64,000 nt of DNA from Odiellus spinosus (taxonomy: Eukaryota > Arthropoda > Arachnida > Opiliones > Phalangiidae): contig CAWUCO010000232.1 in the NCBI GenBank assembly GCA_963920705.1, positions 248,001-312,000 on the forward strand, read 5' to 3'. The position numbers and the translations under genes are program-made. A model generated the notes under the pieces. The model made no database searches, had not been told where the DNA came from, and worked only from the letters and a program-made list of their open reading frames with translations. This document shows positions 1 through 64,000 of this stretch, one piece after another. Within the stretch, counting starts at the first letter, position 1; every line of letters begins with the position of its first letter.

Positions 1-106
1 GAATTGGCCATATTTTTCTTGTTTTTCAACGGATTTTTGAAAACTCTTGTTATTTAGACTGTCAATTAATTGCTCTTTCGAATGACTTTGGTTTTGTCTA
101 AATTGC
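1..106 (+). repeat. Left arm of intra-monomer inverted repeat
   Basis: This 106-bp arm aligns without gaps to the reverse complement of 205-310, with 18 mismatches by hand count (about 83% identity). Fully matching blocks are at arm positions 21-37 (17 bp), 40-51, 70-81 and 92-103 (12 bp each). Mismatches cluster at 82-91. The same arm pair recurs in every monomer. The arms are much less alike than neighbouring monomers are, so the inversion predates the present homogenised array. An origin from a fold-back or MITE-like element is possible, but no terminal target duplication or transposase was seen. Confidence 0.93.
76..92 (+). other. CENP-B-box-like motif (partial match, one per monomer)
   Basis: TTTCGAATGACTTTGGT fits the mammalian CENP-B box pattern NTTCGNNNNANNCGGGN at seven of nine core positions: TTCG, the central A and the last GG. 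TTGG replaces CGGG. The motif recurs once per monomer at the same place. About 29 of 167 copies have TTCTAATGAC instead of TTCGAATGAC, losing the CpG, and 18 of these lie among the 33 monomers of zone A. A 7/9 match in one 383-bp unit is suggestive only. Degenerate matches arise by chance, and CENP-B-like proteins outside mammals have poorly known sites. Confidence 0.3.
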
Positions 107-204
107 AAAATTGTGACAAATAAAAAATTGGTTAAAATAAAGCAAAAACACTTAAAAATCCAAGATTAATGGATTAAAATGGACACAAAACTTTTGATTT
201 TTAA
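107..204 (+). repeat. Central segment between the inverted arms
   Basis: This A+T-rich 98-bp stretch lies between the arms. It shows little self-complementarity on the arm axis (155.5), so it is either a true spacer or half-unit sequence diverged beyond recognition by eye. It holds two small dyads of its own. A 10-bp perfect pair, CTTAAAAATC at 151-160 and GATTTTTAAG at 196-205, overlaps the first base of the right arm. A 6-bp pair, AATCCA at 157-162 and TGGATT at 170-175, is nested inside it. The zone B marker (CTTTTGATTTTT to CTTTTCATTTTT) falls within the GATTTTTAAG arm and removes one base pair of the 10-bp dyad. Confidence 0.85.
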
Positions 205-205
205 G
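151..205. repeat. Short nested inverted repeats in the central segment
   Basis: CTTAAAAATC (151-160) is the exact reverse complement of GATTTTTAAG (196-205). Inside it, AATCCA (157-162) pairs with TGGATT (170-175) across a 7-base loop. Both recur in nearly every monomer. In 23 copies of zone B the first G of GATTTTTAAG is C. Such A+T-rich dyads are common in satellites and have no assigned role here. Confidence 0.8.
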
Positions 206-310
206 CGATTTAGACAAAATTAAGACTACTCGAAAGAGCAAATATTGGTCTATCTAAAAAACAAGAGTTTTGGAAAATCCGTTGAAAAACATGGAAAATA
301 TGGACAATTC
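205..310 (-). repeat. Right arm of intra-monomer inverted repeat
   Basis: This is the inverted partner of 1-106, starting GCGATTTAGACAAAATTAAG and ending GGACAATTC. It also pairs with the left arm of the next monomer (384-489) around a second axis at about 347, so the array alternates half-units head-to-head and tail-to-tail. Several zone markers lie here: ACTACTCGAAAGAG versus ACCACTCGAAAGGG versus ACCACTCGAAAGAG, CTAAAAAACAAG versus CTGAAAATCAAG, and GATTTAGAC versus GATTTAAAC versus GATTTTGAC. Confidence 0.93.
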
Positions 311-383
311 AAAAAACATCTAATATCAAAAAGCGAATTTTTAAAATCTGAAATTTGACTATTTTGATATTGTATGATTTCTT
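311..383. repeat. Monomer junction segment with weak dyad
   Basis: These 73 bases join one right arm to the next left arm. Comparing the segment with its own reverse complement, shifted by one base, gives about 23 of 36 matching pairs. That includes a perfect 10-bp pair, AATATCAAAA at 322-331 and TTTTGATATT at 362-371. Its axis (about 346.5) nearly coincides with the axis between flanking arms (347), so the palindrome continues through the junction, giving arms of roughly 142 bp each. Zone markers here are AAAAAACATC versus AAAAAGCATC and GAATTTTTAAAATC versus GAATTTTGAAAATC. Confidence 0.8.
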
Positions 384-2680
384 GAATTGGCCATATTTTT
401 CTTGTTTTTCAACGGATTTTTGAAAACTCTTGTTATTTAGACTGTCCATTAATTGCTCTTTCTAATGACTTTGGTTTTGTCTAAATTGCAAAATTGTGAC
501 AAATATAAAATTGGTTAAAATAAAGCAAAAACACTTAAAAATCCAAGATTATTGGATTCAAATGGACACAAAACTTTTGATTTTTAAGCGATTTAGACAA
601 AATTAAGACCACTCGAAAGGGCAAATATTGGTCTATCTAAAAAACAAGAGTTTTGGAAAATCCGTTGAAAAACATGGAAAATATGGACAATTCAAAAAAC
701 ATCTAATATCAAAAAGCGAATTTTTAAAATCTGAAATTTGACTATTTTGATATTGTATGATTTCTTGAATTGGCCATATTTTTCTTGTTTTTCAACGGAT
801 TTTTGAAAACTCTTGTTATTTAGACTGTCCATTAATTGCTCTTTCTAATGACTTTGGTTTTGTCTAAATTGCAAAATTGTGACAAATATAAAATTGGTTA
901 AAATAAAGCAAAAACAATTAAAAATCCAAGATTATTGGATTCAAATGGACACAAAACTTTTGATTTTTAAGCGATTTAGACAAAATTAAGACTACTCGAA
1001 AGAGCAAATATTGGTCTATCTAAAAAACAAGAGTTTTGGAAAATCCGTTGAAAAACATGGAAAATATGGACAATTCAAAAAACATCTAATATCAAAAAGC
1101 GAATTTTTAAAATCTGAAATTTGACTATTTTGATATTGTATGATTTCTTGAATTGGCCATATTTTTCTTGTTTTTCAACGGATTTTTGAAAACTCTTGTT
1201 ATTTAGACTGTCCATTAATTGCTCTTTCTAATGACTTTGGTTTTGTCTAAATTGCAAAATTGTGACAAATATAAAATTGGTTAAAATAAAGCAAAAACAC
1301 TTAAAAATCCAAGATTATTGGATTCAAATGGACACAAAACTTTTGATTTTTAAGCGATTTAGACAAAATTAAGACCACTCGAAAGGGCAAATATTGGTCT
1401 ATCTAAAAAACAAGAGTTTTGGAAAATCCGTTGAAAAACATGGAAAATATGGACAATTCAAAAAACATCTAATATCAAAAAGCGAATTTTTAAAATCTGA
1501 AATTTGACTATTTTGATATTGTATGATTTCTTGAATTGGCCATATTTTTCTTGTTTTTCAACGGATTTTTGAAAACTCTTGTTATTTAGACTGTCAATTA
1601 ATTGCTCTTTCGAATGACTTTGGTTTTGTCTAAATTGCAAAATTGTGACAAATAAAAAATTGGTTAAAATAAAGCAAAAACACTTAAAAATCCAAGATTA
1701 ATGGATTAAAATGGACACAAAACTTTTGATTTTTAAGCGATTTAGACAAAATTAAGACTACTCGAAAGAGCAAATATTGGTCTATCTAAAAAACAAGAGT
1801 TTTGGAAAATCCGTTGAAAAACATGGAAAATATGGACAATTCAAAAAACATCTAATATCAAAAAGCGAATTTTTAAAATCTGAAATTTGACTATTTTGAT
1901 ATTGTATGATTTCTTGAATTGGCCATATTTTTCTTGTTTTTCAACGGATTTTTGAAAACTCTTGTTATTTAGACTGTCCATTAATTGCTCTTTCGAATGA
2001 CTTTGGTTTTGTCTAAATTGCAAAATTGTGACAAATAAAAAATTGGTTAAATAAAGCAAAAACACTTAAAAATCCAAGATTAATGGATTAAAATGGACAA
2101 AAAACTTTAGATTTTTAAGCGATTTAGACAAAATTAAGACTACTCGAAAGAGCAAATATTGGTCTATCTAAAAAACAAGAGTTTTGGAAAATCCGTTGAA
2201 AAACATGGAAAATATGGACAATTCAAAAAACATCTAATATCAAAAAGCGAATTTTTAAAATCTGAAATTTGACTATTTTGATATTGTATGATTTCTTGAA
2301 TTGGCCATATTTTTCTTGTTTTTCAACGGATTTTTGAAAACTCTTGTTATTTAGACTGTCCATTAATTGCTCTTTCGAATGACTTTGGTTTTGTCTAAAT
2401 TGCAAAATTGTGACAAATATATAATTGGTTAAAATAAAGCAAAAACACTTAAAAATCCAAGATTATTGGATTCAAATGGACGCAAAACTTTTGATTTTTA
2501 AGCGATTTAGACAAAATTAAGACTACTCGAAAGAGCAAATATTGGTCTATCTAAAAAACAAGAGTTTTGGAAAATCCGTTGAAAAACATGGAAAATATGG
2601 ACAATTCAAAAAACATCTAATATCAAAAAGCGAATTTTTAAAATCTGAAATTTGACTATTTTGATATTGTATGATTTCTT

Positions 2681-5600
2681 GAATTGGCCATATTTTTCTT
2701 GTTTTTCAACGGATTTTTGAAAACTCTTGTTATTTAGACTGTCCATTAATTGCTCTTTCTAATGACTTTGGTTTTGTCTAAATTGCAAAATTGTGACAAA
2801 TATAAAATTGGTTAAAATAAAGCAAAAACACTTAAAAATCCAAGATTATTGGATTCAAATGGACACAAAACTTTTGATTTTTAAGCGATTTAGACAAAAT
2901 TAAGACTACTCGAAAGAGCAAATATTGGTCTATCTAAAAAACAAGAGTTTTGGAAAATCCGTTGAAAAACATGGAAAATATGGACAATTCAAAAAACATC
3001 TAATATCAAAAAGCGAATTTTTAAAATCTGAAATTTGACTATTTTGATATTGTATGATTTCTTGAATTGGCCATATTTTTCTTGTTTTTCAACGGATTTT
3101 TGAAAACTCTTGTTATTTAGACTGTCCATTAATTGCTCTTTCTAATGACTTTGGTTTTGTCTAAATTGCAAAATTGTGACAAATATAAAATTGGTTAAAA
3201 TAAAGCAAAAACACTTAAAAATCCAAGATTATTGGATTCAAATGGACACAAAACTTTTGATTTTTAAGCGATTTAGACAAAATTAAGACCACTCGAAAGG
3301 GCAAATATTGGTCTATCTAAAAAACAAGAGTTTTGGAAAATCCGTTGAAAAACATGGAAAATATGGACAATTCAAAAAACATCTAATATCAAAAAGCGAA
3401 TTTTTAAAATCTGAAATTTGACTATTTTGATATTGTATGATTTCTTGAATTGGTCATATTTTTCTTGTTTTTCAACGGATTTTTGAAAACTCTTGTTATT
3501 TAGACTGTCCATTAATTGCTCTTTCTAATGACTTTGGTTTTGTCTAAATTGCAAAATTGTGACAAATATAAAATTGGTTAAAATAAAGCAAAAACACTTA
3601 AAAATCCAAGATTATTGGATTCAAATGGACACAAAACTTTTGATTTTTAAGCGATTTAGACAAAATTAAGACTACTCGAAAGAGCAAATATTGGTCTATC
3701 TAAAAAACAAGAGTTTTGGAAAATCCGTTGAAAAACATGGAAAATATGGACAATTCAAAAAACATCTAATATCAAAAAGCGAATTTTTAAAATCTGAAAT
3801 TTGACTATTTTGATATTGTATGATTTCTTGAATTGGCCATATTTTTCTTGTTTTTCAACGGATTTTTGAAAACTCTTGTTATTTAGACTGTCCATTAATT
3901 GCTCTTTCTAATGACTTTGGTTTTGTCTAAATTGCAAAATTGTGACAAATATAAAATTGGTTAAAATAAAGCAAAAACACTTAAAAATCCAAGATTATTG
4001 GATTCAAATGGACACAAAACTTTTGATTTTTAAGCGATTTAGACAAAATTAAGACCACTCGAAAGGGCAAATATTGGTCTATCTAAAAAACAAGAGTTTT
4101 GGAAAATCCGTTGAAAAACATGGAAAATATGGACAATTCAAAAAACATCTAATATCAAAAAGCGAATTTTTAAAATCTGAAATTTGACTATTTTGATATT
4201 GTATGATTTCTTGAATTGGCCATATTTTTCTTGTTTTTCAACGGATTTTTGAAAACTCTTGTTATTTAGACTGTCCATTAATTGCTCTTTCTAATGACTT
4301 TGGTTTTGTCTAAATTGCAAAATTGTGACAAATATAAAATTGGTTAAAATAAAGCAAAAACACTTAAAAATCCAAGATTATTGGATTCAAATGGACACAA
4401 AACTTTTGATTTTTAAGCGATTTAGACAAAATTAAGACTACTCGAAAGAGCAAAAATTGGTCTATCTAAAAAACAAGAGTTTTGGAAAATCCGTTGAAAA
4501 ACATGGAAAATATGGACAATTCAAAAAACATCTAATATCAAAAAGCGAATTTTTAAAATCTGAAATTTGACTATTTTGATATTGTATGATTTCTTGAATT
4601 GGCCATATTTTTCTTGTTTTTCAACGGATTTTTGAAAACTCTTGTTATTTAGACTGTCCATTAATTGCTCTTTCTAATGACTTTGGTTTTGTCTAAATTG
4701 CAAAATTGTGACAAATATAAAATTGGTTAAAATAAAGCAAAAACACTTAAAAATCCAAGATTATTGGATTCAAATGGACACAAAACTTTTGATTTTTAAG
4801 CGATTTAGACAAAATTAAGACCACTCGAAAGGGCAAATATTGGTCTATCTAAAAAACAAGAGTTTTGGAAAATCCGTTGAAAAACATGGAAAATATGGAC
4901 AATTCAAAAAACATCTAATATCAAAAAGCGAATTTTTAAAATCTGAAATTTGACTATTTTGATATTGTATGATTTCTTGAATTGGCCATATTTTTCTTGT
5001 TTTTCAACGGATTTTTGAAAACTCTTGTTATTTAGACTGTCCATTAATTGCTCTTTCTAATGACTTTGGTTTTGTCTAAATTGCAAAATTGTGACAAATA
5101 TAAAATTGGTTAAAATAAAGCAAAAACACTTAAAAATCCAAGATTATTGGATTCAAATGGACACAAAACTTTTGATTTTTAAGCGATTTAGACAAAATTA
5201 AGACTACTCGAAAGAGCAAAAATTGGTCTATCTAAAAAACAAGAGTTTTGGAAAATCCGTTGAAAAACATGGAAAATATGGACAATTCAAAAAACATCTA
5301 ATATCAAAAAGCGAATTTTTAAAATCTGAAATTTGACTATTTTGATATTGTATGATTTCTTGAATTGGCCATATTTTTCTTGTTTTTCAACGGATTTTTG
5401 AAAACTCTTGTTATTTAGACTGTCCATTAATTGCTCTTTCTAATGACTTTGGTTTTGTCTAAATTGCAAAATTGTGACAAATATAAAATTGGTTAAAATA
5501 AAGCAAAAACACTTAAAAATCCAAGATTATTGGATTCAAATGGACACAAAACTTTTGATTTTTAAGCGATTTAGACAAAATTAAGACCACTCGAAAGGGC

Positions 5601-5744
5601 AAATATTGGTCTATCTAAAAAACAAGAGTTTTGGAAAATCCGTTGAAAAACATGGAAAATATGGACAATTCAAAAAACATCTAATATCAAAAAGCGAATT
5701 TTTAAAATCTGAAATTTGACTATTTTGATATTGTATGATTTCTT
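2681..5744 (+). repeat. Dimeric higher-order repeat, four 766-bp units
   Basis: Eight successive monomers alternate strictly between ACTACTCGAAAGAG and ACCACTCGAAAGGG in the right arm, giving a 766-bp period. The last two dimers also share GAGCAAAAATTGG (near 4448 and 5214) in place of GAGCAAATATTGG, exactly 766 bases apart. All eight have the TTCTAATGAC left arm. A one-off change, TTGGTCAT, is seen in the copy starting at 3447. Confidence 0.85.
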
Positions 5745-6510
5745 GAATTGGCCATATTTTTCTTGTTTTTCAACGGATTTTTGAAAACTCTTGTTATTTA
5801 GACTGTCAATTAATTGCTCTTTCGAATGACTTTGGTTTTGTCTAAATTGCAAAATTGTGACAAATAAAAAATTGGTTAAAATAAAGCAAAAACACTTAAA
5901 AATCCAAGATTATTGGATTCAAATGGACACAAAACTTTTGATTTTTAAGCGATTTAGACAAAATTAAGACCACTCGAAAGGGCAAATATTGGTCTATCTA
6001 AAAAACAAGAGTTTTGGAAAATCCGTTGAAAAACATGGAAAATATGGACAATTCAAAAAACATCTAATATCAAAAAGCGAATTTTTAAAATCTGAAATTT
6101 GACTATTTTGATATTGTATGATTTCTTGAATTGGCCATATTTTTCTTGTTTTTCAACGGATTTTTGAAAACTCTTGTTATTTAGACTGTCAATTAATTGC
6201 TCTTTCGAATGACTTTGGTTTTGTCTAAATTGCAAAATTGTGACAAATATAAAATTGGTTAAAATAAAGCAAAAACACTTAAAAATCCAAGATTATTGGA
6301 TTAAAATGGACACAAAACTTTTGATTTTTAAGCGATTTAGACAAAATTAAGACTACTCGAAAGAGCAAATATTGGTCTATCTAAAAAACAAGAGTTTTGG
6401 AAAATCCGTTGAAAAACATGGAAAATATGGAAAATTCAAAAAACATCTAATATCAAAAAGCGAATTTTTAAAATCTGAAATTTGACTATTTTGATATTGT
6501 ATGATTTCTT

Positions 6511-7661
6511 GAATTGGCCATATTTTTCTTGTTTTTCAACGGATTTTTGAAAACTCTTGTTATTTAGACTGTCCATTAATTGCTCTTTCGAATGACTTTG
6601 GTTTTGTCTAAATTGCAAAATTGTGACAAATATAAAATTGGTTAAAATAAAGCAAAAACACTTAAAAATCCAAGATTATTGGATTCAAATGGACACAAAA
6701 CTTTTGATTTTTAAGCGATTTAGACAAAATTAAGACTACTCGAAAGAGCAAATATTGGTCTATCTAAAAAAACAAGAGTTTTGGAAAATCCGTTGAAAAA
6801 CATGGAAAATATGGACAATTCAAAAAAAAACTAATATCAAAAAGCGAATTTTTAAAATCTGAAATTTGACTATTTTGATATTGTATGATTTCTTGAATTG
6901 GCCATATTTTTCTTGTTTTTCAACGGATTTTTGAAAACTCTTGTTATTTAGACTGTCCATTAATTGCTCTTTCTAATGACTTTGGTTTTGTCTAAATTGC
7001 AAAATTGTGACAAATATAAAATTGGTTAAAATAAAGCAAAAACACTTAAAAATCCAAGATTATTGGATTCAAATGGACACAAAACTTTTGATTTTTAAGC
7101 GATTTAGACAAAATTAAGACCACTCGAAAGGGCAAATATTGGTCTATCTAAAAAACAAGAGTTTTGGAAAATCCGTTGAAAAACATGGAAAATATGGACA
7201 ATTCAAAAAACATCTAATATCAAAAAGCGAATTTTTAAAATCTGAAATTTGACTATTTTGATATTGTATGATTTCTTGAATTGGCCATATTTTTCTTGTT
7301 TTTCAACGGATTTTTGAAAACTCTTGTTATTTAGACTGTCCATTAATTGCTCTTTCGAATGACTTTGGTTTTGTCTAAATTGCAAAATTGTGACAAATAT
7401 AAAATTGGTTAAAAATAAAGCAAAAACACTTAAAAATCCAAGATTATTGGATTCAAATGGACACAAAACTTTTGATTTTTAAGCGATTTAGACAAAATTA
7501 ACACTACTCGAAAGAGCAAATATTGGTCTATCTAAAAAACAAGAGTTTTGGAAAATCCGTTGAAAAACATGGAAAATATGGACAATTCAAAAAAAAACTA
7601 ATATCAAAAAGCGAATTTTTAAAATCAGAAATTTGACTATTTTGATATTGTATGATTTCTT
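6511..7661 (+). repeat. Local two-monomer duplication with altered junction
   Basis: Copies starting at 6511 and 7278 both have the junction variant TTCAAAAAAAAACTAATATC, with the usual CAT after the A-run replaced by AAA, about 770 bases apart. Each also carries an independent single-base insertion in an A-run (near 6770 and 7412). The second copy has TTAACACTACTC and AAATCAGAAA as private changes. The simplest reading is a dimer duplication followed by a few new mutations. Confidence 0.7.
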
Positions 7662-8044
7662 GAATTGGCCATATTTTTCTTGTTTTTCAACGGATTTTTG
7701 AAAACTCTTGTTATTTAGACTGTCCATTAATTGCTCTTTCTAATGACTTTGGTTTTGTCTAAATTGCAAAATTGTGACAAATATAAAATTGGTTAAAATA
7801 AAGCAAAAACACTTAAAAATCCAAGATTATTGGATTCAAATGGACACAAAACTTTTGATTTTTAAGCGATTTAGACAAAATTAAGACCACTCGAAAGGGC
7901 AAATATTGGTCTATCTAAAAAACAAGAGTTTTGGAAAATCCGTTGAAAAACATGGAAAATATGGACAATTCAAAAAACATCTAATATCAAAAAGCGAATT
8001 TTTAAAATCTGAAATTTGACTATTTTGATATTGTATGATTTCTT

Positions 8045-11000
8045 GAATTGGCCATATTTTTCTTGTTTTTCAACGGATTTTTGAAAACTCTTCTTATTTA
8101 GACTGTCAATTAATTGCTCTTTCGAATGACTTTGGTTTTGTCTAAATTGCAAAATTGTGACAAATATAAAATTGGTTAAAATAAAGCAAAAACACTTAAA
8201 AATCCAAGATTATTGGATTAAAATGGACACAAAACTTTTGATTTTTAAGTGATTTAGACAAAATTAAGACTACTCGAAAGAGCAAATATTGGTCTATCTA
8301 AAAAACAAGAGTTTTGGAAAATCCGTTGAAAAACATGGAAAATATGGACAATTCAAAAAACATCTAATATCAAAAAGCGAATTTTTAAAATCTGAAATTT
8401 GACTATTTTGATATTGTATGATTTCTTGAATTGGCCATATTTTTCTTGTTTTTCAACGGATTTTTGAAAACTCTTGTTATTTAGACTGTCCATTAATTGC
8501 TCTTTCGAATGACTTTGGTTTTGTCTAAATTGCAAAATTGTGACAAATATAAAATTGGTTAAAATAAAGCAAAAACACTTAAAAATCCAAGATTATTGGA
8601 TTCAAATGGACACAAAACTTTTGATTTTTAAGCGATTTAGACAAAATTAAGACTACTCGAAAGAGCAAATATTGGTCTATCTAAAAAACAAGAGTTTTGG
8701 AAAATCCGTTGAAAAACATGGAAAATATGGACAATTCAAAAAACATCTAATATCAAAAAGCGAATTTTTAAAATCTGAAATTTGACTATTTTGATATTGT
8801 ATGATTTCTTGAATTGGCCATATTTTTCTTGTTTTTCAACGGATTTTTGAAAACTCTTGTTATTTAGACTGTCCATTAATTGCTCTTTCTAATGACTTTG
8901 GTTTTGTCTAAATTGCAAAATTGTGACAAATATAAAATTGGTTAAAATAAAGCAAAAACACTTAAAAATCCAAGATTATTGGATTCAAATGGACACAAAA
9001 CTTTTGATTTTTAAGCGATTTAGACAAAATTAAGACCACTCGAAAGGGCAAATATTGGTCTATCTAAAAAACAAGAGTTTTGGAAAATCCGTTGAAAAAC
9101 ATGGAAAATATGGACAATTCAAAAAACATCTAATATCAAAAAGCGAATTTTTAAAATCTGAAATTTGACTATTTTGATATTGTATGATTTCTTGAATTGG
9201 CCATATTTTTCTTGTTTTTCAACGGATTTTTGAAAACTCTTGTTATTTAGACTGTCCATTAATTGCTCTTTCTAATGACTTTGGTTTTGTCTAAATTGCA
9301 AAATTGTGACAAATATAAAATTGGTTAAAATAAAGCAAAAACACTTAAAAATCCAAGATTATTGGATTCAAATGGACACAAAACTTTTGATTTTTAAGCG
9401 ATTTAGACAAAATTAAGACCACTCGAAAGGGCAAATATTGGTCTATCTAAAAAACAAGAGTTTTGGAAAATCCGTTGAAAAACATGGAAAATATGGACAA
9501 TTCAAAAAACATCTAATATCAAAAAGCGAATTTTTAAAATCTGAAATTTGACTATTTTGATATTGTATGATTTCTTGAATTGGCCATATTTTTCTTGTTT
9601 TTCAACGGATTTTTGAAAACTCTTGTTATTTAGACTGTCAATTAATTGCTCTTTCGAATGACTTTGGTTTTGTCTAAATTGCAAAATTGTGACAAATATA
9701 AAATTGGTTAAAATAAAGCAAAAACACTTAAAAATCCAAGATTATTGGATTAAAATGGACACAAAACTTTTGATTTTTAAGCGATTTAGACAAAATTAAG
9801 ACTACTCGAAAGAGCAAATATTGGTCTATCTAAAAAACAAGAGTTTTGGAAAATCCAGTTGAAAAACATGGAAAATATGGACAATTCAAAAAACATCTAA
9901 TATCAAAAAGCGAATTTTTAAAATCTGAAATTTGACTATTTTGATATTGTATGATTTCTTGAATTGGCCATATTTTTCTTGTTTTTCAACGGATTTTTGA
10001 AAACTCTTGTTATTTAGACTGTCCATTAATTGCTCTTTCGAATGACTTTGGTTTTGTCTAAATTGCAAAATTGTGACAAATATAAAATTGGTTAAAATAA
10101 AGCAAAAACACTTAAAAATCCAAGATTATTGGATTCAAATGGACACAAAACTTTTGATTTTTAAGCGATTTAGACAAAATTAAGACTACTCGAAAGAGCA
10201 AATATTGGTCTATCTAAAAAACAAGAGTTTTGGAAAATCCGTTGAAAAACATGGAAAATATGGACAATTCAAAAAACATCTAATATCAAAAAGCGAATTT
10301 TTAAAATCTGAAATTTGACTATTTTGATATTGTATGATTTCTTGAATTGGCCATATTTTTCTTGTTTTTCAACGGATTTTTGAAAACTCTTGTTATTTAG
10401 ACTGTCCATTAATTGCTCTTTCGAATGACTTTGGTTTTGTCTAAATTGCAAAATTGTGACAAATATAAAATTGGTTAAAATAAAGCAAAAACACTTAAAA
10501 ATCCAAGATTATTGGATTCAAATGGACACAAAACTTTTGATTTTTAAGCGATTTAGACAAAATTAAGACTACTCGAAAGAGCAAATATTGGTCTATCTAA
10601 AAAACAAGAGTTTTGGAAAATCCGTTGAAAAACATGGAAAATATGGACAATTCAAAAAACATCTAATATCAAAAAGCGAATTTTTAAAATCTGAAATTTG
10701 ACTATTTTGATATTGTATGATTTCTTGAATTGGCCATATTTTTCTTGTTTTTCAACGGATTTTTGAAAACTCTTGTTATTTAGACTGTCCATTAATTGCT
10801 CTTTCTAATGACTTTGGTTTTGTCTAAATTGCAAAATTGTGACAAATATAAAATTGGTTAAAATAAAGCAAAAACACTTAAAAATCCAAGATTATTGGAT
10901 TCAAATGGACACAAAACTTTTGATTTTTAAGCGATTTAGACAAAATTAAGACCACTCGAAAGGGCAAATATTGGTCTATCTAAAAAACAAGAGTTTTGGA

Positions 11001-12641
11001 AAATCCGTTGAAAAACATGGAAAATATGGACAATTCAAAAAACATCTAATATCAAAAAGCGAATTTTTAAAATCTGAAATTTGACTATTTTGATATTGTA
11101 TGATTTCTTGAATTGGCCATATTTTTCTTGTTTTTCAACGGATTTTTGAAAACTCTTGTTATTTAGACTGTCAATTAATTGCTCTTTCGAATGACTTTGG
11201 TTTTGTCTAAATTGCAAAATTGTGACAAATATAAAATTGGTTAAAATAAAGCAAAAACACTTAAAAATCCAAGATTATTGGATTAAAATGGACACAAAAC
11301 TTTTGATTTTTAAGCGATTTAGACAAAATTAAGACTACTCGAAAGAGCAAATATTGGTCTATCTAAAAAACAAGAGTTTTGGAAAATCCGTTGAAAAACA
11401 TGGAAAATATGGACAATTCAAAAAACATATAATATCAAAAAGCGAATTTTTAAAATCTGAAATTTGACTATTTTGATATTGTATGATTTCTTGAATTGGC
11501 CATATTTTTCTTGTTTTTCAACGGATTTTTGAAAACTCTTGTTATTTAGACTGTCCATTAATTGCTCTTTCGAATGACTTTGGTTTTGTCTAAATTGCAA
11601 AATTGTGACAAATATAAAATTGGTTAAAATAAAGCAAAAACACTTAAAAATCCAAGATTATTGGATTCAAATGGACACAAAACTTTTGATTTTTAAGCGA
11701 TTTAGACAAAATTAAGACTACTCGAAAGAGCAAATATTGGTCTATCTAAAAAACAAGAGTTTTGGAAAATCCGTTGAAAAACATGGAAAATATGGACAAT
11801 TCAAAAAACATCTAATATCAAAAAGCGAATTTTTAAAATCTGAAATTTGACTATTTTGATATTGTATGATTTCTTGAATTGGCCATATTTTTCTTGTTTT
11901 TCAACGGATTTTTGAAAACTCTTGTTATTTAGACTGTCCATTAATTGCTCTTTCTAATGACTTTGGTTTTGTCTAAATTGCAAAATTGTGACAAATATAA
12001 AATTGGTTAAAATAAAGCAAAAACACTTAAAAATCCAAGATTATTGGATTCAAATGGACACAAAACTTTTGATTTTTAAGCGATTTAGACAAAATTAAGA
12101 CTACTCGAAAGAGCAAATATTGGTCTATCTAAAAAACAAGAGTTTTGGAAAATCCGTTGAAAAACATGGAAAATATGGACAATTCAAAAAACATCTAATA
12201 TCAAAAAGCGAATTTTTAAAATCTGAAATTTGACTATTTTGATATTGTATGAATTCTTGAATTGGCCATATTTTTCTTGTTTTTCAACGGATTTTTGAAA
12301 ACTCTTGATATTTAGACTGTCCATTAATTGCTCTTTCTAATGACTTTGGTTTTGTCTAAATTGCAAAATTGTGACAAATATAAAATTGGTTAAAATAAAG
12401 CAAAAACACTTAAAAATCCAAGATTATTGGATTCAAATGGACACAAAACTTTTGATTTTTAAGCGATTTAGACAAAATTAAGACCACTCGAAAGGGCAAA
12501 TATTGGTCTATCTAAAAAACAAGAGTTTTGGAAAATCCGTTGAAAAACATGGAAAATATGGACAATTCAAAAAACATCTAATATCAAAAAGCGAATTTTT
12601 AAAATCTGAAATTTGACTATTTTGATATTGTATGATTTCTT
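8045..12641 (+). repeat. Tetrameric higher-order repeat, three units of about 1532 bp
   Basis: Copies with GTCAATT plus GGATTAAAATGG recur at 8045, 9577 and 11110, that is every four monomers. Each is followed by a TTCGAATGAC/GTCCATT copy, and the unit closes with TTCTAATGAC copies. The units are not identical: the third member is TTCT type in units one and three but TTCG type in unit two. A one-base insertion near 9857 makes unit two 1533 bp. Confidence 0.75.
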
Positions 12642-15600
12642 GAATTGGCCATATTTTTCTTGTTTTTCAACGGATTTTTGAAAACTCTTGTTATTTAGAC
12701 TGTCCATTAATTGCTCTTTCGAATGACTTTGGTTTTGTCTAAATTGCAAAATTGTGACAAATATAAAATTGGTTAAAATAAAGCAAAAACACTTAAAAAT
12801 CCAAGATTATTGGATTCAAATGGACACAAAACTTTTCATTTTTAAGCGATTTAGACAAAATTAAGACTACTCGAAAGAGCAAATATTGGTCTATCTAAAA
12901 AACAAGAGTTTTGGAAAATCCGTTGAAAAACATGGAAAATATGGACAATTCAAAAAACATCTAATATCAAAAAGCGAATTTTTAAAATCTGAAATTTGAC
13001 TATTTTGATATTGTATGATTTCTTGAATTGGCCATATTTTTCTTGTTTTTCAACGGATTTTTGAAAACTCTTGTTATTTAGACTGTCCATTAATTGCTCT
13101 TTCGAATGACTTTGGTTTTGTCTAAATTGCAAAATTGTGACAAATATAAAATTGGTTAAAATAAAGCAAAAACACTTAAAAATCCAAGATTATTGGATTC
13201 AAATGGACACAAAACTTTTGATTTTTAAGCGATTTAGACAAAATTAAGACCACTCGAAAGAGCAAATATTGGTCTATCTAAAAAACAAGAGTTTTGGAAA
13301 ATCCGTTGAAAAACATGGAAAATATGGACAATTCAAAAAACATCTAATATCAAAAAGCGAATTTTTAAAATCTGAAATTTGACTATTTTGATATTGTATG
13401 ATTTCTTGAATTGGCCATATTTTTCTTGTTTTTCAACGGATTTTTGAAAACTCTTGTTATTTAGACTGTCCATTAATTGCTCTTTCGAATGACTTTGGTT
13501 TTGTCTAAATTGCAAAATTGTGACAAATATAAAATTGGTTAAAATAAAGCAAAAACACTTAAAAATCCAAGATTATTGGATTCAAATGGACACAAAACTT
13601 TTCATTTTTAAGCGATTTAGACAAAATTAAGACTACTCGAAAGAGCAAATATTGGTCTATCTAAAAAACAAGAGTTTTGGAAAATCCGTTGAAAAACATG
13701 GAAAATATGGACAATTCAAAAAACATCTAATATCAAAAAGCGAATTTTTAAAATCTGAAATTTGACTATTTTGATATTGTATGATTTCTTGAATTGGCCA
13801 TATTTTTCTTGTTTTTCAACGGATTTTTGAAAACTCTTGTTATTTAGACTGTCCATTAATTGCTCTTTCGAATGACTTTGGTTTTGTCTAAATTGCAAAA
13901 TTGTGACAAATATAAAATTGGTTAAAATAAAGCAAAAACACTTAAAAATCCAAGATTATTGGATTCAAATGGACACAAAACTTTTCATTTTTAAGCGATT
14001 TAGACAAAATTAAGACTACTCGAAAGAGCAAATATTGGTCTATCTAAAAAACAAGAGTTTTGGAAAATCCGTTGAAAAACATGGAAAATATGGACAATTC
14101 AAAAAACATCTAATATCAAAAAGCGAATTTTTAAAATCTGAAATTTGACTATTTTGATATTGTATGATTTCTTGAATTGGCCATATTTTTCTTGTTTTTC
14201 AACGGATTTTTGAAAACTCTTGTTATTTAGACTGTCCATTAATTGCTCTTTCGAATGACTTTGGTTTTGTCTAAATTGCAAAATTGTGACAAATATAAAA
14301 TTGGTTAAAATAAAGCAAAAACACTTAAAAATCCAAGATTATTGGATTCAAATGGACACAAAACTTTTCATTTTTAAGCGATTTAGACAAAATTAAGACT
14401 ACTCGAAAGAGCAAATATTGGTCTATCTAAAAAACAAGAGTTTTGGAAAATCCGTTGAAAAACATGGAAAATATGGACAATTCAAAAAACATCTAATATC
14501 AAAAAGCGAATTTTTAAAATCTGAAATTTGACTATTTTGATATTGTATGATTTCTTGAATTGGCCATATTTTTCTTGTTTTTCAACGGATTTTTGAAAAC
14601 TCTTGTTATTTAGACTGTCCATTAATTGCTCTTTCGAATGACTTTGGTTTTGTCTAAATTGCAAAATTGTGACAAATATAAAATTGGTTAAAATAAAGCA
14701 AAAACACTTAAAAATCCAAGATTATTGGATTCAAATGGACACAAAACTTTTCATTTTTAAGCGATTTAGACAAAATTAAGACTACTCGAAAGAGCAAATA
14801 TTGGTCTATCTAAAAAACAAGAGTTTTGGAAAATCCGTTGAAAAACATGGAAAATATGGACAATTCAAAAAACATCTAATATCAAAAAGCGAATTTTTAA
14901 AATCTGAAATTTGACTATTTTGATATTGTATGATTTCTTGAATTGGCCATATTTTTCTTGTTTTTCAACGGATTTTTGAAAACTCTTGTTATTTAGACTG
15001 TCCATTAATTGCTCTTTCGAATGACTTTGGTTTTGTCTAAATTGCAAAATTGTGACAAATATAAAATTGGTTAAAATAAAGCAAAAACACTTAAAAATCC
15101 AAGATTATTGGATTCAAATGGACACAAAACTTTTCATTTTTAAGCGATTTAGACAAAATTAAGACTACTCGAAAGAGCAAATATTGGTCTATCTAAAAAA
15201 CAAGAGTTTTGGAAAATCCGTTGAAAAACATGGAAAATATGGACAATTCAAAAAACATCTAATATCAAAAAGCGAATTTTTAAAATCTGAAATTTGACTA
15301 TTTTGATATTGTATGATTTCTTGAATTGGCCATATTTTTCTTGTTTTTCAACGGATTTTTGAAAACTCTTGTTATTTAGACTGTCCATTAATTGCTCTTT
15401 CGAATGACTTTGGTTTTGTCTAAATTGCAAAATTGTGACAAATATAAAATTGGTTAAAATAAAGCAAAAACACTTAAAAATCCAAGATTATTGGATTCAA
15501 ATGGACACAAAACTTTTCATTTTTAAGCGATTTAGACAAAATTAAGACTACTCGAAAGAGCAAATATTGGTCTATCTAAAAAACAAGAGTTTTGGAAAAT

Positions 15601-18600
15601 CCGTTGAAAAACATGGAAAATATGGACAATTCAAAAAACATCTAATATCAAAAAGCGAATTTTTAAAATCTGAAATTTGACTATTTTGATATTGTATGAT
15701 TTCTTGAATTGGCCATATTTTTCTTGTTTTTCAACGGATTTTTGAAAACTCTTGTTATTTAGACTGTCCATTAATTGCTCTTTCGAATGACTTTGGTTTT
15801 GTCTAAATTGCAAAATTGTGACAAATATAAAATTGGTTAAAATAAAGCAAAAACACTTAAAAATCCAAGATTATTGGATTCAAATGGACACAAAACTTTT
15901 GATTTTTAAGCGATTTAGACAAAATTAAGACTACTCGAAAGAGCAAATATTGGTCTATCTAAAAAACAAGAGTTTTGGAAAATCCGTTGAAAAACATGGA
16001 AAATATGGACAATTCAAAAAACATCTAATATCAAAAAGCGAATTTTTAAAATCTGAAATTTGACTATTTTGATATTGTATGATTTCTTGAATTGGCCATA
16101 TTTTTCTTGTTTTTCAACGGATTTTTGAAAACTCTTGTTATTTAGACTGTCCATTAATTGCTCTTTCGAATGACTTTGGTTTTGTCTAAATTGCAAAATT
16201 GTGACAAATATAAAATTGGTTAAAATAAAGCAAAAACACTTAAAAATCCAAGATTATTGGATTCAAATGGACACAAAACTTTTCATTTTTAAGCGATTTA
16301 GACAAAATTAAGACTACTCGAAAGAGCAAATATTGGTCTATCTAAAAAACAAGAGTTTTGGAAAATCCGTTGAAAAACATGGAAAATAAGGACAATTCAA
16401 AAAACATCTAATATCAAAAAGCGAATTTTTAAAATCTGAAATTTGACTATTTTGATATTGTATGATTTCTTGAATTGGCCATATTTTTCTTGTTTTTCAA
16501 CGGATTTTTGAAAACTCTTGTTATTTAGACTGTCCATTAATTGCTCTTTCGAATGACTTTGGTTTTGTCTAAATTGCAAAATTGTGACAAATATAAAATT
16601 GGTTAAAATAAAGCAAAAACACTTAAAAATCCAAGATTATTGGATTCAAATGGACACAAAACTTTTGATTTTTAAGCGATTTAGACAAAATTAAGACCAC
16701 TCGAAAGAGCAAATATTGGTCTATCTAAAAAACAAGAGTTTTGGAAAATCCGTTGAAAAACATGGAAAATATGGACAATTCAAAAAACATCTAATATCAA
16801 AAAGCGAATTTTTAAAATCTGAAATTTGACTATTTTGATATTGTATGATTTCTTGAATTGGCCATATTTTTCTTGTTTTTCAACGGATTTTTGAAAACTC
16901 TTGTTATTTAGACTGTCCATTAATTGCTCTTTCGAATGACTTTGGTTTTGTCTAAATTGCAAAATTGTGACAAATATAAAATTGGTTAAAATAAAGCAAA
17001 AACACTTAAAAATCCAAGATTATTGGATTCAAATGGACACAAAACTTTTCATTTTTAAGCGATTTAGACAAAATTAAGACTACTCGAAAGAGCAAATATT
17101 GGTCTATCTAAAAAACAAGAGTTTTGGAAAATCCGTTGAAAAACATGGAAAATATGGACAATTCAAAAAACATCTAATATCAAAAAGCGAATTTTTAAAA
17201 TCTGAAATTTGACTATTTTGATATTGTATGATTTCTTGAATTGGCCATATTTTTCTTGTTTTTCAACGGATTTTTGAAAACTCTTGTTATTTAGACTGTC
17301 CATTAATTGCTCTTTCGAATGACTTTGGTTTTGTCTAAATTGCAAAATTGTGACAAATATAAAATTGGTTAAAATAAAGCAAAAACACTTAAAAATCCAA
17401 GATTATTGGATTCAAATGGACACAAAACTTTTCATTTTTAAGCGATTTAGACAAAATTAAGACTACTCGAAAGAGCAAATATTGGTCTATCTAAAAAACA
17501 AGAGTTTTGGAAAATCCGTTGAAAAACATGGAAAATATGGACAATTCAAAAAACATCTAATATCAAAAAGCGAATTTTTAAAATCTGAAATTTGACTATT
17601 TTGATATTGTATGATTTCTTGAATTGGCCATATTTTTCTTGTTTTTCAACGGATTTTTGAAAACTCTTGTTATTTAGACTGTCCATTAATTGCTCTTTCG
17701 AATGACTTTGGTTTTGTCTAAATTGCAAAATTGTGACAAATATAAAATTGGTTAAAATAAAGCAAAAACACTTAAAAATCCAAGATTATTGGATTCAAAT
17801 GGACACAAAACTTTTCATTTTTAAGCGATTTAGACAAAATTAAGACTACTCGAAAGAGCAAATATTGGTCTATCTAAAAAACAAGAGTTTTGGAAAATCC
17901 GTTGAAAAACATGGAAAATATGGACAATTCAAAAAACATCTAATATCAAAAAGCGAATTTTTAAAATCTGAAATTTGACTATTTTGATATTGTATGATTT
18001 CTTGAATTGGCCATATTTTTCTTGTTTTTCAACGGATTTTTGAAAACTCTTGTTATTTAGACTGTCCATTAATTGCTCTTTCGAATGACTTTGGTTTTGT
18101 CTAAATTGCAAAATTGTGACAAATATAAAATTGGTTAAAATAAAGCAAAAACACTTAAAAATCCAAGATTATTGGATTCAAATGGACACAAAACTTTTCA
18201 TTTTTAAGCGATTTAGACAAAATTAAGACTACTCGAAAGAGCAAATATTGGTCTATCTAAAAAACAAGAGTTTTGGAAAATCCGTTGAAAAACATGGAAA
18301 ATATGGACAATTCAAAAAACATCTAATATCAAAAAGCGAATTTTTAAAATCTGAAATTTGACTATTTTGATATTGTATGATTTCTTGAATTGGCCATATT
18401 TTTCTTGTTTTTCAACGGATTTTTGAAAACTCTTGTTATTTAGACTGTCCATTAATTGCTCTTTCGAATGACTTTGGTTTTGTCTAAATTGCAAAATTGT
18501 GACAAATATAAAATTGGTTAAAATAAAGCAAAAACACTTAAAAATCCAAGATTATTGGATTCAAATGGACACAAAACTTTTCATTTTTAAGCGATTTAGA

Positions 18601-19199
18601 CAAAATTAAGACTACTCGAAAGAGCAAATATTGGTCTATCTAAAAAACAAGAGTTTTGGAAAATCCGTTGAAAAACATGGAAAATATGGACAATTCAAAA
18701 AACATCTAATATCAAAAAGCGAATTTTTAAAATCTGAAATTTGACTATTTTGATATTGTATGATTTCTTGAATTGGCCATATTTTTCTTGTTTTTCAACG
18801 GATTTTTGAAAACTCTTGTTATTTAGACTGTCCATTAATTGCTCTTTCGAATGACTTTGGTTTTGTCTAAATTGCAAAATTGTGACAAATATAAAATTGG
18901 TTAAAATAAAGCAAAAACACTTAAAAATCCAAGATTATTGGATTCAAATGGACACAAAACTTTTCATTTTTAAGCGATTTAGACAAAATTAAGACAACTC
19001 GAAAGAGCAAATATTGGTCTATCTAAAAAACAAGAGTTTTGGAAAATCCGTTGAAAAACATGGAAAATATGGACAATTCAAAAAACATCTAATATCAAAA
19101 AGCGAATTTTTAAAATCTGAAATTTGACTATTTTGATATTGTATGATTTCTTGAATTGGCCATATTTTTCTTGTTTTTCAACGGATTTTTGAAAACTCT

Positions 19200-22100
19200 T
19201 GTTATTTAGACTGTCCATTAATTGCTCTTTCGAATGACTTTGGTTTTGTCTAAATTGCAAAATTGTGACAAATATAAAATTGGTTAAAATAAAGCAAAAA
19301 CACTTAAAAATCCAAGATTATTGGATTCAAATGGACACAAAACTTTTCATTTTTAAGCGATTTAGACAAAATTAAGACTACTCTAAAGAGCAAATATTGG
19401 TCTATCTAAAAAACAAGAGTTTTGGAAAATCCGTTGAAAAACATGGAAAATATGGACAATTCAAAAAACATCTAATATCAAAAAGCGAATTTTTAAAATC
19501 TGAAATTTGACTATTTTGATATTGTATGATTTCTTGAATTGGCCATATTTTTCTTGTTTTTCAACGGATTTTTGAAAAACTCTTGTTATTTAGACTGTCC
19601 ATTAATTGCTCTTTCGAATGACTTTGGTTTTGTCTAAATTGCAAAATTGTGACAAATATAAAATTGGTTAAAATAAAGCAAAAACACTTAAAAATCCAAG
19701 ATTATTGGATTCAAATGGACACAAAACTTTTCATTTTTAAGCGATTTAGACAAAATTAAGACTACTCGAAAGAGCAAATATTGGTCTATCTAAAAAACAA
19801 GAGTTTTGGAAAATCCGTTGAAAAACATGGAAAATATGGACAATTCAAAAAACATCTAATATCAAAAAGCGAATTTTTAAAATCTGAAATTTGACTATTT
19901 TGATATTGTATGATTTCTTGAATTGGCCATATTTTTCTTGTTTTTCAACGGATTTTTGAAAACTCTTGTTATTTAGACTGTCCATTAATTGCTCTTTCTA
20001 ATGACTTTGGTTTTGTCTAAATTGCAAAATTGTGACAAATATAAAATTGGTTAAAATAAAGCAAAAACACTTAAAAATCCAAGATTATTGGATTCAAATG
20101 GACACAAAACTTTTGATTTTTAAGCGATTTAGACAAAATTAAGACCACTCGAAAGAGCAAATATTGGTCTATCTAAAAAACAAGAGTTTTGGAAAATCCG
20201 TTGAAAAACATGGAAAATATGGACAATTCAAAAAACATCTAATATCAAAAAGCGAATTTTTAAAATCTGAAATTTGACTATTTTGATATTGTATGATTTC
20301 TTGAATTGGCCATATTTTTCTTGTTTTTCAACGGATTTTTGAAAACTCTTCTTATTTAGACTGTCCATTAATTGCTCTTTCGAATGACTTTGGTTTTGTC
20401 TAAATTGCAAAATTGTGACAAATATAAAATTGGTTAAAATAAAGCAAAAACACTTAAAAATCCAAGATTATTGGATTCAAATGGACACAAAACTTTTCAT
20501 TTTTAAGCGATTTAGACAAAATTAAGACTACTCGAAAGAGCAAATATTGGTCTATCTAAAAAACAAGAGTTTTGGAAAATCCGTTGAAAAACATGGAAAA
20601 TATGGACAATTCAAAAAACATCTAATATCAAAAAGCGAATTTTTAAAATCTGAAATTTGACTATTTTGATATTGTATGATTTCTTGAATTGGCCATATTT
20701 TTCTTGTTTTTCAACGGATTTTTGAAAACTCTTGTTATTTAGACTGTCCATTAATTGCTCTTTCGAATGACTTTGGTTTTGTCTAAATTGCAAAATTGTG
20801 ACAAATATAAAATTGGTTAAAATAAAGCAAAAACACTTAAAAATCCAAGATTATTGGATTCAAATGGACACAAAACTTTTCATTTTTAAGCGATTAAACA
20901 AAATTAAGACTACTCGAAAGAGCAAATATTGGTCTATCTAAAAAACAAGAGTTTTGGAAAATCCGTTGAAAAACATGGAAAATATGGACAATTCAAAAAA
21001 CATCTAATATCAAAAAGCGAATTTTTAAAATCTGAAATTTGACTATTTTGATATTGTATGATTTCTTGAATTGGCCATATTTTTCTTGTTTTTCAACGGA
21101 TTTTTGAAAACTCTTGTTATTTAGACTGTCCATTAATTGCTCTTTCTAATGACTTTGGTTTTGTCTAAATTGCAAAATTGTGACAAATATAAAATTGGTT
21201 AAAATAAAGCAAAAACACTTAAAAATCCAAGATTATTGGATTCAAATGGACACAAAACTTTTGATTTTTAAGCGATTTAGACAAAATTAAGACTACTCGA
21301 AAGAGCAAATATTGGTCTATCTAAAAAACAAGAGTTTTGGAAAATCCGTTGAAAAACATGGAAAATATGGACAATTCAAAAAACATCTAATATCAAAAAG
21401 CGAATTTTTAAAATCTGAAATTTGACTATTTTGATATTGTATGATTTCTTGAATTGGCCATATTTTTCTTGTTTTTCAACGGATTTTTGAAAACTCTTGT
21501 TATTTAGACTGTCCATTAATTGCTCTTTCGAATGACTTTGGTTTTGTCTAAATTGCAAAATTGTGACAAATATAAAATTGGTTAAAATAAAGCAAAAACA
21601 CTTAAAAATCCAAGATTATTGGATTCAAATGGACACAAAACTTTTCATTTTTAAGCGATTTAGACAAAATTAAGACTACTCTAAAGAGCAAATATTGGTC
21701 TATCTAAAAAACAAGAGTTTTGGAAAATCCGTTGAAAAACATGGAAAATATGGACAATTCAAAAAACATCTAATATCAAAAAGCGAATTTTTAAAATCTG
21801 AAATTTGACTATTTTGATATTGTATGATTTCTTGAATTGGCCATATTTTTCTTGTTTTTCAACGGATTTTTGAAAAACTCTTGTTATTTAGACTGTCCAT
21901 TAATTGCTCTTTCGAATGACTTTGGTTTTGTCTAAATTGCAAAATTGTGACAAATATAAAATTGGTTAAAATAAAGCAAAAACACTTAAAAATCCAAGAT
22001 TATTGGATTCAAATGGACACAAAACTTTTCATTTTTAAGCGATTTAGACAAAATTAAGACTACTCGAAAGAGCAAATATTGGTCTATCTAAAAAACAAGA

Positions 22101-23800
22101 GTTTTGGAAAATCCGTTGAAAAACATGGAAAATATGGACAATTCAAAAAACATCTAATATCAAAAAGCGAATTTTTAAAATCTGAAATTTGACTATTTTG
22201 ATATTGTATGATTTCTTGAATTGGCCATATTTTTCTTGTTTTTCAACGGATTTTTGAAAACTCTTGTTATTTAGACTGTCCATTAATTGCTCTTTCTAAT
22301 GACTTTGGTTTTGTCTAAATTGCAAAATTGTGACAAATATAAAATTGGTTAAAATAAAGCAAAAACACTTAAAAATCCAAGATTATTGGATTCAAATGGA
22401 CACAAAACTTTTGATTTTTAAGCGATTTAGACAAAATTAAGACCACTCGAAAGAGCAAATATTGGTCTATCTAAAAAACAAGAGTTTTGGAAAATCCGTT
22501 GAAAAACATGGAAAATATGGACAATTCAAAAAACATCTAATATCAAAAAGCGAATTTTTAAAATCTGAAATTTGACTATTTTGATATTGTATGATTTCTT
22601 GAATTGGCCATATTTTTCTTGTTTTTCAACGGATTTTTGAAAACTCTTCTTATTTAGACTGTCCATTAATTGCTCTTTCGAATGACTTTGGTTTTGTCTA
22701 AATTGCAAAATTGTGACAAATATAAAATTGGTTAAAATAAAGCAAAAACACTTAAAAATCCAAGATTATTGGATTCAAATGGACACAAAACTTTTCATTT
22801 TTAAGCGATTTAGACAAAATTAAGACTACTCGAAAGAGCAAATATTGGTCTATCTAAAAAACAAGAGTTTTGGAAAATCCGTTGAAAAACATGGAAAATA
22901 TGGACAATTCAAAAAACATCTAATATCAAAAAGCGAATTTTTAAAATCTGAAATTTGACTATTTTGATATTGTATGATTTCTTGAATTGGCCATATTTTT
23001 CTTGTTTTTCAACGGATTTTTGAAAACTCTTGTTATTTAGACTGTCCATTAATTGCTCTTTCGAATGACTTTGGTTTTGTCTAAATTGCAAAATTGTGAC
23101 AAATATAAAATTGGTTAAAATAAAGCAAAAACACTTAAAAATCCAAGATTATTGGATTCAAATGGACACAAAACTTTTCATTTTTAAGCGATTTAGACAA
23201 AATTAAGACTACTCGAAAGAGCAAATATTGGTCTATCTAAAAAACAAGAGTTTTGGAAAATCCGTTGAAAAACATGGAAAATATGGACAATTCAAAAAAC
23301 ATCTAATATCAAAAAGCGAATTTTTAAAATCTGAAATTTGACTATTTTGATATTGTATGATTTCTTGAATTGGCCATATTTTTCTTGTTTTTCAACGGAT
23401 TTTTGAAAACTCTTGTTATTTAGACTGTCCATTAATTGCTCTTTCTAATGACTTTGGTTTTGTCTAAATTGCAAAATTGTGACAAATATAAAATTGGTTA
23501 AAATAAAGCAAAAACACTTAAAAATCCAAGATTATTGGATTCAAATGGACACAAAACTTTTGATTTTTAAGCGATTTAGACAAAATTAAGACCACTCGAA
23601 AGAGCAAATATTGGTCTATCTAAAAAACAAGAGTTTTGGAAAATCCGTTGAAAAACATGGAAAATATGGACAATTCAAAAAACATCTAATATCAAAAAGC
23701 GAATTTTGAAAATCTGAAATTTGACTATTTTGATATTGTATGATTTCTTGAATTGACCATATTTTTCTTGTTTTTCAACGGATTTTTGAAAACTCTTGTT
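19200..23800 (+). repeat. Six-monomer (2298-bp) tandem duplication
   Basis: Three rare markers recur 2298 bases apart: CTCTAAAGAG at 19381 and 21679, the extra A in TTGAAAAACTC near 19573 and 21871, and CTCTTCTTATTT near 20349 and 22647. The first unit also has a one-base deletion (GCGATTAAAC near 20891) absent from the second, so it arose after the duplication or was repaired in the other copy. Boundaries are approximate because flanking monomers are nearly identical. Confidence 0.85.
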
Positions 23801-24132
23801 ATTTAGACTGTCCATTAATTGCTCTTTCGAATGACTTTGGTTTTGTCTAAATTGCAAAATTGTGACAAATATAAAATTGGTTAAAATAAAGCAAAAACAC
23901 TTAAAAATCCAAGATTATTGGATTCAAATGGACACAAAACTTTTCATTTTTAAGCGATTTAGACAAAATTAAGACTACTCGAAAGAGCAAATATTGGTCT
24001 ATCTAAAAAACAAGAGTTTTTTAAAATCCGTTGAAAAACATGGAAAATATGGACAATTCAAAAAACATCTAATATCAAAAAGCGAATTTTTAAAATCTGA
24101 AATTTGACTATTTTGATAATGTATGATTTCTT
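19921..24132 (+). repeat. Trimeric higher-order repeat (about 1149 bp) nested in the hexamer duplication
   Basis: Monomers 53, 56, 59 and 62 each combine the TTCTAATGAC left arm with CTTTTGATTTTT, while the two copies between them have TTCGAATGAC with CTTTTCATTTTT. This gives a regular three-monomer pattern. Copies 53, 59 and 62 have ACCACTCG and copy 56 has ACTACTCG. The pattern breaks at the zone C boundary. Confidence 0.8.
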
Positions 24133-24379
24133 GAATTGGCCATATTTTTCTTGTTTTTCAACGGATTTTTGAAAACTCTTGTTATTTAGACTGTCCATTA
24201 ATTGCTCTTTCTAATGACTTTGGTTTTGTCTAAATTGCAAAATTGTGACAAATATAAAATTGGTTAAAATAAAGCAAAAACACTTAAAAATCCAAGATTA
24301 TTGGATTCAAATGGACACAAAACTTTTGATTTTTAAGCGATTTAGACAAAATTAAGACCACTCGAAAGAGCAAATATTG

Positions 24380-26720
24380 GTCTATCTAAAAAACAAGAGT
24401 TTTGGAAAATCCGTTGAAAAACATGGAACATATGGACAATTCAAAAAACATCTAATATCAAAAAGCGAATTTTTAAAATCTGAAATTTGACTATTTTGAT
24501 ATTGTATGATTTCTTGAATTGGCCATATTTTTCTTGTTTTTCAACGGATTTTTGAAAACTCTTGTTATTTAGACTGTCCATTAATTGCTCTTTCGAATGA
24601 CTTTGGTTTTGTCTAAATTGCAAAATTGTGACAAACATAAAATTGGTTAAAATAAAGCAAAAACACTTAAAAATCCAAGATTATTGGATTCAAATGGACA
24701 CAAAACTTTTGATTTTTAAGCGATTTAGACAAAATTAAGACCACTCGAAAGAGCAAATATTGGTCTATCTAAAAAACAAGAGTTTTGGAAAATCCGATGA
24801 AAAACATGGAAAATATGGACAATTCAAAAAGCATCTAATATCAAAAAGCGAATTTTTAAAATCTGAAATTTGACTATTTTGATATTGTATGATTTCTTGA
24901 ATTGGCCATATTTTTCTTGTTTTTCAATGGATTTTTGAAAACTCTTGTTATTTAGACTGTCCATTAATTGCTCTTTCGAATGACTTTGGTTTTGTCTAAA
25001 TTGCAAAATTGTGACAAATATAAAATTGGTTAAAATAAAGCAAAAACACTTAAAAATCCAAGATTATTGGATTCAAATGGACACAAAACTTTTGATTTTT
25101 AAGCGATTTAGACAAAATTAAGACCACTCGAAAGAGCAAATATTGGTCTATCTAAAAAACAAGAGTTTTGGAAAATCCGTTGAAAAACATGGAAAATATG
25201 GACAATTCAAAAAGCATCTAATATCAAAAAGCGAATTTTTAAAATATGAAATTTGACTATTTTGATATTGTATGATTTCTTGATTGGCCATATTTTTCTT
25301 GTTTTTCAACGGATTTTTGAAAACTCTTGTTATTTAGACTGTCCATTAATTGCTCTTTCGAATGACTTTTGTTTTGTCTAAATTGCAAAATTGTGACAAA
25401 TATAAAATTAGTTAAAATAAAGCAAAAACACTTAAAAATCCAAGATTATTGGATTAAAATGGACACAAAACTTTTGATTTTTAAGCGATTTTGACAAAAT
25501 TAAGACCACTCGAAAGAGCAATTATTGGTCTATCTAAAAAACAAGAGTTTTGGAAAATCCGTTGAAAAACATGGAACATATGGACAATTCAAAAAACATC
25601 TAATATCAAAAAGCGAATTTTTAAAATCTGAAATTTGACTATTTTGATATTGTATGATTTCTTGAATTGGCCATATTTTTCTTGTTTTTCAACGGATTTT
25701 TGAAAACTCTTGTTATTTAGACTGTCCATTAATTGCTCTTTCGAATGACTTTGGTTTTGTCTAAATTGCAAAATTGTGACAAACATAAAATTGGTTAAAA
25801 TAAAGCAAAAACACTTAAAAATCCAAGATTATTGGATTCAAATGGACACAAAACTTTTGATTTTTAAGCGATTTAGACAAAATTAAGACCACTCGAAAGA
25901 GCAAATATTGGTCTATCTAAAAAACAAGAGTTTTGGAAAATCCGATGAAAAACATGGAAAATATGGACAATTCAAAAAGCATCTAATATCAAAAAGCGAA
26001 TTTTTAAAATCTGAAATTTGACTATTTTGATATTGTATGATTTCTTGAATTGGCCATATTTTTCTTGTTTTTCAATGGATTTTTGAAAACTCTTGTTATT
26101 TAGACTGTCCATTAATTGCTCTTTCGAATGACTTTGGTTTTGTCTAAATTGCAAAATTGTGACAAATATAAAATTGGTTAAAATAAAGCAAAAACACTTA
26201 AAAATCCAAGATTATTGGATTCAAATGGACACAAAACTTTTGATTTTTAAGCGATTTAGACAAAATTAAGACCACTCGAAAGAGCAAATATTGGTCTATC
26301 TAAAAAACAAGAGTTTTGGAAAATCCGTTGAAAAACATGGAAAATATGGACAATTCAAAAAGCATCTAATATCAAAAAGCGAATTTTTAAAATATGAAAT
26401 TTGACTATTTTGATATTGTATGATTTCTTGATTGGCCATATTTTTCTTGTTTTTCAACGGATTTTTGAAAACTCTTGTTATTTAGACTGTCCATTAATTG
26501 CTCTTTCGAATGACTTTTGTTTTGTCTAAATTGCAAAATTGTGACAAATATAAAATTAGTTAAAATAAAGCAAAAACACTTAAAAATCCAAGATTATTGG
26601 ATTAAAATGGACACAAAACTTTTGATTTTTAAGCGATTTTGACAAAATTAAGACCACTCGAAAGAGCAATTATTGGTCTATCTAAAAAACAAGAGTTTTG
26701 GAAAATCCGTTGAAAAACAT
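24380..26720 (+). repeat. Three-monomer (1148-bp) tandem duplication
   Basis: At least eight rare markers repeat 1148 bases apart, including GGAACATATGG (near 24427 and 25575), ACAAACATAA (24632 and 25780), TCCGATGAAA, TTTCAATGGATT, AAAATATGAAATTT, the one-base deletion TTCTTGATTGG (25279 and 26427), ATTAGTTAAA and GATTTTGACAAAA. The unit is 1148 rather than 1149 because the deletion was present before duplication. This is one of the best-supported duplications in the window. Confidence 0.93.
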
Positions 26721-28139
26721 GGAAAATATGGACAATTCAAAAAGCATCTAATATCAAAAAGCGAATTTTGAAAATCAGAAATTTGACTATTTTGATATTG
26801 TATGATTTCTTGAATTGGCCATATTTTTCTTGTTTTTCAACGGATTTTTGAAAACTCTTGTTATTTAGACTGTCCATTAATTGCTCTTTCGAATGACTTT
26901 GGTTTTGTCTAAATTGCAAAATTGTGACAAATATAAAATTGGTTAAAATAAAGCAAAAACACTTAAAAATCCAAGATTATTGGATTAAAATGGACACAAA
27001 ACTTTTGATTTTTAAGCGATTCAGACAAAATTAAGACCACTCGAAAGAGCAAATATTGGTCTATCTGAAAATCAAGAGTTTTGCAAAATCCGTTAAAAAA
27101 CATGGAAAATATGGACAATTCAAAAAACATCTAATATCAAAAAGCGAATTTTGAAAATCTGAAATTTGACTATTTTGATATTGTATGATTTCTTGAATTG
27201 GCCATATTTTTCTTGTTTTTCAACGGATTTTTGAAAACTCTTGTTATTTAGACTGTCCATTAATTGCTCTTTCGAATGACTTTTGTTTTGTCTAAATTGC
27301 AAAATTGTGACAAATATAAAATTGGTTAAAATAAAGCAAAAACACTTAAAAATCCAAGATTATTGGATTAAAATGGACACAAAACTTTTGATTTTTAAGC
27401 GATTTTGACAAAATTAAGACCACTCGAAAGAGCAATTATTGGTCTATCTAAAAAACAAGAGTTTTGGAAAATCCGTTGAAAAACATGGAAAATATGGACA
27501 ATTCAAAAAGCATCTAATATCAAAAAGCGAATTTTTAAAATCTGAAATTTGACTATTTTGATATTGTATGATTTCTTGAATTGGCCATATTTTTCTTGTT
27601 TTTCAACGGATTTTTGAAAACTCTTGTTATTTAGACTGTCCATTAATTGCTCTTTCGAATGACTTTGGTTTTGTCTAAATTGCAAAATTGTGACAAATAT
27701 AAAATTGGTTAAAATAAAGCAAAAACACTTAAAAATCCAAGATTATTGGATTCAAATGGACACAAAACTTTTGATTTTTAAGCGATTTAGACAAAATTAA
27801 GACCACTCGAAAGAGCAAATATTGGTCTATCTAAAAAACAAGAGTTTTGGAAAATCCGTTGAAAAACATGGAAAATATGGACAATTCAAAAAGCATCTAA
27901 TATCAAAAAGCGAATTTTTAAAATCTGAAATTTGACTATTTTGATATTGTATGATTTCTTGAATTGGCCATATTTTTCTTGTTTTTCAACGGATTTTTGA
28001 AAACTCTTGTTATTTAGACTGTCCATTAATTGCTCTTTCTAATGACTTTGGTTTAGTCTAAATTGCAAAATTGTGACAAATATAAAATTGGTTAAAATAA
28101 AGCAAAAACACTTAAAAATCCAAGATTATTGGATTAAAA

Positions 28140-30560
28140 TGGACACAAAACTTTTGATTTTTAAGCGATTTTGACAAAATTAAGACCACTCGAAAGAGCA
28201 ATTATTGGTCTATCTAAAAAACAAGAGTTTTGGAAAATCCGTTGAAAAACATGGAAATTATGGACAATTCAAAAAGCATCTAATATCAAAAAGCGAATTT
28301 TTAAAATCTGAAATTTGACTATTTTGATATTGTATGATTTCTTGAATTGGCCATATTTTTCTTGTTTTTCAACGGAATTTTGAAAACTCTTGTTATTTAA
28401 ACTGTCCATTAATTGCTCTTTCGAATGACTTTTTTTTGTCTAAATTGCAAAATTGTGTCAAATATAAAATTGGTTAAAATTAAGCAAAAACGCTTAAAAA
28501 TCCAAGATTATAGGATTCAAATGGACACAAAACTTTTGATTTTTAAGCGATTTAGACAAAATTAAGACCACTCGAAAGAGCAAATATTGGTCTATCTGAA
28601 AATCAAGAGTTTTGGAAAATCCGTTGAAAAACATGGAAAATATGGACAATTCAAAAAGCATCTAATATCAAAAAGCGAATTTTGAAAATCTGAAATTTGA
28701 CTATTTTGATATTCTATGATTTCTTGAATTGGCCATATTTTTCTTGTTTTTCAACGGATTTTTGAAAACTCTTGTTATTTAGACTGTCCATTAATTGCTC
28801 TTTCGAATGACTTTGGTTTTGTCTAAATTGCAAAATTCTGACAAATATAAAATTGGTTAAAATAAAGCAAAAACACTTAAAAATCCAAGATTATTGGATT
28901 AAAATGGACACAAAACTTTTGATTTTTAAGCGATTTAGACAAAATTAAGACCACTCGAAAGAGCAAATATTGGTCTATCTGAAAATCAAGAGTTTTGGAA
29001 AATCCGTTAAAAAACATGGAAAATATGGACAATTCAAAAAACATCTAATATCAAAAAGCGAATTTTGAAAATCTGAAATTTGACTATTTTGATATTGTAT
29101 GATTTCTTGAATTGGCCATATTTTTCTTGTTTTTCAACGGATTTTTGAAAACTCTTGTTATTTAGACTGTCCATTAATTGCTCTTTCGAATGACTTTTGT
29201 TTTGTCTAAATTGCAAAATTGTGACAAATATAAAATTGGTTAAAATAAAGCAAAAACACTTAAAAATCCAAGATTATTGGATTAAAATGGACACAAAACT
29301 TTTGATTTTTAAGCGATTTTGACAAAATTAAGACCACTCGAAAGAGCAATTATTGGTCTATCTAAAAAACAAGAATTTTGGAAAATCCGTTGAAAAACAT
29401 GGAAAATATGGACAATTCAAAAAGCATCTAATATCAAAAAGCGAATTTTTAAAATCTGAAATTTGACTATTTTGATATTGTATGATTTCTTGAATTGGCC
29501 ATATTTTTCTTGTTTTTCAACGGATTTTTGAAAACTCTTGTTATTTAAACTGTCCATTAATTGCTCTTTCGAATGACTTTTTTTTGTCTAAATTGCAAAA
29601 TTGTGTCAAATATAAAATTGGTTAAAATTAAGCAAAAACGCTTAAAAATCCAAGATTATAGGATTCAAATGGACACAAAACTTTTGATTTTTAAGCGATT
29701 TAGACAAAATTAAGACCACTCGAAAGAGCAAATATTGGTCTATCTGAAAATCAAGAGTTTTGGAAAATCCGTTGAAAAACATGGAAAATATGGACAATTC
29801 AAAAAGCATCTAATATCAAAAAGCGAATTTTGAAAATCTGAAATTTGACTATTTTGATATTCTATGATTTCTTGAATTGGCCATATTTTTCTTGTTTTTC
29901 AACGGATTTTTGAAAACTCTTGTTATTTAGACTGTCCATTAATTGCTCTTTCGAATGACTTTGGTTTTGTCTAAATTGCAAAATTCTGACAAATATAAAA
30001 TTGGTTAAAATAAAGCAAAAACACTTAAAAATCCAAGATTATTGGATTAAAATGGACACAAAACTTTTGATTTTTAAGCGATTTAGACAAAATTAAGACC
30101 ACTCGAAAGAGCAAATATTGGTCTATCTGAAAATCAAGAGTTTTGGAAAATCCGTTAAAAAACATGGAAAATATGGACAATTCAAAAAACATCTAATATC
30201 AAAAAGCGAATTTTGAAAATCTGAAATTTGACTATTTTGATATTGTATGATTTCTTGAATTGGCCATATTTTTCTTGTTTTTCAACGGATTTTTGAAAAC
30301 TCTTGTTATTTAGACTGTCCATTAATTGCTCTTTCGAATGACTTTTGTTTTGTCTAAATTGCAAAATTGTGACAAATATAAAATTGGTTAAAATAAAGCA
30401 AAAACACTTAAAAATCCAAGATTATTGGATTAAAATGGACACAAAACTTTTGATTTTTAAGCGATTTTGACAAAATTAAGACCACTCGAAAGAGCAATTA
30501 TTGGTCTATCTAAAAAACAAGAATTTTGGAAAATCCGTTGAAAAACATGGAAAATATGGA
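28140..30560 (+). repeat. Three-monomer (1148-bp) tandem duplication
   Basis: Markers recur 1148 bases apart: the shortened GACTTTTTTTTGTC (near 28427 and 29575), TTGTGTCAAATA, AAAACGCTTAAAA, GATTATAGGATT, TTCTATGATTTC (28711 and 29859), AATTCTGACAAA (28835 and 29983) and GTTAAAAAACATGG (29008 and 30156). The shared one-base deletion explains 1148 instead of 1149. CAAGAATTTTGG occurs at 29371 and 30519 but not one unit earlier. Confidence 0.9.
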
Positions 30561-32890
30561 CAATTCAAAAAGCATCTAATATCAAAAAGCGAATTTTTAA
30601 AATCTGAAATTTGACTATTTTCATATTGTATGATTTCTTGAATTGGCCATATTTTTCTTGTTTTTCAACGGATTTTTGAAAACTCTTGTTATTTAGACTG
30701 TCCATTAATTGCTCTTTCGAATGACTTTGGTTTTGTCTAAATTGCAAAATTGTGACAAATATAAAATTGGTTAAAATAAAGCAAAAACACTTAAAAATCC
30801 AAGATTATTGGATTCAAATGGACACAAAACTTTTGATTTTTAAGCGATTTAGACAAAATTAAGACCACTCGAAAGAGCAAATATTGGTCTATCTAAAAAA
30901 CAAGAGTTTTGGAAAATCCGTTCAAAAACATGGAAAATATGGACAATTCAAAAAACATCTAATATCAAAAAGCGAATTTTGAAAATCTGAAATTTGACTA
31001 TTTTGATATTGTATGATTTCTTGAATTGGCCATATTTTTCTTGTTTTTCAACGGATTTTTGAAAACTCTTGTTATTTAGACTGTCCATTAATTGCTCTTT
31101 CGAAAACTTTTGTTTTGTCTAAATTGCAAAATTGTGACAAATATAAAATTGGTTAAAATAAAGCAAAAACACTTAAAAATCCAAGATTATTGGATTAAAA
31201 TGGACACAAAACTTTTGATTTTTAAGCGATTTTGACAAAATTAAGACCACTCGAAAGAGCAATTATTGGTCTATCTAAAAAACAAGAATTTTGGAAAATC
31301 CGTTGAAAAACATGGAAAATATGGACAATTCAAAAAGCATCTAATATCAAAAAGCGAATTTTTAAAATCTGAAATTTGACTATTTTGATATTGTATGATT
31401 TCTTGAATTGGCCATATTTTTCTTGTTTTTCAACGGATTTTTGAAAACTCTTGTTATTTAAACTGTCCATTAATTGCTCTTTCGAATGACTTTTTTTTGT
31501 CTAAATTGCAAAATTGTGTCAAATATAAAATTGGTTAAAATTAAGCAAAAACGCTTAAAAATCCAAGATTATAGGATTCAAATGGACACAAAACTTTTGA
31601 TTTTTAAGCGATTTAGACAAAATTAAGACCACTCGAAAGAGCAAATATTGGTCTATCTGAAAATCAAGAGTTTTGGAAAATCCGTTGAAAAACATGGAAA
31701 ATATGGACAATTCAAAAAGCATCTAATATCAAAAAGCGAATTTTGAAAATCTGAAATTTGACTATTTTGATATTCTATGATTTCTTGAATTGGCCATATT
31801 TTTCTTGTTTTTCAACGGATTTTTGAAAACTCTTGTTATTTAGACTGTCCATTAATTGCTCTTTCGAATGACTTTGGTTTTGTCTAAATTGCAAAATTCT
31901 GACAAATATAAAATTGGTTAAAATAAAGCAAAAACACTTAAAAATCCAAGATTATTGGATTAAAATGGACACAAAACTTTTGATTTTTAAGCGATTTAGA
32001 CAAAATTAAGACCACTCGAAAGAGCAAATATTGGTCTATCTGAAAATCAAGAGTTTTGGAAAATCCGTTAAAAAACATGGAAAATATGGACAATTCAAAA
32101 AACATCTAATATCAAAAAGCGAATTTTGAAAATCTGAAATTTGACTATTTTGATATTGTATGATTTCTTGAATTGGCCATATTTTTCTTGTTTTTCAACG
32201 GATTTTTGAAAACTCTTGTTATTTAGACTGTCCATTAATTGCTCTTTCGAATGACTTTTGTTTTGTCTAAATTGCAAAATTGTGACAAATATAAAATTGG
32301 TTAAAATAAAGCAAAAACACTTAAAAATCCAAGATTATTGGATTAAAATGGACACAAAACTTTTGATTTTTAAGCGATTTTGACAAAATTAAGACCACTC
32401 GAAAGAGCAATTATTGGTCTATCTAAAAAACAAGAATTTTGGAAAATCCGTTGAAAAACATGGAAAATATGGACAATTCAAAAAGCATCTAATATCAAAA
32501 AGCGAATTTTTAAAATCTGAAATTTGACTATTTTCATATTGTATGATTTCTTGAATTGGCCATATTTTTCTTGTTTTTCAACGGATTTTTGAAAACTCTT
32601 GTTATTTAGACTGTCCATTAATTGCTCTTTCGAATGACTTTGGTTTTGTCTAAATTGCAAAATTGTGACAAATATAAAATTGGTTAAAATAAAGCAAAAA
32701 CACTTAAAAATCCAAGATTATTGGATTCAAATGGACACAAAACTTTTGATTTTTAAGCGATTTAGACAAAATTAAGACCACTCGAAAGAGCAAATATTGG
32801 TCTATCTAAAAAACAAGAGTTTTGGAAAATCCGTTCAAAAACATGGAAAATATGGACAATTCAAAAAACATCTAATATCAAAAAGCGAAT
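29060..32890 (+). repeat. Five-monomer (about 1913-bp) tandem duplication overlapping the trimer
   Basis: Markers recur about 1913 bases apart: CAAGAATTTTGG (29371/31284 and 30519/32432), TTCTATGATTTC (29859/31772), ATTTTCATATTG (30620/32533) and CCGTTCAAAAACATGG (30922/32835). It copies part of the earlier trimer duplication, so the trimer event came first. The second unit has an extra one-base deletion (TTTCGAAAACTTTTG near 31103) and TTTTATGATTTC near 32922. Confidence 0.88.
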
Positions 32891-32935
32891 TTTGAAAATC
32901 TGAAATTTGACTATTTTGATATTTTATGATTTCTT

Positions 32936-35900
32936 GAATTGGCCATATTTTTCTTGTTTTTCAACGGATTTTTGAAAACTCTTGTTATTTAGACTGTCCA
33001 TTAATTGCTCTTTCGAATGACTTTGGTTTTGTCTAAATTGCCAAATTGTGACAAATATAAAATTGGTTAAAATAAAGCAAAAACACTTAAAAATCCAAGA
33101 TTATTGGATTCAAATGGACACAAAACTTTTGATTTTTAAGCGATTTAGACAAAATTAAGACCACTCGAAAGAGCAAATATTGGTCTATCTAAAAAACAAG
33201 AGTTTTGGAAAATCCGTTGAAAAACATGGAAAATATGGACAATTCAAAAAGCATCTAATATCAAAAAGCGAATTTTTAAAATCTGAAATTTGACTATTTT
33301 GATATTGTATGATTTCTTGAATTGGCCATATTTTTCTTGTTTTTCAACGGATTTTTGAAAACTCTTGTTATTTAGACTGTCCATTAATTGCTCTTTCTAA
33401 TGACTTTGGTTTTGTCTAAATTGCAAAATTGTGACAAATATAAAATTGGTTAAAATAAAGCAAAAACACTTAAAAATCCAAGATTATTGGATTCAAATGG
33501 ACACAAAACTTTTGATTTTTAAGCGATTTAGACAAAATTAAGACCACTAGAAAGAGCAAATATTGGTCTATCTAAAAAACAAGAGTTTTGGAAAATCCGT
33601 TGAAAAACATGGAAAATATGGACAATTCAAAAAGCATCTAATATCAAAAAGCGAATTTTTAAAATCTGAAATTTGACTATTTTGATATTGTATGATTTCT
33701 TGAATTGGCCATATTTTTCTTGTTTTTCAACGGATTTTTGAAAACTCTTGTTATTTAGACTGTCCATTAATTGCTCTTTCGAATGACTTTGGTTTTGTCT
33801 AAATTGCAAAATTGTGACAAATATAAAATTGGTTAAAATAAAGCAAAAACACTTAAAAATCCAAGATTATTGGATTCAAATGGACACAAAACTTTTGATT
33901 TTTAAGCGATTTAGACAAAATTAAGACCACTCGAAAGAGCAAATATTGGTCTATCTAAAAAACAAGAGTTTTGGAAAATCCGTTGAAAAACATGGAAAAT
34001 ATGGACAATTCAAAAAGCATCTAATATCAAAAAGCGAATTTTTAAAATCTGAAATTTGACTATTTTGATATTGTATGATTTCTTGAATTGGCCATATTTT
34101 TCTTGTTTTTCAACGGATTTTTGAAAACTCTTGTTATTTAGACTGTCCATTAATTGCTCTTTCGAATGACTTTGGTTTTGTCTAAATTGCAAAATTGTGA
34201 CAAATATAAAATTGGTTAAAATAAAGCAAAAACACTTAAAAATCCAAGATTATTGGATTCAAATGGACACAAAACTTTTGATTTTTAAGCGATTTAGACA
34301 AAATTAAGACCACTCGAAAGAGCAAATATTGGTCTATCTAAAAAACAAGAGTTTTGGAAAATCCGTTGAAAAACATGGAAAATATGGACAATTCAAAAAG
34401 CATCTAATATCAAAAAGCGAATTTTTAAAATCTGAAATTTGACTATTTTGATATTGTATGATTTCTTGAATTGGCCATATTTTTCTTGTTTTTCAAAGGA
34501 TTTTTGAAAACTCTTGTTATTTAGACTGTCCATTAATTGCTCTTTCGAATGACTTTGGTTTTGTCTAAATTGCAAAATTGTGACAAATATAAAATTGGTT
34601 AAAATAAAGCAAAAACACTTAAAAATCCAAGATTATTGGATTCAAATGGACACAAAACTTTTGATTTTTAAGAGATTTAGACAAAACTAAGACCACTCGA
34701 AAGAGCAAATATTGGTCTATCTAAAAAACAAGAGTTTTGGAAAATCCGTTGAAAAACATGGAAAATATGGACAATTCAAAAACCATCTAATATCAAAAAG
34801 CGAATTTTTAAAATCTGAAATTTGACTATTTTGATATTGTATGATTTCTTGAATTGGCCATATTTTTCTTGTTTTTCAACGGATTTTTGAAAACTCTTGT
34901 TATTTAGACTGTCCATTAATTGCTCTTTCTAATGACTTTGGTTTTGTCTAAATTGCAAAATTGTGACAAATATAAAATTGGTTAAAATAAAGCAAAAACA
35001 CTTAAAAATCCAAGATTATTGGATTCAAATGGACACAAAACTTTTGATTTTTAAGCGATTTAGACAAAATTAAGACCACTAGAAAGAGCAAATATTGGTC
35101 TATCTAAAAAACAAGAGTTTTGGAAAATCCGTTGAAAAACATGGAAAATATGGACAATTCAAAAAACATCTAATATCAAAAAGCGAATTTTTAAAATCTG
35201 AAATTTGACTATTTTGATATTGTATGATTTCTTGAATTGGCCATATTTTTCTTGTTTTTCAACGGATTTTTGAAAACTCTTGTTATTTAGACTGTCCATT
35301 AATTGCTCTTTCGAATGACTTTGGTTTTGTCTAAATTGCAAAATTGCGACAAATATAAAATTGGTTAAAATAAAGCAAAAACACTTAAAAATCCAAGATT
35401 ATTGGATTCAAATGGACACAAAACTTTTGATTTTTAAGCGATTTAGACAAAATTAAGACCACTCGAAAGAGCAAATATTGGTCTATCTAAAAAACAAAAG
35501 TTTTGGAAAATCCGTTGAAAAACATGGAAAATATGGACAATTCAAAAAGCATCTAATATCAAAAAGCGAATTTTTAAAATCTGAAATTTGACTATTTTGA
35601 TATTGTATGATTTCTTGAATTGGCCATATTTTTCTTGTTTTTCAACGGATTTTTGAAAACTCTTGTTATTTAGACTGTCCATTAATTGCTCTTTCGAATG
35701 ACTTTGGTTTTGTCTAAATTGCAAAATTGTGACAAATATAAAATTGGTTAAAATAAAGCAAAAACACTTAAAAATCCAAGATTATTGGATTCAAATGGAC
35801 ACAAAACTTTTGATTTTTAAGCGATTTAGACAAAATTAAGACCACTCGAAAGAGCAAATATTGGTCTATCTAAAAAACAAGAGTTTTGGAAAATCCGTTG

Positions 35901-38900
35901 AAAAACATGGAAAATATGGACAATTCAAAAAGCATCTAATATCAAAAAGCGAATTTTTAAAATCTGAAATTTGACTATTTTGATATTGTATGATTTCTTG
36001 AATTGGCCATATTTTTCTTGTTTTTCAACGGATTTTTGAAAACTCTTGTTATTTAGACTGTCCATTAATTGCTCTTTCGAATGACTTTGGTTTTGTCTAA
36101 ATTGCAAAATTGTGACAAATATAAAATTGGTTAAAATAAAGCAAAAACACTTAAAAATCCAAGATTATTGGATTCAAATGGACACAAAACTTTTGATTTT
36201 TAAGCGATTTAGACAAAATTAAGACCACTCGAAAGAGCAAATATTGGTCTATCTAAAAAACAAGAGTTTTGGAAAATCCGTTGAAAAACATGGAAAATAT
36301 GGACAATTCAAAAAGCATCTAATATCAAAAAGCGAATTTTTAAAATCTGAAATTTGACTATTTTGATATTGTATGATTTCTTGAATTGGCCATATTTTTT
36401 TTTTATTTTCAACGGATTTTTGAAAACTCTTGTTATTTAGACTGTCCATTAATTGCTCTTTCGAATGACTTTGGTTTTGTCTAAATTGCAAAATTGTGAC
36501 AAATATAAAATTGGTTAAAATAAAGCAAAAACACTTAAAAATCCAAGATTATTGGATTCAAATGGACACAAAACTTTTGATTTTTAAGCTATTTAGACAA
36601 AATTAAGACCACTCGAAAGTGTAAATATTGGTCTATCTAAAAAACAAGAGTTTTGGAAAATCCGTTGAAAAACATGGAAAATATGGACAATTCAAAAAAC
36701 ATCTAATATCAAAAAGCGAATTTTGAAAATCTGAAATTTGACTATTTTGATATTGTATGATTTCTTGAATTGGCCATATTTTTCTTGTTTTTCAACGGAT
36801 TTTTGAAAACTCTTGTTATTTAGACTGTCCATTAATTGCTCTTTCGAATGATTTTGGTTTTGTCTAAATTGCAAAATTGTGACAAATATAAAATTGGTTA
36901 AAATAAAGCAAAAACACTTAAAAATCCAAGATTATTGGATTCAAATGGACACAAAACTTTTGATTTTTAAGCGATTTAGACAAAATTAAGACCACTCGAA
37001 AGAGCAAATATTGGTCTATCTAAAAAACAAGAGTTTTGGAAAAGCCGTTGAAAAACATGGAAAATATGGACAATTCAAAAAACATCTAATATCAAAAAGC
37101 GAATTTTTAAAATCTGAAATTTGACTATTTTGATATTGTATGATTTCTTGAATTGGCCATATTTTTCTTGTTTTTCAACGGATTTTTGAAAACTCTTGTT
37201 ATTTAGACTGTCCATTAATTGCTCTTTCGAATGACTTTGGTTTTGTCTAAATAGCAAAATTGTGACAAATATAAAATTGGTTAAAATAAAGCAAAAACAC
37301 TTAAAAATCCAAGATTATTGGATTCAAATGGACACAAAACTTTTGATTTTTAAGCGATTTAAACAAAATTAAGACCACTCGAAAGAGCAAATATTGGTCT
37401 ATCTAAAAAACAAGAGTTTTGGAAAATCCGTTGAAAAACATGGAAAATATGGACAATTCAAAAAACATCTAATATCAAAAAGCGAATTTTTAAAATCTGA
37501 AATTTGACTATTTTGATATTGTATGATTTCTTGAATTGGCCATATTTTTCTTGTTTTTCAACGGATTTTTGAAAACTCTTGTTATTTAGACTGTCCATTA
37601 ATTGCTCTTTCGAATGACTTTGGTTTTGTCTAAATTGCAAAATTGTGACAAATATAAAATTGGTTAAAATAAAGCAAAAACACTTAAAAATCCAAGATTA
37701 TTGGATTCAAATGGACACAAAACTTTTGATTTTTAAGCGATTTAGACAAAATTAAGACCACTCGAAAGAGCAAATATTGGTCTATCTAAAAAACAAGAGT
37801 TTTGGAAAATCCGTTGAAAAACATGGAAAATATGGACAATTCAAAAAGCATCTAATATCAAAAAGCGAATTTTTAAAATCTGAAATTTGACTATTTTGAT
37901 ATTGTATGATTTCTTGAATTGGCCATATTTTTCTTGTTTTTCAACGGATTTTTGAAAACTCTTGTTATTTAGACTGTCCATTAATTGCTCTTTCGAATGA
38001 CTTTGGTTTTGTCTAAATTGCAAAATTGTGACAAATATAAAATTGGTTAAAATAAAGCAAAAACACTTAAAAATCCAAGATTATTGGATTCAAATGGACA
38101 CAAAACTTTTGATTTTTAAGCGATTTAAACAAAATTAAGACCACTCGAAAGAGCAAATATTGGTCTATCTAAAAAACAAGAGTTTTGGAAAATCCGTTGA
38201 AAAACATGGAAAATATGGACAATTCAAAAAACATCTAATATCAAAAAGCGAATTTTTAAAATCTGAAATTTGACTATTTTGATATTGTATGATTTCTTGA
38301 ATTGGCCATATTTTTCTTGTTTTTCAACGGATTTTTGAAAACTCTTGTTATTTAGACTGTCCATTAATTGCTCTTTCGAATGACTTTGGTTTTGTCTAAA
38401 TTGCAAAATTGTGACAAATATAAAATTGGTTAAAATAAAGCAAAAACACTTAAAAATCCAAGATTATTGGATTCAAATGGACACAAAACTTTTGATTTTT
38501 AAGCGATTTAAACAAAATTAAGACCACTCGAAAGAGCAAATATTGGTCTATCTAAAAAACAAGAGTTTTGGAAAATCCGTTGAAAAACATGGAAAATATG
38601 GACAATTCAAAAAACATCTAATATCAAAAAGCGAATTTTTAAAATCTGAAATTTGACTATTTTGATATTGTATGATTTCTTGAATTGGCCATATTTTTCT
38701 TGTTTTTCAACGGATTTTTGAAAACTCTTGTTATTTAGACTGTCCATTAATTGCTCTTTCGAATGACTTTGGTTTTGTCTAAATTGCAAAATTGTGACAA
38801 ATATAAAATTGGTTAAAATAAAGCAAAAACACTTAAAAATCCAAGATTATTGGATTCAAATGGACACAAAACTTTTGATTTTTAAGCGATTTAGACAAAA

Positions 38901-41900
38901 TTAAGACTACTCGAAAGAGCAAATATTGGTCTATCTAAAAAACAAGAGTTTTGGAAAATCCGTTGAAAAACATGGAAAATATGGACAATTCAAAAAACAT
39001 CTAATATCAAAAAGCGAATTTTTAAAATCTGAAATTTGACTATTTTGATATTGTATGATTTCTTGAATTGGCCATATTTTTCTTGTTTTTCAACGGATTT
39101 TTGAAAACTCTTGTTATTTAGACTGTCCATTAATTGCTCTTTCGAATGACTTTGGTTTTGTCTAAATTGCAAAATTGTGACAAATATAAAATTGGTTAAA
39201 ATAAAGCAAAAACACTTAAAAATCCAAGATTATTGGATTCAAATGGACACAAAACTTTTGATTTTTAAGCGATTTAGACAAAATTAAGACCACTCGAAAG
39301 ATCAAATATTGGTCTATCTAAAAAACAAGAGTTTTGGAAAATCCGTTGAAAAACATGGAAAATATGGACAATTCAAAAAGCATCTAATATCAAAAAGCGA
39401 ATTTTTAAAATCTGAAATGTGACTATTTTGATATTGTATGATTTCTTGAATTGGCCATATTTTTCTTGTTTTTCAACGGATTTTTGAAAACTCTTGTTAT
39501 TTAGACTGTCCATTAATTGCTCTTTCGAATGACTTTGGTTTTGTCTAAATTGCAAAATTGTGACAAATATAAAATTGGTTAAAATAAAGCAAAAACACTT
39601 AAAAATCCAAGATTATTGGATTCAAATGGACACAAAACTTTTGATTTTTAAGCGATTTAGACAAAATTAAGACTACTCGAAAGAGCAAATATTGGTCTAT
39701 CTAAAAAACAAGAGTTTTGGAAAATCCGTTGAAAAACATGGAAAATATGGACAATTCAAAAAGCATCTAATATCAAAAAGCGAATTTTTAAAATCTGAAA
39801 TGTGACTATTTTGATATTGTATGATTTCTTGAATTGGCCATATTTTTCTTGTTTTTCAACGGATTTTTGAAAACTCTTGTTATTTAGACTGTCCATTAAT
39901 TGCTCTTTCGAATGACTTTGGTTTTGTCTAAATTGCAAAATTGTGACAAATATAAAATTGGTTAAAATAAAGCAAAAACACTTAAAAATCCAAGATTATT
40001 GGATTCAAATGGACACAAAACTTTTGATTTTTAAGCGATTTAGACAAAATTAAGACTACTCGAAAGAGCAAATATTGGTCTATCTAAAAAACAAGAGTTT
40101 TGGAAAATCCGTTGAAAAACATGGAAAATATGGACAATTCAAAAAACATCTAATATCAAAAAGCGAATTTTTAAAATCTGAAATTTGACTATTTTGATAT
40201 TGTATGATTTCTTGAATTGGCCATATTTTTCTTGTTTTTCAACGGATTTTTGAAAACTCTTGTTATTTAGACTGTCCATTAATTGCTCTTTCGAATGACT
40301 TTGGTTTTGTCTAAATTGCAAAATTGTGACAAATATAAAATTGGTTAAAATAAAGCAAAAACACTTAAAAATCCAAGATTATTGGATTCAAATGGACACA
40401 AAACTTTTGATTTTTAAGCGATTTAGACAAAATTAAGACCACTCGAAAGAGCAAATATTGGTCTATCTAAAAAACAAGAGTTTTGGAAAATCCGTTGAAA
40501 AACATGGAAAATATGGACAATTCAAAAAGCATCTAATATCAAAAAGCGAATTTTTAAAATCTGAAATTTGACTATTTTGATATTGTATGATTTCTTGAAT
40601 TGGCCATATTTTTCTTGTTTTTCAACGGATTTTTGAAAACTCTTGTTATTTAGACTGTCCATTAATTGCTCTTTCGAATGACTTTGGTTTTGTCTAAATT
40701 GCAAAATTGTGACAAATATAAAATTGGTTAAAATAAAGCAAAAACACTTAAAAATCCAAGATTATTGGATTCAAATGGACACAAAACTTTTGATTTTTAA
40801 GCGATTTAAACAAAATTAAGACCACTCGAAAGAGCAAATATTGGTCTATCTAAAAAACAAGAGTTTTGGAAAATCCGTTGAAAAACATGGAAAATATGGA
40901 CAATTCAAAAAACATCTAATATCAAAAAGCGAATTTTTAAAATCTGAAATTTGACTATTTTGATATTGTATGATTTCTTGAATTGGCCATATTTTTCTTG
41001 TTTTTCAACGGATTTTTGAAAACTCTTATTATTTAGACTGTCCATTAATTGCTCTTTCGAATGACTTTGGTTTTGTCTAAATTGCAAAATTGTGACAAAT
41101 ATAAAATTGGTTAAAATAAAGCAAAAACACTTAAAAATCCAAGATTATTGGATTCAAATGGACACAAAACTTTTGATTTTTAAGCGATTTAGACAAAATT
41201 AAGACTACTCGAAAGAGCAAATATTGGTCTATCTAAAAAACAAGAGTTTTGGAAAATCCGTTGAAAAACATGGAAAATATGGACAATTCAAAAAACATCT
41301 AATATCAAAAAGCGAATTTTTAAAATCTGAAATTTGACTATTTTGATATTGTATGATTTCTTGAATTGGCCATATTTTTCTTGTTTTTCAACGGATTTTT
41401 GAAAACTCTTGTTATTTAGACTGTCCATTAATTGCTCTTTCGAATGACTTTGGTTTTGTCTAAATTGCAAAATTGTGACAAATATAAAATTGGTTAAAAT
41501 AAAGCAAAAACACTTAAAAATCCAAGATTATTGGATTCAAATGGACACAAAACTTTTGATTTTTAAGCGATTTAGACAAAATTAAGACCACTCGAAAGAG
41601 CAAATATTGGTCTATCTAAAAAACAAGAGTTTTGGAAAATCCGTTGAAAAACATGGAAAATATGGACAATTCAAAAAGCATCTAATATCAAAAAGCGAAT
41701 TTTTAAAATCTGAAATTTGACTATTTTGATATTGTATGATTTCTTGAATTGGCCATATTTTTCTTGTTTTTCAACGGATTTTTGAAAACTCTTGTTATTT
41801 AGACTGTCCATTAATTGCTCTTTCGAATGACTTTGGTTTTGTCTAAATTGCAAAATTGTGACAAATATAAAATTGGTTAAAATAAAGCAAAAACACTTAA

Positions 41901-44043
41901 AAATCCAAGATTATTGGATTCAAATGGACACAAAACTTTTGATTTTTAAGCGATTTAAACAAAATTAAGACCACTCGAAAGAGCAAATATTGGTCTATCT
42001 AAAAAACAAGAGTTTTGGAAAATCCGTTGAAAAACATGGAAAATATGGACAATTCAAAAAACATCTAATATCAAAAAGCGAATTTTTAAAATCTGAAATT
42101 TGACTATTTTGATATTGTATGATTTCTTGAATTGGCCATATTTTTCTTGTTTTTCAACGGATTTTTGAAAACTCTTGTTATTTAGACTGTCCATTAATTG
42201 CTCTTTCGAATGACTTTGGTTTTGTCTAAATTGCAAAATTGTGACAAATATAAAATTGGTTAAAATAAAGCAAAAACACTTAAAAATCCAAGATTATTGG
42301 ATTCAAATGGACACAAAACTTTTGATTTTTAAGCGATTTAGACAAAATTAAGACCACTCGAAAGAGCAAATATTGGTCTATCTAAAAAACAAGAGTTTTG
42401 GAAAATCCGTTGAAAAACATGGAAAATATGGACAATTCAAAAAGCATCTAATATCAAAAAGCGAATTTTTAAAATCTGAAATTTGACTATTTTGATATTG
42501 TATGATTTCTTGAATTGGCCATATTTTTCTTGTTTTTCAACGGATTTTTGAAAACTCTTGTTATTTAGACTGTCCATTAATTGCTCTTTCGAATGACTTT
42601 GGTTTTGTCTAAATTGCAAAATTGTGACAAATATAAAATTGGTTAAAATAAAGCAAAAACACTTAAAAATCCAAGATTATTGGATTCAAATGGACACAAA
42701 ACTTTTGATTTTTAAGCGATTTAAACAAAATTAAGACCACTCGAAAGAGCAAATATTGGTCTATCTAAAAAACAAGAGTTTTGGAAAATCCGTTGAAAAA
42801 CATGGAAAATATGGACAATTCAAAAAACATCTAATATCAAAAAGCGAATTTTTAAAATCTGAAATTTGACTATTTTGATATTGTATGATTTCTTGAATTG
42901 GCCATATTTTTCTTGTTTTTCAACGGATTTTTGAAAACTCTTGTTATTTAGACTGTCCATTAATTGCTCTTTCGAATGACTTTGGTTTTGTCTAAATTGC
43001 AAAATTGTGACAAATATAAAATTGGTTAAAATAAAGCAAAAACACTTAAAAATCCAAGATTATTGGATTCAAATGGACACAAAACTTTTGATTTTTAAGC
43101 GATTTAAACAAAATTAAGACCACTCGAAAGAGCAAATATTGGTCTATCTAAAAAACAAGAGTTTTGGAAAATCCGTTGAAAAACATGGAAAATATGGACA
43201 ATTCAAAAAACATCTAATATCAAAAAGCGAATTTTTAAAATCTGAAATTTGACTATTTTGATATTGTATGATTTCTTGAATTGGCCATATTTTTCTTGTT
43301 TTTCAACGGATTTTTGAAAACTCTTGTTATTTAGACTGTCCATTAATTGCTCTTTCGAATGACTTTGGTTTTGTCTAAATTGCAAAATTGTGACAAATAT
43401 AAAATTGGTTAAAATAAAGCAAAAACACTTAAAAATCCAAGATTATTGGATTCAAATGGACACAAAACTTTTGATTTTTAAGCGATTTAGACAAAATTAA
43501 GACTACTCGAAAGAGCAAATATTGGTCTATCTAAAAAACAAGAGTTTTGGAAAATCCGTTGAAAAACATGGAAAATATGGACAATTCAAAAAGCATCTAA
43601 TATCAAAAAGCGAATTTTTAAAATCTGAAATGTGACTATTTTGATATTGTATGATTTCTTGAATTGGCCATATTTTTCTTGTTTTTCAACGGATTTTTGA
43701 AAACTCTTGTTATTTAGACTGTCCATTAATTGCTCTTTCGAATGACTTTGGTTTTGTCTAAATTGCAAAATTGTGACAAATATAAAATTGGTTAAAATAA
43801 AGCAAAAACACTTAAAAATCCAAGATTATTGGATTCAAATGGACACAAAACTTTTGATTTTTAAGCGATTTAGACAAAATTAAGACCACTCGAAAGAGCA
43901 AATATTGGTCTATCCAAAAAACAAGAGTTTTGGAAAATCCATTGAAAAACATGGAAAATATGGACAATTCAAAAAGCATCTAATATCAAAAAGCGAATTT
44001 TTAAAATCTGAAATTTGACTATTTTGATATTGTATGATTTCTT
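32936..44043 (+). repeat. Array zone D, 29 fairly uniform monomers
   Basis: Monomers are close to a common type with ACCACTCGAAAGAG and either AAAAAGCATC or AAAAAACATC. GATTTAAAC replaces GATTTAGAC in several copies from about 37361 on. CTGAAATGTGAC appears in copies near 39413, 39796 and 43626. GATTTTTAAGAGATT near 34672 and AATTGCCAAATTG near 33038 are one-off changes. One insertion, an expanded T-run near 36399, is the only length change. No gene or element is present. Confidence 0.88.
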
Positions 44044-44389
44044 GAATTGGCCATATTTTTCTTGTTTTTCAACGGATTTTTGAAAACTCTTGTTATTTAG
44101 ACTGTCCATTAATTGCTCTTTCGAATGACTTTGGTTTTGTCTAAATTGCAAAATTGTGACAAATATAAAATTGGTTAAAATAAAGCAAAAACACTTAAAA
44201 ATCCAAGATTATTGGATTCAAATGGACACAAAACTTTTGATTTTTAAGCGATTTAAACAAAATTAAGACCACTCGAAAGAGCAAATATTGGTCTATCTAA
44301 AAAACAAGAGTTTTGGAAAATCCGTTGAAAAACATGGAAAATATGGACAATTCAAAAAGCATCTAATATCAAAAAGCGAATTTTTAAAA

Positions 44390-47300
44390 TCTGAAATTTT
44401 ACTATTTTGATATTGTATGATTTCTTGAATTGGCCATATTTTTCTTGTTTTTCAACGGATTTTTGAAAACTCTTGTTATTTAGACTGTCCATTAATTACT
44501 CTTTCGAATGACTTTGGTTTTGTCTAAATTGCAAAATTGTGACAAATATAAAATTAGTTAAAATAAAGCAAAAACACTTAAAAATCCAAGATTATTGGAT
44601 TAAAATGGACACAAAACTTTTGATTTTTAAGCGATTTAGACAATATTAAGACCACTCGAAAGAGCAAATATTGGTCTATCTGAAAATCAAGAGTTTTGGA
44701 AAATCCGTTGAAAAACATGGAAAATATGGACAATTCAAAAAACATCTAATATCAAAAAGCGAATTTTTAAAATCTGAAATTTGACTATTTTGATATTGTA
44801 TGATTTCTTGAATTGGCCATATTTTTCTTGTTTTTCAACGGATTTTTGAAAACTCTTGTTATTTAGACTGTCCATTAATTGCTCTTTCGAATGACTTTGG
44901 TTTTGTCTAAATTGCAAAATTGTGACAAATATAAAATTGGTTAAAATAAAGCAAAAACACTTAAAAATCCAAGACTATTGGATTCAAATGGAAACAAAAC
45001 TTTTGATTTTTAAGCGATTTAGACAAAATTAAGACTACTCGAAAGAGCAAATATTGGTCTATCTAAAAAACAAGAGTTTTGGAAAATCCGTTGAAAAACA
45101 TGGTAAATATGGACAATTCAAAAAACATCTAATATCAAAAAGCGAATTTTTAAAATCTGAAATTTGACTATTTTGATATTGTATGATTTCTTGAATTGGC
45201 CATATTTTTCTTGTTTTTCAACGGATTTTTGAAAACTCTTGTTATTTAGACTGTCCATTAATTGCTCTTTCGAATGACTTTGGTTTTGTCTAAATTGCAA
45301 AATTGTGACAAATATAAAATTGGTTAAAATAAAGCAAAAACACTTAAAAATCCAAGATTATTGGATTCAAATGGACACAAAACTTTTGATTTTTAAGCGA
45401 TTTAGACAAAATTAAGACCACTCGAAAGAGCAAATATTGGTCTATCTAAAAAACAAGAGTTTTGGAAAATCCGTTGAAAAACATGGAAAATATGGACAAT
45501 TCAAAAAGCATCTAATATCAAAAAGCGAATTTTTAAAATCTGAAATTTGACTATTTTGATATTGTATGATTTCTTGAATTGGCCATATTTTTCTTGTTTT
45601 TCAACGGATTTTTGAAAACTCTTGTTATTTAGACTGTCCATTAATTGCTCTTTCTAATGACTTTGGTTTTGTCTAAATTGCAAAATTGTGACAAATATAA
45701 AATTGGTTAAAATAAAGCAAAAACACTTAAAAATCCAAGATTATTGGATTCAAATGGACACAAAACTTTTGATTTTTAAGCGATTTAGACAAAATTAAGA
45801 CCACTCGAAAGAGCAAATATTGGTCTATCTAAAAAACAAGAGTTTTGGAAAATCCGTTGAAAAACATGGAAAATATGGACAATTCAAAAAGCATCTAATA
45901 TCAAAAAGCGAATTTTTAAAATCTGAAATTTGACTATTTTGATATTGTATGATTTCTTGAATTGGCCATATTTTTCTTGTTTTTCAACGGATTTTTGAAA
46001 ACTCTTGTTATTTAGACTGTCCATTAATTGCTCTTTCGAATGACTTTGGTTTTGTCTAAATTGCAAAATTGTGACAAATATAAAATTGGTTAAAATAAAG
46101 CAAAAACACTTAAAAATCCAAGATTATTGGATTCAAATGGACACAAAACTTTTGATTTTTAAGCGATTTAGACAAAATTAAGACCACTCGAAAGAGCAAA
46201 TATTGGTCTATCTAAAAAACAAGAGTTTTGGAAAATCCGTTGAAAAACATGGAAAATATGGACAATTCAAAAAGCATCTAATATCAAAAAGCGAATTTTT
46301 AAAATCTGAAATTTTACTATTTTGATATTGTATGATTTCTTGAATTGGCCATATTTTTCTTGTTTTTCAACGGATTTTTGAAAACTCTTGTTATTTAGAC
46401 TGTCCATTAATTACTCTTTCGAATGACTTTGGTTTTGTCTAAATTGCAAAATTGTGACAAATATAAAATTAGTTAAAATAAAGCAAAAACACTTAAAAAT
46501 CCAAGATTATTGGATTAAAATGGACACAAAACTTTTGATTTTTAAGCGATTTAGACAATATTAAGACCACTCGAAAGAGCAAATATTGGTCTATCTGAAA
46601 ATCAAGAGTTTTGGAAAATCCGTTGAAAAACATGGAAAATATGGACAATTCAAAAAACATCTAATATCAAAAAGCGAATTTTTAAAATCTGAAATTTGAC
46701 TATTTTGATATTGTATGATTTCTTGAATTGGCCATATTTTTCTTGTTTTTCAACGGATTTTTGAAAACTCTTGTTATTTAGACTGTCCATTAATTGCTCT
46801 TTCGAATGACTTTGGTTTTGTCTAAATTGCAAAATTGTGACAAATATAAAATTGGTTAAAATAAAGCAAAAACACTTAAAAATCCAAGACTATTGGATTC
46901 AAATGGAAACAAAACTTTTGATTTTTAAGCGATTTAGACAAAATTAAGACTACTCGAAAGAGCAAATATTGGTCTATCTAAAAAACAAGAGTTTTGGAAA
47001 ATCCGTTGAAAAACATGGTAAATATGGACAATTCAAAAAACATCTAATATCAAAAAGCGAATTTTTAAAATCTGAAATTTGACTATTTTGATATTGTATG
47101 ATTTCTTGAATTGGCCATATTTTTCTTGTTTTTCAACGGATTTTTGAAAACTCTTGTTATTTAGACTGTCCATTAATTGCTCTTTCGAATGACTTTGGTT
47201 TTGTCTAAATTGCAAAATTGTGACAAATATAAAATTGGTTAAAATAAAGCAAAAACACTTAAAAATCCAAGATTATTGGATTCAAATGGACACAAAACTT

Positions 47301-47560
47301 TTGATTTTTAAGCGATTTAGACAAAATTAAGACCACTCGAAAGAGCAAATATTGGTCTATCTAAAAAACAAGAGTTTTGGAAAATCCGTTGAAAAACATG
47401 GAAAATATGGACAATTCAAAAAGCATCTAATATCAAAAAGCGAATTTTTAAAATCTGAAATTTGACTATTTTGATATTGTATGATTTCTTGAATTGGCCA
47501 TATTTTTCTTGTTTTTCAACGGATTTTTGAAAACTCTTGTTATTTAGACTGTCCATTAAT
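44390..47560 (+). repeat. Five-monomer (1915-bp) tandem duplication
   Basis: Markers recur 1915 bases apart: CTGAAATTTTACTA (near 44391 and 46306), AATTACTCTTTCG, AATTAGTTAAAA, GACAATATTAAGACC, AAGACTATTGGATT followed by ATGGAAACAAAAC (near 44971 and 46886), and CATGGTAAATATGG. The match ends when a TTCTAATGAC copy at 45653 has its counterpart at 47951, six monomers away. One monomer was therefore gained or lost inside one of the units. Confidence 0.9.
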
Positions 47561-50500
47561 TGCTCTTTCGAATGACTTTGGTTTTGTCTAAATTGCAAAA
47601 TTGTGACAAATATAAAATTGGTTAAAATAAAGCAAAAACACTTAAAAATCCAAGATTATTGGATTCAAATGGACACAAAACTTTTGATTTTTAAGCGATT
47701 TAGACAAAATTAAGACCACTCGAAAGAGCAAATATTGGTCTATCTAAAAAACAAGAGTTTTGGAAAATCCGTTGAAAAACATGGAAAATATGGACAATTC
47801 AAAAAGCATCTAATATCAAAAAGCGAATTTTTAAAATCTGAAATTTGACTATTTTGATATTGTATGATTTCTTGAATTGGCCATATTTTTCTTGTTTTTC
47901 AACGGATTTTTGAAAACTCTTGTTATTTAGACTGTCCATTAATTGCTCTTTCTAATGACTTTGGTTTTGTCTAAATTGCAAAATTGTGACAAATATAAAA
48001 TTGGTTAAAATAAAGCAAAAACACTTAAAAATCCAAGATTATTGGATTCAAATGGACACAAAACTTTTGATTTTTAAGCGATTTAGACAAAATTAAGACC
48101 ACTCGAAAGAGCAAATATTGGTCTATCTGAAAATCAAGAGTTTTGGAAAATCCGTTGAAAAACATGGAAAATATGGACAATTCAAAAAACATCTAATATC
48201 AAAAAGCGAATTTTGAAAATCTGAAATTTGACTATTTTGATATTGTATGATTTCTTGAATTGGCCATATTTTTCTTGTTTTTCAACGGATTTTTGAAAAC
48301 TCTTGTTATTTAGACTGTCCATTAATTGCTCTTTCGAATGACTTTGGTTTTGTCTAAATTGCAAAATTGTGACAAATATAAAATTGGTTAAAATAAAGCA
48401 AAAACACTTAAAAATCCAAGATTATTGGATTCAAATGGACACAAAACTTTTGATTTTTAAGCGATTTAGACAAAATTAAGACCACTCGAAAGAGCAAATA
48501 TTGGTCTATCTAAAAAACAAGAGTTTTGGAAAATACGTTGAAAAACATGGAAAATATGGACAATTCAAAAAGCATCTAATATCAAAAAGCGAATTTTTAA
48601 AATCTGAAATTTGACTATTTTGATATTGTATGATTTCTTGAATTGGCCATATTTTTCTTGTTTTTCAACGGATTTTTGAAAACTCTTGTTATTTAGACTT
48701 TCCATTAATTGCTCTTTCGAACGACTTTGGTTTTGTCTAAATTGCAAAATTGTGACAAATATAAAATTGGTTAAAATAAAGCAAAAACACTTAAAAATCC
48801 AAGATTATTGGATTCAAATGGACACAAAACTTTTGATTTTTAAGCGATTTAGACAAAATTAAGACCACTCGAAAGAGCAAATATTGGTCTATCTAAAAAA
48901 CAAGAGTTTTGGAAAATCCGTTGAAAAACATGGAAAATATGGACAATTCAAAAAGCATCTAATATCAAAAAGCGAATTTTTAAAATCTGAAATTTGACTA
49001 TTTTGATATTGTATGATTTCTTGAATTGGCCATATTTTTCTTGTTTTTCAACGGATTTTTGAAAACTCTTGTTATTTAGACTGTCCATTAATTGCTCTTT
49101 CGAATGACTTTGGTTTTGTCTAAATTGCAAAATTGTGACAAATATAAAATTGGTTAAAATAAAGCAAAAACACTTAAAAATCCAAGATTATTGGATTCAA
49201 ATGGACACAAAACTTTTGATTTTTAAGCGATTTAGACAAAATTAAGACCACTCAAAAGAGCAAATATTGGTCTATCAGAAAATCAAGAGTTTTGGAAAAT
49301 CCGTTGAAAAACATGGAAAATATGGACAATTCAAAAAACATCTAATATCAAAAAGCGAATTTTGAAAATCTGAAATTTGACTATTTTGATATTGTATGAT
49401 TTCTTGAATTGGCCATATTTTTCTTGTTTTTCAACGGATTTTTGAAAACTCTTGTTATTTAGACTGTCCATTAATTGCTCTTTCGAATGACTTTGGTTTT
49501 GTCTAAATTGCAAAATTGTGACAAATATAAAATTGGTTAAAATATAGCAAAAACACTTAAAAATCCAAGATTATTGGATTCAAATCGACACAAAACTTTT
49601 GATTTTTAAGCGATTTAGACAAAATTAAGACCACTCGAAAGAGCAAATATTGGTCTATCTAAAAAACAAGAGTTTTAAAAAATCCGTTGAAAAACATGGA
49701 AAATATGGACAATTCAAAAAGCATCTAATATCAAAAAGCGAATTTTTAAAATCTGAAATTTGACTATTTTGATATTGTATGATTTCTTGAATTGGCCATA
49801 TTTTTCTTGTTTTTCAACGGATTTTTGAAAACTCTTTTTATTTAGACTGTCCATTAATTGCTCTTTCTAATGACTTTGGTTTTGTCTAAATTGCAAAATT
49901 GTGACAAATATAAAATTGGTTAAAATAAAGCAAAAACACTTAAAAATCCAAGATTATTGGATTCAAATGGACACAAAACTTTTGATTTTTAAGCGATTTA
50001 GACAAAATTAAGACCACTCGAAAGAGCAAATATTGGTCTATCTGAAAATCAAGAGTTTTGGAAAATCCGTTGAAAAACATGGAAAATATGGACAATTCAA
50101 AAAACATCTAATATCAAAAAGCGAATTTTGAAAATCTGAAATTTGACTATTTTGATATTGTATGATTTCTTGAATTGGCCATATTTTTCTTGTTTTTCAA
50201 CGGATTTTTGAAAACTCTTGTTATTTAGACTGTCCATTAATTTCTCTTTCGAATGACTTTGGTTTTGTCTAAATTGCAAAATTGTGACAAATATAAAATT
50301 GGTTAAAATAAAGCAAAACACTTAAAAATCCAAGATTATTGGATTCAAATGGACACAAAACTTTTGATTTTTAAGCGATTTAGACAAAATTAAGACCACT
50401 CGAAAGAGCAAATATTGGTCTATCTAAAAAAAAAGGGTTTTGGAAAATACGTTGAAAAACATGGAAAATATGGACAATTCAAAAAGCATCTAATATCAAA

Positions 50501-51149
50501 AAGCGAATTTTTAAAATCTGAAATTTGACTATTTTGATATTGTATGATTTCTTGAATTGGCCATATTTTTCTTGTTTTTCAACGGATTTTTGAAAACTCT
50601 TGTTATTTAGACTTTCCATTAATTGCTCTTTCGAATGACTTTGGTTTTGTCTAAATTGCAAAATTGTGACAAATATAAAATTGGTTAAAATAAAGCAAAA
50701 ACACTTAAAAATCCAAGATTATTGGATTAAAATGGACACAAAACTTTTGATTTTTAAGCGATTTAGACAAAATTAAGACCACTCGAAAGAGCAAATATTG
50801 GTCTATCTAAAAAACAAGAGTTTTGGAAAATCCGTTGAAAAACATGGAAAATATGGACAATTCAAAAAGCATCTAATATCAAAAAGCGAATTTTTAAAAT
50901 CTGAAATTTGACTATTTTGATATTGTATGATTTCTTGAATTGGCCATATTTTTCTTGTTTTTCAACGGATTTTTGAAAACTCTTGTTATTTAGACTGTCC
51001 ATTAATTGCTCTTTCGAATGACTTTGGTTTTGTCTAAATTGCAAAATTGTGACAAATATAAAATTGGTTAAAATAAAGCAAAAACACTTAAAAATCCAAG
51101 ATTATTGGATTCAAATGGACACAAAACTTTTGATTTTTAAGCGATTTAG

Positions 51150-53200
51150 ACAAAATTAAGACCACTCGAAAGAGCAAATATTGGTCTATCTAAAAAACAA
51201 GAGTTTTGGAAAATCCGTTGAAAAACATGGAAAATATGTACAATTCAAAAAGCATCTAATATCAAAAAGCGAATTTTTAAAATCTGAAATTTGACTATTT
51301 TGATATTGTATGATTTCTTGAATTGGCCATATTTTTCTTGTTTTTCAACGGATTTTTGAAAACTCTTGTTATTTAGACTGTCAATTAATTGCTCTTTCGA
51401 ATGACTTTGGTTTTGTCTAAATTGCAAAATTGTGACAAATATAAAATTGGTTAAAATAAAGCAAAAACACTTAAAAATCCAAGATTATTGGATTAAAATG
51501 GACACAAAACTTTTGATTTTTAAGCGATTTAGACAAAATTAAGACCACTCGAAAGAGCAAATATTGGTCTATCAGAAAATCAAGAGTTTTGGAAAATCCG
51601 TTGAAAAACATGGAAAATATGGACAATTCAAAAAACATCTAATATCAAAAAGCGAATTTTGAAAATCTGAAATTTGACTATTTTGATATTGTATGATTTC
51701 TTGAATTGGCCATATTTTTCTTGTTTTTCAACGGATTTTTGAAAACTCTTGTTATTTAGACTGTCCATTAATTGCTCTTTCGAATGACTTTGGTTTTGTC
51801 TAAATTGCAAAATTGTGACAAATATAAAATTGGTTAAAATAAAGCAAAAACACTTAAAAATCCAAGATTATTGGATTAAAATGGACACAAAACTTTTGAT
51901 TTTTAAGCGATTTAGACAAAATTAAGACCACTCGAAAGAGCAAATATTGGTCTATCTAAAAAACAAGAGTTTTGGAAAATCCGTTGAAAAACATGGAAAA
52001 TATGGACAATTCAAAAAGCATCTAATATCAAAAAGCGAATTTTTAAAATCTGAAATTTGACTATTTTGATATTGTATGATTTCTTGAATTGGCCATATTT
52101 TTCTTGTTTTTCAACGGATTTTTGAAAACTCTTGTTATTTAGACTGTCCATTAATTGCTCTTTCGAATGACTTTGGTTTTGTCTAAATTGCAAAATTGTG
52201 ACAAATATAAAATTGGTTAAAATAAAGCAAAAACACTTAAAAATCCAAGATTATTGGATTCAAATGGACACAAAACTTTTGATTTTTAAGCGATTTAGAC
52301 AAAATTAAGACCACTCGAAAGAGCAAATATTGGTCTATCTAAAAAACAAGAGTTTTGGAAAATCCGTTGAAAAACATGGAAAATATGGACAATTCAAAAA
52401 GCATCTAATATCAAAAAGCGAATTTTTAAAATCTGAAATTTGACTATTTTTATATTGTATGATTTCTTGAATTGGCCATATTTTTCTTGTTTTTCAACGG
52501 ATTTTTGAAAACTCTTGTTATTTAGACTGTCAATTAATTGCTCTTTCGAATGACTTTGGTTTTGTCTAAATTGACAAAATTGTGACAAATATAAAATTGG
52601 TTAAAATAAAGCAAAAACACTTAAAAATCCAAGATTATTGGATTAAAATGGACACAAAACTTTTGATTTTTAAGCGATTTAGACAAAATTAAGACCACTC
52701 GAAAGAGCAAATATTGGTCTATCAGAAAATCAAGAGTTTTGGAAAATCCGTTGAAAAACATGGAAAATATGGACAATTCAAAAAACATCTAATATCAAAA
52801 AGCGAATTTTGAAAATCTGAAATTTGACTATTTTGATATTGTATGATTTCTTGAATTGGCCATATTTTTCTTGTTTTTCAACGGATTTTTGAAAACTCTT
52901 GTTATTTAGACTGTCCATTAATTGCTCTTTCGAATGACTTTGGTTTTGTCTAAATTGCAAAATTGTGACAAATATAAAATTGGTTAAAATATAGCAAAAA
53001 CACTTAAAAATCCAAGATTATTGGATTCAAATCGACACAAAACTTTTGATTTTTAAGCGATTTAGACAAAATTAAGACCACTCGAAAGAGCAAATATTGG
53101 TCTATCTAAAAAACAAGAGTTTTAAAAAATCCGTTGAAAAACATGGAAAATATGGACAATTAAAAAAGCATCTAATATCAAAAAGCGAATTTTTAAAATC
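51150..53200 (+). repeat. Three-monomer repeat (about 1149 bp) with GTCAATT and CAGAAAATC markers
   Basis: GTCAATTAATT copies (near 51382 and 52531) are each followed by a GGATTAAAATGG copy with TCTATCAGAAAATCAAG (near 51570 and 52720) and then GAATTTTGAAAATC. The spacing is about three monomers. The second unit has an extra base in AAATTGACAAAATTG near 52574. An AATATAGCAAAAAC plus CAAATCGACAC pair also occurs near 49541 and 52988, exactly nine monomers (3447 bp) apart. Confidence 0.75.
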
Positions 53201-54899
53201 TGAAATTTGACTATTTTGATATTGTATGATTTCTTGAATTGGCCATATTTTTCTTGTTTTTCAACGGATTTTTGAAAACTCTTGTTATTTAGACTGTCCA
53301 TTAATTGCTCTTTCGAATGACTTTGGTTTTGTCTAAATTGCAAAATTGTGACAAATATAAAATTGGTTAAAATAAAGCAAAAACACTTAAAAATCCAAGA
53401 TTATTGGATTAAAATGGACACAAAACTTTTGATTTTTAAGCGATTTAGACAATATTAAGACCACTCGAAAGAGCAAATATTGGTCTATCTGAAAATCAAG
53501 AGTTTTGGAAAATCCGTTGAAAAACATGGAAAATATGGACAATTCAAAAAACATCTAATATCAAAAAGCGAATTTTTAAAATCTGAAATTTGACTATTTT
53601 GATATTGTATGATTTCTTGAATTGGCCATATTTTTCTTGTTTTTCAACGGATTTTTGAAAACTCTTGTTATTTAGACTGTCCATTAATTGCTCTTTCGAA
53701 TGACTTTGGTTTTGTCTAAATTGCAAAATTGTGACAAATATAAAATTGGTTAAAATAAAGCAAAAACACTTAAAAATCCAAGATTATTGGATTAAAATGG
53801 ACACAAAACTTTTGATTTTTAAGCGATTTAGACAAAATTAAGACCACTTGAAAGAGCAAATATTGGTCTATCTGAAAATCAAGAGTTTTGGAAAATCCGT
53901 TGAAAAACATGGAAAATATGGACAATTCAAAAAACATCTAATATCAAAAAGCGAATTTTGAAAATCTGAAATTTGACTATTTTGATATTGTATGATTTCT
54001 TGAATTGGCCATATTTTTCTTGTTTTTCAACGGATTTTTGAAAACTCTTGTTATTTAGACTGTCCATTAATTGCTCTTTCGAATGACTTTGGTTTTGTCT
54101 AAATTGCAAAATTGTGACAAATATAAAATTGGTTAAAATAAAGCAAAAACACTTAAAAATCCAAGATTATTGGATTCAAATGGACACAAAACTTTTGATT
54201 TTTAAGCGATTTAGACAAAATTAAGACCACTCGAAAGAGCAAATATTGGTCTATCTAAAAAACAAGAGTTTTGGAAAATACGTTGAAAAACATGGAAAAT
54301 ATGGACAATTCAAAAAGCATCTAATATCAAAAAGCGAATTTTTAAAATCTGAAATTTGACTATTTTGATATTGTATGATTTCTTGAATTGGCCATATTTT
54401 TCTTGTTTTTCAACGGATTTTTGAAAACTCTTGTTATTTAGACTGTCCATTAATTGCTCTTTCGAATGACTTTGGTTTTGTCTAAATTGCAAAATTGTGA
54501 CAAATATAAAATTGGTTAAAATAAAGCAAAAACACTTAAAAATCCAAGATTATTGGATTCAAATGGACACAAAACTTTTGATTTTTAAGCGATTTAGACA
54601 AAATTAAGACCACTCGAAAGAGCAAATATTGGTCTATCTAAAAAACAAGAGTTTTGGAAAATCCGTTGAAAAACATGGAAAATATGGACAATTCAAAAAA
54701 CATCTAATATCAAAAAGAGAATTTTGAAAATCTGAAATTTGACTATTTTGATATTGTATGATTTCTTGAATTGGCCATATTTTTCTTGTTTTTCAACGGA
54801 TTTGTGAAAACTCTTGTTATTTAGACTGTCCATTAATTGCTCTTTCGAATGACTTTGGTTTTGTCTAAATTGCAAAATTGTGACAAATATAAAATCGGT

Positions 54900-57800
54900 T
54901 AAAATAAAGCAAAAACACTTAAAAATCCAAGATTATTGGATTCAAATCGACACAAAATTTTGATTTTTAAGCGATTTAGACAAAATTAAGACCACTCGAA
55001 AGAGCAAATATTGGTCTATCTAAAAAACAAGAGTTTTAAAAAATCCGTTGAAAAACATGGAAAATATGGACAATTCAAAAAGCATCTAATATCAAAAAGC
55101 GAATTTTTAAAATCTGAAATTTGACTATTTTGATATTGTATGATTTCTTGAATTGGCCATATTTTTCTTGTTTTTCAACGGATTTTTGAAAACTCTTGTT
55201 ATTTAGACTGTCCATTAATTGCTCTTTCGAATGACTTTGGTTTTGTCTAAATTGCAAAATTGTGACAAATATAAAATTGGTTAAAATAAAGCAAAAACAC
55301 TTAAAAATCCAAGATTATTGGATTCAAATGGACACAAAACTTTTGATTTTTAAGCGATTTAGACAAAATTAAGACCACTCGAAAGAGCAAATATTGGTCT
55401 ATCTAAAAAACAAGAGTTTTGGAAAATCCGTTGAAAAACATGGAAAATATGGACAATTCAAAAAGCATCTAATATCAAAAAGCGAATTTTTAAAATCTGA
55501 AATTTGACTATTTTGATATTGTATGATTTCTTGAATTGGCCATATTTTTCTTGTTTTTCAACGGATTTTTGAAAACTCTTGTTATTTAGACTGTCCATTA
55601 ATTGCTCTTTCGAATGACTTTGGTTTTGTCTAAATTGCAAAATTGTGACAAATATAAAATTGGTTAAAATAAAGCAAAAACACTTAAAAATCCAAGACTA
55701 TTGGATTCAAATGGAAACAAAACTTTTGATTTTTAAGCGATTTAGACAAAATTAAGACTACTCGAAAGAGCAAATATTGGTCTATCTAAAAAACAAGAGT
55801 TTTGGAAAATCCGTTGAAAAACATGGAAAATATGGACAATTCAAAAAGCATCTAATATCAAAAAGCGAATTTTTAAAATCTGAAATTTGACTATTTTGAT
55901 ATTGTATGATTTCTTGAATTGGCCATATTTTTCTTGTTTTTCAACGGATTTTTGAAAACTCTTGTTATTTAGACTGTCCATTAATTGCTCTTTCGAATGA
56001 CTTTGGTTTTGTCTAAATTGCAAAATTGTGACAAATATAAAATTGGTTAAAATAAAGCAAAAACACTTAAAAATCCAAGATTATTGGATTAAAATGGACA
56101 CAAAACTTTTGATTTTTAAGCGATTTAGACAAAATTAAGACCACTTGAAAGAGCAAATATTGGTCTATCTGAAAATCAAGAGTTTTGGAAAATCCGTTGA
56201 AAAACATGGAAAATATGGACAATTCAAAAAACATCTAATATCAAAAAGCGAATTTTGAAAATCTGAAATTTGACTATTTTGATATTGTATGATTTCTTGA
56301 ATTGGCCATATTTTTCTTGTTTTTCAACGGATTTTTGGAAACTCTAGTTATTTAGACTGTCCATTAATTGCTCTTTCGAATGACTTTGGTTTTGTCTAAA
56401 TTGCAAAATTGTGACAAATATAAAATTGGTTAAAATAAAGCAAAAACACTTAAAAATCCAAGATTATTGGATTCAAATGGACACAAAACTTTTGATTTTT
56501 AAGCGATTTAGACAAAATTAAGACCACTCGAAAGAGCAAATATTGGTCTATCTAAAAAACAAGAGTTTTGGAAAATACGTTGAAAAACATGGAAAATATG
56601 GACAATTCAAAAAGCATCTAATATCAAAAAGCGAATTTTTAAAATCTGAAATTTGACTATTTTGATATTGTATGATTTCTTGAATTGGCCATATTTTTCT
56701 TGTTTTTCAACGGATTTTTGAAAACTCTTGTTATTTAGACTGTTTATTAATTGCTCTTTCGAATGACTTTGGTTTTGTCTAAATTGCAAAATTGTGACAA
56801 ATATAAAATTGGTTAAAATAAAGCAAAAACACTTAAAAATCCAAGATTATTGGATTAAAATAGACACAAAACTTTTGATTTTTAAGCGATTTAGACAAAA
56901 TTAAGACCACTTGAAAGAGCAAATATTGGTCTATCTGAAAATCAAGAGTTTTGGAAAATCCGTTGAAAAACATGGAAAATATGGACAATTCAAAAAGCAT
57001 CTAATATCAAAAAGCGAATTTTTAAAATCTGAAATTTGACTATTTTGATATTGTATGATTTCTTGAATTGGCCATATTTTTCTTGTTTTTCAACGGATTT
57101 TTGAAAACTCTTGTTATTTAGACTGTCCATTAATTGCTCTTTCGAATGACTTTGGTTTTGTCTAAATTGCAAAATTGTGACAAATATAAAATTGGTTAAA
57201 ATAAAGCAAAAACACTTAAAAATCCAAGATTATTGGATTCAAATGGACACAAAACTTTTGATTTTTAAGCGATTTAGACAAAATTAAGACCACTCGAAAG
57301 AGCAAATATTGGTCTATCTAAAAAACAAGAGTTTTGGAAAATCCGTTGAAAAACATGGAAAATATGGACAATTCAAAAAGCATCTAATATCAAAAAGCGA
57401 ATTTTTAAAATCTGAAATTTGACTATTTTGATATTGTATGATTTCTTGAATTGGCCATATTTTTCTTGTTTTTCAACGGATTTTTGAAAACTCTTGTTAT
57501 TTAGACTGTCAATGAATTGCTCTTTCGAATGACTTTGGTTTTGTCTAAATTGCAAAATTGTGACAAATATAAAATTGGTTAAAATAAAGCAAAAACACTT
57601 AAAAATCCAAGATTATTGGATTAAAATGGACACAAAACTTTTGATTTTTAAGCGATTTAGACAAAATTAAGACCACTCGAAAGAGCATATATTGGTCTAT
57701 CAGAAAATCAAGAGTTTTGGAAAATCCGTTGAAAAACATGGAAAATATGGACAATTCAAAAAACATCTAATATCAAAAAGCGAATTTTGAAAATCTAAAA

Positions 57801-60300
57801 TTTGACTATTTTGATATTGTATGATTTCTTGAATAGGCCATATTTTTCTTGTTTTTCAACGGATTTTTGAAAACTCTTGTTATTTAGACTGTCCATTAAT
57901 TGCTCTTTCGAATGACTTTGGTTTTGTCTAAATTGCAAAATTGTGACAAATATAAAATTGGTTAAAATAAAGCAAAAACACTTAAAAATCCAAGATTATT
58001 GGATTCAAATCGACACAAAACTTTTGATTTTTAAGCGATTTAGACAAAATTAAGACCACTCGAAAGAGCAAATATTGGTCTATCTAAAAAACAAGAGTTT
58101 TAAAAAATCCGTTGAAAAACATGGAAAATATGGACAATTCAAAAAGCATCTAATATCAAAAAGCGAATTTTTAAAATCTGAAATTTGACTATTTTGATAT
58201 TGTATGATTTCTTGAATTGGCCATATTTTTCTTGTTTTTCAACGGATTTTTGAAAACCCTTGTTATTTAGACTGTCCATTAATTGCTCTTTCGAATGACT
58301 TTGGTTTTGTCTAAATTGCAAAATTGTGACAAATATAAAATTGGTTAAAATAAAGCAAAAACACTTAAAAATCCAAGATTATTGGATTCAAATGGACACA
58401 AAACTTTTGATTTTTAAGCGATTTAGACAAAATTAAGACCACTCGAAAGAGCAAATATTGGTCTATCTAAAAAACAAGAGTTTTGGAAAATCCGTTGAAA
58501 AACATGGAAAATATGGACAATTCAAAAAGCATCTAATATCAAAAAGCGAATTTTTAAAATCTGAAATTTGACTATTTTGATATTGTATGATTTCTTGAAT
58601 TGGCCATATTTTTCTTGTTTTTCAACGGATTTTTGAAAACTCTTGTTATTTAGACTGTCCATTAATTGCTCTTTCGAATGACTTTGGTTTTGTCTAAATT
58701 GCAAAATTGTGACAAATATAAAATTGGTTAAAATAAAGCAAAAACACTTAAAAATCCAAGACTATTGGATTCAAATGGAAACAAAACTTTTGATTTTTAA
58801 GCGATTTAGACAAAATTAAGACTACTCGAAAGAGCAAATATTGGTCTATCTAAAAAACAAGAGTTTTGGAAAATCCGTTGAAAAACATGGAAAATATGGA
58901 CAATTCAAAAAGCATCTAATATCAAAAAGCGAATTTTTAAAATCTGAAATTTGACTATTTTGATATTGTATGATTTCTTGAATTGGCCATATTTTTCTTG
59001 TTTTTCAACGGATTTTTGAAAACTCTTGTTATTTAGACTGTCCATTAATTGCTCTTTCGAATGACTTTGGTTTTGTCTAAATTGCAAAATTGTGACAAAT
59101 ATAAAATTGGTTAAAATAAAGCAAAAACACTTAAAAATCCAAGATTATTGGATTAAAATGGACACAAAACTTTTGATTTTTAAGCGATTTAGACAAAATT
59201 AAGACCACTTGAAAGAGCAAATATTGGTCTATCTGAAAATCAAGAGTTTTGGAAAATCCGTTGAAAAACATGGAAAATATGGACAATTCAAAAAACATCT
59301 AATATCAAAAAGCGAATTTTGAAAATCTGAAATTTGACTATTTTGATATTGTATGATTTCTTGAATTGGCCATATTTTTCTTGTTTTTCAACGGATTTTT
59401 GAAAACTCTAGTTATTTAGACTGTCCATTAATTGCTCTTTCGAATGACTTTGGTTTTGTCTAAATTGCAAAATTGTGACAAATATAAAATTGGTTAAAAT
59501 AAAGCAAAAACACTTAAAAATCCAAGATTATTGGATTAAAATGGACACAAAACTTTTGATTTTTAAGCGATTTAGACAAAATTAAGACCACTTGAAAGAG
59601 CAAATATTGGTCTATCTGAAAATCAAGAGTTTTGGAAAATCCGTTGAAAAACATGGAAAATATGGACAATTCAAAAAGCATCTAATATCAAAAAGCGAAT
59701 TTTTAAAATCTGAAATTTGACTATTTTGATATTGTATGATTTCTTGAATTGGCCATATTTTTCTTGTTTTTCAACGGATTTTTGAAAACTCTTGTTATTT
59801 AGACTGTTTATTAATTGCTCTTTCGAATGACTTTGGTTTTGTCTAAATTGCAAAATTGTGACAAATATAAAATTGGTTAAAATAAAGCAAAAACACTTAA
59901 AAATCCAAGATTATTGGATTAAAATAGACACAAAACTTTTGATTTTTAAGCGATTTAGACAAAATTAAGACCACTTGAAAGAGCAAATATTGGTCTATCT
60001 GAAAATCAAGAGTTTTGGAAAATCCGTTGAAAAACATGGAAAATATGGACAATTCAAAAAGCATCTAATATCAAAAAGCGAATTTTTAAAATCTGAAATT
60101 TGACTATTTTGATATTGTATGATTTCTTGAATTGGCCATATTTTTCTTGTTTTTCAACGGATTTTTGAAAACTCTTGTTATTTAGACTGTCCATTAATTG
60201 CTCTTTCGAATGACTTTGGTTTTGTCTAAATTGCAAAATTGTGACAAATATAAAATTGGTTAAAATAAAGCAAAAACACTTAAAAATCCAAGATTATTGG
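54900..60300 (+). repeat. Eight-monomer (3064-bp) duplication with a mosaic interior
   Basis: Markers recur 3064 bases apart: GAGTTTTAAAAAATCC (55031/58095), AAGACTATTGGATT with ATGGAAACAAAAC (55696/58760), CTCTAGTTATTT (near 56343/59407), GACTGTTTATTAATT (56740/59804) and GGATTAAAATAGACAC (56855/59919). Between the last two sets the copies disagree. At 56461-56580 the first has GGATTCAAATGG, CTAAAAAACAAG and AATACGTTG; the second has GGATTAAAATGG, CACTTGAAAG and CTGAAAATC. This looks like local conversion after duplication. Confidence 0.85.
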
Positions 60301-60349
60301 ATTAAAATGGACACAAAACTTTTGATTTTTAAGCGATTTAGACAAAATT

Positions 60350-62600
60350 AAGACCACTTGAAAGAGCAAATATTGGTCTATCTGAAAATCAAGAGTTTTG
60401 GAAAATCCGTTGAAAAACATGGAAAATATGGACAATTCAAAAAACATCTAATATCAAAAAGCGAATTTTGAAAATCTGAAATTTGACTATTTTGATATTG
60501 TATGATTTCTTGAATTGGCCATATTTTTCTTGTTTTTCAACGGATTTTTGAAAACTCTTGTTATTTAGACTGTCCATTAATTGCTCTTTCGAATGACTTT
60601 GGTTTTGTCTAAATTGCAAAATTGTGACAAATATAAAATTGGTTAAAATAAAGCAAAAACACTTAAAAATCCAAGATTATTGGATTCAAATGGACACAAA
60701 ACTTTTGATTTTTAAGCGATTTAGACAAAATTAAGACCACTCGAAAGAGCAAATACTGGTCTATCTGAAAATCAAGAGTTTTGGAAAATCCGTTGAAAAA
60801 CATGGAAAATATGGACAATTCAAAAAACATCTAATATCAAAAAGCGAATTTTTAAAATCTGAAATTTGACTATTTTGATATGGTATGATTTCTTGAATTG
60901 GCCATATTTTTCTTGTTTTTCAACGGATTTTTGAAAACTCTTGTTATTTAGACTGTCCATTAATTGATCTTTCGAATGACTTTGGTTTTGTCTAAATTGC
61001 AAAATTGTGACAAATATAAAATTGGTTAAAATAAAGCAAAAACACTTAAAAATCCAAGATTATTGGATTCAAATGGACACAAAACTTTTGATTTTTAAGC
61101 GATTTAGACAAAATTAAGACCACTCGAAAGAGCAAATATTGGTCTATCTAAAAAACAAGAGTTTTGGAAAATCCGTTGAAAAACATGGAAAATATGGACA
61201 ATTCAAAAAGCATCTAATATCAAAAAGCGAATTTTTAAAATCTGAAATTTGACTATTTTGATATTGTATGATTTCTAGAATTGGCCATATTTTTCTTGTT
61301 TTTCAACGGATTTTTGAAAACTCTTGTTATTTAGACTGTCCATTAATTGCTCTTTCGAATGACTTTGGTTTTGTCTAAATTGCAAAATTGTGACAAATAT
61401 AAAATTGGTTAAAATAAAGCAAAAACACTTAAAAATCCAAGATTATTGGATTAAAATGGACACAAAACTTTTGATTTTTAAGCGATTTAGACAAAATTAA
61501 GACCACTTGAAAGAGCAAATATTGGTCTATCTGAAAATCAAGAGTTTTGGAAAATCCGTTGAAAAACATGGAAAATATGGACAATTCAAAAAACATCTAA
61601 TATCAAAAAGCGAATTTTGAAAATCTGAAATTTGACTATTTTGATATTGTATGATTTCTTGAATTGGCCATATTTTTCTTGTTTTTCAACGGATTTTTGA
61701 AAACTCTTGTTATTTAGACTGTCCATTAATTGCTCTTTCGAATGACTTTGGTTTTGTCTAAATTGCAAAATTGTGACAAATATAAAATTGGTTAAAATAA
61801 AGCAAAAACACTTAAAAATCCAAGATTATTGGATTCAAATGGACACAAAACTTTTGATTTTTAAGCGATTTAGACAAAATTAAGACCACTCGAAAGAGCA
61901 AATACTGGTCTATCTGAAAATCAAGAGTTTTGGAAAATCCGTTGAAAAACATGGAAAATATGGACAATTCAAAAAACATCTAATATCAAAAAGCGAATTT
62001 TTAAAATCTGAAATTTGACTATTTTGATATGGTATGATTTCTTGAATTGGCCATATTTTTCTTGTTTTTCAACGGATTTTTGAAAACTCTTGTTATTTAG
62101 ACTGTCCATTAATTGATCTTTCGAATGACTTTGGTTTTGTCTAAATTGCAAAATTGTGACAAATATAAAATTGGTTAAAATAAAGCAAAAACACTTAAAA
62201 ATCCAAGATTATTGGATTCAAATGGACACAAAACTTTTGATTTTTAAGCGATTTAGACAAAATTAAGACCACTCGAAAGAGCAAATATTGGTCTATCTAA
62301 AAAACAAGAGTTTTGGAAAATCCGTTGAAAAACATGGAAAATATGGACAATTCAAAAAGCATCTAATATCAAAAAGCGAATTTTTAAAATCTGAAATTTG
62401 ACTATTTTGATATTGTATGATTTCTTGAATTGGCCATATTTTTCTTGTTTTTCAACGGATTTTTGAAAACTCTTGTTATTTAGACTGTCCATTAATTGCT
62501 CTTTCGAATGACTTTGGTTTTGTCTAAATTGCAAAATTGTGACAAATATAAAATTGGTTAAAATAAAGCAAAAACACTTAAAAATCCAAGATTATTGGAT
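60350..62600 (+). repeat. Three-monomer (1149-bp) tandem duplication
   Basis: GCAAATACTGGTC (near 60751 and 61900), TTGATATGGTATG (near 60877 and 62026) and AATTGATCTTTCG (near 60962 and 62111) recur 1149 bases apart. The first unit has a private TTTCTAGAATTGG near 61273 that the second lacks, so it arose after the duplication or was corrected. Confidence 0.88.
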
Positions 62601-63958
62601 TCAAATGGACACAAAACTTTTGATTTTTAAGCGATTTAGACAAAATTAAGACCACTCGAAAGAGCAAATATTGGTCTATCTAAAAAACAAGAGTTTTGGA
62701 AAATCCGTTGAAAAACATGGAAAATATGGACAATTCAAAAAGCATCTAATATCAAAAAGCGAATTTTTAAAATCTGAAATTTGACTATTTTGATATTGTA
62801 TGATTTCTTGAATTGGCCATATTTTTCTTGTTTTTCAACGGATTTTTGAAAACTCTTGTTATTTAGACTGTCAATGAATTGCTCTTTCGAATGACTTTGG
62901 TTTTGTCTAAATTGCAAAATTGTGACAAATATAAAATTGGTTAAAATAAAGCAAAAACACTTAAAAATCCAAGATTATTGGATTAAAATGAACACAAAAC
63001 TTTTGATTTTTAAGCGATTTAGACAAAATTAAGACCACTCGAAAGAGCATATATTGGTCTATCAGAAAATCAAGAGTTTTGGAAAATCCGTTGAAAAACA
63101 TGGAAAATATGGACAATTCAAAAAACATCTAATATCAAAAAGCGAATTTTGAAAATCTAAAATTTGACTATTTTGATATTGTATGATTTCTTGAATAGGC
63201 CATATTTTTCTTGTTTTTCAACGGATTTTTGAAAACTCTTGTTATTTAGACTGTCCATTAATTGCTCTTTCGAATGACTTTGGTTTTGTCTAAATTGCAA
63301 AATTGTGACAAATATAAAATTGGTTAAAATAAAGCAAAAACACTTAAAAATCCAAGATTATTGGATTCAAATCGACACAAAACTTTTGATTTTTAAGCGA
63401 TTTAGACAAAATTAAGACCACTCGAAAGAGCAAATATTGGTCTATCTAAAAAACAAGAGTTTTAAAAAATCCGTTGAAAAACATGGAAAATATGGACAAT
63501 TCAAAAAGCATCTAATATCAAAAAGCGAATTTTTAAAATCTGAAATTTGACTATTTTGATATTGTATGATTTCTTGAATTGGCCATATTTTTCTTGTTTT
63601 TCAACGGATTTTTGAAAACCCTTGTTATTTAGACTGTCCATTAATTGCTCTTTCGAATGACTTTGGTTTTGTCTAAATTGCAAAATTGTGACAAATATAA
63701 AATTGGTTAAAATAAAGCAAAAACACTTAAAAATCCAAGATTATTGGATTCAAATGGACACAAAACTTTTGATTTTTAAGCGATTTAGACAAAATTAAGA
63801 CCACTCGAAAGAGCAAATATTGGTCTATCTAAAAAACAAGAGTTTTGGAAAATCCGTTGAAAAACATGGAAAATATGGACAATTCAAAAAGCATCTAATA
63901 TCAAAAAGCGAATTTTTAAAATCTGAAATTTGACTATTTTGATATTGTATGATTTCTT

Positions 63959-64000
63959 GAATTGGCCATATTTTTCTTGTTTTTCAACGGATTTTTGAAA
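63959..64000 (+). repeat. Partial final monomer cut by the window edge
   Basis: The last 42 bases, beginning GAATTGGCCATA, are the start of a 168th left arm. The array shows no sign of decay here, so it continues beyond the window. Confidence 0.97.

Follow-up and report, generated by a model that had tools for sequence, protein, structure and literature searches.

A 64-kb array of 383-bp satellite-type monomers, each composed of a 285-bp imperfect palindrome and 98 non-mirrored base pairs

The window analysed here, a stretch of 64,000 nt, is occupied throughout by a single tandem array (1-64000, forward strand) of about 167 copies of a 383-bp monomer, as delineated by TRF (one row, 167.1 copies, 98% matches) and by monomer anchors. 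The anchors mark 168 monomer starts on the forward strand and 167 complete monomers tiling positions 1-63958, with spacings of 383 bp in 150 cases, 382 bp in ten and 384 bp in seven. A consensus was built from the 150 monomers of exactly 383 bp, which match it with a mean identity of 99.2% (minimum 97.4%), corresponding to a mean divergence of 0.8%. The sequence is AT-rich, with a GC content of 26-27% across the window. Neither an interruption nor a change of orientation was seen within the 64 kb, and both ends of the array lie outside the window. No tRNA gene and no closed open reading frame of at least 100 aa (standard code) was found in the window, and no Rfam match reached the gathering threshold in positions 1-20000. 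A comparison of positions 384-1532 with Rfam at an E-value cut-off of 1 yielded six matches, all to miRNA-precursor families; the best two, to MIR8562 (E 3.6e-5 and 4.9e-5; 38.6 and 38.0 bits), lie far under the gathering score of 211 and were read, without a control, as generic long-hairpin matches. The long head-to-tail arrangement of homogeneous, non-coding monomers is that of satellite DNA, and this kind of sequence suggests an AT-rich satellite array of eukaryotic type and hence a eukaryotic origin. Assembly errors may affect parts of an array of this kind.

Each monomer carries two long arms in inverse orientation. The left arm (arm A, 1-106, forward strand) pairs without gaps with the right arm (arm B, 205-310, reverse strand), and a repeat finder returned the same arms at 81%. 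When the monomer anchor was sought on the reverse strand, it matched 167 times, always at offset 288-290 of a monomer, which is arm B. An earlier note on this DNA, made from the letters alone, had described ungapped inverse arms of about 83% identity, and this description is borne out by a complementarity of 81.1% in monomer 1 and 83.0% in the consensus, where 18 pairs are mismatched. Across all 167 complete monomers, arm identity averages 81.5% (range 77.4-84.0%). The right arm also pairs with the left arm of the following monomer, as the note had stated (205-310 against 384-489, 81.1%). In the comparison with shuffled sequence that had been set beforehand as the refuting test, the arms stood far above the control: among 1000 dinucleotide shuffles of the consensus, the best 106-bp arm at any axis and position averaged 52.7% and never exceeded 62.3%. 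The axes 155.5 and 347 were likewise the best of the 383 cyclic axes, with an overall symmetry of 62.7%, and the runner-up, half a base away, reached 40.7%. The monomer thus holds a pair of long inverted subunits whose similarity is well beyond chance expectation, in the manner of the Tribolium brevicornis satellite, with 83% identity over 106 bp and an extension into a longer palindrome of 285 bp. The two arms differ in variability among the repeats: over consensus columns, substitutions are about twice as frequent in arm B (205-310; 1.28%) as in arm A (1-106; 0.55%), and six columns of arm B, vs two of arm A, carry minor variants at more than 5%.

Between the arms lie two spacers, one of 98 bp within the monomer (107-204) and one of 73 bp that leads to the next monomer (311-383). 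To assess each for mirror symmetry, its two halves were aligned inwards from the arm boundaries (the anchored test), and global and local scores were computed as well. The 73-bp spacer proved to be a diverged palindromic centre with an axis at about 346.5 and small indels, for which the repeat finder gave arms at 313-331 and 362-380. In the first scheme its anchored score reached 25, whereas shuffles averaged 4.6, and none of 400 shuffles did as well in any of three schemes; its global half-to-half score was reached by four of 5000 dinucleotide and eight of 10000 mononucleotide shuffles, and the unanchored local test was weaker (p 0.0185, 2000 shuffles). The 98-bp spacer, in contrast, has its inverse symmetry at chance by every score, with p 0.26, 0.56 and 1.0 in the anchored schemes, 0.69 for the global and 0.45 for the local score; 8599 of 10000 mononucleotide shuffles equalled or bettered it, and the arm alignment does not extend into it. 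A match between 145-163 and 193-211, within or near this spacer, was set aside, as its axis falls at 178 rather than 155.5 and gapped symmetry is at chance (p 0.45). The difference between the spacers holds in every one of the 167 complete monomers, with half-to-half scores of 9 to 13 for 311-383 and of -10 to -6 for 107-204.

Arm B, the 73-bp spacer and the next monomer's arm A thus form one imperfect palindrome of 285 bp (205-489 in the window), in which 114 of 140 aligned pairs of the consensus are identical (81%), with three gaps of 1, 1 and 2 nt. In 12-bp bins of the consensus, identity amounts to 50%, 75% and 67% at the centre (axis 346.5). Of the arm bins (axis 347), eight have 67-100% and the ninth 58%; beyond the arms identity drops to 25-50%. 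The centre is therefore the most diverged part on average. The 383-bp unit consists of a 285-bp imperfect palindrome and 98 non-mirrored bp, and the inverted subunit that can be demonstrated in it measures about 142 bp instead of 191.5 bp.

The arms differ by far more than the repeats do. Since all 167 complete monomers have arms at 77-84% while the monomers themselves diverge by 0.8%, the inversion is older than the homogenisation of the array, and an inverted duplication probably came first and amplification of the array later. Variants that restore an arm pair account for 15 cells vs 284 that break one, a cell being one column in one of the 167 monomers. Monomers at lags of 1-8 differ in 4.4-5.2 columns vs 5.9-6.3 at lags of 50-60, and when monomer order was shuffled 500 times, the mean was about 5.86 columns (sd about 0.12; lags 1, 2, 3, 5 and 8). 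Near monomers are thus more alike than distant ones, which fits local duplication. Compared over consensus columns, 91 distinct monomers occur among the 167. No array-wide higher-order unit was found at lags 1-60, where weak dips at 3, 5 and 8 and local blocks were seen.

Several stretches of the array have a character of their own. At about 13025-18769 (monomers 34-48, numbering from 0), series of as many as six successive identical monomers recur 1-11 monomers away, as in a recently duplicated block. The interval at about 28344-32935 (monomers 74-85, from 0) is rich in variants; successive groups of monomers recur there in a local 3- and 5-monomer pattern, monomers 74-76, 77-79 and 82-84 (from 0) have linked variants in common, and the exact arm motif is missing from arm B all through the block. 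Consensus columns 256 and 261 are perfectly linked, varying in the same 27 of the 167 monomers, whose starts run from 26812 to 62810, with none earlier in the window.

How the palindrome came to lie within the monomer can be read in more than one way. The earlier note took each monomer for two half-units, each about 191.5 bp long and inverted relative to one another, and argued, from axes lying exactly half a monomer apart, that a half-length ancestor had inverted and then been amplified as a dimer. The spacing was given correctly; however, it arises automatically wherever an inverted repeat is tandemly arrayed. If the period is P, mirror symmetry about an axis a entails mirror symmetry about a + P/2, as reflection is combined with translation by P, and the axes 155.5 and 347 are two views of a single inverted repeat rather than independent evidence for a half-length ancestor. 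Being a geometric necessity, the half-period spacing is silent on such an ancestor, and it was rejected as a tautology; the case illustrates that it is unusable as evidence for inverted-dimer origin. The half-units themselves exceed the data, because ungapped symmetry about these axes outside the arms is only 37-39%. A complete dimer of a 191.5-bp repeat, inverted head to head and amplified whole, needs both spacers mirrored about the axes. The arms are mirrored and the spacer 311-383 still recognisably so, as such an origin would predict, but 107-204 has no inverse similarity by any of the three scores and the arm alignment stops short of it. Nor does direct similarity within the consensus point to a half-length repeat: at lags 190 and 191 it is 30.3% and 25.1%, no higher than the mean of 30.4% (sd 3.1%, 191 lags), and lag 188, at 36.6%, is only about 2 sd up and fifth best of the 191. 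Lag 188 mildly suggests some near-half periodicity and was not taken as evidence; shorter direct periodicities, near 40 bp (38%) and 78-79 bp (37%; mean 30%, sd 3%), are weak among 191 lags. The 98-bp spacer could be the strongly diverged or replaced second spacer of a 191.5-bp dimer, but we consider it unlikely that a full dimer was amplified and its spacers have since diverged beyond recognition. Of the earlier proposal, the data support the inverted duplication inside the monomer, probably amplified later as a whole unit, but not the half-length ancestor. A second possibility is that the palindrome is what is left of a foldback element or miniature inverted-repeat transposon (MITE) from which a satellite arose by tandem repetition. 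MITEs are typically short, AT-rich units with long inverted repeats. Reviews have connected MITEs with satellite DNA (PMC5615363, PMC4107277). However, the target-site duplication that such an element leaves at the ends of its inverted repeats was found at neither candidate pair of ends: within 3 nt of them, the longest direct repeat is 2 nt for 205-489, and there is none for 1-310. Old elements may have lost such a duplication, and the lack of a closed open reading frame of at least 100 aa, although it too fails to favour a transposon, is expected of a MITE. On balance, derivation from a transposon appears doubtful.

A different question is whether the dyad is maintained for a function, with cruciforms of the 285-bp palindrome positioning centromeric nucleosomes or recruiting kinetochore chromatin and the satellite being kept for it. 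Single-strand DNA folding predicts strong structures for 205-489 (-81.9 kcal/mol, z -17.7), 1-310 (-75.9 kcal/mol, z -14.2) and the whole monomer (-84.2 kcal/mol, z -12.9), and dyad symmetry has been proposed to be important in (peri)centromeric satellites of Tribolium (PMC13081366), which by analogy would favour such a role. These folds follow from the palindrome itself, however, and do not imply formation in cells. The repeats, moreover, permit a direct look at pairing. Distinct substitutions in the arms number 84, of which 69 disrupt a pair, four restore one and 11 exchange mismatches; this follows the transition-corrected expectation without constraint (69.7, 5.1 and 9.2, respectively), and a pair-keeping double change occurs at one column pair only (80/231), in two of 167 monomers. 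Because the substitutions match the unconstrained expectation, selection on the hairpin is not detectable, and neither is conversion between the arms, in the recent history of the array, a test to which 84 variants lend little power. The centre, where a cruciform would nucleate, is also the part that has diverged most on average. A function of the dyad in centromeric chromatin is accordingly improbable, and still less probable is the proposal that a palindrome every 383 bp provides regular cruciform-forming sites that help to specify a centromere, independently of the Tribolium cases. A CENP-B-box-like motif, used without a control, matched the consensus four times with 2-3 mismatches (best at position 76) and is not claimed.

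The explanation that we favour, and regard as likely when taken as a whole, is that of a satellite derived from an inverted duplication of about 142 bp together with a 98-bp neighbour. A segment of about 142 bp would have been duplicated once in inverted orientation, giving the 285-bp palindrome that is present today; this palindrome has diverged to about 81% self-complementarity, most at its centre on average. Together with the adjoining 98-bp non-mirrored segment, it would have become the 383-bp unit, which was then presumably amplified, its copies being kept alike through local duplication and unequal exchange, consistent with the observed homogeneity and the decay of similarity with distance. 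Such an array would most likely serve as ordinary constitutive heterochromatin, possibly at a (peri)centromeric or subtelomeric site. The potential to form hairpins or cruciforms would be a by-product of this origin that may matter physically, selection for it being undetectable here.

Searches for relatives covered sequence collections and paper texts. Five short strings from the window were found in no paper text searched, and blastn of 384-1149 against plasmids and phages gave no relatives. One 32-base arm pattern had no exact match in GTDB contigs or IMG/VR. All of these collections are plasmid, prokaryotic or viral, so that the lack of matches does not bear on eukaryotic relatives. Six IMG/VR contigs share an 18-mer with the repeat; the longest blastn alignments of the consensus to them, in L002 and L004, covered 37 bp at 89% identity (E 1.2e-7 in this tiny pre-selected set), and the contigs were taken as chance matches. 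The recognition site of KpnI, GGTACC, occurs 0 times in the 64 kb of the window. A subtelomeric satellite of hop (Humulus lupulus), HSR1, has the identical monomer length of 383 bp and was isolated as a KpnI repeat (PMC12406709); as the window contains no KpnI site, the array is probably not HSR1, from which it is set apart by description, not sequence. The main text of that paper contains neither the word 'inverted' nor 'palindrom'. Among the literature listings and passages covered, mostly from open-access main texts, no satellite of 383 bp with inverted arms came up.

Satellites with inverted subunits are known, from Tribolium among others, and the earlier note called them uncommon. A 2026 study of Tribolium madens considers long dyads inside a satellite monomer "not so common" (PMC13081366). 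A further example, with 167 complete monomers in a single array, is therefore useful, and that number of copies allows the conservation of hairpin pairing to be tested directly among repeats; here, pairing is not detectably conserved. The closest precedents appear to be satellites of T. brevicornis, T. madens and Trichogramma brassicae, compared by description rather than sequence, and a review mentions further insects with predicted dyads or cruciforms in their satellites (PMC8122249). The major satellite of T. brevicornis has a monomer of 1061 bp with inverted segments of about 470 bp (Mravinac et al., 2005, as cited in PMC13081366). Like the present unit, it is founded on long inverted segments that, by arithmetic, take up less than the monomer, although that monomer is much longer (1061 vs 383 bp). 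The T. brassicae satellite measures 385 bp and has 80-bp inverted repeats (Landais et al., 2000, as cited in PMC13081366); the present monomer of 383 bp with 106-bp arms resembles it by description only, and the closeness in length is a lead only. TmSat2 of T. madens, a 704-bp satellite with an imperfect palindrome of about 600 bp and a predicted strong fold (PMC13081366), likewise holds a large palindrome inside its monomer. Its monomer, however, comprises seven subunits (59-113 bp) that are related to one another, and its arrays switch orientation to form macro-dyads (PMC13081366), whereas the monomers here tile 1-63958 in one orientation, and a switch of the Tribolium type could lie outside the window. 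By analogy with these descriptions, the architecture is one already known from a few insect satellites, and the present array is a further case of the same kind.
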